NCBI RefSeq assembly: GCF_027942865.1
Contig: NC_134510.1
Span: 21,445,209 to 21,509,208 of the forward strand
Length of the DNA stretch: 64,000 nt
Source of the DNA: Odontesthes bonariensis
Taxonomy: Eukaryota; Chordata; Actinopteri; Atheriniformes; Atherinopsidae
Direction: 5' to 3'
In this document: piece by piece, positions 1-64,000 of the stretch
How positions within the stretch are numbered: position 1 is the first letter of the stretch
Layout: each line of letters starts with the position of its first letter
Program-made: the position numbers and the translations under genes
Notes under the pieces: model-generated
Seen by the model: the letters and a program-made list of their open reading frames with translations, nothing else
Told to the model about the DNA's origin: nothing
The model's database searches: none

Positions 1-539
1 TTTTTACCAGGGCAAGAGAGGCGGCAAAGGCCATTGATCTTTGTTTGTTTGCTTGTGGTTGGAGAAATAAACCTAAAGAAACCAAATTTTTTTCCTGGAC
101 AATGGACTCAATTTACCTGCGTAAATTCACTCCCTAGGTGTCTCAGTGGCCATTTAGTTTATTATGGTTTTGACATTTTTTTAGTTTTGATTATTGACAC
201 AAGAGGACGAATAGCCACTACACAAGTAAAAAAAAACACCCTAAAGTGAAGATTAGGCTGATGGAATCTCTGGAAGCTTGGATATTGGATTGATGGTAAA
301 TGAAAGAGGATTGCTGGATTGGAAAACGCGTCAGTTTTGGAGAGTCACTGGCCGACGGACATCGCACGAAACCACTCAACAGCATCGGTGAGCAACGAAT
401 TACAAGCAGGCTGTATTGGAAAACGGCTTAACCATTGGAGTGTTTGAATCATCGTTTCTTCTCACTCGATGTTTATTGGGATCTTTGGAAGTTTGGATGA
501 CACACGTGTGCTGAGCAATACTACTACTATGTCATGGTA

Positions 540-3500
540 AGCCACGCCTACTCATTCATAAAGGTCTTTGATGCGGATCCGTGTGTCACAAACGATATCC
601 CTGTGTGTTATGAGTATTTCCAACAAAGAGTGTGGAAATTAAAGACGACTGAAAAGTATTTGATGTGGAAAACATGTCCGAGGTTTCATCTAAAGCAAAT
701 GACTCTGTGTCCGTGCTCTCAAAACGGAGCGTCAAGTTTACTTCAAAGGGTCTGGAATTCTATGTAAACACATGTCAAGAAAAAAGGTCTACGAAGTGCA
801 AACAAGTAAAGAAGTGTATGGATAAAATACGCGATTTGATGGAATCCAATGACAATGTGAACTCAGTGCAAGCTCAGCTGAGCAAATGTATTAAGTGCTT
901 TGATGAAGCCAATGATATGCATGAAGCCATTCTGAATCTTAATTTGCCAGAGGATGAAGTTGAACGGCAAAATACGTATTTTCATGCAAAAAGGTCTGTG
1001 TTTTCTGATTTCATTAAAAAGGTAAAATGTTGGTTGTCTGATGCTGGCCACCCATATGCTCAATCAAATGATGATGAACAACCTCCTGATAACTTAAGTG
1101 TGGCTTCTGACGAGATTAATCCCGAAGACAGTGTTTCAAATATTTCAAAGTCAAGAGGAGAAACGTTCCAGAGGACATTCTACGTTATCCAAAGCATCAT
1201 CTACATCATCTGCAAGAATAAAGACAGAAGCTGATCAAGCAGCACTTATAGAGCGCATGGCTGCATTAGAAAGGAAACATGCATTGGAAGCAAAAGGGGA
1301 AAAACTCAGAAATGAAAAAGAACTGTTCGCTTTGGAAACGGAACTTGCTGCCGCTAATGCAAAACTGAATGTGTTGGAAATCAATTCAAAATGTGTCTCA
1401 AAAGGATCGGACGCAATGAACTCATATTTTGACAGGAACTGGACTGGTGCTCAAGGAACGCACCGGCTGAATCTCCACGCAGATGATTTCGTTCCACAAA
1501 AGGATGCGGCAAATAACGTTCAGAGTAAAGCTCACATTGAGGTTCAAGCTGTCACCGTCAGACCATCAATGACAACAAATACCCATGTGAATGTCAGGCC
1601 TGGACGAGCAGCAACAACACAAACTGACACTGGCCCAATAATAAGTCAAACTCAAACAACACAAATGGTTCCTAACGCTCTGAATTGAGCCAGCAATAGG
1701 AACTCACGCAACGATATTCTGGACATTATGCAAAGGCAGAATGACATCACTGCATTGTTGGTTCAGAAAAATTTGGCATCTGCTTTGCCAGTGAGAAATA
1801 TTCCTGTGTTCGATGGTGACCCTCTTCAGTTCCAGTCTTTTATGGGATCCTTTGAAAACTGAGTAGAAGGAAAAACTAACAATTTCAGTGATTGCTTGTC
1901 ATTTTTGAAAAGTACACCAGGGGGCAGCCAAGAGACCTTGTCAGGAGCTGTCAGCATCTGCCCCCAAGCGTGGGTTATCAGAGAGCCAAATTTCTACTTA
2001 TGGAGCATTTTGGAAATGAGCATAAAAATTTCTTCGGCCTACATTGAAAAAATTCTCAACTGGCCCCCCATTAAAGCAGAGGATGTACCAGCATTGCAAT
2101 CTCTTTCCCTATTTCTTCGAGGTTGCTCCAATTTGACACGGCAGATAATCTACATGAAGGATTTGGACATGCCCTCCAATCTCAAACTTATTGTGATGAA
2201 GCTTCCTTACAAGCTACGTGAGAAGTGGAGGAGTGTTGCATGTGATCTGCAGGAGCAAAATGGATGCAGAGTAATGTTCACTGACCTTGTGACATTTGTG
2301 GAAACACAAGCCAAAATAGTCTCAGACCCGCTCTTTGGTAATATTCAAGATCTGCCCCTTGTCAGCCGGAGCAAAGCTATCTCAAATGTCAGTTACACAA
2401 AGCAAAGGAGAAGTGGAAGCACTTTTGCCACCAGTGTCGCTACAGTGAAGGAAGGCGACACAGCTCTGTCATCACGACTAATCATATCTCTGTGGAACAT
2501 CTGGAAGAGATGCTTATTAGTCAATATAACCATGATTTCAGTGAAAAAACATCAGTGGAGCAATTGGAAATGTCAAGAGAGGACATTAAGTTCATGAAAA
2601 CTACGCAAACTACAACAGAACTGAAAAGTGGACATAATTGTATTGACTTACCATTCAGAGAAAAAGTGGCCTTCAAGGCCTGAAGAGGAAATTTGAGAGA
2701 GATGTTAAGTACAAGGAGGAATACACTTAATTTCTCAGAGACATGTTGGATCAAGATTTTATGCTAAAATGGTACCCACTGCTCAGTTGGAACAAGAGGA
2801 TGGAAAAGTGTGGCACATCCACAACTAAGTTGTTTTTGACTGTGGGGCCATATATAAAGTGACTTCACTGAACCAGCAGCTTTTGCACGGACCAGATCTA
2901 ACCAACTCCCTCATTGGAGTCCTCATTCGGTTCAGGAAAGAACCTGTTGCAGTCATGGCAGACATTCATATGTTTCATCAGGTGCAGGTACCTGATAAGC
3001 ATGTGAATTTCCTCCGATTTCTTTGGTGGCCCCAGGGCAACACTTAGCAAGAACCAGCAGAATATCGCATGAGGGTGCATTTGTTTGGAGCTGTACCATC
3101 CCCACGTTGCGCTAATTATGCCCCTAGGAGAACAGCGGAGGATAATGCATCTAATTTTCCCCCTGAAGTAATCGGTACTGTCAACCATCATTTTTATGTG
3201 GATGACTGCCTGAAGTCCACAGCCTCAGAGGGAGACGCCATTCAACTCGTGAAGGAATTGACTGCACTCTGTCCCAAAGGTGGATTCAGTCTCCAAGAAT
3301 GGGTGACAAACAGCCGCTCTGTGTTGTTGTCAATCCCAAGTGACATCAGAGCGACAGAGGTGAGAGAACTGGATGTAGACACAGACCAACTTCCTGTTGA
3401 AAGAGCACTTGGACTGAAATGGTGTGTTGAGTCGGATCGGATAAGTTCATGTTCAGGACTTCAGTGCAGGAACGGCAGCAGACCAGGAGAGGAATTTTGT

Positions 3501-4640
3501 CTGTGGTTAGCTCGCTCTATGATCCATTAGGATTTTTGGCTCCATTCACCATGTCAGCCAAGTTATTGTTGCGGGAGCTCTGTAGAAGAAATCTGAAGTG
3601 GGATGAAAAAATCCCCCCCCTTCTTCTCCAAACAATGGTCTGATTGGCTGAGTGACCTAAAAAGGATGAGTGCATCGCTGTATCAAACCTCATGACTATA
3701 GAACATATGTGACAGCGCAAATCCATCATTTTTCTGATGCAAGTCAAGCTGGTTATGGCACAGTGTCTTACCTGAGATTGGAAGATGGTGATAGAGTGCA
3801 TGTGTCATTTCTTGTGGGGAAAGCCAGAGTTGCTCCCCTGAAGCAAATCACCATTCCACGTCTGGAGCTCCATGCTTCGAAAGGAGCTGCAGTGGCAGCT
3901 GGAGAGGTCGATGTTTTGGACTGATAGCACGACCGTCCTCAAGTGCATCTGTAGTGAAACTAGACGTTTCCATACTTTTGTTGCTAACAGAGTCTCTGTT
4001 ATTAGAGAAGCTACAGATTTGGGCCAGTGGCGGTATGTGGGCACCAAGATGAATCCTGCAGATGAAGCGTCATGTGGATTGACAGCTGAGGAACTCCTCA
4101 CAAATGGAAGGTGGATTAAAGGCCCGGAAATGGTTCCTTGAGCTTAAAAGAGTTCTTTTGCTTTTGAGCCAAAAGAGAAAGGAGTTTAAAGCTGCTGAGA
4201 GTGACAAGGAAACAGAAGCTGAAAATTCTCTTCAACAGAAACTTCAGAGCTTCAAAGCCACACTTCGAGGGAGGATTTTGACCCCAAAACTTGGAGAGCA
4301 GAAGATGGCAGATTTACCGGAGGAGATATTGTCATCATCGCTGATGCTACAGCTCCCAGAGGATCCTGGATGATGGGCCAAAACTCCAGCTTGACTCGGC
4401 TCCCAAAGAAGAGCCGGCTCACGAACGGCCACCTCTGGAACCTGATTGGACACCCCAGGTGTCACTCCAGTTGATTGACAGGCAAGTCGTGTTGAAAGAT
4501 GAGTCAGAAACGCGGCGTCTTTGAAATGAGTGGCAGGCATAGAGAGTGTCCTGTTGAACCTGCTGTCAGAGTGAACCTACTTTCATGGAATACATCATTT
4601 TGAGTTAAGTTTTAATGTGATTTCCCAATGAGTCATTGTT
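540..4640 (+). mobile_element. Decayed BEL/Pao-type LTR retrotransposon
   Basis: A broken retrotransposon coding region lies on the plus strand. Gag-like reading frames (about 665-1234, continuing in another frame 1098-1688, then 1690-1860 and 1896-2597) include a DUF1759-like segment with the short motif VFDGDPLQFQSF. Reverse transcriptase pieces follow (2860-3050, 3069-3530), with the catalytic FYVDD box near 3196-3210. Pao-type connection and RNase H pieces come next (3449-3643, 3670-3924, 3872-4141), carrying PRLELHAS and FWTDSTTVLK. Frameshifts and in-frame stops separate the pieces, and I see no integrase core, so the copy is dead. I could not delimit LTRs, so both ends are approximate. 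BEL/Pao rather than Gypsy is inferred from the DUF1759-like gag and the RT/RNase H wording. The element lies upstream of the first visible paraoxonase exon, perhaps in one of its introns. Confidence 0.8.
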
Positions 4641-4755
4641 TTTAAAGACTGACAATTTAGAGAAGAGATTTTGTTGCCAATTGTTACACTGTACAAGTAG
4701 GCTAAAGTCATGAAAGGCTAATGTTACGTTAGCATGAAGCTATGTAGCACTTTAA

Positions 4756-5491
4756 AGTGGTACCTTGAGTTAAGAGTGTCCCAACATATGAGTTTTTTTT
4801 AAGCCGCTATTTATTTTTATTTTTTTTTTCATTTTTGCTTTGGTTTGCGAGCAGAAATTTAAGTTAGTTGTTATGAAGCTTCAGGAACACTGCTGCTAGT
4901 TGGCTTGGTGAGTGAACCAGGACGGCATCCCTCAAGGGATGCTTCCATGTGAGGATCCTCACATGGAAGCATCTCGCATTTTGGGCTCGCATTTGTGCAC
5001 TTGTTTAGCCAAACTTTCAAAGTCCATTGAAAAGAAACGCCCTGAAAAAATACAACTGGTCGTGCGGCTGTGCTGCTGTGCTATATAATGACACAGAAAC
5101 AGAAACATTCTGAAAGGCAGGATTAACCAAACCTCCTTGGACAGGTTTTTATTAAAACGCGCTGCAGATGAAAGTGAGGAAAGCCTCCGCCAGCATCTTC
5201 TGCCAGTCCAAGCGTCTGATCCCCAGATAAATACACTTTATAAAATCAGTATATTTCTTTACATTTGATTTTATCATATCGTATTATGTTCTTCTACAAT
5301 GTTTGTTATTTAAAAATAAATTTAAGCCGTAACAAAAAAAAATTGGGAGTTTTTTTTTGGGGGGGGGGGGCATGGAACGGATTAATGGCATTTCCATTCA
5401 TTTCAATGGGGAATATTGATTTGACGTACGAGCTATTTGACTTATGAGCTCTGTCACGGATCCAATTAAACTCGTAACTCAATGTACCACT
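4756..5491. mobile_element. Short terminal-inverted-repeat element (MITE-like)
   Basis: The left end reads AGTGGTACCTTGAGTTA. The right end (5473-5491) is a close reverse complement, ACTCGTAACTCAATGTACCA followed by CT. These look like the imperfect terminal inverted repeats of a non-autonomous DNA transposon. The interior has no coding capacity, several T and G homopolymers, and a perfect 36-bp palindrome at 4938-4973. Family assignment is uncertain, and I did not find a convincing target-site duplication. Confidence 0.5.
4938..4973. repeat. 36-bp perfect palindrome
   Basis: GATGCTTCCATGTGAGGA and its exact complement adjoin without a spacer (centre at 4955/4956, BamHI site GGATCC). It lies within the inverted-repeat element at 4756-5491. 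Confidence 0.95.
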
Positions 5492-8400
5492 GTGTTGGGA
5501 TAATGCGGGGGGAAACCATATCATTGTTGGTTTTCAGTAAGTGTATAATCAACAGAGTTCGTAAGGATTTCTGACTGACCTACATGATCTAGTTTAATTT
5601 TATAGCAGCTAGGCTTGGAGTTGGTTTTAAAGTAAGTTAAAGCACAAGAATGGAGACAAATAGTTTAAGATTAACACAATATTGAGGTTAAACCCGGCTG
5701 TCTTATTTTGTGTAGGGACAGATAACAATGAAAAGACTCCTTTGTAAAGAAGCACAAGTCAGACCCAGATCAGGCCCAGTCAGACCCCAGCCATGAAACC
5801 AGCAGCCCTGGCAGCTCCCAACCTGAAGCAAGTCAGTGTGGGCAGACACAAGGAGCCAATCTACCACCACCAGGTCAGAGTATTCAAAGGCAGTTAAATG
5901 CATCTCCAGTTTATAGTAGTGCAGCCTCACTTTGCCCAGATTGTTAATGTAAAGAGGGGGATGCGTATGTCCTGCTGGTGAATATTGTGATCACAATAGT
6001 GTGAGTGGGTGTGTGAGATGTGTGATGCATGCATCATTTTTGTTGTTTTTCTGTAGACATCAGTAGTGACTGGCCAGACCTGTGGACTGTCAAACAAAAA
6101 GAAGAATTTAAATCCAAGTTTTGTTGAATGATTTAAAATAACATTCATCTAACAAAGTATGCTAGAATAGTGTTCAGCTATGGAGAAGTGAATACTTTGT
6201 TTCAATGTTACGACAGTGCACTTTTGAGTTTATCTGATTGGTTTTGATGTTTGGAAGGGAATGCTTTTTGGTGAAATATGAACAAGGATGCATTGTCACT
6301 GCACCTGATCAAGTCATAATAATTTTGTATTAGTGAGATAATACAAATACAGATGATACAGATACATTTTGTAATTAAAAATGTGAAAATTATGATACCG
6401 TATCTCTTTTGTGAGGCTTGACCTTTTTATATACAGTCTTTGGACTTGATGTGGTGCTCATGTGCCACCCCTGGAACACCCCCACATTTAAAATCACTGC
6501 TCCACCCCTGAGTGGATAACAGGAAAAACTTGTTTCCGCTTTTCAGATGTTTTCACATTTAAAAGTTGGCTCCTTAATACATTTAAGGGACCAAACAAAT
6601 TCTTATGCAAGTGACGAATAATAAACGAGACTATTAGAACTCTTGTGATTTATTTATTTATTTATTTTTTATTAAATTGAAACCAACTTTTACAGGATTT
6701 CTTGCCTATTTTTCTTATTTTTTCTTTTGCAACATTTATGCTTACAATTGTATTTTTGTCATTATTCAGTTCAGTTGTTGCAGTGTGGGGATGAAACATA
6801 AAAAGGATTCAAAAGAACCGCAGGACACAATCTAGTGTTATTGTTTTAATATTTTTAGCAGTCTCTGTCCAGTGCTCACTGCCATATGTGAGCTGTATTA
6901 AGTTACTGCCTGTTCTAACCCAAAGGCCTGCTAATTATGACAAGGGTTTTCTTTTATCAGGGTTTGCAGAGCTGTTAAGGTCAGCATCGACTAGTATTAA
7001 AGACATAACCATAAAATGAGACCGTAATATTTTCTGAGACTTATAGAAGACGACCTTGCGTCTCGAAATAAAGCGGGACGGTAATCTGAGATATAAACTT
7101 TCAGTAGCACGACAGCAGTGGCGGCTGCTGACTTTTAAAACAGGGGAAGCCCATATTATGCGTTCAGGGTTGTAGTGGCTCGTGCCATCCCAAAGCAGAA
7201 GATAGCAAAGTTAAAAAGAATTATTGTTGGGTCTAAAAGTTAACCCAGCTGGAACACAGTTCTCTCAAGACAACCCCAGTGATCAACAAAAAACACAGTG
7301 CACAAGATTGTATTTTTACTTGCAAGGGGAGCCGTACGGAGTGACAGAACTTACTCCTTCACCCGTGCTCAAACGACTCCACCCGACTTTCCCCGTGTAG
7401 TTCTTTTTATTACACAGCTTAGTTACAATCAGCATACGTAAAACAATCTTGTGAGCAAGATGCAACAAATGTTTCACTGGGACATCTAGTTCCTCACGTG
7501 TTGAGTTGTTGCACATTCTCCTGCATGGGAAGACCAGAGCACCCTGTTTCTCACAGTTCCCTTGAATTACTTTGCATCACACTAAGCAAAGTTCACACAC
7601 TACATGTCTGTCTATAAAATGTTGTTTACTCAAAATGAAAATCTATATACAGTTTTCCAACAGTTATAACATAGCTGTGTCTAGTATGACAAGTATGCCC
7701 AGCAAATACACAGAAAGAAGATATAGACTTTGAAAATTCACACAGCAAGGCCAAAATCAATTATGATCGAATCTAAGGCCTGTAAATGGCTGGATCTGTG
7801 GCTGGAAAGGAATCTGTTGAGCATTTTTCCTTGTCATAATGAATACTTAGTTTGATGGTGGTGGTAAGTATTCTTAAAAAAGGTAACATTTGTGAATGGG
7901 CAGCATGAATTCTGGAAAGAAACAACTAAAAGTATTACAGCACTTTCACAGACAACCAGTCTCTTTCGTATCCGCTTTGGGACTGAAGTTTCGGCTGCCA
8001 CAACATCTCTCATGATGGACAAACACTAACTCCAATCATCACGACACAGCCCCTCATATTGACACGCCCACGTCTAATCTACCCCCAGAGACGCCGGGCA
8101 GCCTCGGAAGTGATGAGTTTTTGTCGATTTAGCCAATGATGACCTAGAATTGTAGAAAAAAACTTGACTCTCCCGCCCCCTCCTGAAGCCGGGCAGCCCT
8201 CGGCTCGGAAGCCTGGCTGTTAGTGGCGGCTTCATAACATGATTTCCTCAGTGAACGGCGGCGATTTCAGAACAAATCACTTCATTAAGCTACAGGACAA
8301 CATGTTGTAGTTATGAAAGTAAATGCAGTATTGGGCATATCTTGTGTTTTGTGAATAACTGTTTTATCGTCAATTTAACATTGAAGATGTAGCAATTTCG

Positions 8401-8550
8401 CCAGAGAATGGGAGAGGCTGCCCGGCTTCCCGTGTTGTCTCTGAATAGCCGCGGCTGCACGACAGTGGGAGCGGCACATTTTGAACTGTGGCAGAAACGT
8501 GTGCCGTATCACAGATTGGGGATAACGCAAACATTTCCGTTCCTTTGCAG
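5492..8550. other. No gene recognised; AT-rich, repeat-rich
   Basis: No exon-like open segment with family resemblance was found. The stretch includes A/T-rich low complexity around 6640-6740. A GC-rich motif with GCCGGGCAGCC appears near 8094 and 8184 and resembles repeat debris. A CAGTGGCGGCTGCTGAC motif at 7116-7132 resembles a DNA-transposon end. The missing upstream paraoxonase exons were searched for here by eye and not seen. Confidence 0.4.
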
Positions 8551-9817
<1,267 letters not shown>

Positions 9818-9854
9818 TTTGTACACAGGCTTGCAAAGATCCAGTATACAATGA

Positions 9855-9860
9855 AATAAA
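9855..9860 (+). terminator. Polyadenylation signal of the paraoxonase gene
   Basis: AATAAA lies about 40 bases after the paraoxonase stop codon, within an A-rich stretch that holds a second AATAA-like hexamer. It gives a very short 3'UTR. The oppositely oriented channel gene ends about 400 bp further on. Confidence 0.55.
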
Positions 9861-10254
9861 AAAAATAAACAAAATTATCTTGATTGGCTGCTGGCCCAAA
9901 GAGGATTTTTGTTGGCTCACGTAGTGGAACTACTGTTTGGAAAATGACTTGTCGTCACCGTAGTTAGAGAAGCCATAAAGACTGATGTCGTTCCCACAAA
10001 ATGTGATTTGCTCTCTTGACGTCTGGTACCACAAACCTGACTTTTAGACTAGAAAGGCACTTAGTGAGCGCAGTCCTCTATCAAAGGCCAAGTGCTTATT
10101 CTGCAGTTCTTCAAAGAGGAATGATCGGAATCCACACCTTCACTAATGCTCAACTTCCCCACCAAGTTTTAAGAAATTCAACATGTGAGTGTGTTGTATT
10201 GTCTTGCTGTGGCCAAAATCCACTGAAAAAAGACTGGCCATGGTGAAGTACATT

Positions 10255-13200
10255 TCACCCCTTTTCAGCTTTATCGAAAGACAGATCTTCCGCGACCACC
10301 TTTGAGATTCTAAACCTGCTCTCCCCACCATCGGGATGCTGAACACTCTCCTCATTTGGCGTCTCATCTTTGGTTGGTACAGTGAAGACGACGCCGTCAT
10401 TTTCAGACTCGGAGGCACCATCATCCGTGCCCTCTTCATGATCCCTTTGCATGAATTCGGCAGACTCGGGGTCTTTAATTCTTTCGCGTCTTAGAAGACC
10501 CACTTCTTCTTGCTCGCTCTTTTCCACTTTTGCATTAACAAACACCTCGCTGATGCTGATTATCCGTCTGCGTCGGGGCGAGTGATCCAAGGTCTGAATG
10601 TTGGTGGCCAGGATGTCGCTGCAGCTCTTCGAACGGTTTATGTTGTTGTCTGGCGTTCTTTTCTTTGCCATATTCCCGATCTCTTTGATGACGGTGCTGT
10701 AGTCTTCCTCCTTCTCAGACCGGAAGTTGAAAATGTCGATGGCGGTGGGCCTTACATCTTGGCGCGTCTGGTCCTTCACGGGCTCCGGTTCCTCGTTGTA
10801 GAAGCGCCTGTGCCTGTGCCGCCTTTTCTTTAGCACTTTGTGAGCTTCCACAACCATGTGGACGTTCCAGCTGAAGAACAGAGACAGCCAGGCCAGTCCC
10901 ATGTAGATCCACAACTCTGCAAACACTCTGTAAAGGCGGGGGTACTGTATATCTGGGTTTACACCTGAAATGAAAGTCAGGGCTTAGATTTGACTTCAAA
11001 AGTTGCAATCACCCTCTTTAAAGAATGAAAAACACATAATACCTGCCACATAATCTCCAAAGCCAACCGTTGTCAGTGTGATGAAGGAAAAGTAGATGCC
11101 TTCCAGGTAGCTCCATCCTTCCACAGACATGAAAACAAACGGGGGGATCACTAGATGCACCAGCACCCCCCATAAAAGGAACACGGCTGTGCAGGTTAAC
11201 TGGACCTTTTTCTGAAAAAGGGGGATGAGAAGAACATAAACGTGCCTTTCATGTCGGAGATGCTGCTGCAGTTTTTGTGTCGTCGACCAGGTTCTTACCA
11301 CAGAAACGCCTCTACGGATTAGAACCTGAGACAAACGTTTAGCCCGGTCTCCAAAGAATGACCCCAGCTCACTTATCCACACCAGGCAGAGGGGTATCCC
11401 GCACAGGCCGTACAGGATGCAGAACACGCGGCCACCCTGCGTTTTGGGAGCAACATTGCCATAACCTGCAGATTACAGAGAGAAAACATTAGATCACAAT
11501 CAGACACAGACACAGACTGCAGCGAGCTGTGCGCTCCGCTGAGAAGCTGATCGGCTGCAAGTCTCCAGGACTATGGGGCGAGCAGGTCGGATCACAGCTG
11601 ACCCTTCTCACGCTGCACATGGACTATTTGCACCACTCCCCTCTGGCAGGAGGCTTTGGTCCATTCGGACCAGAACCTCCCGTCACAAAAACAGTTTTTT
11701 CCCCCTTGCAGTTGGACTTATGAACACTTCATAATCACCTCATAACCTGCCCCAGTCACTTTACCATCATTAAAATTGCACTAATGAAGCTTCACTGTTG
11801 TTGCTCTGTATATTGGATACTGTGTATTGTTGTACACACCTTGTACATTTTATATTCATATATTTTTATTCTTTATTTTTTATTATAATATCCTATGTTA
11901 CATGTTTGCACCTTACGCCGCAGCAAATTCCTAGTTAGTGAACACTGTTCACTAATAATGGCAATAAAACTAATTCTGATTCTTATGAGCTTTCTTTCCA
12001 GTCAGTGTATTACTCTATAGCTCTGTTTTCAGTGAGAGCAAGGGCAGCCAATCAAGCAACAGCAACCGAATAGCGCCAACACCTACCTGCATTTCATAAT
12101 GAGGTTGCCAGATAAGCTCTGAAACGACGGGAAAAGACGCATTCTAAACCCAGCATAGTAACAGCTGTTTCAGAGAGCCTTTTAGGGAGATTCTGAGCCA
12201 TTACAGACCCAACCAATTTTTTTTTGGGCTACATATCACATTACAGAACAAGGATTAATGCCCCATTCAACCATTCTCTATCACCTTTAACCTTTTGTGC
12301 TCAGTCATTGACTTGTAATGATTTAAATCTTTGATATAATCAGAATCAGCTTTATTGACCAGGTTTGACTAAACAAACAAGGAATTTGACTCCGGTAACT
12401 TCACTCACAAAGTACAACACTCAACAATAACATGAAATAATAAAAATTAGAAATGCAGAACAGTAAGAGTTGAATTGATTATAAATATGAATAAATAGAA
12501 ACTATGGGTGGGAATGCTATTCCTGGGTGTTCAGAGTGACTGCTTGGGGGAAGAAGCTGTCTTTGTGTCGTCTGGTTTTGGCAAGCAGTGCCCTGTATCG
12601 TCTGCCAGAGGGCAGGAGATTGAACAGTTTGTGACCAGGATGTGAGGGGTCTACAGAGATTTTTACTGCCCTTTTCCTGGCCCTGGACCGGTACAGGTCC
12701 TGTATGGAAGGGAGGTCAGTTCCAATAATCCTCTCTGCAGCCCTAATTGTCCGTTGCAGTTTGGCGGCTGACCCAAACCAGACAGTGATGGAAGTGCAGA
12801 TGACAGACTGGATGATCGCCGAGTAGAAAGTGGTCAGCAGCTCCTTAGGCAGATTAAACTTCCTTAGCTGTCTCAGGAAGTATAACCTCTGCTGGGCCTT
12901 TTTCTGGATAGTGACAATGTGGGAGACCATTTTAGGTCCTGTGAGATGGTTGATCCCAGGAACCTAAAGGAATCCACATTGGACACTGTTTCGTTCTGAA
13001 TGGTGAGTGGGGCGAGTTGGGGGGGGGGGGGGCTTCTCCTAAAGTCCATTTTCATCTCCACAGTCTTCTTGGGGTTAAGCTCCAGATTGTTCTGACTGCA
13101 CCACTGGACCAGCTGCTCCACCTCCTGTCTGTTGTCAGACTCATCCCCATCCTGGATCAGACCAATGACAGTGGTGTCATCCACAAACTTCAGGAGTTTT

Positions 13201-16200
13201 ACAGATGGGCTCTTTGAGGTGCAGTCATTTGTGTAGAGGGAGAAGAGCAGTGGGGAGAGGACACACCCCTGTGGGGCGCCTGTACTGATAGACCGGGTCT
13301 TTGATGAGGTACTCCCCAGTCTGACATGCTGCTGCCTGTCTGACAGGAAGCTGATGATCCACTGACAGGTAGAGGCAGGCACTGATAACTGAGTGAGCTT
13401 CTGGTGTAGGAGTTCAGGCATGATGGTGTTGAACGCCGAGCTGAAGTCCACAAACAGGATCCTGGCGTACGTCCCTTGGGAATCAAGATGTTGCAGGATG
13501 AATTGCAGTCCCATGTTGACGGCAGCATCCGCCGACCTGTTTGCTCTGTAGGCAAACTGCAGAGGGTCCAGCATGGGTCCTGTTATGTCCTTCAGATGGG
13601 ACAGCATCAGTCTTTTAAAGGATTTCATGACCACAGATGTCAGGGCGACAGGCCTGTAGTCATTCAAACCTGAGATGGAAGATTTTTTTGGGGACTGGGA
13701 TGATGGTGGAGCTTTTGAAGCAAGAGGGCACTTCACATAGTTTCAGTTCAGTTTTTCGGTTTGGAAGTTTTCAGTTTCTGCTTATAGGTTGGGATGAGGT
13801 GCAGCAGACAGTGGTCTGAGAGTCCTAGAGCTGCCCGTGAAACGGCGCGGTAGGCATCTTTTAAAACGGTGTAACAGTGGTCCAGAGTGTTTTTGTCCCT
13901 GGTGGGAATCTTGATATGCTGTCTGTATTTAGGGAGTTCCTTACTGAGATTGGCGCTGTTAAAATCCCCAACAATAATGGCGAGAGAGTCCGGATGGTTT
14001 TTCTCAATGTCTGTTATCCGATCAGCCAGTTGTTGTAACGCGTCTACAACGCAAGCTTGTGGTGGGATGTAAACACCGACCATAACAAACGACGAGAATT
14101 CTCGTGGAGAATAGAAGGGCTTGCAGTTTATGAAGAGAGTCTCTAAGTGTGGGCTGCATGTTTTTCCCAGCACTGTGATATCTGTGCACCAACCTTCGTT
14201 TAAATAGAAGCATATTCCTCCACCTTTTGTTTTCCCTGCTAATCCTGTATTCCGATCTGAACGGATGAGTTGAAATCCAGGCAGTTGGAGTGCGTTGTCC
14301 GGGATTCTATCGCTGAGCCATGTCTCGGTGAAACACAGGGCAGCAGATCTCCGTAAGTCCGAGTTGGTTTGGTTTAGAAGCAACAGCTCATCCATCTTAT
14401 TTGCTAGAGACCGCACATTTGCCAGATGAATTGCTGGGAGCGAGGTGCGTTGTCCCCGCTTCCTTAATTTCACTAGCACGCCAGCTCTCTTCCCCCGCTT
14501 GCGTCTCCGACAGATTCGGTGGAGAACTGCAGCTCCTCCAATCAGTATTTCGGAAAAAGTTGTGGGGTCGGAAAAAAAAGGAGAAAAAGTTCCAAAAGAG
14601 CTTGGCCTGATGCTTAGCAGTTCTTCCCTTGTAAAAGTTACTGATAAATTATCGCGGAAAACGTGATAAACACACAAAAACAGACACAGTATAAGAGAGC
14701 AAAGTCCCGAGGCTGCCATTTGCGGCGCCATGGCAACTAGAACAATGTTGACAATAATAGCAGAATGTATAATGTAATAAAAATCTCACATAAGTAAGCT
14801 GCACTTAACCATGTTTGACAATTGGTTATGCTTTTCTAAGTCATATTTTCCAAAACTTCAATAAACACTTGACTTGGATTTATATGCTGTCATTTTAATT
14901 ACATTCTTTAGAATGAAAATTGAATGAATCTTCTTATGCTTATGTGTTTACTTATTTCATAGAATCCTGGAACAATATGAGGAAAATAAATAAATAATGG
15001 TTAAAGGGATAATCCGGAGTAAAATGCACTTTAGATCAATTTACGGGATGTTGGGAGTACATACGTTGAGTTGACATCAAAATCATGTCATGCGGATGTG
15101 TTTTGAGAATTTCGATTTGACTGTTTTTAGACTGTGCTTATTCCGGCAGGTTGAAAAACAGTAAAAAAAAAAAAAAGACTAGTGTGTTGAACCAGAGTCA
15201 GTTTAGTGCATGTGACAGCTTTACAGTAAGAGTCAAGCAGGGGGTACATGCTGTACCACAGGAAAGGGAACACAAGGCCTGCCATGAAATGCTCCGACCC
15301 CATCTGCACAATTTTATTTCTTTGACCTCAGCATTAGGTACTGTTAACTGCATGAATTTGGTGCCAATATATGTATGAGTTTGATAGGTCTGATAACAGA
15401 TATGTTAGTGGTGGATGGGGGATTGGTTTATTACCTCCGCCAAGGAGGTTATGTGATCGCCCGAGTTTGTCTGTTGCTTTGATTGGATTTTCGTTCGTCT
15501 GTTCGTGCTGCAATCTTGCGACCTGCCACGAGGTAGTGCAACCTCCACAAGGTGGCGCGACCTCAAGGTGCCAAAGCCAAACAGAGCCAAAGCCAGACAG
15601 AATGCATAGTGCGCGGATTTACTTGCACAGCAAGCCAGTGTGCATAACTGCATATAGCGTAATAATAACGGCGAACACTGCTTCCCGACAGAACACTACT
15701 TCCCGACAAAACATTATAATAATAATAATATTAATAATAATTAATAACGGCGAACACTGCTGTTCAATAATGAATAGGGAGAAGGGAATGCCTCTTCTGC
15801 TGACAGCGCCAAAGAACAAGTAGCCCACATCAGGAACGTATGCCCATACATGGCTCGCTATCCACAGGTAGGTAGGCGGTTGGCGGAGGTCTGCACTCTC
15901 TGAGTGCATTTCTAGTTGTATTTTATCTTATAAAGCAGCAAGAAAAATATTTAATTTCTTAAAAACAAGTGTAGCTATTGAATATGAGAATATGTCCTTT
16001 AATGGTGAGAAACACACAGATGCTATGACTTGTCTATCAGGCATAGATCAAATTACATTTTCATAGTGATATTCAGGATCAGAAGGCTATTGTTTCGACC
16101 TACATAGCCTACAGGTTAACACAAATAAAAGCACTTTTGAACCTTGCAACAAAAGCTGGAATCATATTTAGTCTTGTGAAACCCCTAGTCAAATATATTC

Positions 16201-19200
16201 ACCTTGTTTTGAAAAAATCAAGTCCATTCATTTTGTACTTATGGCTGGGGTAGCCTATATATTTTCACAGAACACAAAAGTGTTGTTTTGCGTTCGCTAT
16301 AACCCCGATTTTGTGTTGAGAAGAACATCGGTACACTCTTTAGACTTTTTATTTATTTATTTTTTAAATATTTTTTATGCCTTTAATGGATAGACAGTTG
16401 GAGAGAGACAGGAAGCAGGGGGCAGAGAGAGGGGGAAGACATGCAGCAAAGGGCCATCCAGTGCGGGACTCGAACCGGGGCCAGCTGCAGCGAAGACTGT
16501 AGCCTCTGTACATGGGGCGGCTGCTTAACCCACTAAGCCCCCGACGAAGAGGGGGCACTCTCTTTAGACTTTTAACGACTGAAAGCAACAGATGTTCTTC
16601 TCTTCCATTTCCTTCATAAATAATTAAATCGTAGAATAGTTTGTTCCCCAGTGTTTGTTTAGGCAAATGCTTCACTTTCTGAACAAACGAGTGGTGCACG
16701 CTCGCTCCCGCGAGGGGGTGCATCTGACGGCAGGGGTGCCGAATTCGGCACAACACCTGAAAGGTTCTGGCTTGATTAAATTCATTCTGGACTCTATATC
16801 CAACCACATGAAGACCTCGGGACACTTCGGTTTGGCTTTAAGGACCCTCTACTCACTGCCATGTAAGTGTTATGTTGTTTGGAGCTGTAGAAGAGGTATA
16901 AAAATAGCGTTTTGTAGCGGTGACATGATTTGCCCTAGAGTTCTCAACGGGTCGGGTCGGCCCGAAAAACCCGACGGGACCCGCGGGTTCGGGTCAAAAA
17001 TATAAGCAGATGACTCGGGTCGGGTCGGTCCTCGGGCTTAATCTTTTCCGCCCAGTGAAAAAAAATAAATAAATAAATATAGGCCTATTAATCATCGCTG
17101 CTGTTTACCGTGAATCATGGTGAATTTCCCCTTGGGGATCAATAGCTACAGTATCTTCTATCTATCGTAACGAAAGTCTGCATGGAGCAGGGACAGACAT
17201 GACACCGCTACGTGCACGCCGCAAACTTGCTGCAGATGAATTCACTGTCGCTACAGGTGTTGGAAAATCAGAGGTCTGGAAAGTGTTGGAGTGGTGCTGG
17301 TTTCTGATGGAAATTCCACAGGTTATGTGCAATGCTCAAAATGCAAGGTGCTGTTAAAATATGACAGCAAAAAAACAGGGACGTCGAGCCTGAGCCGCCA
17401 TACAGTAAGCTGTGTATGGAGTAAAATAGCTGTCAAAATGTTCGTGTGCATAAACTAGAAATGCATGCATATGTTTTGATGTTCGTGTGCATAAACTAGA
17501 AATGTGTGCATAAACTAGAAATGCATGCATATGTTTTGATGTTCGTGTGCATAAACTAGAAATGCATGCATAAATGAGTCCAAAAGTTTTGACATCAAGA
17601 ATTACGAGTTACGAATTACGAGTTACGCATGCAAGTTTTTTTTTTTTTTTTTTTTAACTTTATTAGTAATTCAACAAAATAACAGTTTACAAATGTGAGC
17701 ATAACGCCAAAAAGAAGATAGCCAGGGAGGAGCATAGGAATAATAATAAAAAGAAGAAGATGATCTTCATGAACAGGCCCATATAGTTGTTTTTGCTTTT
17801 TTATTAAAAATAACTATATGGGCCTGTTCCCAACTTGGGATTTTGGACAAACTGTTGTCATAATTCCTAATTTTTTTTATTTTATTTTTATTTTTTTGTT
17901 ACAAGAGATTCCTTGGCACACATGTCTTTGTGTTCATTAGCTTTCTTGTTGTAAGTGCATCATGAAGGTCATCTTCTTCTTCTTTTTATTATTATTCCTA
18001 TGCTCCCCCTGGCTATCTTCTTTTTGGCGTTATGCTCACATTTGTAAACTGTTATTTTGTTGAATTACTAATAAAGTTTAAAAAACAAACAAAAAAAAAA
18101 AAAAACTTGCATGCGTAACTCGTAATTCGTAACTCGTAATTCTTGATGTCAAAACTTTTGGACTCATTTATGCATGCATTTCTAGTTTATGCACACGAAC
18201 ATCAAAACATATGCATGCATTTCTAGTTTATGCACACATTTCTAGTTTATGCACACAAACATCAAAACATATGCATGCATTTCTAAGGTATTGCACACAT
18301 TTCTACTTTATGCACACAAACATCAAAACATATGCATGCATTTCTACTTTATGCACACGAACTTTTTTGATAGCTATTTTACTCCATAGCTGTGGGCATT
18401 CGGCCACCACCACGACACAGCAGCTGCGGATGTGCGGATGATTCTGCTTTTTTTTTTTTTTTTTTATATCAAGAACAGTAAGTTTTCCCATTCATATCAT
18501 GTTTCTATTGTGGAAAAAATATCGTTTCACTAGGTTTTTACGTTAGGCCACTGCACATAAGTGCCGTAACGACCCACAGCCCGTCAGTCTCCATAGGATA
18601 ACATGGGAAAACTCGACCCCCGGCGTCGGGCGTCGGGCCGGGTTCGGGTCGATAATTCATATTGATGTGTCGGGTTGCATCGGGCTCGGGCTTTGAAAGC
18701 CACGGGCCGGGTCGTATCGGGTCGGGTTGTAATTTTCAGGCCCGTTGAGAACTCTAATTTGCCCCATTCACTTCCAGGTTAACGACTTTTGGCTAAAAAC
18801 GGTCAAATCGAAATTCTCAAAACACATCCGAATAACATGATTTTGATGTCAACTCAACGTATGTACTCCCAACATCCCGTAAATTGATCTAAAGTGCATT
18901 TTACTCCGGATTATCCCTTTAAGGGAAAATTATAAAAAATGATTACAATAAATTATGCTACAGGTTGACAAATATACCTCAGTCCTATGGACTTTTATGG
19001 TAGCCTACTTATGGACATAACGGGGGAAATTACAGAGTCACTGGTTATTGGCAGACCAAATAACCCCTCGACTCTGTGTTGTGTTTATTTAAGGAAGACA
19101 AATAGTTTCTGGACGATTGGACATTTTATTTCCTGCGTGGGAACATAAGTTTGCATTAGTGCAATCGGTTCAGCTTCGCACAGCACACTCTGATGCAGCT

Positions 19201-20233
19201 TTCACAGACTGGAAATTGCACTACCCTTAAAAAATGTCAGGAGCCGCCATTGATCACAATACTGAGAAGAGGGCTTTTTTCTTTTTTTAAATCATATTAC
19301 CATTTATCAGCCTATGAACGGTAAGATGGAAAAGCTGGTGACTTGGTATCAGTTATCTTTTAATTAAAAAAAAATTAAAAACTTGCCTGGTGATGATACC
19401 CAACTAAAGCTTTACATCTACAATGCAGCGGGGTGTTTCGGGGAAATGAAGGCAGGTTTAAGTTCGCTTTACAAGGCTTTTACACAGCAAAGTGTACGAC
19501 AGTGTGAAAATAGCGAACCTATAGTGGTGACGATGGTGGCAGTGAAGATGACAGAGTTGACCCAGTCCCATGTGTTGCGATAATTGTCCCCGGTGATGGC
19601 CACGCCTTGGCCCGCGGCCTCTGCCGCTACCTGAGGAGTAAACACAGGAAACGCACAGTGGTGACTCCCCCATCTGTCTGCCAGCTGTTCCATAACTTCT
19701 GCTGTTCCGTTCCCGAACAATATGTGCGAAGCACCCAGTGAAAATGTTCTTCTGTGACCCCTCCCGAGTTAAAAAAAACGCTCAAAGGGTTTATGTTCCC
19801 AAATATGAAAGACGGGTTGTAGCGACACGAGCCAACTTCTCTTTTACTTTGTAGCCTATCACTGTCGTCTCGAATTTCAAAGGAAGAAAAAATAATAATT
19901 AAAAAAAAACAAAAAAACATGCTGGACTTAGATTTGATAGCTCACAGATTTTTGGGGTTTTGTTTTCAGTGAATCTCACAGTTGCACAGACTGGTTACCT
20001 CTGAAAGACATTTAGTGTGTCACCCTGCAAACGGATAAATTGTGTACCTTCAGAATATCTTCGAGATTTTCTTTTGTTAGGCAGGGATAGGTCTTCAAAA
20101 TGGTTTCCTTCTGCTGGATGTATCTGTCTTTGGCCGACACCCAGTTTGGCTCCTCGAGGATTTGGAATACTGCCGCTCCGATCGACAGGTAGAAGATAAT
20201 ACATGAAGTTAAAAACGGGCCTTTATCAGCCAT
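10255..20233 (-). CDS. kcnk5: Two-pore-domain K+ channel, KCNK5/TASK-2 type (complete)
   Basis: Five minus-strand exons, 20048-20233, 19519-19630, 11299-11465, 11043-11211 and 10255-10964, join in frame to give 447 residues (human KCNK5 499). The start, MADKGPFLTS, matches the family N-terminus. Order: TM1, extracellular cap, pore 1 with TTIGYGN, TM2-TM3, pore 2 with TTVGFGDY, TM4, then a basic stretch (HKVLKKRR) and a shorter acidic cytoplasmic tail. As a family, TASK-2 dimers form alkaline-activated background K+ channels in the plasma membrane. Numbering happens to match human: Arg224, the extracellular pH sensor, is present (RLYRVF), but position 245, the intracellular pH-sensing lysine, is Asn (FSWNVHM). 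The Lys-Lys pair at 257-258 is kept. Intron 2 is 8.05 kb and loaded with transposons. I cannot tell kcnk5a from kcnk5b. Confidence 0.95.
11521..11985 (+). mobile_element. 3' end of an L2-like LINE, plus orientation
   Basis: This is a 5'-truncated non-LTR retrotransposon in kcnk5 intron 2. Around 11630-11730 the frame giving SQKQFFPLAVGLMNTS resembles the extreme C-terminus of the reverse transcriptase ORF in the nearby minus-strand LINE (HKDSFFPQAVTLNTQE). The tail ends in AATAAAACTAATTCTGATTC, typical of fish L2-like elements. Confidence 0.65.
12338..14735 (-). mobile_element. L2-like LINE with endonuclease and reverse transcriptase, internally deleted
   Basis: A minus-strand non-LTR retrotransposon. 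The apurinic endonuclease ORF (14731 down to 13748) shows HLANVRSLANKMDEL, CFTETWLSD, VGDFN and SDH. The reverse transcriptase (13736-12873, then 12930-12517 after a frameshift) shows GLNDYRPVALTS, FVDFSSAFNT, GAPQGCVLSPLLF and the catalytic FVDD. The expected linker of roughly 200 residues between endonuclease and RT is absent, because the two ORFs lie about 12 bp apart with a stop between them. The 3' tail on the minus strand ends in a sequence like AATAAAGCTGATTCTGATTA. This copy cannot make the full protein. It sits in kcnk5 intron 2. Confidence 0.9.
15433..15917. repeat. Repeat with CCTCCGCCAAGGAGG end
   Basis: It begins with ACCTCCGCCAAGGAGGTTA and ends with GGCGGAGGTCTGCACTCTC followed by TGAGTGCATTTCTAGTT. 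I recognise these as the two ends of a repeat family common in animal genomes. A short ATT/AAT microsatellite (about 15716-15745) and two copies of AACGGCGAACACTGCT lie inside. Confidence 0.55.
16350..16559 (-). mobile_element. tRNA-derived SINE, copy 1
   Basis: On the minus strand this has a tRNA-like head with a B box resembling GGTTCGAGTCCCGCACT, then a CT-rich body (CCTGTCTCTCTCCAACTG) and an AT-rich tail. It is flanked by a 14-bp direct repeat, CTCTTTAGACTTTT (16336-16349 and 16560-16573), the target-site duplication expected for LINE-mobilised SINEs. A related copy lies at 32755-32981. Confidence 0.8.
16736..16751. repeat. 16-bp perfect palindrome centred on an EcoRI site
   Basis: GTGCCGAATTCGGCAC is a perfect inverted repeat. 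It equals the core of back-to-back EcoRI cDNA-library adaptors (AATTCGGCACGAG type). It may be natural, or a trace of a cloning artefact or chimera. Confidence 0.5.
16936..18756. mobile_element. hAT-family DNA transposon remnant with 8-bp TSD
   Basis: Terminal inverted repeats start TAGAGTTCTCAACGGG at 16936 and end with the exact complement at 18756. The flanks are a perfect 8-bp duplication, ATTTGCCC (16928-16935 and 18757-18764), the hallmark of hAT insertion. Subterminal regions are extremely CGGGTCGGGT-rich. A plus-strand piece at about 17321-17404 encodes a BED-type zinc finger, with QCSKCKVLLKYD followed by SSLSRHT, as at the N-terminus of hAT transposases. The rest of the transposase is missing and is replaced by a large palindrome. 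A LINE-like tail (TTCCCCTTGGGGATCAATAG) lies near 17128. Confidence 0.85.
17405..18395. repeat. ~1-kb palindrome with internal direct repeats
   Basis: The left arm (about 17410-17800) and the right arm (about 17970-18395) are near-complementary. Each arm carries direct repeats of about 41 bp containing GTGTGCATAAACTAGAAATG, then a block ending in poly-T/poly-A and a segment with AATTCAACAAAATAACAG. The centre has its own hairpin (GAACAGGCCCATATAGTT and its complement, about 17773-17830). The right arm holds roughly 150 bp not matched on the left. This looks like a foldback element or a duplicated-inverted insertion inside the hAT remnant. Confidence 0.8.
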
Positions 20234-21164
20234 ATTAAAGACATAACTTCATCCTCTGAAGGGCGCGCTGCACATTCCCACAGAGGGCTGTCCTTAACTT
20301 ATCTGCCGTCTTCCTGGTGAACATAATGGGCTGCATACTGCTCCCAGTGGGGACGCATACAAATCCGACTATTATTTGGTTAGTCAGGCGTTGCAAAACT
20401 TTAAATAAGAAGGGTGTGTGGGGGGTCTTCAACGTAGGTCAAGTCAACACAGTTTACTAAGAATCTTTAGAGCCATGGGATTTATTAATCGTGAGTCTAT
20501 ATTTGGCAGTTTTGGAGAATACAAACCAGTTTTACAAAACTAAAACAGAAAAACCAGTCAGACTTGTTTTCACATCAGGCCTGGATTTCGAGCATAGAAA
20601 CGTTTTCAGGGACAAAGGGGAAATCAACCAGTTACGTCAAATGAAAAAAAAAAATTAAAATTCTATTAACAAACAAACAAAAAAATGACCACTTGAATTA
20701 ACCAAATAATGATAGGTGGAGGATACGTTTTCAAAAAAGAAGCAGGTTCTTTGTAGATGCTTTTAAGAAACGGTGACAGGGGAAATAGAACTTTCTGAGC
20801 ACATCAAAAATTAGAAAGGAAAAAACAGAAAAAAGATCTTGCTTTAACATTTTCCAGTGGAGGTATGAATGATGCTTTCAGGGCAGTATGCTGAAGGAAC
20901 CCAATTAAAGGAGTCTGTGAATGTTGGTGTGTTGAAAACAACACTCTGAATATGCTGCAAGCAGAACCAAGCGGGGCACCGTGTGTGCCAGCCAATGATG
21001 CTTACACTGTTGAAGAAAGAAGGAAAAGGGGCACATGGGATAATGCTCTATGAACACAGTAAACTAAAGTAAAGAATAAAGAGCTATTTGGAAATGTAGT
21101 ATGACATCTTTTCCTCTTCTTCTTTCTTCACTACCGTGAAAACGTTGCCCGTAAAGAAAACCCC

Positions 21165-21213
21165 ACCTCCAGTCAAACATGGTGGAGCTTCATTCATGCT
21201 GTGGCGATGCCTT
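21165..21213 (+). mobile_element. Tc1/mariner transposase fragment
   Basis: The plus strand reads approximately VKHGGASFMLW, a relict of the conserved VKHGGGSIM-type block of Tc1-like transposases (CCAGTCAAACATGGTGGAGC). It is a small degraded piece with no visible inverted repeats. Confidence 0.5.
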
Positions 21214-24200
21214 CCTACTTAAGACTGGTTGAGTTTGATACATCGAAGGAGCGATGAAGTCAGGCGGTTCCAACGTTGTTTTTCAGGGTGAAAAGCGTAG
21301 CCCAGTAGCTTAACCAGGGTTTGAAGTGAATCTGTTTCAGCAGGGCAACAGCTTGAAAGGTGCATCCAGCAATGCAAACTAATGTTTGAAAGCGGACAAA
21401 TGAATGGAAAAGAAGAAAAAGATCCTCGTCTGATATATAGGCTTTCAGTTATGGGAGCGTTCAACAGGGGGCAATATTTCTTCACTAAACACTTACTGGG
21501 GTAAGTATGCATGGCTGTGACTGGACTGTGTGTTGGAAGTGACAGTTGTTAATATCTTTGTGTGCGGACTCGCAGAAGGATAGAGCGTGTGCAGTTAATC
21601 ACACTGGGTGGACCCAGGCTGCTGTGTGTGATAATGGAGAGAGGCGTTGTCCTCAGCGTGAGCACACAGGCTACTGCACTTGAGAGCTGCACAGAAGTTT
21701 ACTGTTCCTGAGGCCTATAACCCGTCTCCGTATTGATAAAGCACTAAAGATAAGATTAAATAGGTAGGTTCCACTGTGATATTCAAGGGGCTTGAAGGTT
21801 AACTTAAGCAAACAGCCACACGTACCTGAACTTATCAGTTTATCCGTCTCTTATGAATCCACCAATGTTCCAGAGGTGTAAATCACTGGAAGAAAGCTTT
21901 TTAAGGCAAACGTACTGGGACAAGACAAGTACTCAGACAGATGCTGCAGCTGCATCAGCTGTCAAACTGACGTCTGCAGTTTCTTTATCACCGCCTTGAG
22001 AGATAAAGCCCTTTGTTGAGCTACAGCTTGAATAGTTGGCAAGCCTTATGCACTTGTCACTTTGTCACTTTGAGAGGATACAAACCTTTTTTGCTGTTGC
22101 ACTTCTTGCTATGTGAACATTTAAGCATTTTGCATGGCTCATTGCAAGTATATCGTGTTTCTATTGCTTTTAACTATTGCTGCTTTCACTTGAGAAATAT
22201 ATTCTATAAATCAGGAGTGCTATCTCCTGGTTAACTAAAGGTTTGAATAAAGGAAAATGATCCACCCGCAGTAGATGAGTACAGCTGTCGTCCACCAATC
22301 AAAGTGTCCCGAGTCAAATCCTCAGTCCCTGCCGCTTTGGGTCAGAAGCTGAACACAACACTACCCAGAGTGCTCATTGGTGTTTGAATGTGTGCATGAT
22401 AAATAAAAAGCAAAGAGAAATGCCGTATGATGGGGTGGATAAAAAAATAAATAAAATATTGTAAAGGGCTTTGTAGAGCTGACATTGACCCAAGAATACA
22501 ATCAATTTGATAAAAAAAACTAAATTCTTCATCATTCTTGGCCATCTTGTGTTGCTTGTTGCTTGCAAGGACAAAAAACTGACGTAGAACAGAAGCAGCT
22601 CCCCATTTGTTCTCGATTTCTTGGGCAGTGGTATTTAGCAACACTCTCCTGTAGTTTGCAGCTGTCTTTGGTTTGTAAAAGTTACCGAATCTTCAAAGAT
22701 TTAGTCATCGATGTACTGTGAAAAGTATTGGATTGGACTCCAGTGATCATGGATTTTAGGGTCGTCTTGATAAACAGGGAGCACAGGTGTGAATCTATTA
22801 TGATGGAAGAAAAAAACACAAATAAATTCAACTCAATAACAGGAGTAACGGTTAATTTTTAATATGTCTATTTGGATTAATGCAGTAATTTCAGTCTCAT
22901 GGATGTGATATAATTTCCTATTGACCAACCTCAAAAGCATATTCTTTTATGCAATTTGCATATATTTAACAGTAGTAACACGTAGTACTAATGCATCAAT
23001 AATCTAATATGATAATAGAATTTAATACATTAGCTTGGAACTAAAAAAATCATACAAGTTAGTCCTGGCCCACTGAGCACGGTGACTCTGCGGCTCCCTC
23101 TCTGGCTCTGAGTCTGTCTCCTCATCTTCTCCTGCTTTTTTCCCTCTCCTTTACCATCCTTCCCTTATCCCAGTCTGATATCCATCCTCACCCTTTTCCT
23201 CATCTGACAGTTCCAAATCTGAATGTCCCTCTACTATCGAATCCTCTCTGCTTCACCTCTTTCCTCCTATAACAATGTGGAGTCATTAAATACATTAAAA
23301 TGGCCCTGTGTCCACTGAACATTCATAAAAGGACTGTTATTTCAAAAGAGACATTATTCAACTGTTTCCAGAGGTCAAAATATTGTTATTGACATGTTAA
23401 TTAACAGTAATGAATATAATTATCATGGTAAAAAATAGCAAAAAATAAGTATGGCGGCCATTTTGATAGTAAAAAAAAAAGTGAGTTCCCAGCATTTAAA
23501 CCTATCACATGACACATCACTGGAAAGCCCAGGATGTCCTCTAAAGAGTACTATAGGGCTTGATAGTATAAGAAGATACAGGTGAACAAAATGTCAACTA
23601 TAAAGGACACAAATGAATGAGCCGAGTCTCAGGAGGATTTACCTTTATAAATATATAGAGCAGTATTTAAGAGGATGCTCCTTGATTTCAGGGTAGTATC
23701 TTATTCCAGGTGGTCAGGACAATAGGACCAGTTAAGACTTATGTCACATGCAGGTCTTTGGGCAAGATACTGATCTACTGATGTATGAGTATGTACACGA
23801 CAATATAAAATAAGAGATGTAAGAGAGAATAAGAGATGCTGTATGGCAGTGTGTGTGAATGGATGTTCATAGATGAATGATGTGGAACATTTCCCGTTTA
23901 TTTTTGGCTTATTTTTCACTGAATCAGAGGATATAGTCACGAATGATGCCTCAGAATCGGTCCAAGTGTTACCTGAGGTGCCGAAACTGAACCACAATCA
24001 GGTCATTGGTCCAATATGGCTAAAAGTTGGTGCAAAATAGGTCTGAGCGGGAAACTAACAACCAAAATCTGACCAAATTGGGAACGTTTTACTGGATCAC
24101 ATCTGGCTGACCCGAAGTAAACCAAAGCAGGACAGATCATAGCTGAGCGTGCTTAAAAGATCTACCTGGCAAAATGTCCCAATTTTTTTTGCCACATCCA

Positions 24201-24441
24201 TACATCAGAAGTGTAACCAAAACTGGATACCTTCAGCCTCTAAAATGGCCTTCTTCAGTTGGCTCCCTGCATGGGCAGATAATCAGAAGCACAGAAGCAT
24301 TTATTAAACCTTAATTGTTAAATTTATTAGGACATTTTTTTTTTTAGGGACACGAATCTTTTTTGGGGGAACGTTTTTCCATTGTATTCAATGATAACTT
24401 CAAATGGCTTTCTTAAATATGAATAACTTACCTTCGCCACA

Positions 24442-24444
<3 letters not shown>

Positions 24445-24497
<53 letters not shown>
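24445..24497. repeat. (AC)n microsatellite
   Basis: About 26 uninterrupted AC dinucleotides. Reading frames across it encode only Thr-His or Val-Cys runs and are not genes. Confidence 0.95.
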
Positions 24498-24501
<4 letters not shown>

Positions 24502-24963
24502 CACCACAGCGCCCCCGTGTGGAACCAACAGTAAAGTTGTGTTGTGCTGGTGTTATGCTGATGAAAGACTTCTTGTGGGCGAGAGACGGCTGGATGGAAG
24601 TAGCTGAACAAAAACTTAATCCTGTATCATATTCGTCAGATGCCCAAAGCAGTTGATTCGCCAAGAAATGCATCTGCAGGATCAGACTCGCCTAAACGGG
24701 TAAACCAAAATGCCTTGAATGCCTTGATATGTTTATGAATGAATGGTGCAGGGTGGGAAAATAAGTGTTTTTAAGAGGCTGTAGTGTTAAGATACTTTTA
24801 AAAACTAAGCAGCAACCCCCATTGGGCTTTTAAGTAAAGCTCGCACATCTGATCTCCACCCATCACTACTTATGCTGCTTCGTCATTCTAGCTGCGTCAC
24901 CGCCTCTCAGTGGAAACCTGATCGATAGTTTCCAACTTGATCCGAAGGCAAAACAGCGAAATT

Positions 24964-25806
24964 ATGGCATCGACCGAGAGGTGAGAAAACAAACACCCAC
25001 AGGAGCCATCTGTCAGCTCAGGTATGATTCGTCTTCTCAGACCCTCGCCGCTTGTGTTTTTTACTGTTCACCCTTTCTGTTTCTCCTGCTCGCGGCATTA
25101 GTTCGTGCAGAGTTCACTGCAACGTATTTAGCGGGATTATGTCAAACCTCGGCGGGTCACAGATATTTGTGGTGCCAGCCGAGATAGAACATAAAGAAGC
25201 AGGCTGCCTAGCCCACTGTAGTCTTTTGGTTATATGTTAAAAGATAAAATACATATTTTTTTTTTAAAAAAAGGACAAATTATGCCCGTGAAAGGTTGTT
25301 GTTGGGTTGCTACTAGCTCGGAGAGTGTCGGCCTTAAATGCATCACAATCCAATGATGGAACAGTGTCAAACGTTGATTCTGAAATATCTGCTTTCACTG
25401 GTGATGACAGAAGTACCTATACATTCAGAGGTAAATGTGTTCGTTCACTTATTTTTGAGTTAAAACTTCCCAGTTTGATGAACTAGAGCCTGGATTAATC
25501 GTTTCTCTGCTGTGTTTTATTTTTATTTTATTGTCTTCAGACTTTCTTTTCATGATTTTCTGTACAGGACAGCACTATTCATGACTTACACAAAATATGC
25601 TTCGGCTCATATGCTGAAGACCTTCTTCAGCTTGTGTATCGTCACCCTTTAATGACATCGTTGTGTGAAAGAGTTTCTACTTTTTTTTTTAAATGTACAA
25701 ACTAAGGCACTGTTTTTCTGTCTCTCCCCGTTTTTGACCTGGCATCAACTCATCTGGGACTGGCCGTGCTTTGGTGTAATGACCCTCAACATGTAAATGA
25801 TGTGAG
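24964..25806 (+). other. Unassigned exon-like pieces
   Basis: ATG at 24964 opens a six-codon reading frame (reading MASTER) that ends at a good donor (GAGAG then GTGAG). Further exon-like pieces follow: about 25315-25431, open in one frame and ending at GTAAATG, and about 25568-25675, after TTCTGTACAG and reading DLHKICFGSYAEDLL. Another lies near 25735-25800, reading LASTHLGLAVLWCND before GTGAG. I could not connect them in one consistent phase, and I recognise no family. They could be a small real gene, a pseudogene, or chance. Confidence 0.25.
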
Positions 25807-25809
25807 TAT

Positions 25810-28600
25810 CAAATACTATTTAATATGAATGAAAGGCACTGAAGCAATGTTTGAATCAAAGACCATGCATGAGCTTAGTATGATTGAAAAGCGGGGTTTC
25901 ATTAGACAGGCAGCTCTTCTCAGCTGTGTGGAGGCATTTCATTTATATTTTTGAACATATTCGCTCATCTGTCTTCATGGAGATCATTAAGTATTCATTT
26001 CTTGATTATGTCTGCTTGAGGTGTCCTTTCTCCTCCCTTAGTCGCATCTGGTTTGAGTACCGACCTATTGTCGTCCTTTCGGTTTTGGTGGGTAAACCTT
26101 AACAGTTTTCTCGAATTCATGACTGAGCAAAGCACCACACGAAAATCCAAGTGAGAGGTTTTTTGCCCTCCAGCTGCTGCCCTTGGCAGAGCCATCTTGG
26201 GAGGGGTATTGCTTCTGTGTCTCCCTGAGGCCTCTGAACGCAAACACATCTTTATCTCTCATGAGCACATGCTCCCAGCGCGCGTTACCCCGCTGGGATA
26301 AAGCAGAATGAAATTCATGGGGATATCCTCGGCTAGCATTTAACTGATGTTAAACAAAGCAAACGAACTTGGGATTGGAGCTTTCCTAGAGCGGCTTTAT
26401 GACAAGACTTGCAGTGCACATTTGTACAGAGATCACTGCATATTGGGAGGGTCTCAGGTCAACTATGATGTGCTGTTCAGTATGTTGAAGAGACTAACGG
26501 AAAGGTGAATATTTATATAGCTTTGACACCTATGCATCACACAGGCTACGAACTGAAATAACCTCCATGCATGTTGAAAATAAGCCATTTACTGTCTCCA
26601 CCAGGTGGCAGCATAAAGCCACAAAATCTGGTCCATACAGTAGCTTGGATGATCAAACACAATGCAGCATGGACTTAGTTGGCCAAGAATGTCTGCCTCA
26701 ATTTGTTTATTATATTGTAAGCCTGAGGGCTCGGTATAGTGTCTCTGAAAGACCATTTAAAATCTCAGAGGGCATCAAAGCCTGTTAGTGGAAGAAAATA
26801 GCGGTTTTAATAGTTGCATAAGATCCATATCCCCTTTTCTGAAGTAAGCCGTCACGCAGAATGCACCACAAAAAACCCTCTCTTGTGACAAGTCGCCACA
26901 CTGTGTGATTTAGATGTTTTTAAGGTGTGACCGAATCGAAACTTGAGATCAAGAGGAGGGTCTCCATGTCTGCTTGCAGAAAAAAGGGCTGGAAACATGG
27001 ACCATTCCAGGTTCATTAATTCTTCATGACATAATGGTGCACTATGAATATTAATGCGCGGCTACCATCCATCCCGTTAGTGCTCCTGAGATAAAACCTC
27101 AGCAACCGTGCCGCCGTCGCACGCAACCTCATTTCGTATCCGACGCGCTTTTAAAGCTGCACGCGTTGTTTCCCATAAGGCGGAGAAGTAAGGCGGCATG
27201 ATGGCTGATTCCTACCCAGATGCAGCGGGGAAAGTCTGTGAGAGACCGACTGGGTGGAAGTGGTGTGATGGAGTGTTACGTAATCACCGAGCGATTGTGC
27301 CAGAGAGGGATAAAAATGTTCCAAACAAACATAACCCCCCAGCACTCAGCTGGAGTAATGCCCTGTAACATGGTATGTGTGTGTTTGCCTTTTGAACAAA
27401 TGGCAGGGGAAGCAGTATTATTTGCGTCAGTGTTTTTAGGGTGTGTCTTCAATGTGAGTGCGAGGAGTGGGTCGTCTCAGTGTCTGTGGTTCCAGGCTGT
27501 CGCTGTCTCCAGGGACTGTGGGTCTGTAAGTGCTGCTGCTCTTCTCCGCCCTTATGTTTTCTCTCTCCTGGGCCCAGCTCAACACCTGCTCCTTGCAGTA
27601 GGCATGGGGCTGGGCAGGGGTTTCTAAGCAACTGAAAGCTTGCTCTTTTGTATGATTCACCAACTTGCTCGTGAGACTCAAAACCAAAGCAAAGGAAGCG
27701 GATTCCATGCAAATAAACTATATCCAGAACAATTTAACCTCCTGCCCGTGGCCCTGCTCAGAGCTTCTATTAATGCAGCGATATTTTGGTAAATGTTTAA
27801 CACGTGCAGGTGTCGTCACTCTGCTTTTTGATCAGTCTAATCGGCAGAGGTATTCTGTTTCTTCAAACAAGTTGGCATCTCCAGCGTTTCTTGGTAACCG
27901 CTTTATAGTTTACAGCAATCAAAGTAATTGGATTTATGGGATAACTGTTAAACCGGTAAGACTACCTCTTTAATGAATAGCAAGTGAATAGCTCCGAAAT
28001 GACCCGGCGCTGGCTCATACGCCGCATGATGGTGCCTTATCCTGTGTTGTTAAGAGAATAATGGACCCCTTTAGTCCAACTCCCCCCACCCACCCACCCA
28101 CCCCCCTCTGTCTATAAGCCTTATGTCCCTAATGGGGTCAGGCAGATGGGTGGGGACCATGCCGGGCTTCATAAAGACAGCTAGTGTGTGTATGTGTGTG
28201 CAACTGATCAGAGGCATATGCTTGTTTTTTTTTTTTTTTAATTTGTGGATTTGGCATCAAGTTTTCAGCTTCTTCCTCCGTGAACTTCAAAGTGTGTCTC
28301 TGTCAGTGCCCAGTCGGGTTAAGGCTGCACTGGAGCCTAAACAAGCTCGGCAAAAGAAACCCAGGGCCAGTTGTTGACCCTCTGCTCCCCTCCAGTTTCT
28401 GGACATTGCACTCTGTTAATGATTGCTCTGCGTAGCTGCTTTCCTACACGCTCTCCTCGCCCTGTATTCTGCCAACATACTGATGAAGTCAAACTTAGAA
28501 ATATTCTGAGCCCCTCTTGTCATTGAAACACGTTTAAATTGGCCGCCGTTCTTCCGGTGTTGTGCCGCTTAAGTCTTTTTCGTGTCAACCTGGAATCTCG
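25810..28600. other. No gene recognised
   Basis: This is ordinary single-copy-looking DNA with no supported exon. It contains a C-rich tract (about 28080-28107) and a poly-T run (28226-28240). It lies upstream of the candidate epb41 promoter. Confidence 0.4.
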
Positions 28601-28639
28601 GTGGCAAAAGCAGTTTTGTGTGAGCGCCGTGTGAAAGTT

Positions 28640-28871
28640 GTGACCATCTCCTGCGTCCCTCCGAGCGGTTTGAGAGGCGCGCGGGTTGGTGCTCGGTCGC
28701 CGCTCAAGCCTCCCCGGGAGGCTCCGCCCCTTTACGAGCATCGGACACCTTCAGCTCAACAAAGCATGTGTCGGTTCGAAACATTGTTTCTCCTCTGAAC
28801 GTGCGGAATATTACATTTTTTTGTCGGGTTTTGCGCTGTTTTCATCTCCCTTGATGCTAAACCCAGAGTAG
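28640..28871 (+). promoter_or_regulatory. Candidate epb41 CpG-rich promoter and noncoding exon 1
   Basis: A GC- and CpG-rich block (for example GGCGCGCGGGTTGGTGCTCG, and a GGCTCCGCCCC Sp1-like box near 28720) precedes a good donor, AGAGTAG then GTAAGC at 28872. It is on the same strand as the 4.1 gene, whose first coding exon begins 6.1 kb downstream with a noncoding leader. 4.1R genes are known to use several alternative noncoding first exons. Assignment is by position only. Confidence 0.35.
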
Positions 28872-31800
28872 GTAAGCCGAATATAAAATGTGTGTTTTGT
28901 GGGGCGGCTTCAGGGGGGTGTGGGGGGATTAATGTTTGTTTTGCTGTGAGTTCGGCGCCATTTTCGTATACAGATTGTTTAAATACCCAGGCACACTGGT
29001 CCGACACAGCCCACGACTGCTCCGCGGTTTAATTGGTAATAAAGAAGTTGGGGGGAAATTCCCGTCCGCATTCTTCCCTCCGTCGAAGTGATTTTTTTAG
29101 CTTAATGTTCTCGTGTCTTAAAAGCCCGGTGGAGGACTTGCAGCATCTTCTTAGATGGAAAGTAGTGCCAAACTTGCGGAGGCAGAGAGGTGTTCTTCTT
29201 GTTGTGGTTTTTACATGTGCAAGTTATTGTTCGACAATTTGAGTGGACACTGCCCGGAAAGCGCTCGTTCAAAAGCTCGTTCATTTCGACATTTTAAGAA
29301 ATCCCGCATTTTGCCAAACCGCTCCCACGAGACCACCCATCATTACTCTTGTTTATCGCGCGATAAATGATAACATTTGTTCAATTATGGTGTCAGAAAA
29401 ACGAATATAGGGTTTAACTGCTTTCATGTAGCGGTGTTCACAGGAAACACTGTAGGGTTAGGGTTAGTGCTCAGGTAACCCATACAGATGTTTAAAACAT
29501 TATTATTGTTTTTTTTGCCTCCGCTTTGCATGTCATTATCTGCTTGACATGTCATGCTCTTACCCCCTTGAGGAATGTTCGGGTTAAAAATACCTATCTT
29601 TGCAGAAGGGGCGGCATATGCGACTGTGTGTTGGCTCCTGTGCGCGCGACCCATAACGCGCTCAAGAGAAACTCATCCAATAAGCCTCATCTCCATTGAT
29701 GATACTGCTGAATATATATAGTTGGATAATCTTTCGCGAAGAGCTGCAGATGGGGACGTGGGGAGGATGAGGGAGAGACCTGGGGCAGCTTTAATGCAGC
29801 AGAACTGGCAAGCGCTCGCGCGAGCGACAGAAGTGAACGCAACGCAGAGGTTAAAAAATGACAGATAAGACCTGGTTGCTCCTGTGCTGCTGAATCAGCG
29901 GCGTTGGGAACGCACAGAGCTACTGAGGTGATGTTGAAGGATGTTTTTGGCTCTGCTGTGTAAGAGTAAGGTCATCGAGGTCCCAGAGGAGCTTGCTGGT
30001 GTAATCCTCTTTTGGGAGTTATGATGCATTCGTACAGTTAGACTACTACTCTGTTGTGTGAGCATGGCTGAATAGCTGACCACACACACCTTGCCTTGTT
30101 TTTTTTTCATGAATGGTGTGGAAGCAGCATAGGTTCTCCCTTAAAGTTTTTCAGCCCCCCAAACCCCACCACCGATCTGGCTCCTGAGTGCAGCATGAAG
30201 TCATTTCTGTCATCGTGCGCCCTAATGTGCAGATGCACTCTTCCTTCAATGGGTTTTGGCTGAGGTGATGCTCGAGATGGATTCCAAATTGCTTTCAGGG
30301 CAACCACAGTAAATCAATCACGCCACTTCACTCTTTTCCCATGCCGCTTCATGTTACAGCATCCGGCTCCCGGACCATCTGTGCATATCGATTAGAGTAG
30401 GACTGGTTGTGGGGTAGTCTTGCACAGAGAACTAGGTGTGCGCTCCTGCCGTTGAGATGAGGAACATATACATATAGTGCAAGAGTGTTTTTTTCCTTAC
30501 AAAAGGCTTGTTTTGTGTAGTCGGCGTGTTGCTGGGCAGGTTTGTGAGCTGACCGAACAAACGAACAGTTTAGTGGGGCACGTGTTGGCGTGTGAGTGAC
30601 ATGTGTGTATCTTTGTTTACTTAAAGGGGTTCGTAGTAGCCACCGTGGGGCCAGAGGACCCATATATTGGCCTTCGTTGAATTTCTGTTGATTTTCAGCC
30701 AGGTAGGAGGGGCTCCACATAAAACCATGAATCAGCACAGCGGATCACCACTGCCGAGCTCTTCTTTCTCCACCACACGACATAGATGCATAAATAGATG
30801 CACACACACTGAGAGAGAGAGAGAGAGACAGACAATCGGAGTGGAGGGAGACAGTGAGATGGATACTGTTGGCAGGTAGATGGAGATAATCTGACTTGGT
30901 CACTTGGGGGGTGATTAACTCTAAACTCCTTCTAATTCCTTAAGCCTACTCTCAGTGTCCAGGAAACATGCTTTCTTTATGTTCCAGTGTTCATACCGTC
31001 TCATTCCCAACTCCTTTCTCTCTGTGTGCAGTTTCCATGTAGAAGGGGCAGCATAAGCACTCGAAACCAAACAAAATCTGCTTCTAACAGAGGCAATTAT
31101 CGTTGTCGTGTTATCATGTGCGGCTGTGCACCCGTTTGCACGTGTGCAGAAGCATGTTGTGGGCAGTAAACTGTGAGCAAAAATAGATATGAGCTGATCT
31201 AAGAAAGGCCGGCTAATGAGTCCCTGCATCTCGTGCACATGTAGCTATTTATACCTCCTCCTCCTCTTCTGCTAGCTTTTTTTCTTCATTCAGCCCTCTC
31301 CGATGATTTCATTGCACATGCACACACACAGATGCTCAGCGGCAGCGCCGCAGCAGCGCTGGCAAATGATGTCAGTGCTTTCGTATCAAGACAATTTTCT
31401 TTAATTAATTAGATTTTTCGAAAATGGGAAGCTTGGGTTCGTTAGGAATTAGAGTTTTGGTCTAAGTGGCCATTAAGTTATCATTTGTATTTGCCTATCA
31501 ACAAAGCCTAGCTCCTTTAAATGAATCGTACTTAACTGGATCAAATCTTGACACGTATCATTAGAGCTTCCTACAGGGCCACTCAATTCAATTAAGGCAC
31601 TAGGGCATCTAAATGCAACCTCTAAATACAACTCTTATTTGACTTCAGTCCTTGTGTTTGCTCCTGATCCTACAGCTCTTTGTGTGTGCACTCTTCCTAG
31701 AGGGTGGCCTACTTCATCCATAATTTAGCTCATTACAGACGCTAATTGTGTGGCAATGAGGGCAGAATCCCTTTTTTTCTGACAGTGCAGCAATATTTCA

Positions 31801-32754
31801 TGTAATTACCTCCACACTAATGCAGAGGGAATATTTGTCATATTGCAAGAGATTGGTGGCGAATCAAGGGGGCTGCTGTCATAATTGGCCACGGTGTGGG
31901 ATCGCCTTGCTCAGCTGGCTGATAGCAGAGATGTTAGATGGGGAACACAAAATGGAGGAGGCAGCAGACACAAGCTCAGCTGGTCCATTAGGAGCGTGTC
32001 TGTTTCCTGACAATCGGAACTGAGATGACGGAGCATTAAAACACCCAGAGGAGGCTGAGAGCATTGATGCATAAAGGTGTGTGCATCTGTGTGTGCGTGG
32101 TGACCCGGGGAACAGACCTATAGGGGGTCTTGTGGGGGGAAGGGTAGGCAGGATTAGTAATAGAGTGCAGCGCAGTTATTGGTCACTGGACACAAACAAT
32201 GGGAGGGCTAAAGAGGATTTGGATTGTTCGACTGCCCCCCTCCTCCTCCTCTCCTGCTGTCCTGTAGTGCCAGTGGGAAGTGTATGGTATAGAGATCCTG
32301 GATGCGCCCTTTGGGGCGGCCCGGTACATCTGGAAGATTGGCCTGTCTGCTTGTCTGGCATTTCCCCTCCCCCACCACAGAGCAGGGTGGGAGTTGAACT
32401 ACATATGGAAGAGACAAACACGGCTACGTTAGACACCAATTAGACAGGGCCAGGCGGGATGCATATCTGTGGCATGGAGGAGAATTGATCGCGCTCTGAG
32501 GCACTCTGTTGTATCTCACTTCGGAGAGGTGCAAGGGGGGCTGCATAATACCTGCAGTATGTTGTGTGACTCAATCAGCTGGTTTGAAGTTTATAAATAT
32601 ACCAGATCTGTTTCCTTGCTGCCACACCAGAGGCCCTTCAGAACTGTGAATCGCACGACTGCACGACAATGATTTGGACAAGTATTACATGTTATCTACC
32701 TAGCAGCCCGTTTGAAAAGTGTGGGAGACATAAAGAACATAAACTGCACAGTTT

Positions 32755-32981
32755 TTTTTATTTTATTTTGTTTTTGTTTTTTAAATATTTTTGGGGGGCT
32801 TTTTATGCCTTTATTGTGTAGGTCAGTGGAGAGAGACAGGAAGCAGGGGGCAGAGAGAGGGGGAATAACACGCAGCAAAAGGCCGTCCGATGCGGTATTC
32901 GAACCGGGGCCAGCTGCAGCGAGGACTATAGCCTCTGTACATGGGGCGTCTGCTGTACCCACTATGCCACAGACCGCCCCA
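32755..32981 (-). mobile_element. tRNA-derived SINE, copy 2
   Basis: Same family and orientation as the copy at 16350-16559. On the minus strand the head shows an A box (TGGCATAGTGG) and a B box (GGTTCGAATACC). It is flanked by a 16-bp direct repeat with one mismatch, ATAAACTGCACAGTTT (32739-32754) and ATAAACGGCACAGTTT (32982-32997). The head is not a functional tRNA gene. Confidence 0.85.
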
Positions 32982-34256
32982 ATAAACGGCACAGTTTAAG
33001 CAAAAAGTTACTTGCTTTCTCCTTATTTATTAGCTGACGATACAGACATACTGGCCAATCTGGGTGATGTTTGCAGAGTTTCAGTATAAACTGGTCATTC
33101 AACAAATATGTTGAGTTAGATGCTCCTTTATGTAGTTTTGTGGTATATATTATCATGTTACCATGTCAGATGACCTGTGCAGGTGGGCGTGTGTGAGATG
33201 AAGAGCCAGGCATGCTTGGCGAGGATGACCCAGCCGATGCTAATGGGCAGATCTGGAGCAGAATGTCTCCATTGTGTCAGTGAGATTTAATGAGCCCTTG
33301 ATAGGCCCTCAGAACTCCTCTTTCTGAGCGATTTTCAACAAGAGAGGCTATTGTGTGATGGAATGATGTTTGTGTATGTGTGAGGACTGTTCTTGAACTG
33401 GATTATAATCTATGGGTGGCGGTTTGCTTTGTGGAGAAAGTCTGTTTTGCCACAGAGAAGGCAGCCAGTGGTTCCAGCCAAATTCCTCCTGGTTACAGCA
33501 CAAGTGAAAGCAATGAAAATGAAATTATGCATCTAAAGAGATTATCTTATCTTTTTACACAATATACTGAGCAAAATGAATAAAACAAACGTTGGTCTGT
33601 TCTGTTATTAATGAATAAATGACCCTCGCTGTTTCTTAGAAGGCCTAAAATCTTTTTTTAATTTTTTTTTATTGTACTGTTGGTCCAACTTGAACCAAAA
33701 ACATTAATACTTGTCATTCACCCTGTCAGCTTGTTCCAAGTGAAGAAGTATAAGGCTTCCCTCAACCAGTCTGCAAGCCCTCTTTTACACAAGCACTGCT
33801 TTCCCTTAAAAACAGTTGCTTGCAACTGAACATGTTGGTGTAAAGTGGCAATTATCCCACCTGCTGCTTTACCGAAACATCTTAGGTTGGACCTAGTAAC
33901 ATATTAGTAGGTATATATATCACCTTCAACACGGCACAAGTGTGAATTGTCCGCAGTCACATGAACAGACAGACACGCACCGTAGCGGCAAGCTAATCTG
34001 AGTCGGACAGAACACATCATTAAATAAAGAAAAAGGCACTTTCCAAACTTTCCTCCTCCATGGTTTTACGTACTATTTTTAGCCGGAGCACAGATGTCTG
34101 GGCCAAGAGAACTAGAGAAAATCGTTGGAGCTGTAGCCTAAGCTCCTGCTGTCTGTCTGACCATATATCAATATTTTCACCTACTTCTGTTCGCCGTTTT
34201 GACATCATGTTGTATGTTTGTTAGCTTGATGTGAATTTTTCTGATATAATTTAATG

Positions 34257-34257
34257 A

Positions 34258-34299
<42 letters not shown>
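34257..34299. repeat. (CT)n(AT)n microsatellite
   Basis: About 13 CT units run directly into about 8 AT units. It lies within the presumed first intron of epb41. Confidence 0.9.
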
Positions 34300-34987
34300 G
34301 ATGATATAATGTCATTTTAAACTGATAATTTTTTCACAATGTACTTTTCATTGTTTCGATACAGTTAACAGAAAATAAAAGGCAAAAACAAACAGTATCA
34401 GGCAATTTATGAACATCTCTTTTGGCCTGTAATTGTAAAATCGTCTAGATTAAAGTCAAACTGTAGAAGGACTTTGAGAGTTTTGTCCAGTGCCGCAGCT
34501 CTCTTCTGACAAACGGCACTGGTGGTCTTGAGAAGGTGTCGTCAGGTGAAGAGTTTCATTCGAGATGATGGCAAGTACGCTGTTTTTGGAGCAAATAAAC
34601 CCTTAAAAGCAAGCGAAGTTGCTGCTGCTTTTATCCGCCTCCGCCATCTTGTGTTGCGTTATGAGAAGACTGTGAATCTATAAAGACTGTTGTACTACAG
34701 CACACTTTATGTCCTGTCCAACCCTGGGCGAAAGGCAAGTATTCTGCTGGCACTGTGGCTCTTTTACAGGCATGTCTGTGTGGAGCGCAACAGAAATCTG
34801 ACCAGTATGTGAATGAATGACTGCCATCGCTTTAACAGACTGATGAGGCCATTCATGTTTTATGTGTGCAAAAGGCTAAATAGTGTTCTGTCTTTTTATC
34901 CAAGTTCAGCTGTACAGTGCACAGTAATTATCTGTACTGCACTGTGACCTTTCTCCATCCCTGACTCCCTTCTGTTCTCCTTCGCAG

Positions 34988-37148
34988 TGGCTACCATGAC
35001 AACAGAGGCAAGCGCTGTGAGTGAGGCAGACACCGAGGGCAAGCAGAAGACCAGTGGTGCCGCCCCTGACCCTGAACCTGAACCAAATAAGCAGAAGCAG
35101 GAGACAGCAGCATCTGAGCAGGAGGGGGAGCAGTCGAGTAAGAAAGGCCAGGTGCAGGTTGCTGAGCCCGGGCCTGTGGATGTAGCTACCTCCCCCGAGG
35201 AGGAGCAGCTCAAGCCTCGAACCAGGACCTCTGCCGGCAAAGGCCTCTCTCGGCTCTTCTCCTCTTTTCTGAAACGCCGGTCGCAGTGCTCCGAGGGTGA
35301 GGGCTTCGAGGCGGAGAAAGCCAGGGACGAAAAAGCAGACAAAGAGGAGAAAGGCGACAAGGACGAAGAAGAGAAGGTGGAAGATGTGAAAAGTGAAGAC
35401 AAGGAGGTTAAAGCAGTGGAGGAAAAAACCAATGACAAAGAAATCAAAAAGGAGGAAGATGAAGAGGAGAAAGTAGAACAAAAAGAAGAGAAAAAGAAAT
35501 TGGAAGAAAAAGTTGAAAAGAAAGGCAGTAAAAAGAAAAAGAAAGAAGCAAAGAAGAAAGCAGAGGAAAAGAATGAGGAGAAAGTGAAGAAGGACGAGAT
35601 AAAAAAGGAGGAAGAAAAGCCGGAAAAGAAAGAGGAGCAAAAGGAGGAAGAGAAGGCAAAGCAAGCAGTAGAAAAGGGGGAGACAAAGCCAGAGACAAAA
35701 GAAGAAGAAAAGCAGACTGCTGAGGTTAAAGACAAAGAAGAGTCTGGAAAGAAAGAGGAAGAAAAAGTTGACAAGAGGGTTGCCAAGAAAAAAGAAAAAG
35801 AGGAAAAAGTAAAGAAGAAGGAAGAGGAGAAATCAAAAAGGAAAGCAGAGGAAGAGGAGAGGGTAAAAAAGAGAGAGGAAGAGAAGGCAAAGAGGAGAGA
35901 AGAGGAAAAGGCCAGAGAGGCTGAAAAGGCTAAAAAGAAGGAGGAGGAAAAATCTAAGAAGAAGGAGGAGGAAAAAGCAAAGGAAGAAAAGGCTAAAAAG
36001 AAAGAGGAGGAGAAGGCGAAAGAAGAGAACGCTAAAAAGAAGGAGGAGGACCAACCAAAAGACGAGTCAAAGAAGGAAGAGGAAAAGGTGAAGGTAGAGG
36101 CCAAGAAGAAGGAGAAAGAAGAGGAGGAGGAAAAGACTGAAGAAAAGCAGCAGAAGGGAGAGGAAAAGGGGAAGAGAAGAGAGAAGGGAAAGAACAAAGG
36201 AAAGAAGGAGGAGAAAGCACCGGCTGAGGAGCAGGTGAAAGCACCGATTGCTGCTCCAGAGCCTGAGCTTAAAACTGAGCCAGACACTGAGCAGGCTCCA
36301 GATCAGCACTCAGTGAGCAGCGCAGAGACACAGGTGGGTGACTTAGAGGCAGATTACACCCAGCACCCCAATTACTGCTTATTTTTTACACAATGATGAA
36401 AACAGTTATGTAACACACCTATCCACTGACTTAGGAAACATAACAGTATTTTTGATAATGGACCTTTTTTTAAACTGTGGTTAATGAGGGGGAGGGGGGG
36501 GGGGGGGGTATAATTTTATAATCAATCTTCTCCTCAAACCGTGGACAAGAAAACTAGCAAAACAAAGCTCTCCTGTATACAGATTCACTCGTGTTTTTGC
36601 TCGCCACTGAATCTTTTATGACGGCGGTAGCTTGTTCAGCAAAAGCAACTGCAATGGTTTCAACTGGGGGCTTGGTTCGACACAAGGAATTACTTTTGCT
36701 TCTCCGAGCAAAAGCTGCTATAAACGGCTGGATATTTCCCTTTTACTATGATGTGTGTTCATAACTCGGCTGCTGCCGTCATTGTACTTTGCATGCGTCA
36801 GGTCCTTCATCAGTGTTTGACACAGATTTTTTTTTTTTTTCGAATTTCTTTGCCTCCCGTCAGCCTGCTCCAGAGGAACAGAAGGACGAGTCTGAGATAA
36901 AGAAAGAGCCCGAAGTGGTGGAAGAGGGGGAGAAGGAGGACGCCGAGAAAAAGGAAGGGGAACCGGCAGCGCCGCAGGAGGAGACCAAAGGAGAGGAGAA
37001 GGCCACGGAGCAGGCAAAGGGAGAGAAACCTGTGAAAGAAAAGAAGACGGACAAGAAGACAGAGGAGGCCAAAGGCTCCAAACGTCCGAAAGTCATGCAA
37101 TGCAAAGTCGCCTTACTGGACGACACTCAGTTTGAGTGTGAACTTGAT
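34988..37148 (+). other. epb41 headpiece exons with Lys/Glu-rich expansion
   Basis: Exon 34988-36333 (446 codons from the ATG) and exon 36864-37148 (95 codons). The human headpiece anchors are both present: [12 protein letters not shown] near codon 85 and [15 protein letters not shown] near codon 415. They are separated here by about 300 residues of [10 protein letters not shown]-type sequence, where human has only a few dozen. The second exon is again Lys/Glu/Pro-rich and ends in the first FERM strand ([18 protein letters not shown]). The expansion is probably an extended charged helix or a disordered spacer. The minus strand across it has no stop for 463 codons, a by-product of the biased composition. 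Confidence 0.85.
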
Positions 37149-40100
37149 GTAAGAGACCCACCAATTTATTTTTTTTTTCTTCTTCACATGTTCATGTAGC
37201 GCTCTGGCGCCTGATTAACATTAACATTTGTAATAGAGACTAAAGGAATCTACTTGTGTGTCTACTCCCTGTCTACTTGTGTGTCTCATTTAGAAACACG
37301 CTAAAGGCCAGGAGCTCCTTACAAAGGTGTGCGACCACGCTAACCTCCTGGAGAAGGATTACTTTGGCCTCGCGATCTGGGAAACACCAACCAGCAAGGT
37401 GGGTCGGCTTCTCTCGTTGTGTCATTTGAGTTGCTCTTTAAGAATAGAACCAGATGAAATGGATATCTGAGTGTTTGTTCTTCTTCCCCCCCCCCCCCCC
37501 CCCGCATTTTCTGCAGATATGGCTGGAACCCACCAAAGAGATCCGTAAGCAGGTTTCAGGCGCTGTATATGAGTTTACATTCAGCGTGAAGTTCTACCCT
37601 CCTGATCCGGTGCAGCTTACTGAAGACCTCACCAGGTAAGTGTTGAAGGAACAATCAGTTGTTGCTTTTATCAAAGGTTTCTTACTAGAAGCTAGAAGCA
37701 ACTCCCTGGTGAGAATGGGAATACAGTTTTTACATCTTCATAACTTTGCTCTAGGTACTTCCTGTGTCTCCAGCTGAGAAAGGACATCATGCGTGGGATT
37801 CTTCCCTGTTCCTTTGTCACACTGTCCCTGCTGGGCTCCTACGCGGCCCAGTCCGAGCTGGGGGAATACGACCCAGAGGTTCACGGGGCAGAATATCTCA
37901 AAGAGCTGAGTCTGGCTCCCGGACAGAGCAAAGAGCTGGAGGAAAAAGTGATGGAGCTGCACCGCACTTACAGGTGATTAAAGGGCCTGGCTGTTTATTG
38001 GATCGAATAGAGATGGTAGTTCATAAACAAAGACCCCTTTCTTTTATTTCAAAACTGCCTAACAATAATGTAACCTGAAAGTGATCAGAAGAGTGAAGCG
38101 CGTCTTTGAAAAGAGCCGAATCGTTTCTGTGTGCAGGTCCATGAGTCCAGCCCAGGCAGACATGCTGTTTCTGGAAAATGCCAAGAAACTTGCCATGTAC
38201 GGAGTTGACCTGCACCAAGCCAAGGTGGATATTCTTTCCATATCTCATTTTTATCAGCAGTTGTTTTACAGGTTAAGTTGAGGCTTTTATTTAAAAAAAC
38301 AAAATCCTAAAAGTCGTGCTATGTTCTGACTTCCTTCCATTTTTAAAATGCTTGCCACTGCTTCACAACAGCAGCTTTGTATTCCAACGTTAGCAAATTT
38401 AATTGCAAAATTGATGTCATCCCCCTTTCATAAAAAATGGAGATTAATAACATTTCAAACCCCTTGACCTCAAAGTCCAGGGTCTGATTATGTGAGGAAG
38501 TCTGCCCCCCAGTGACTGTTTGCTGTAAGTGCAGGGAGAAAGCGATAGTCCGACTTTCTTTCTTTTTCTGCCTGCAGGATCTCGATGGTGTTGACATTAC
38601 ACTGGGGGTTTGCTCCAGTGGTCTAATGGTTTACAAGGACAAACTGAGGATCAACCGTTTTCCTTGGCCCAAAGTGCTCAAGATCTCTTACAAACGGAGC
38701 AGCTTTTTCATCAAAATCAGGCCATCGGAGGTGAATGTCAATTGTTCATTTAGTTGTTGAATTGTTCCCAATCACTTTACAGTAGTTTGGGTTTGAAGCT
38801 CTCACCGTATTTCTAATGAAGTAATAATTCAAATTGATATGAACAAAAACCTATTAAGACAAAGTAAAACTCTACTTTTTTTTATGCGATAGTTCAAATT
38901 TTTGGGGGCTGTGGGGAGTGATATTATTATTATTATTTTTTTTTTTTTTTTTTTTTGCTGTGTTGCAGAACAATGTCCTTAACACGAAGTCATAAAATCC
39001 AAACCAACTTTGATTTGTTTCTTCCCATTTAGCAAGAACAGTATGAGAGCACCATCGGCTTCAAACTGCCCAACTACAAGGCCTCGAAGAAGCTGTGGAA
39101 AGTTTGTGTTGAACATCATACCTTCTTCAGGTGAATACAAGTTGTCCTACGTTCTTTCTGAACAATAAGCTACACACACATGGTCCCAACCTTAAATTGA
39201 AACCTTCGTGTTTTCGTTTGCTTGATAAAATGCAGGTCAGAGGTGTTGTTTACCTTGTTTTGCGAAGGGGTTATATTGGGCCAACGCATGGCTGCTTATG
39301 TTGCATCCCTGGCTTTCATGAGATTAAATGGTTAGATTGATTCATTGATAGTTTGGTTAAAGTTCCATTTTTGTATCTCTCGCTCAGGGTTTCAACAGTG
39401 GAGCCGACTTCATCGCGCCGCTTCCTGCTCTTGGGCTCTAAGTTCCGGTACAGCGGTCGCACTCAGGCGCAGACCCGCCAGGCGAGCTCCATGATCGACC
39501 GCCCAGCCCCACGCTTCACGCGCTCGGCGAGCAAGAGGCTTTCTCGTAACTTTGACGGAGGTACGTGCAAGCGTCGGTTTTTCTCGCACTAAACCCCACG
39601 TTCGATATCCCGCTCTCTGACTTGTTTTGCTCTTGCAGCTGGAGAGGAGACTCTCCAGCTTCTGCAGCAGCTCTCCGCTTCAGCCAGGTCTGAGATTGAT
39701 GATTGGTCGTTAATGATGGCACATGACCAACCTCGGCCTCCTCGTGAATCCCCAGGTACCGGTGTGGAAGGACACGCAGTGCCTTTGGGCATGTTGCTAA
39801 CTCCTCGGTTGTAGCTTTCGGTCTTATTGCATTATTAAACATTCTTATCCATTTTCCATTCATCTGCTTTCATTTCCCTTAAATATGTGGAAATGTGTCT
39901 TTGAGCATAGTCGACATCTGTCAACAGTCGTGACATCACAGTCATGGCTTAGTTCTTCCCCTCGCATGACTCAAGTAGTTTTTGTTATTGCGAACTCCAA
40001 AATGATCAAGATGAACAAGCTTCCTCTCACGCTTAACTATTCTTGGGCGTTGCCCGTCTTGAGGTTGCTGTTCCTCGTCATTTTTTAGGAGTTGTGCTAA

Positions 40101-43100
40101 AAGTGTGGAGCGCATTCATTTTAATTTGCTTGTAACTTACGCCGTGCTTAACCTCTTAACCTACTGACTCGCTCGTCACTGCTGCGACATGGTGATGGTC
40201 ATTGCAACAGGAACAAAATGCCAATTTTCCCCTTGTCGACCGCTCTTGTTCTGGAGTATAAGCATCATGCTTCATCTGTTTGCACTAACCTCATCTCACA
40301 GGACTCGCAGTGGTCCAGTGCAAACGCTTGGCATCTAACTGGATTACACATACGCTTGAAGCGCTGTGAAGCATTCGCAGTGGTCGTCATCTGTCTGGCA
40401 GAATCATTTCATAACTGCCATCACCTCGCCATCTCTTCACAGCTGGAGGGGAGCCAGAGCAGACTTCCACTCAGTTCTGGCAGGAGGAGCAGTCCCTTCA
40501 AACCTGGCAGGGCTCTGAGACTGTGAGCAGCGGCTCTCAAATCGTTGCCCGGACAGTCGGTCAGCCATGGCAGCCAAAGGAAGACCAGTGGTCTGCCATG
40601 CTGTACCGGGATCCTCCTCTGCCTCTGGTCCCTCCTTTTGACTTTGTGAAGCAGCCAGGTATCTGCACTGGCAACGCCTACAGACGCTTTCCCACATTTC
40701 AGTTGATCTCCATTCATGTGGGATGAGTTTAGCAGTTTGCCACTTTAAGCTGGAGAGTTGAATTTCATATTTCTGTATTTGATTTTCCAGTGGCTTCCGT
40801 ACACTATCCACCACTAAGAAACCAAACACAACTTTTTTTTTTTGTTTGTTTTCCTCTGTTTGAGCTTTGTGGGGTGTTGTTTCTTCTGGTGCAAAGATGT
40901 TACAGTTTGTTTCTCTGATGTCGTCAGCCAAAATCAGCTTGGCAACAATGACCTCTACGGACCAGCTCTTGAAACCAGCACTGCCACAGCAAGATGATTG
41001 GTTCCTGTACTTTGACCGAGGCTTCAGCGCATCTTCCCCCGAGCGTGTTGAAAAGCCTCCATGTGAGTTTCTTTGTGTGAAAATATGACCCACAAACTTT
41101 TCTTTTTCAGCCAATAAGGTCAGCACCAGCCTAAGACACGAATCACATCGTTGTATATTTCATGGCGTGGTACATAACTTTTATTTTTAATTCCTCTCAG
41201 TCTCTCCCCGTGTCCAGTTCAAACTCCAGTTTGAGGAGGAGGAGGAGGGTATGCAAGTGACTAAACTGGAACGGACCTCCACGAAAACGATTGAGAGACT
41301 GCAGGAATCGTTGATCTTGGTAGACAAGTTGAGCGAGAGGGAAATTTTGGAAGCGAGGCTGATGGAAGTGAGGGAATTGGAGGAAAGGCTGCACAAAGCA
41401 GATGAAATTGCAGACAGCCTGCAGAAGGCAATAGAGGAGGAGTTGGGGAAGGAGGAGGTGGACAGGTTAAGAGCAGAAGAGGGGGAATGGGAGCTGGAGC
41501 AACAAGTCAGAGGTATGGTAGAGGTGGTGGTGAGAGAATCCGTCAGGAGGATAGAGGGAACGGAGGATGACGAGGATGAATTGGAGGAAGAAATAAAGAG
41601 GGTGTTTTTAAAAGGCTTGCTGCCTGAAGAGGAAGAGGGTGAGAAGGAGGCGGCACAAGGGAATCTGTTGGATGACAGTTTGAGAGAGAAGTTACGGCAG
41701 ATAGAAAAGGAATGGCAAGAGGAGGTGGAGGAGAAGTTTGCCTTGCCAGACTCTGCTGGCACCACTTATGAAGTAGCCTATCAAAGGGTGGAGCGCACAG
41801 CCACAAAGAGGGTGACTATTGTAGAGGAGACAAAAGAGTCTGGTGGGATGTTAGAGAAACAAGAGTTTATGGAGCAGAGGACGAGGAAAGGGGTTACAGA
41901 GAGGCGTCAGACTGAGGATCAAGCTCGGATGGAAGATGAGGATGACTGGTTTGAACTTTTCGACCTGCCTCCATACAAACCAGTTTACAAAGCACCAGGT
42001 AGAATTGCAGAGAATGCCTTTATTGTACAGTATGTTATTGTGCAAACAGCCGTGGACGCGCTAACATCTCTAATATTCTAACAGTGAAGATATAGAGATA
42101 TTGTGGCAACGATTAACTCATTAACCAACTAGTTCTTCTCTTTAAATGATACTTCTGCTAGCTGCTACAGTAAGGTGAATAACATACTCCACTGCGGATT
42201 TGCAGTTGTAGTAGTAGTAAGTCTTAGAACAGCTTCTCGTGCTCTGCTTATGTTACAGCAAGCTTTTTGAAACTACTGTGCATTTGCTGCTGTGGTCAAA
42301 TACTTTGTGTCTTTACCCTCCTGACCAGTCCCTGCCGCGGAACTTAGAAGGATCGAAGGGAGCGAGCATTTCAGCTCGAAGGCCGCGACTGTGGCACTTG
42401 TGGAGAAAACAGACGTTATAGTGGAGGAGAGGCAAGTAAGAGAAGAGGGAGGGTGGCGCGCGCCGGAGATCCCGCCCAAACCGGCAGTCATAGAAAGGGT
42501 CGATGACTGGTTTGTGTTGTTGCATTTTCCTCCCAGAGAAACATCTTATGCGCCACCAGGTACCGCGGAAACACCCCGTGCTGTTTGTCTCTTGTGCTTT
42601 ATATCGCGCTCGCCCGCTTATGAAGGAGGGCAGATCAATGCTTGCGATAAAATACTGTCTCCATGCTTTGCTCATCAGTTACGTTGAAGGAAAAAACCCC
42701 GACGGACGGCGAGGTTTTTGTCACCGTTGTCGGAGCGGCAGAAGAGGAAAAAGTAGTAGTTGAACAGAAGCAGGCGATAGAAGAGACACCAATATCTGTA
42801 GGAGAGATCCCACAGCAGTCAGTGACAGACAGAGATGATGACTGGTTTGTGTTGCTGGATGTTCCTCCCAAAGAAACGACATATGTTCCACCAGGTACCG
42901 CGGAACCCCCCCCTGCTTGTGCTTTATATCGCGCTCGCCCACTTATGAAGGAGGGCAGATCAATGCTTGCGATAAAATACTGTCTCCATGCTCTGCTCAT
43001 CAGTTACGTTGAAGGAAAAAACCCCGACGGACGGCGAGGTTTTTGTCACCTTGGTTGCAGCCGCAGAAGAGGAAAAAGTAGTAGTTGAACAGAGGCAGGC

Positions 43101-46100
43101 GATAGAAGAGGCACCAAGATCTGTAGGAGAGATCCCACAGCAGTCAGTGAGAGACAGAGATGATGACTGGTTTGTGTTGCTGGATGTTCCTCCCAGAGAA
43201 ACGACATATGTTCCACCAGGTATAAGCACAAAATCCCCTCCTCTGTTTCCAGTTTTTATTAGAGCAAGCAAAACTTATCTGTATCTTTTTCTTAAAGTCT
43301 GCTTAAAACCCATATTGATTCAAGTTTTTTTTTTTTTTTAGTTGTTGTTGTTGAAGTGACCCCAGAAGGTGTCTCTCTGACTGACGTAGCAGCTGTTGAG
43401 CAAAGAGAAAAGAGAGCTGAAATTTTAGTAGAGGACCTAGAAGTCAGAGGAACGCCAGTTGAAAAAGAAGACGACTGGTTCATGCTGCTGGATGTGGCTG
43501 TTAGAGAACCATCATATGTGGCCCCAGGTAGTGCAGACGCTCCCTCGTAAACCTTTTCAGATCTTTTTCTAAAAGTTTTATTCTTTTCTGTCCTGCTCGA
43601 GTGTCTCACAGCCCTTTTCATTCTGCTCGTTTATAGTTCCCGTGGCTGAGTATGCTCAGGTTTATGACAGAGAGGTTTCTGCTGTGACTGAAGCCCGGGC
43701 AGTAGAGGCCAGGAGGAAGGTTGTAGTTGAAGAGATTGTGATAGAGAAAGAGGAGAAGAAGCTTCCTGAGCAGAGGACAGTCCTGCCAGAGAGGGAGAGA
43801 GAAGATGACTGGTTTCTGCTGCTGAATGTTGTTTCCAAACAGGCTTCTTATGTGCCTCCAGGTACCCACATCCTTGGAATGTCTGTTTGAATATCAAGAT
43901 GTCAAGGAAGACTATGTTGTGTTTGAAAATGGCCAAAGCTGAAGTGCGCATTTTTGTTTTTTTCAGTTTCTGTGCCGTCACCGACTAAAATCTTTCCAGA
44001 TGTTCGAACCCAAGCGCAGATTGTAGAGCAGGAGTTGTATGTTGAACAGATTAAGCCACAGCCCTGCCAGCTGCTGCCAGAGAGAGATGATGACTGGTTT
44101 GTTCTGTTCGATGCTGTTCGCGAAAAGGCAGTTATAATACCGGCAGGTATACAGTTGATTTTATGTTTGCACCCAACACAAGACATGCACACTTCTCACT
44201 GGATACACAAGTGTCACGCAGCTTCTCTCACGCTCTGTTTGTGCCAGCTGCTCCTGTTGAGGTTATTCGGGATGTGAAGAAGGCATTTGTGGCTGAAGTG
44301 ACAACGACAGAGACTAGAACATACAAGGAGACGATAATTAGCGTGGACAGGACGCGTCTTTCCGAAATTAGGCCGAGCCAAGCTACATCGCTATCAGAGA
44401 GAGAAGGAGAAGACGACTGGTTCGCCCTGTTTGACGTCACTCGAGAAAAACCCGCAGTCGCACCACCAGGTACGCGTAGTCGCCAACGGGCTCGCGCACA
44501 CTGTGCTCAAAGGTTTGCATCCGGTTGATTCATTGTCATGTTTTCTGTGTCAGTTGCTGTGGTTCGGCGTGCTGTCGATGTAGCGCCACCCACTGAACCT
44601 AAACCAAAACTCGCCATGGAAGGGGCGAGGCCACCTGTTGTTTTGGTCAACCAGCTGCAGACAAGAAAAGTGGATGATGACTGGTTTGTGCTGCTAGAAA
44701 AAGTATCAGGTATTCTGCTGTTTTTTTTCGGGGGGGGGGGTTTAATTGTGGTCGTTGCTATGAAACAAGATCAAGCTGCCCTAAACGAGTTTCTTTCATA
44801 TTTCACTTTTCAACCTGAAACTTGGAGCACTAATAAGAAGTAAACAGCTAAACGGTGTGATTGCACGGCGGTTCTGTGGCAGCTTTTCTGTGTTTATGTC
44901 GGAGCTCCTTGAGATACAGAAAAGATGAAAAGGAAGATCTGGAGGATAATGCTGGCAATAAGACTGGGGAATTAAGATTTAGAGAAAGCATTCCTGTACG
45001 TGACCTTCGTCTTAGTTTTGCTTTCTGCGTTTTCTGCGCCAGCTGCCGCGGATGAACGTATCCGTCTCCCCCCTCAAGTGAGCTCAGCTACAGAGTTTGC
45101 AGTCACGCAGCAGAGAGCACAGAAAAGAGTTACTATAGTGGAGCAGACGAGGCAGAAGATCGATGTGGTGCAGCCACGTCCGGCAGTGAGAGAAGTGGAA
45201 GATGATTGGTTTGTACTTCTGGATGTGGCACCTAAGAAATCAGGTATATTCCAAAAGGACTTCAACGTGTTGCACACACAAAGGTTTCTTGTTGAGGTTC
45301 ACGTGACCCTTTGATCTAAATGAGGCAGGGCTCTGTGTCTTTTCCGCAATAATACCTGGTTGTGCATTTGTATTAGCTGCTGCTCCTGAACGCATCCAGT
45401 TCCCAGCAAAGGTCAGAGTTCCGGCTGCTGGGGTCAGGACGAGGATTGATATTGCTGAGACGAGACCACAGTTTGAGCAGCGGATCCTGGCAGAAAGGCG
45501 TCCACTCACTCAAACACGAGACGATGACGATTGGTTTGTTCTGCTAGATGTTGACCGCAAAAAGTCAGGTATTTTTCTCCTGTTTGGGTTTGTTTTTTTG
45601 TTTGTTTTTTGGCAATGAAACTCACATGTGGCTTTTTTCGCTACATAAAAAGCTTACTAACATTTGCAACCTCTGCTCAGGATACACTGACTTCTCTTCT
45701 GAGAAAGCCTCTGTAGACGGCAATCCATGTTCACCCACTCTCAAAGGACCAGTGACATTTGCAGGTTGAAGAAATAATGCTTTCTTAATCCCGACATTTC
45801 ACCGGTTGGACCCCATTCAGCTTGACATCGAGCCTAACATCATTTGCCGTTGTATCCACCGTTGGATTGTAACAAGAACTAAAACCCGCTGCTTCTGTCA
45901 TTCCACTTTAAGGACATCTGCTTTTCGCTTACCTCACGTTCTCGAGTGTGCTTGTTTTCTTTTAAAAAAAGAGAGTATTGGGGAAACAAAATGAGGTACA
46001 GTATACCCCCGCTTCATTGGAATTTATTTAGTCACAGCAAGGCCGGGTACAGTAAGTATAAAACGCTCTCGCTGGTTCGATGTGCGACAGCCTTATTTGA

Positions 46101-49100
46101 TCATGTCCATATAAACCCATCCCCTTCCAAAACTGTATGTGCCAAGCCTATTTGATTTTGATCAATTCCCAATTTTCCCTGCATTTTCTTTTAGTTGTGA
46201 GCACACAGAGGGGCACGCGTCCCGTCAGCGCCCCGGTCTTCTCCCAGGCCGCTCTGGCAGAGGCAGGGATCCCCATGGCGCCCTTCGAGCAGCCGCAGAC
46301 CTCCACTCCCATCAGAACCAGCCGCCAGGAGGAGAGGAGGCTGGAGGTCACCGTAGAAGCTGTGGAGCCTTTGAAAATCGAGGCAGTGACTGAGGTCAAG
46401 GTATTTAGGTTCTCTCATCACTTCCAGCATTATATTGCATGCATGGATGCCATACTTTAGGTTTTGCCAGTAAAAAGTAAACAGACTCTTCATGATGCGT
46501 CCTCATAGTGGCTGCATAGATATTGTGATTGATAGAGATGTAAATAAGTGTTTTGTTGTAAATGCTTCCTAGTATTTCATACATGGCCAGCAGAGATTTC
46601 TCTCTGTGTCTGAGTGTGAACTGTGTCTCTCTTGCTGCTGTAGCCAGCAGTGTGGAGGGGGCAGAGAGAAGTAGACTCTTCACTGATATCCACCATCAAT
46701 GGGGACATTCAGGTTAGTGGCAGACCCCTGTTGTCCCTCAGAGGACGTGTTTTCACTCTGGCCGAGACGCGGCACGTCAGAGCCAGCGAGCAGAGGATGC
46801 TAACACGTGTGCCCTCTCTCCTCCCTTCGGGGTAGCACGAGTCGGAGACAAGCGCGGAGGGCGTGCGAATGCGAAAGGTCAGATTGTCGGCGCCGCACGT
46901 GTTTTCCGTGCCGCCATTTCTCCACCTCCATTCCCGATGATAAAAAGGGCTTCTCATCCTAAAAGACTAATTTCACCCTCTTCCCATGTTGTGCTTCCAT
47001 ACGCCATACAGTATGATGTAGGAGATAGAAATGCAGTGATGGATAGAATATGTAAACGGTGACTAACAGAACACTGAAAATCTGATTTAGCTGTTTTCAA
47101 AGCATTGGTTTCTCCTCACTGCCTGCTGTTGTAATCACTGGAATGCACACATGCATGATGATAGACTAACTGGTGTTTTTTTTTTTTTGTCACTCCATCG
47201 CCACTTCTTTTTCTTATTATAGTCATAGAAATAGCGGGTCCTCTGGGGCCGTTTATTCTTTGCTTTGCTAGTATTGTGCAGTGGTCACTCGGCACCAACC
47301 AGTTTTGCATGTACTCCTCACACCTCCTCTTGTGTATTGTGTTAACACATTAGTGAATGTCATAGTATGCATGTCTTAAGGTGTGGCAGTGTGCTGCCAG
47401 CGTTCGGGGGAAACGGACACAAACCCACACTTTTTTTTGTTCTTTTCATTCTTCACAGAAAAGAGCTAAGAAAATTGAGGGTGACTCAATTTATGTCAGA
47501 CATAGCCTTTTAATGCTGGAGGTTTGTATCCCTTTTTTTTGAGATGTCGGTCTCCAGCTGTATTTTCTTGCTCTTTGGCACGCCAACTGCTGTTTAATCT
47601 CACGCTTGCATGCGGCATGATTCGCACTTTGGGCACCAGCGAGAAATGACAACGCGTGTGGCAAAAATCACTCTTTATCTGCCCGATTCAGGAGACTGCT
47701 GCTGAGCTTGAAAGTAAAGGAACAGGTTATGATCAGGGTTCTTGCTTATTGGCGCACTTCATATCATCCTTTACTGTCCCCTAACGATGAGTCACGCGAT
47801 GCGGTCGATGACCCATGGTGTAAGCTAATCTGGGACACAAAAAAAAACCTTTCTGGTGAATTTTAGTGAATCAGTTCAGTTTTTATCTAGCATGTATTGA
47901 ATCTAGATCATCAGTAATCTCCTGTTCTTGCTTTTGCTCTGTACGTCTCCATCTGTTTTTCAACTTCTCAGCTCATACATTGCACCTTTACAGCAATCAT
48001 GCAAATGAGTCTTTGGCTGTAGAAGTGCAAATCAGGATATTTATACTTCTTTTCTGCGTGTGATGCATAACTTAGATGATGTTTGGTGAAGCACTCATGA
48101 TTAAGTTGCTCTAACGCCACAATAGGTCTTGATTAACAGCTAAACTGCAGTATGTGTCGCCATGTGGCTTTCACCATCTTGCACTTGTCCACAAAGATGA
48201 GACTCTGTGCTTAATGTTGCCGAATCAGCGCTTCTCCTGCTCCCGTCAGTTCATTTGCATTAAATGAACGGGTTTCCATTCCCAGCGAGGCTTCATCTTT
48301 AACGGTCTGAACCATGTCTGCTGTCATCACCTCTCCTGCTGTTTGATTTGCAGCCCGTTCTTTCTCGACACGTCTCACGGCAAACCTAACGCTGTGAAAT
48401 AGATCCTCAACGCTGCGCTGTGTGGTTTATCGCTTCCAGAGCTCCAAATTGTAATCGGTCTTGATGAATCATGGCGGCACTCAGCTGCCAGACTTAATTT
48501 GCAGCCTGAAAAGGAGTTTCTGGTAATCTATCAAGAGACCACAAGCTTTTGTACTTCTATCTCGAAGTACAAACATTGCGATTAATGGTCCCTTGTAATG
48601 TACGTTCCCTTAGAATCACCTGTTAACCCTGCTTCTGCTTATTCATTTAACCAGCAGCCTTAAAACTGCAGTGGAACCACAGGAAAGCAACGCAATCTCA
48701 CTATTTTTTTCTTCTTTTATATTCTCTTCTGTTCCTTATTCTCTCCTTCACCTCCCTCCCTCCTTGTTCTTTTATCCCCTTTTTTTTTTTTTTTTTTTTT
48801 TGCCACCTCCACGCCCGGCTTTCCTCCGTGCAGGAGTTCGAGAAGCCTCAGGAGGACCTGATCAGGCACCACGCCAGCGTCAGCGAGCTGAAAAGGAACT
48901 TCATGGAGGCCGTCCCGGAGCCGAGGCTGAGCGAGTGGGACAAGCGCCTTTCCACACACTCTCCGTTCCGCACCCTGGGCATCAATGGTCAGCCTCTGCC
49001 AAGTGCAGATGGGGTAAGTCGCTCCAGAATGGTCGATTCCTGAACAGACGTGGTAAAATCCCCACAAGTGAACAGAGTGTGCAGAGATTTAGTTTTGTAA

Positions 49101-52100
49101 CCATTGTGCAAAGGCTTTTTTCTTCTTTGGTGAATGTATTGAGTTGGAAGAATTTGATAGAGAGATTCGGCCTGTTCCAGCTGCCACTCTGGTCCCTGAG
49201 AGTTTGAGCGTTGTGTATGCATGAACTTTCCTATTCAAGGTGATGGCATGTGGCACGCAGCACATGCATGCTTATGAGGATTGCAGATAAACGTGTTGAA
49301 CGGTGCCCAGGCTTTCGATCTTTCACTGAAAAGACGGATGTGGGCGAGGCATCTTGGGAGCAGGTGTTCCATTTTCTGAGCGATCACCTGGTCTGGATCT
49401 GACTTAAGCTTGGATGCCTCGGAAACCCGCGACATGTTTGTGTTGCATGACTGAGTGACCTGACTGAGAGTTTACTGCATGACTAAAACACGACCACTCT
49501 GATAAAGGTCTGCACGTTCTGACACCGAGCGGCATTCTTCTTTTTCCCCTCTCCTCATTCTGCCTTTTCTTTCCTCGTTTTCTTTTCTCTTTTCATGCTG
49601 CCTTCACCCCATTCGTTTGGCTGCCGCTTTCTCCAACCCTTCGGTTGTCTTTCTGCAAAGACACAAAGCCTCATTCACTGTTGCATCGGCAATCGTGTCA
49701 CTTTGAGTGAGCCACGACCGTAATGGCCTGTCTAGTTATCAGTGGTTTTCAATGAGAATCGTGGCCCGTCGGCTTTCATTGGAGTAGAAACACAATTCCA
49801 AGGCCGTTCACAAAGCTTGGAATTGTGTTGACACACGAACAAGCAAGTGTATAGGAATGAGTGTCACTTTGCATGCCTTTTGCATCAAAAGCTTCACGAC
49901 TGTGTGGACTTTTACATTTAGACGCTAATGTCTCCAATGTCACGCGGTCAGCACACATTAGAGTTGCATTGAAATCAAAGCAAAGCAAAGTGACTGCTAA
50001 GATCAGCAATCAACATTGCTGTTTTGTTTTTTTTGTTATAAAAGCAGCAGCCATATTGGTTTTGCTTGTGCTGATGGATTAGAAAACGATTAAAAATAAG
50101 CTGTAACTAGTTGTCCTGTCAGAGCTACTGACACTGGGGACATTTATATGGCACCTTTCTCAGATAACAATCACAAAGCGCTTCGCGATCAATACCAAAA
50201 AATAAAAACATACCATGAAAGAGGGTAAAAATGTAGTTTAATGATTAAAATCAGAGTTATTTGTGTGCTCTTCCGTTGGCTCCAGTTCAAAGCCTAACAG
50301 CAGCTTTGAGCACAATTTGAAGACGGTCAAGTTGGACATGGAAAACAGAGTGCATGTTCAAATGCATGCAGTGGAAACGTTTCCATGTTCTCAACAGCGT
50401 AAAGGGCAGTCCAAATCTAATTTCAGTTCAGGTTAATTATTATTTACACTGTTTGGCTGTTGCAGATTTCTGGCTTTTACAAATTCAGTCCACAGTCGGT
50501 CATTTCAGGCACCTTAAAATTCCTTCCTCTCATATCTCTTCCCTCCTCCTCCTCCTCCTCCTCCTCCTCCCTCTTAGTTTGTCATCCGCCTCCCGCGCGG
50601 CCCCCTGCTAGACTTCTACTCCAAACGCAGCTGAGGGGCCGTCTCAACCCTGCGGAAACCCCCCCCCACACACAGGTGTGAATGTGAGCCGCGGAGAGCG
50701 CATCTAGCCCATCGACCCATCAACCTCTCGCTTTCTCCTCTCCTTCTCTCGCCTCCTCTGCAACATCACTCCAGCATTTTTCATCCCTCATCCTCTGCTC
50801 CACTTTGAGAAGCTGCCCTTTTTTCAGACTTCTGCTCGACAAGACCTCGATTCCTCGTTTTTTTCCGACAGCTGCACAATTTCCTTGTTTTTTTTTTCCA
50901 GCCACAAACAGACCTCATCTCCACAGACTTATTAGGACTGGGACTGCTAATCGATCCACCACTGTTTCGCTTCTCCTGTGATGGACTTTAACGATATTCG
51001 CAATATTTCGTAATGACTGGCATTCATCTGGAGGTTTTTTTAATATCGGACCACATCACTTTGAGCCTGTTTTTTCTACACGTTGAGGTACATTTGCATT
51101 GTTAGTAGTGTTCGTAGGCCGTCTTCAGTTAAGCTGACCACTGTGACTTTTTCCCTGAACACACGTGAAGCACTCACTGCAAACAGCAGTTGTGTTTGAG
51201 AGGAATTCCTTAATATTCTTTGTAACCATTATGGTATTTCTGGTGGTGGGAAACCGCGAGGCAGCTCAGTTGTTCTACTTCATTATCTTCGCTGTCCTTC
51301 ACTGAAAGGCGATATGTAGCAGTTGCAAGAGATTCCGTGTTGCATGACATTTTGACAATCAATTTTGACCAAAGAATAAAAGGCATTCCATATACAAAGC
51401 AAATAATTGTTTTTTTTTTGGTTGTTGTTTGTTTTTGTCTTTTTACTTGGAAAAAGGTGCATTTTGTCATTCAAGTACCAGATTTTTTTAGAGTTACGTG
51501 CAAATGCCGGACTCAAGTCGTTGTAAATTTCATTTTTGTAACTTCTTCCCTCAAATTCAACGCACCAAATCCTTGCTCTTCATGGTACAAATGTACTTTA
51601 AAACAAATCTGTAAAGGCTTCAAGCGAGTAGGACCTTGCACAAATGCTAAAGATCCAAACACATGGATGTAATACAGACATTTCACTGGAGTAGAATTCA
51701 AGCCGTAGCACTGGGTTGCATCAGTGGTTTGCCTACCAAAGTAAACTGTGAGTTTAGGTATCTCACAGAGGCAGAAAACTCTAAGAGGTCGGCTCCCGAT
51801 AATCCCACTGAAAGCCATTTTACAGCTAGTGAACACAATTAGAAATGGACTATTTTCCTTAGTTTTTATATCAAGAGTAATACGTGGTGCAACAATGGGG
51901 GATAATGTGATGATGATACTTTACAGTTAAAAAACATATATATACAGTCAAAATTCCTCAAAGAGCGACTTTTCCAAATTCAGCGCCATCTGTGGCAGAA
52001 CTTTTCGATGTTAGGGAATTACTTTTCATACAGATAGAAAATGGTTTATTTGTTTGATTTATTATTTCCTATTTGGTTGCAAATGATCTGTGGGGTCCTA

Positions 52101-54834
52101 TAGATGTGATGTTCAGTTGAAATTTCAACCCTATGATGCAGAAGTGACTGGATTTTAGAACTAATCAATGACATGATCTCTAAGGGTTTTTTACGACGTG
52201 ACATGAAATGACCCAAAGTTGTGTTTATTGACTAAATACGTACATCGTACACTATACAGATGCATCCGAGTTCATTATCCATCTGGAATGGTAACCTACA
52301 GTCATGTGTGTGGGATAAGTGGCCAATTGTGGCCTGCGTGTCTGTGGCTATGAAATAGCTGTGATTGGGTCATATAAAAACAACTAGATCCCCAGCATCT
52401 TCTGCAGTATTATGATATCTAGTACTCTGATGTTCTTGCATGCAAACAGTTTGATAATTCATGTCAATTCCACTTGTTATTCAGAGTTCTCTGCTGGCCC
52501 CACGATCACACGGTGACTGTGTTGTTGTTTTTTTGTTTGTGTTTTTAGAGTGTGTGCATTAGTCTCCCGTGCAAAGGTTTGCAGACAAAGGCTGCTCATG
52601 AGGAAACCAGCAGTAATCTGGGCTTTTTAGACCTACCCATGCCCTGTGTGAGCCACAAGTGTGAGCCTGATAGTCCTGACGCCTTCAGCGCTCCTGTTGG
52701 AGAGCTGTCATGTGGTCAGGAGGAGGTGGTAGTTTTCGAGACACTCTCGGTGCCAGTTTTAGAGGTGGAAAAGGCACGGCTGGCTCCTTCCTTTGAGCCC
52801 TCCCGTAAAGCTTTAGATGTGATCCAAGAGGAAAACGAATCATGTCCCGGGGAGGCGGAGCACTCTGGGAGGATAGTCGGATCTTCCCCAGCTTCCTGTT
52901 TCCGGAGCGAGGGTCCACAGGTCATACGCTGCTTCCAGGTAGTCTCCGGACTCGCTCGGGGTGATGCTGATTCTTTCACCGCTTGGCCCTCTGGCTTCCA
53001 TACTTGCTCACTCCTTTGCAGCACGCACAAGTCAAAACTTGCAAATCAATGAAGGTGGTGCACGCCTTAAGAGTGGCCTGAAATATCATCATCAAATTCA
53101 ACTCAATGCGCCGTAGATGTGTTGCACAGTAGTGTTCCAGACTGTGGTGACGGGTTACTGCAAGAATATCACCTTCTCCTCTGACACAAAATCTCATTGA
53201 CTTCACTTTTCGTCATCTCTTTCCAAATCACTTCATGGCTTTACAGTTTTCGTTTGGAGGTTTATTTTAGGTTGGTGGTGGGGGAAAAAGAAATGATGTG
53301 ATCGCCATGTTTCAAAATTGAATCAGAGCTGACGTGGGCATTTAAATGAATGGCACTGAAGGGAATGCGTGGTGTAAAAATAAAAAATTAAAGAATTTTT
53401 TGCGAGGTGTCTGGTTAAACAGCCGCTCATGGGGCTATGCTCCCATTCGCAGCCCCCTCTGGTGCAGACCCAGACTGTCACCATCGCAGCTGCCTCCTTA
53501 CCCAGTGACATCTCCACCAGAGAGGTCCCTATCGTCCCGACCAAGACCTTCACCTATGAGCCTTCAAAGGTAGGGGCTCCAGCACATGATCTGTCTGGGC
53601 TGCAGGCAGGTGGGTTTGCACAGAGGAGCTGGCAGCTGACAGCGAGGGGTGGGGGGGCATGTGAGGGCATGTTCCTCCAACGGACGCTCAGGGTCACAGT
53701 ACTTTAAAAAGGATTACTAAGTCTGCGCTGTGTTTTGGTATTTTTTTTTTCGTTTTCAGACGACAGATGACGGGACAGACGAGGACAAAGATGGTACGGC
53801 AGTGTCCAGTTCCAAGACCATTACCTCCGAGACCACCACTGGTACCACAGTCACCACCACTACCACTCACATCTCAAAGGTCAGGGGGATGAATCTCGTT
53901 CTTCTCGCCTTTTCTGTTTTGCTTGATCTTATTTGGCACGCCTCTCAAGTACGTTCGACCTATTTCACAGGTAGTGAAAAGCGGATCCTCGGAGGCCCGT
54001 GTGGAGAAGAGAATCGTCATAACCGCAGACTCTGACATTGACCAAGATAAGGTACAAACCCTGAATACTGGACGGCCTCCGTCCATTACACAATACACTA
54101 TCTGCGCTCGGTCTGAGCTACAGACGGTACTTTTAATTGATGTACGTAAAATATGAAGCTATAATTCTGAAAATAGTTATCTTAACCATAAATGGTTAAG
54201 CTCAGCTGCAGTTGGAAACTCTGATTTGATTTCTCACTCAAAGAGCCGATCTCCCGAGCAGAGGTCGTAAAGCTCAGAGTGTTTCTCGTCCTCAGCTTTT
54301 AATCTCACCATCCATCTTTGCAAAAGCTTTAGATAAGACACAATACTGCTGTAAAAAAATACAAAGGGCTTTTTTAGTTTAATGCGTTTCATCCAAGGGA
54401 GCGCAGTCGCTGTCGTGTTGTAATCTGAATGTTCAGCGCTGCGGCGGCTGGTCCGGCTGCAGGTTCCTGCTGTAGGTTCCTGCTGTTCACCTCAAACCAA
54501 GCAGATGTCCTTTAGTGCCACGCCAAGTGGTTTTCCGGTTTCGAAATTGAGCAGGTCTTGCGTCTATATCCCGACAGTAATTTCCTATTTCTCCGCAGGA
54601 ACCAAACTAGCCGTTTTCTCATTTCCACTGGTGCTAAGTTTATCTTATGTTGCCAGCTGAAGGTTTGTATGTAGAGAGCGGTTAGAAAACCAGTCTCCGT
54701 TTTCTCATCAACTCACGTCGTCACGTTTCTCTCGTACTATCTGATTGAGAATATGGTTTGGATTTTACTCGATTAAATGATCGAAATGCATGACTGTCTT
54801 GCAGGAGAAGCACGGCGGAGCATCGGCATTGTAA
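34996..54834 (+). CDS. epb41: Protein 4.1 (EPB41/4.1R type), giant form, ~2,416 aa
   Basis: Thirty-four coding exons with consensus splice sites give one open frame of 7,251 nt including the stop. Order: headpiece, FERM (band 4.1) domain, FERM-adjacent region, a novel array of DDWF-motif exons, spectrin-actin-binding block, and C-terminal domain. The protein is expected under the plasma membrane, linking the spectrin-actin skeleton to transmembrane proteins. FERM and actin-binding wording fits 4.1R better than 4.1G/N/B as I recall them (for example [20 protein letters not shown] and [14 protein letters not shown]). The start is ATG 34996 (ACCATGA, reading MTTEA), as in the long human isoform, 8 bases into its exon. 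A second conserved in-frame ATG at 37095 corresponds to the initiator of the 80-kDa erythroid form. Exon coordinates are in the sub-entries. Many exons are probably alternative. Confidence 0.92.
37294..39560 (+). other. epb41 FERM domain and FERM-adjacent exons
   Basis: Exons 37294-37398, 37517-37635, 37755-37973, 38137-38224, 38578-38730, 39033-39130 and 39388-39560. They encode the rest of the three-lobed FERM domain, which in 4.1R binds band 3, glycophorin C and p55. Landmarks: [20 protein letters not shown] (lobe 1), [15 protein letters not shown] (lobe 2), [15 protein letters not shown], and [13 protein letters not shown] (lobe 3). [15 protein letters not shown] is the calmodulin-binding helix known in human. 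The last exon is the FERM-adjacent segment ([20 protein letters not shown]), whose Ser/Thr sites regulate FERM binding in the family. It ends in phase 1. Confidence 0.93.
39639..45764 (+). repeat. epb41 array of 15 phase 1-1 exons with DDWFxLLD repeats
   Basis: Exons 39639-39755, 40443-40658, 40928-41062, 41201-41998, 42329-42559, 42679-42894, 43004-43219, 43342-43527, 43637-43861, 43967-44146, 44248-44469, 44554-44709, 45043-45243, 45377-45568 and 45681-45764. Every length is a multiple of three and every boundary is phase 1. Fourteen carry the core: [53 protein letters not shown] (twice), [54 protein letters not shown] and [10 protein letters not shown] basic-hydrophobic strand such as KRVTIVEE often precedes it by 25-40 residues, and many units end in PPG. 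The 41201-41998 exon adds a long Glu-rich helical segment. Function is unknown. The array sits between the FERM-adjacent exon and the exon homologous to human 'RPTSAPA'. Confidence 0.88.
42560..43219 (+). repeat. Recent tandem duplication inside the DDWF array
   Basis: Intron-plus-exon unit 42560-42894 (335 bp) is followed by 42895-43219 (325 bp). The two 216-bp exons are nearly identical and so are their introns (sharing GCAGATCAATGCTTGCGATA and the acceptor context). The intron difference is mainly a short deletion near the start. Intron similarity shows that the duplication is recent compared with the other units. Confidence 0.9.
46195..49013 (+). other. epb41 spacer and spectrin-actin-binding exons
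   Basis: Exons 46195-46400, 46644-46712, 46836-46877, 47459-47521 and 48834-49013. The first ([13 protein letters not shown]) matches the human exon that directly follows the FERM-adjacent exon. The 69- and 42-nt exons match the small alternative exons (TINGDIQ, GVRMRK). The 63-nt exon encodes 21 residues ([16 protein letters not shown] then LLMLE), the equivalent of human exon 16. In red cells its inclusion controls high-affinity spectrin-actin binding. The 180-nt exon gives [19 protein letters not shown] and [14 protein letters not shown], the constant part of the domain. All are phase 0 after the first, so skipping any small exon keeps frame. Confidence 0.92.
50545..50571 (+). repeat. (TCC)n pyrimidine tract
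   Basis: A run of about eight TCC units is followed by CTCTTAG. It forms an unusually strong polypyrimidine tract for the acceptor at 50577 and may vary in length between individuals. Confidence 0.8.
50578..50634 (+). CDS. epb41: Candidate alternative terminal exon of epb41
   Basis: Directly after a long CTC-rich tract and TTAG, an 18-codon frame (reading [18 protein letters not shown]) ends in TGA at 50632-50634. It is in phase 0, as needed to follow exon 48834-49013. Usage would end the protein just after the spectrin-actin-binding domain and omit the C-terminal domain. AATAAA at 51375-51380 could close a 0.75-kb 3'UTR. The short peptide is not low complexity. There is no independent proof of splicing. 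I do not recall a described 4.1R isoform with this tail. Confidence 0.5.
   Translation, partial: FVIRLPRGPLLDFYSKRS
51375..51380 (+). terminator. Possible polyadenylation signal for the short epb41 isoform
   Basis: AATAAA lies about 740 bases after the TGA of the candidate alternative terminal exon, in the correct strand and within the 3.5-kb intron of the long form. Confidence 0.35.
52549..54834 (+). other. epb41 C-terminal exons
   Basis: Exons 52549-52938 (130 codons, Ser/Glu-rich, not recognised), 53453-53569, 53760-53879, 53971-54051 and 54805-54834, all phase 0. The middle three match the 4.1 C-terminal domain: [36 protein letters not shown] and [20 protein letters not shown]. In all 4.1 paralogues I recall, the next exon reads approximately QAIKEAKEQHPDMSVTKVVV. 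Here it is absent, and a ten-triplet exon (EKHGGASAL then TAA) follows. The 130-codon exon may correspond to a paralogue-specific alternative exon in the family. Confidence 0.85.
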
Positions 54835-56635
54835 CCGGGTCCTCCCTCGGCCCTTCGACTCCCCGCCTCCGACATTCCTCTGTTAGACTGCAGCATCCAG
54901 GACGCGGTGAACCCACTCCGATTCGTGCACAAAAGGACGATCGAAGAAATCCGCACCCAAAACGACAATAACCGAGTAGATTCATCCTTGTAGATCCTCT
55001 GTGTGTTTTCTTCAGTCGAGTTGCTCACAGCAGGAGGGTAGGGCTGATCAGACGCTTACATCATCCTGGTGTTGTAAAGCTTTAGTGTGAACATTTATTG
55101 GTTTAAAAACCTTTTCAGTTGAGTGATCTCAGTACTGTTTGCTTTTAAATGCTATAGTTTTCTTAGTGGATTTTTACATTGTTTATCTTACACAAACGCA
55201 CCGTTTCCGCCGTAGCGCAGAGACTATTTATCAGCATTTATTCCCTTGGTGCTGCTCGGGGGGGAAGAAAACGTTAAGATCACATTCAAGGGGAGCTCTT
55301 ACTTTGTTGTTTACTTGTCAATTTAATTCAGGAGAGGTTTTTCCCGTTTCCTTTTTTTTGTAACGAAGTGACATACCTCGCACGGATAAGCGAACAAAGC
55401 TATTTCTGTGCTCAAATTTGGACAGTTTGTTAGGCTTTGTTCACTGCTCAGGTACAAAAATAAAAAAAAACACCTCAACTCTTTGGTTCCCCAACCAGCC
55501 AAGAACCAGTAGCCTACACATTCTTGTAAAGTTTGAACTTAAAATTGATCTATTTTGAAATATTTCTCTATTTTATAGAAGTGTGCTTTTTTTTTTCAAA
55601 TTTTTTTTATAGCATTTGTACAAATTTGAGGTTTTTAAGTTATTCATATCCATCTGCTGATTAAATTGTAGGTCACCGTTGCGGTGTTTACGACCACACT
55701 GGAGACCATTTCAAACCCGTCCTTGCCCGATGCCCCGAATCGTTCTTATTCGTTTCCTCTTGTGGCTCATCGAGTTTTAAAAAAAAAATAAAATAAAAAA
55801 ATCAGACTCCTCACACTTTACATGCGACAGTGGACAGCTTCCTCCCAGCCCTCCCCCACCACCCACCCCTGTGTGTTGTTCACTATCATAGTAGACGGAA
55901 TTGCTTTGAACATGAAGTTTTACTTTTGCTTCGGTCTGTTTTTAATCTCAGGTTTTTGGATATTCTTTTTAAGACTGCAGACCTCCATATGATTGTATGA
56001 GGAATTTCCATATATGTATATCCATCTCTATTGTAAATGTACATTCATGTTCGGTCAAGAGAGGTCAAGCAGAGGGGGGAAAAAAAAATAAAAAAATGAA
56101 GGCTTGTCTGTCACAGTAACCACATGTGTAAGAGACGAAGGCAGCTGCCCCAGTTTGTGGCTTTTTCTCTCACCGGAGCACAGTTTTGTTTTTTTTCTAC
56201 ATGTTCTGCTATACAGTAATTTATTTGTAAAGTAGGAACTGTTTCGTGTGATTTTGATGTACTGTGATGTTTCAACACAAGCTTTTTCAGGCTTCAAGCT
56301 CTAGATGTCAAATGTTGCATTTATCATCGTCCACTTTGTAAAGCCTTTCTTACCCACATAGTTTCCGAGTAGGTCGCGCTCACTCGCCGTTTTTCCCCCC
56401 CGTACTTTTCCCATAGAGAACAAAAGGATGACTCTGTTTTAGGTCTACCCGTTTGTTAGCAAACTTTTTCCTTTTTTTTTTTTTTTTAAACCGCACACAG
56501 AAGCCATAGATAATGTAGCGACAAAGTAGCGTTTCACATGAAGGACGATTAGTTTTTAGATGAAGAAAATATCGTTGCTTTGTGACTTTATCCCTGTCTT
56601 TTTACGAGAAAATAAAAAAAATATGCATTTACTTT
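54835..56635 (+). other. epb41 3'UTR with polyadenylation signal
   Basis: About 1.8 kb of non-coding, T-rich sequence runs from the TAA to AATAAA at 56611-56616, the first strong signal before the oppositely oriented csnk2b 3' end. Its end is inferred. Confidence 0.5.
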
Positions 56636-56691
56636 GCATTTTGTCGGGCTGTTTGTGCGAAAACGCATGACACGTGAAAAATGAGGTGTTT

Positions 56692-56697
56692 TTTATT
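56692..56697 (-). terminator. Polyadenylation signal of csnk2b
   Basis: AATAAA on the minus strand, about 630 bases after the csnk2b stop. It lies about 75 bp from the plus-strand epb41 signal, so the two convergent genes end almost at the same place. Confidence 0.5.
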
Positions 56698-57324
56698 GGT
56701 AAGAAATAAATATTTAATGTCATTCTTGTTGATGCAGAGATGATACAAACACGGAATTATTGGGAAACTGTTCAGAGTCGTGAATACAGCCACTACATGT
56801 CAAAGTAACAACATCGAGCAAAGGTCCACATTGAGCCAAGTCCACTGCTTTCTATGTCTAGTCTCTGTGCCACAACAAAATCTAAGCACATTCCAACATC
56901 TCCTACGTAGCACAACATTAGACAGATTGAACACAGCTGAACTGTTACAAGTCTTGACAGTCACTGATAAGGCAAATGAGTCTGGGGGCTGGTGGCGAGA
57001 TTTCCTCATACATTCAACTGCCTTCAATGGAGCCAAAACAGCAAACTGTGGCCTCCACAAGAGTTAAATTCATATTTTATGGTTGGTGGAAAGACTACTG
57101 ACGTCTTATAAGGATGAAATACCATGTCGTGAGAAGCAGCCGAACGTGTTTAAAAACAGAACACATTTGCTCAAATGTAACGGCCTGAGGGAGTAGCTCA
57201 AGTCAAAAGTGTGAACACAGGTGGGTTTGGATAACTGTACAGTGACTTATCGGGAGTCTTTAATATGCTGCTTCGATAATCGTCGTAAACAATACCATTT
57301 TTGAGTCTTTGTCAAAGTTTTGCT

Positions 57325-58997
57325 TTAGCGAATCGTCTTCACTGGGCTTTTGAAACTTGACGCAGCCTGAAGTTGGAGTTGATAAGCCATTGGGTGGATT
57401 TTGAAGCCGTATAGCCTGAAAAAGAACAAACAAACAAACAGTTGTTCTGAGGTCACTGACTTTGGAAACGAGGGAAAGTTTGGTACAACGCCGCAAGGTG
57501 CAGACTGAAGACTAAGCTTTCCACAGACCAAAGCAGGATGTCATTGAGAACAATAAATAACATTTGAACAAACCTTGGCACAAACTGGTTGGCTGGCCGT
57601 TTTGGCCGATACTCTGGGTGCACCATGAACAGCATGTGAGGGAACCCCGTGCCAAAATAGGCTCCGTCCGTGTGGTGGTGTCTGGAGGACTTGGGGGTGT
57701 AAACGTCCATGCACTTTGGACAATAAAGCTTCACCATGGCTTCTCCTGGGATGTCTGACAAACCTAGATCAGTCAGGGGGGAAAAAAACCCCAAAAAACT
57801 TTTAAGAAGTTTTATCACAATAGACTGAAAGACAATTTGTTGAGAGTCATACTTACCAATAGGAAGCATTGGCTGATTCTCACAATAGACTCTGGGACAA
57901 TAGCCAAAATCCCCTTGTTGATATTTTTCCAACTACAAAAAAACCCCACAGAGGTTATTGCAGATTATATAGCCACAGAGCTTGTAGAACTCAGAAATTA
58001 CCACGCAGCCGCCCACCATTTGTGCAATGCCTCTGTTTGTCAGAATGTAGCGTGCATGTATAAGTCCATACAGCATCTCTGCCGCCTGCTCTATCAGGTC
58101 GCTCTGGTTCGGGTTATCCTCGATCTCCTCATCTATAAAACACAAAAAGAAAAAAGCGATTTAGGCAGTGGGAATAATCAGCGCTGATCCGTTCCAAAGC
58201 AACGAGTGCTGGCTGCGCGATGACATCACCTGGCTCCAGGTCCAGAATCATGTCCAGAGCCTGGCGATAGTGAGGCACCTGCTCATTCAGACCCGTTAGG
58301 TTAAACTTGTCCTGTATGTAGTCTTCGTCAACCTGTAACACAGCAGCAGAGGAGGGTCAAACTCTATTAAAAGGCATTAATTACTGGTGCCGCAGCAGCA
58401 GATCAGTACCGCACGCTGATGAGGAAACATTACACAAGAGATTAAAAGGATTAGTTAAGACGCTGCTAGTGAAGAAAGTAGGGAGTTAAAATTAGAAATG
58501 GGATCGTGTGAGGGCTAATGTTCCAGACAAACCAGTGCTTAAGGCTGATGTTGGTGTAAAAGACAAACTGTATGACCAAAGCTAGTTTGAGATGGTCATT
58601 CAGACGTCAGGATTTAAAACACAAATAACATCCAAAACTAATTACCACATCTCGACAGCGCAGCCTCCAAAACTGAGAAAAGCTGGAAATCCTCCTATGT
58701 GATCAGCTTCAGCAGATACCTCTTCCTAAATATATTTAACCTATAAGGTGAGATTATATTGTAAATTGTGAAAAGCTCTGCGTTGTTGCAGGTGCACCAG
58801 CCTGGGTGGTGTAGCTGACTGTGGTTAAATTTGTGCTTTGGTATGACAGAATACTTTTTTTTGGGGGGGGGGGGGGCTGGACTCTGAACGGTTTTCTTAA
58901 ATGCCAGCTGAAGTGTGAAACTTACCTCACAGAAAAATTCATTCCCTCTGAGTCCACAAAACCAAGATATCCAGGACACCTCCTCTGAGCTGCTCAT
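57325..58997 (-). CDS. csnk2b: Casein kinase II subunit beta (complete, 215 aa)
   Basis: Minus-strand exons 58926-58997, 58230-58332, 58017-58132, 57857-57932, 57574-57763 and 57325-57415 join in frame to 215 residues, the same length as human CK2beta. The product is the regulatory dimer of the constitutive Ser/Thr kinase CK2. The N-terminus [15 protein letters not shown] carries the autophosphorylation site. An acidic loop ([11 protein letters not shown]) follows, split between exons. Two CxxxxC/CxxC pairs (CPRVYC and CPKC) form the zinc-finger dimer interface. The C-terminus ends KSPVKTIR. The start exon has a 31-base leader after an acceptor at 59029-59030, so a noncoding first exon lies upstream. 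It is tail-to-tail with epb41 and co-oriented with aif1. Confidence 0.98.
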
Positions 58998-59439
58998 CCT
59001 CCTGACAAACCAGCAGAGCTGCAATGAACCACTTCACATCCAGACTGATCGGCTAACACCATCTAACCTGCTAACTAGTCAACTACGTTAGTTTGTCAAG
59101 CCGTGAAATAACATAATTAAATATTTCATTCTATCGTGGCCACAGCTAACTGATGCTGGCACGCTTAAGTTTTTTTTTTTTTTTTTTTAGTAGACGATCT
59201 CTTGATTCAACTTGAGTTTACCTGACACCTACATTAGCTCTTCATTTACACGTTAGCTTACTGGCTAGCATCCATGTTTGACAGGTGTAGTGCAGAGAGT
59301 GCACATTTTTTCGCGCCACGAGAGCATGAATAATTACTAAAAACACCGTCGACTGCGTGTATATAACTGTTAAAAAGCATTTGCTTTTACTCACCCCTCA
59401 TATACACATCAACTTGCAAGCTTCGCTAGTTTGTCCTCT

Positions 59440-59530
59440 CTCACTTGAGACGTACAACTTCCGGTCAGACAGCTTTCAAAACAAAGTTCCCGATGACGCA
59501 TTCTCCAACTGTGACCGGAAACGAGTTCAC
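59440..59530 (-). promoter_or_regulatory. Likely csnk2b promoter / noncoding first exon
   Basis: Upstream of csnk2b there are two ETS-type cores: CCGGAA on the plus strand near 59515, and its complement TTCCGG at 59458-59463. They sit in a moderately GC-rich patch. Paired ETS sites are common in TATA-less housekeeping promoters. No TATA box is seen. This is inference from position and motif only. Confidence 0.3.
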
Positions 59531-59954
59531 GTCTCGTTCAACTGAAGACACAACACGGCACACTTTTCATATTTGGTTTTAATGCAGTTCTAACAAAATT
59601 ATAGAAACAGAAGGTGTGTGAATCTGTAATGTTGCCACATTTTTTGTAAACTAATTGGCCAACATCTTATATTTATAGATATCAAATATGTTAAAATACA
59701 TCAAATTTTTACAAGTTTTTAGCAGTGTTTGGCTGTTTTGACATAATCCGCAATTATGCAAGGTTTTGCATTTAACCAGGCAGCTGATGAAATACAAGAT
59801 GTTGGTGGTTTCCAGTATTTCATGAAATAATTCACTTTTTACAAAAGCCTTAAAGGATGGACACTTTTTGTTCTTAGCAAACAAGGGTGATTTAGAAAAA
59901 AAATCCCACAAAGAGCAGGATGACAGATAATGTCAGCTGGGATGGAGACATCAT

Positions 59955-61059
59955 TCAGGGCAGGTCTGAAAAGGTTTTGCGGCAAGGTGGTCCAGCCTCT
60001 TTCTGTTCCTGCTCCTTTCCCATTCCTTCAAACATCAAGATCCTTAAATAAAGAACACAATGTTAGCTACTTTCCACGACATTCCGACATTTTCTTTTTG
60101 TGTTACCCTTTTTTGGGGGGTTATTTGGGAACTTGACATTCCTTCACACCTAAACGACCACAACTCAACTTTAATCCTCCCACTATTCACTGAATTATCA
60201 CGTGTTTCATACTCACAGCTTTAGAATTGCATTCCTTTTCCCCAGCATCATATTCAGGAAGTCACTATAGCTGATTGTGTCTTTTGATGCACTTCCAGCC
60301 ACCTCTGACATCATCTTTTTCAGCTCCAGGTGAGTTTTGGCCAATCCAAGTTTTTCCAGCATTAGTTTTAACCCCATCATATCTTTAAGATTTTTGGTTG
60401 ACACAGAGAAGATAAATAACGGGTGTTACATGTAATCTTTGAGGACAGCCTGTCAGCAATGAGTCACTAAAACAAGGTTTCATACAGATGCTTAAGATAT
60501 GTCAAACTCTGATGTACTTTTACCTATATCTCCTTTGTCATTTAGATCAAATTCCATATATTTCTCTGAAACACAAACCAGTGGGGAATTACACTTAATA
60601 ATGAAACGATGAACAAGGAAGTCACTTGTAATTACTGAGTACTCACTTTTAAACATTTCAAGCTTTGAGGCCAGATCTTCCTCTTCTGCATACTTTGGAT
60701 CTGAAAGAAAAGCCTAACAATGGGACAAATAAAAAGCCGACACCTTATTGTCAGTATCACACAGGTCTTATGTGTTTGTGTTTAGCCACCATAACCAAAT
60801 GATTTTGGCAAAAAAACAAAAAAACATTATCATTCTAACTCACCTCATTGGTAGAGTTCAGTTTTTCCTCCTGTTGAGATTTCAGAAGACCGTATGCTTT
60901 CCCCCCTGCGAGAAAACCAGCAATTAGCAACAAAAACCCATAAAACAGAGCTCTCACAAGTGATCTTTCAAAAGCACAGAAAGCAAAGCTCAGTTAGTTG
61001 TCTTCAGCACGACAAGTGTGACAGAAAAGGGCGAACTAACCTTGAGCCCTGTTGTCCAT
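59955..61059 (-). CDS. aif1: Allograft inflammatory factor 1 (complete, 147 aa)
   Basis: Minus-strand exons 61041-61059, 60844-60905, 60647-60713, 60524-60565, 60217-60382 and 59955-60042 join in frame to 147 residues, identical in length to human AIF1/IBA1. The product is a cytoplasmic EF-hand, actin-bundling protein of macrophages and microglia. Landmarks: start [37 protein letters not shown]-hand 1 with [27 protein letters not shown], a degenerate second EF-hand ([13 protein letters not shown]), and [14 protein letters not shown]. The C-terminal exon ends FSDLP. The first coding exon holds only 19 bases. Its start is 767 bp from the start of the divergently oriented Ig receptor gene. Confidence 0.97.
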
Positions 61060-61825
61060 TTCTGTGAACAGAACTGGGAAAATGTGAAACTAACACTGAC
61101 AACAACTCTGATGCTGTTTCTGTAAATCGAGACAGAAGAGGAAGTAAAGCGACAGAGTCTCGGTTTTACTGGTGAGGTTCCTGTACTGCATTTAGGGGAG
61201 TGGTAGAGGTCAACTGTGTGTTGCAACAATCAAAATTCACACTTTTACAGCGTGTCACCAGACAGGGCGGAAGAGAGCAGCTCGAACTGCTGCGTGCTGA
61301 AGTTCAACATAAACTCACCAATTAAGGAAATAAGATTAATACAGCAAAATTTATTTATTTTTTTTTAATTTTAAAGCACCACTGCAGCCCGCCCAGGTTT
61401 AAGTCTGTCCCACAGCCATTTGTTGCCCCGTCTCTTTCCACGCTCAACTGTACCCATCAAATGAAGGCAAATTGAGAGAGAGAGAAAGAGTCTGAACAAA
61501 TAATGTAAATAACATGCTTTAAAAGCATGTGGAAGATAAATGCTTTGCTAAAGGACACCTCAGTGGTGGCTGTGAGAGAGAAATAAATGCTGCTCCGTCA
61601 CCCCTTGAACACCTTCACAGTTGTGCTCAGTCAGGCTCAGTGATGAGGCCCATGCACTTTTTTTTGTTCTTGCCACATGGTGGCACAGTTGGTCACATAA
61701 CTAAGTGAAAGAAAAAAAAAAAAACTGTTTGACTGTGCACCTTGAGGAACTGAGAAAATAGGTTGAAATGAAAGATGTGGAAGGTGATACTCTGTTGTCT
61801 CAGAAGTTGCTTCATTACACAGAAA
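61060..61825. promoter_or_regulatory. Divergent intergenic region between aif1 and the Ig receptor
   Basis: A 766-bp spacer separates two head-to-head start codons. It contains an AGAG run (61475-61488), a poly-T stretch near 61350 and a poly-A run near 61713. No TATA box is convincing. It must hold both promoters, and shared myeloid/lymphoid control is possible but not shown. Confidence 0.4.
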
Positions 61826-63956
61826 ATGGCACAGTCCTATTTTCCGGCTCTTCATTTGTTAATTCTAGTTACAGTCGTAGTGGAATGCAGAGGTGAGTTT
61901 GCCACACAATCATTTTCTCATCAGAATTTTCTTATCAGCAAACAAGATAAATATAGTATCATTTTTTCATGCTTTAGATAAATAATGTATTCGGTGCCAC
62001 TTCTGTTCTGTGATGTAATGTTAATCATTTATACCAGAACCAAAGCAAAGAAAATATATGAATGAATAAATCGGAATACAATAAAAATCTCGTAATGTTT
62101 ACTGTTGAATGCTTTAGCTTAGAGTAAACTATCCTAACACCTGATGCACGTTATGTCCCCTTTCCGTTGGTTAGATTTTATCTTTATGTTTTGTCATTCA
62201 TCTGAAATGGTTTCTATAGGTACGATTCTGTCAGCATCTAAACAGGAAGATGTGGCTCTGTTTTGTTTGGACTCAAACGCGATGGATCTGAAGAGCTCCA
62301 GCAGAGGCAGATTGATAAAGTATGCCACAGATGCCACAGGCACGACGAGGGTCATGTTTGAGTGGCCAAAGAAATCACGGGATGACAAACGTGTGAAACT
62401 GGGAACAAATGAAGATGGGAAAACATGCCTTTTCCTGAAAAACCTGCAAAAATCTGACGCCGGGTGGTACGGCTTTGAAATCTGGGAAGGATGGGAGATT
62501 GTTCAGCACCGAAACATATCTTTGAAGATAAAAGGTAAAAACTACTTTTTGTATTTATTATTCTACAGAAAGATCTCCCTTCTTTATCGCACGTTCTCTA
62601 AAAATCTTTCAGACTGTAAAACCCTTCAATCAGTAAAGGCAGCACCCGGTGGACTCGTTAAACTCATGTGCCAAGCGAATGCAACATCAGGGCGGCAAGA
62701 GCTTTCCAGTGTCTCTTGGGTAATGCTGAAAGGAGACAAAGATGAACCTATTGACAGTGAACGAGTTCAAATGAACGTCCCTTTCTTGGCTATCCAGCCT
62801 GTGGCTGTCAGTGACAGTGGCTGGTACAGATGTTATTACATGCTTGGAGAAACTACGCACTGCTCTGACATCAATCTACATGTCCAAGGTCTGATATTTG
62901 ATATCTTTTTTTGCTCCATCGCTAACAACACATGATTATACGCCTAATTCTTATGATTTGTTCTGCTTTGCATAATGAAGAAATGAGTACTTCTGAGGCC
63001 ACAACTTCTCCAGTTCCAACCGTCACAAACACTGAGGAAGGTCGGCTGATGTTTCACATACATTTATGCAATGATCCATTTTTCATCGGGATGTTCTCAT
63101 GTCTTTGTCTAATGTCTTTCTCAGCCCTGACAGTCAGTGAAACTGTGCCGACTACTTTGGAGGAAGAGAGCGGCAAACCTTTGATTCCAGCTGTGGCCTT
63201 AGTCGTTAGTATGAGCCTTATACTTGCCGCACTGGCAGGGTTGTTCATTTACCGCAGATGTAAAACACAGAGCGTCACACAGCAGCCACAGAGGCAAACT
63301 GAAGGTTGGATCTGTCTGAAGCTTGTTCAGCCATTGTACTGACCCAGTGTGGAGACAGATGACCTCATATTTTCTTAATCTGATTTGTCTTACAGTGTCC
63401 ATGGGCGGTTACGAAGATCTGTCTCTTCCATGTTCGAAGCGTGAGTGCCAGCTTATGTCTTCATTTGCAAAAGCCTTCACCCCTCTTGGCGAATCCCCTT
63501 TTTCCTATTTTGTTTAAATACAACCTGCCGTTTCAATGTACATGTTTGTGGTTTCTTAAGTAATGGACAGAGTGAAGTGAACTTAACAGAGGAACAAGAA
63601 TGAAGAAAAACAAACTTTAAGTGTTGTATGGATATGCTGCCAATCACCTTTAAAAGACACATGATTCATTCAAGTCCACCTCTGTGCAAACCAAGTCACA
63701 CATGGCCTCAGTGCATACTGTATGAATGCTTATTGTCAAATGCCTCAAAGCCTACAATATCTCCCACTGTGCCAAGTACCACATCTTCACAGTGAAGCAT
63801 GGTGCTGGCAGTGTCATGCCATGTATAATACCAATACTTCACGATATGATTCCTTCTGTTTTGTTCATCCCCTCATTTGGAACTTTTTACATCTCACAGA
63901 ATCAGCAGACCGTGCCAACAGTCTGTACTATTGCTCAGAGGAAAACATGTTGACTT
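61826..63956 (+). CDS. Two-Ig-domain type I membrane receptor, 3' end outside window
   Basis: Exons 61826-61892 (signal peptide MAQSYFPALHLLILVTVVVE), 62220-62534 (Ig domain 1), 62613-62888 (Ig domain 2), 62981-63040 (Ser/Thr/Pro stalk), 63125-63304 (stalk plus membrane helix IPAVALVVSMSLILAALAG then basic YRRCK), 63396-63440 and 63900-63956 (cytoplasmic tail). All junctions are phase 1. About 333 residues are visible, and the last donor (T then GTAAG) shows that more exons follow. Domain 2 is canonical (LMCQA, SVSW, DSGWYRCYY), resembling CD300/pIgR-type V domains. Domain 1 has the first Cys (ALFC), but DAGWYGFEIW lacks the usual second Cys. The tail has tyrosines in GGYEDL and SLYYCSEE, loosely inhibitory-motif-like. 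The membrane helix has no charged residue. It is probably an immune receptor, but I cannot name the family. Confidence 0.85.
63715..63840 (+). mobile_element. Degraded Tc1-like fragment in an intron of the Ig receptor
   Basis: The plus strand near 63785-63822 reads FTVKHGAGSVM, close to the Tc1 transposase block TVKHGGGSIM. It is a short relict without inverted repeats and lies just upstream of the last visible exon. Confidence 0.45.
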
Positions 63957-64000
63957 GTAAGTATTGCAACAACAAAAGAAAATCACATTGCTATGATGAA

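Follow-up and report, generated by a model that had tools for sequence, protein, structure and literature searches.

A fifteen-exon array with a recurring acidic-aromatic core in one protein 4.1R-type gene of Odontesthes bonariensis: a possible splice-tunable docking cable

We describe an array of fifteen exon-like blocks, fourteen of them carrying a short acidic-aromatic core, within a gene identified by its sequence as one of two 4.1R-type (red-cell-type) genes in the Odontesthes bonariensis genome. It lies in a window of 64,000 nucleotides (contig NC_134510.1, positions 21,445,209 to 21,509,208, forward strand), whose numbering is used throughout. In hand are exon-like anatomy, an open frame, homology of 12 of the 14 units, a core preserved against drifting linkers, and absence of the repeat elsewhere as searched. 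The chances seem to us about even that the array works as a splice-tunable multivalent docking cable between the FERM/FA region and the spectrin-actin-binding region (SAB) of one 4.1R gene; we infer that the blocks are spliced into one translated chain, that the core has a binding partner, and that valency is regulated.

Host gene and anatomy of the array

Protein 4.1R is a tie between membrane proteins and spectrin-actin. In a gene model without the array, the host is a protein 4.1 gene in which FERM_N, FERM_M, FERM_C, FA and SAB follow in order, all above their Pfam cut-offs. Part of FERM_N lies further upstream, up to 37148, and the remaining FERM and FA exons span 37294..39560 on the + strand (37294-37398, 37517-37635, 37755-37973, 38137-38224, 38578-38730, 39033-39130 and 39388-39560). 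Among the PDB matches listed, which do not include 4.1G or 4.1N, this FERM domain is closest to 4.1R (487 bits vs 423 to 4.1B). On the 3′ side of the array are an RPVSAP exon (46195..46400, +, starting in phase 1), the spectrin-actin-binding exons (47459..49013, +; 47459-47521 and 48834-49013) and the exons of the C-terminal domain (CTD) with the stop (53453..54834, +; 53453-53569, 53760-53879, 53971-54051 and 54805-54834). The 4_1_CTD model exceeds its Pfam cut-off and covers positions 3-79 of 107; positions 79-107, present in five other 4.1 genes, had no match for the array gene among the best candidates, and a short pattern search 3′ of the modelled stop found nothing of the rest of the domain. 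The gene is like EPB41 in FERM, FA, SAB and most of the CTD, but differs in this unmatched CTD part and in an array of 1125 residues reaching from FA to RPVSAP.

The array (39639-45764) comprises 15 blocks with AG/GT borders, placed by eye from these dinucleotides and the frame, that total 3375 nt, or 1125 amino acids, with no stop. The initial annotation had proposed fifteen consecutive symmetric exons inside a protein 4.1 gene, forming a modular spacer of about 1,000 residues from FERM to the actin-binding domain, and this was upheld: all 15 are phase 1-1 with lengths divisible by three, the phase 1 ends of the FA exon (end 39560) and the RPVSAP exon (start 46195) match the array at both borders, and the 1125 residues lie in frame between the FERM/FA exons and those of the actin-binding region and CTD. 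All blocks are on the + strand. The first two, E01 (39639..39755, 117 nt, core DDWSLMMA, E 0.18 in a held-out profile test) and E02 (40443..40658, 216 nt, DQWSAMLY, E 1.4), are provisional units. They are followed by E03 (40928..41062, 135 nt, DDWFLYFD, E 0.0086) and by the longest block, E04 (41201..41998, 798 nt), in which a long acidic stretch precedes the core DDWFELFD and the last 85 residues gave a held-out E of 1.9e-8. Next come E05 (42329..42559, 231 nt, DDWFVLLH, E 5.8e-11), E06 (42679..42894, 216 nt, DDWFVLLD, E 7e-14) and E07, a recent duplicate of E06 (43004..43219, 216 nt, DDWFVLLD, E 6.3e-15), then E08 (43342..43527, 186 nt, DDWFMLLD, E 9.9e-10), E09 (43637..43861, 225 nt, DDWFLLLN, E 1.3e-11), E10 (43967..44146, 180 nt, DDWFVLFD, E 2.3e-9) and E11 (44248..44469, 222 nt, DDWFALFD, E 3.7e-11). 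The remaining motif exons are E12 (44554..44709, 156 nt, DDWFVLLE, E 0.0005), E13 (45043..45243, 201 nt, DDWFVLLD, E 3.1e-10) and E14 (45377..45568, 192 nt, DDWFVLLD, E 1.3e-8), and the array closes with E15 (45681..45764, 84 nt), a symmetric block with no core, whose donor, matching 5 of 9 consensus bases, is weaker than any other in the array. A terminal PPG described earlier was an artefact, its G arising when a codon interrupted by the intron is translated from its first base on into the intron GT. After in-order splicing, the split codon encodes V or A at 13 of 15 junctions; the one following E03 encodes F and the one following E14 encodes G. Exons end in PP in six of 15 cases and in PA in one.

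The core peptide and its preservation

As first reported, fourteen exons carry the core near the 3′ end: D-[DQ]-W-[FS]-x-[LMY]-[LFM] is found in 14 of 15, its W falling at residue 9 to 23 when counted back from the exon end. Taking W as position 0 (14/14), D occupies -2 in 14/14 copies and -1 in 13/14, F occupies +1 in 12/14, V or L +2 in 10/14, L +3 in 11/14 (with M in E01 and E02 and Y in E03) and L, F or M +4 in 14/14. The core accounts for 14 of the 20 W residues in the array, spaced 47-77 residues apart in 12 of 13 gaps and 270 apart across E04. The strict pattern [DE][DE]Wxx[LIV] occurs 11 times in the array, compared with a mean of 0.19 and a maximum of 3 in 2000 shuffles. Held-out profiles, run against a background of 2,327 other open reading frames of the window from which those containing D[DQ]W[FS] were excluded, and with E06 and E07 left out together when either was tested, recovered 12 of 14 units at E<0.01, ten of them at 1.9e-8 or lower besides E03 and E12; E01 and E02 were at the top of their own lists, yet are not significant alone.

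The units appear to have arisen by exon duplication, as originally suggested, and their identity drops with distance in the array (r=-0.62, computed without the E06-E07 pair, with 0 of 5000 permutations as low). E06 and E07 have a common upstream intron; the 10 bases out of 216 at which they differ show that they are not a single copy assembled twice, and amount to 7.5 nonsynonymous and 2.5 synonymous changes, suggesting little constraint on at least part of the unit. Between copies E04-E14, pN/pS is 0.12 for the eight core codons and 0.85-0.89 for the flanks, figures to be read with saturated substitution counts and a core picked for its conservation, while synonymous sites of the core have diverged at least as much as those of the flanks (pS 0.80 vs 0.59-0.77). 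The peptide is thus preserved and the linkers are drifting, in agreement with the earlier description of a short acidic-aromatic core recurring along the array, and conservation here means conservation between copies within one genome, not between species. The near-free drift of the linkers could also be expected if the array simply lengthened 4.1R, as a passive or elastic spacer, with a core that has no dedicated binding partner. From FA to CTD, some other 4.1 genes of this genome also contain long open frames, for example of 471 aa (C3) and 348 aa (C15), which may or may not be exons. A mere spacer would have no need for such constraint on eight codons, and we consider this explanation improbable.

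Another possibility is that the units fold individually into small domains, or pack into a beta-rich repeat, in which case the DDWFxLL core would be a structural heart and not a docking peptide. The initial annotation had seen an upstream [KR]V[TV][IV]VE[EQ] strand in many exons, which did not survive closer inspection (exact in two of 15, E04 and E13, and loose in six). Besides the core, about eight of 14 units have a second, weaker block that is [VA]E[QET]R-like, and the propensity of the core slightly favors strand over helix (1.23 vs 1.13). By charge-hydropathy estimate the whole array is on the disorder boundary (H 0.436 vs 0.439), with five exons clearly on the disordered side (E01, E02, E04, E06 and E07), E14 tying, and ten of 15 not clearly disordered, so that linker disorder is borderline. 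Folded units nevertheless seem unlikely given a pN/pS of about 0.9 outside the core, the wide variation in unit length, a second block positioned anywhere from 19 to 36 residues from W, and Pfam models that are all below cut-off.

Distribution of the repeat

No repeat was found elsewhere in the 945-Mb genome among the best-scoring candidates. A DNA search with window positions 42559-43230 gave two matches among the best candidates, itself and a neighboring piece of the array; a two-exon protein query gave nine at E<=10, all within the array; and the whole of E04 found itself alone at E<=1. In five other 4.1 genes, a profile search of the FA-to-CTD region at E<=10 found no units; one of the five is the second 4.1R-type gene, whose FA and RPVSAP frame are about 1.7 kb apart. 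Because of this the array is, on sequence comparison, particular to one 4.1R copy in this genome, through gain here or loss in the other copy. Searching the array against the same five loci by tblastn produced five matches with E 2.8 to 6.2. One of these, on C29 (24 aa, E 5.6), aligned W-x-V-x-L-D-V to the core and was taken as chance, being absent from the profile search at E<=10; it is the closest thing to a unit outside the array gene. Core pattern matches outside the array numbered 16, within a background of 34 in a reversed control, and a DDWFxLL match on C12 (L024), in a short open frame with stops near both sides, was assigned to this background.

No Pfam model reached its cut-off for the array or its units. 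Sub-threshold matches were set aside, namely Myosin_TH1 (E 0.024) for the array and, for one unit each, Ehrlichia_rpt (0.0098), Myosin_TH1 (0.047), Parb-CE (0.21) and DUF6724 (0.34). Unit and core profiles found no PDB chain at E<=10; a PDB match to a sigma-54 factor (E 0.45) was likewise set aside. Viral contigs contained no relative of the two-exon query. The titles and abstract openings of the matches listed for protein 4.1 and a DDWF motif held no description of the array, which is no proof of absence.

A possible docking cable and its splicing

In the proposed docking cable, each motif exon would supply a variable linker ending in one short peptide, approximately (E/D)-D-D-W-F-x-L-(L/F)-D, recognized by a single putative partner pocket. 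Anchored by FERM at the membrane and by SAB at spectrin-actin, the cable would determine spacing and bring in several molecules of the partner or, through avidity, a single oligomeric one. As a special case, the core could be an LC3-interacting or FIP200-claw-interacting motif, giving up to 11 sites at which Atg8-family proteins or FIP200 would be coupled to the membrane skeleton. According to PMC7615515, the FIP200-interacting region follows [DEST][DEST][FWYILV]xx[ILV], and W at 0, L at +3, D at -2 and -1, and V or L at +2 fit the rules given there. The residues of 11 of 14 copies, with acidic residues, W, two spaces and L, agree with this rule and with that for LC3-interacting regions (aromatic at 0, L/I/V at +3, acidic at -1 to -3). 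The combined pattern [DEST][DEST][WFY]xx[LIV] occurs 11 times in the array, compared with a shuffle mean of 1.6 and maximum of 8 (2000 shuffles), and is absent from the other 620 modelled residues. The rule is loose, however, demanding neither F at +1 nor the hydrophobic residue at +4, both as conserved as the rest; E01 and E02, with M, and E03, with Y at +3, fall outside it; and the titles and abstract openings of the matches listed gave no tie of 4.1R to such motifs. The array further differs in presenting up to eleven such motifs in a row. We judge this special case quite unlikely.

FAM21 of the WASH complex carries, along a single long tail, many acidic-hydrophobic peptides that share a binding partner; it resembles the array in the number of such peptides per chain and differs in the motif; we know of no account of FAM21 repeats as one motif per symmetric exon. 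A design parallel is offered by titin Z-repeats, single-exon repeats whose variable inclusion determines how many anchoring points there are for alpha-actinin (PMC9408699). One repeat per exon is common to both, but the array shows no sequence relation to PDB chains at E<=10, in a set that may lack a Z-repeat chain; the array may work like titin Z-repeats and is not classed as one. If the docking cable is real, a 4.1R copy with its anchoring ends 1125 residues apart and preserved peptides lined up between them would amount to a connector of another kind, the second copy with no array would be a natural comparison within the same animal, and splicing-based tuning of skeleton spacing and valency would become directly testable. 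It is possible, though doubtful, that one teleost 4.1R copy is a giant splice-tunable scaffold whose repeat, lacking a model in the searched libraries, would bring to the spectrin-actin skeleton a single pocket protein in many copies, either of the Atg8/FIP200 type or of an entirely new one.

Because every array exon is phase 1-1, splicing could alter length and valency with the flanking domains untouched, as in titin. The earlier statement that any number of exons can be skipped is nearly right, the frame being open in 135 of 136 possible joins, with the exception that joining E03 to E15 creates a TGA from the border bases. Donors are weaker in the array than elsewhere in the gene (mean 6.3 vs 7.2 of 9 consensus bases, p=0.006), and together with exon symmetry this hints at alternative inclusion. 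Weaker donors would also suit blocks that normally stay outside any translated product, as an unspliced relic or an assembly oddity; against this stand 1125 codons free of stops, symmetric borders in all 15 blocks, constraint on the core and the 10/216 differences of E06 and E07, and we hold it to be very improbable. Exon skipping is described in common carp for epb41l3b, another 4.1 paralog (PMC8867607).

Anatomy and conservation of the exon array

The array at 39639-45764 (+) consists of 15 exon-like blocks (E01-E15), every one of phase 1-1 and together 3375 nt long, which lie between the FA and RPVSAP exons of a 4.1-type gene, just as the initial annotation had described; splice borders were placed by eye from AG/GT and frame, and the spacer comes to 1125 residues instead of the approximately 1,000 first estimated. 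The claimed acidic-aromatic core, D-[DQ]-W-[FS]-x-[LMY]-[LFM]-x, was found in 14 of the 15 blocks. Across these units, with W as position 0, D at -2 and W itself are constant (14 each) and D occupies -1 in 13, followed by F (12) or S (2) at +1, L (11), M (2) or Y (1) at +3, L (9), F (4) or M (1) at +4, and D in nine at +5. Two further features ascribed to the unit did not hold: the upstream strand motif matches exactly in 2 and loosely in 6 of the 15 exons, and the supposed terminal PPG is really PP and the opening base of a codon interrupted by the intron, completed as V or A at 13 of 15 junctions when exons are spliced in order.

Held-out profiles recovered 12 of 14 units at E<0.01 against 2,327 other ORFs of the window, E06 and E07 being removed together when either was tested and E04 represented by its last 85 residues only; E01 (E = 0.18) and E02 (E = 1.4) did not reach that level. 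Identity between units declines the further apart they lie in the array (r=-0.62, with 0 of 5000 permutations as low), as predicted by the tandem exon duplication proposed earlier. Only 10 of 216 bases distinguish E06 from E07, which also have a common upstream intron, and therefore copy number has changed recently.

The core peptide is preserved and the linkers are almost free to change. By Nei-Gojobori proportions, calculated for every pair among E04-E14, the core (-2 to +5) had pS 0.80 and pN 0.09, a ratio of 0.12, against 0.87 for flank -12 to -4, 0.85 for -30 to -13 and 0.89 for +6 to +8, and with E01-E14 the core ratio was 0.21 and flank ratios 0.87, 0.88 (12 units) and 0.93, ratios to be read knowing that the core was chosen for its conservation and that synonymous change has reached saturation. 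More informative is the divergence of synonymous sites within the core, which is at least as great as outside it.

Occurrence in the genome and relation to known sequences

Searches were made in the genome of 945,434,557 bases whose contig C6 contains the window and, like those of individual loci, were blind to units diverged as far as E01 or E02. The degenerate pattern DDWFx[LF][LF] had 27 matches, of which 11 fall in the array and 16 outside it, compared with 34 for a reversed control. Among the best candidates, which were the ones scored, an E13-E14 protein query gave nine matches at E<=10, all inside the array and including its own two exons, and the sole match of E04 at E<=1 was itself. 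Of 14 FA matches, six span almost the whole domain and identify the genome's six 4.1 genes, a set that points to a teleost fish; between FA and CTD of the other five (contigs C3, C15, C19, C23 and C29; 118 kb in total), a profile search of frames of at least 18 aa on both strands found no unit at E<=10. Comparison of the array with these loci by tblastn gave five matches (E 2.8 to 6.2), and one of these, on C29, aligned with a core at a score expected by chance.

The C23 gene is by our reading a second 4.1R-type gene; it is 88% identical to the window gene over 57 aa of FERM_C and has an RPVSAP frame about 1.7 kb downstream of FA. Its intron region contains short-period repeat frames and LINE-like frames. 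The remaining genes we provisionally take, from sequence features, to be 4.1N (C3, C15), 4.1B (C19) and 4.1G (C29). Long FA-to-CTD open frames (candidate exons) occur among them, for example of 471 aa (C3) and 348 aa (C15), so sizeable insertions at this place may be usual in the 4.1 family.

An insertion in U2 would not be strange in itself, since this region of 4.1 proteins is termed nonconserved in one published account (PMC8473747). The array and its units fell below every Pfam cut-off, neither the unit profile nor the core profile matched a PDB chain at E<=10, and no description of the array was found among the matches listed in open-licence PubMed Central literature; the array may well be present among proteins predicted for other fishes.

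Possible function of the array

With fourteen similar peptides, separated by drifting linkers, placed between the membrane-binding and actin-binding parts of the protein, the array is best read as a putative multivalent docking array. Among designs looked up, the nearest is the titin Z-repeat region (PMC9408699). Rules for LC3- and FIP200-interacting motifs are satisfied by 11 of 14 core copies but leave the conserved F at +1 and hydrophobic residue at +4 unaccounted for, so the array is not classed with them. A serious rival is that each unit is a small folded structure: the charge-hydropathy estimate places the array at the disorder boundary (0.436 vs 0.439) and gives a clearly disordered value for only 5 of 15 exons, which argues against a simple beads-on-a-string picture. 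Simple propensities and moments of the core gave no decision between helix and strand.

The symmetric exons would permit tuning of the array. The suggestion that any number could be skipped stands for 135 of 136 possible joins, which are free of stops, and fails for one that creates a stop. Array donors are somewhat weaker, averaging 6.3 matches to a 9-base consensus against 7.2 in the rest of the gene (15 vs 16 donors, p=0.006).

Host gene and neighbouring features

On the + strand, the host gene extends from position 34996, a candidate ATG, to its stop codon at 54834, and its spliced model from 37294, array left out, matches FERM_N, FERM_M, FERM_C, FA, SAB and 4_1_CTD above their own Pfam cut-offs; among solved structures its FERM domain is closer to 4.1R (487 bits) than to 4.1B (423 bits). 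The headpiece exon encodes a 320-residue stretch (35278-36237, +) in which K, E and R make up 70% of the residues and which may form one long helix. The modelled CTD (53453-54834, +) stops early, and whereas each of the other five 4.1 genes had a match to positions 79-107 of the Pfam model 4_1_CTD, none for this gene was among the best candidates; a candidate additional 390-nt exon in the CTD region (52549-52938, +) had no Pfam match at E<=0.01.

Elsewhere in the window, on the minus strand, are an ion channel frame at 10996-11472 (Ion_trans_2, E 1.1e-20), by our reading two-pore potassium channel-like, a LINE-like reverse-transcriptase frame at 12873-13742 (RVT_1, E 1.5e-23 for the scanned piece) and exon pieces of a casein kinase II regulatory subunit at 57453-57932 (CK_II_beta, E 2.1e-32). 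Pieces of an immunoglobulin-domain gene lie at 62138-63342 (+), where the frame from 62138 matches Pfam V-set, Ig_3 and I-set.
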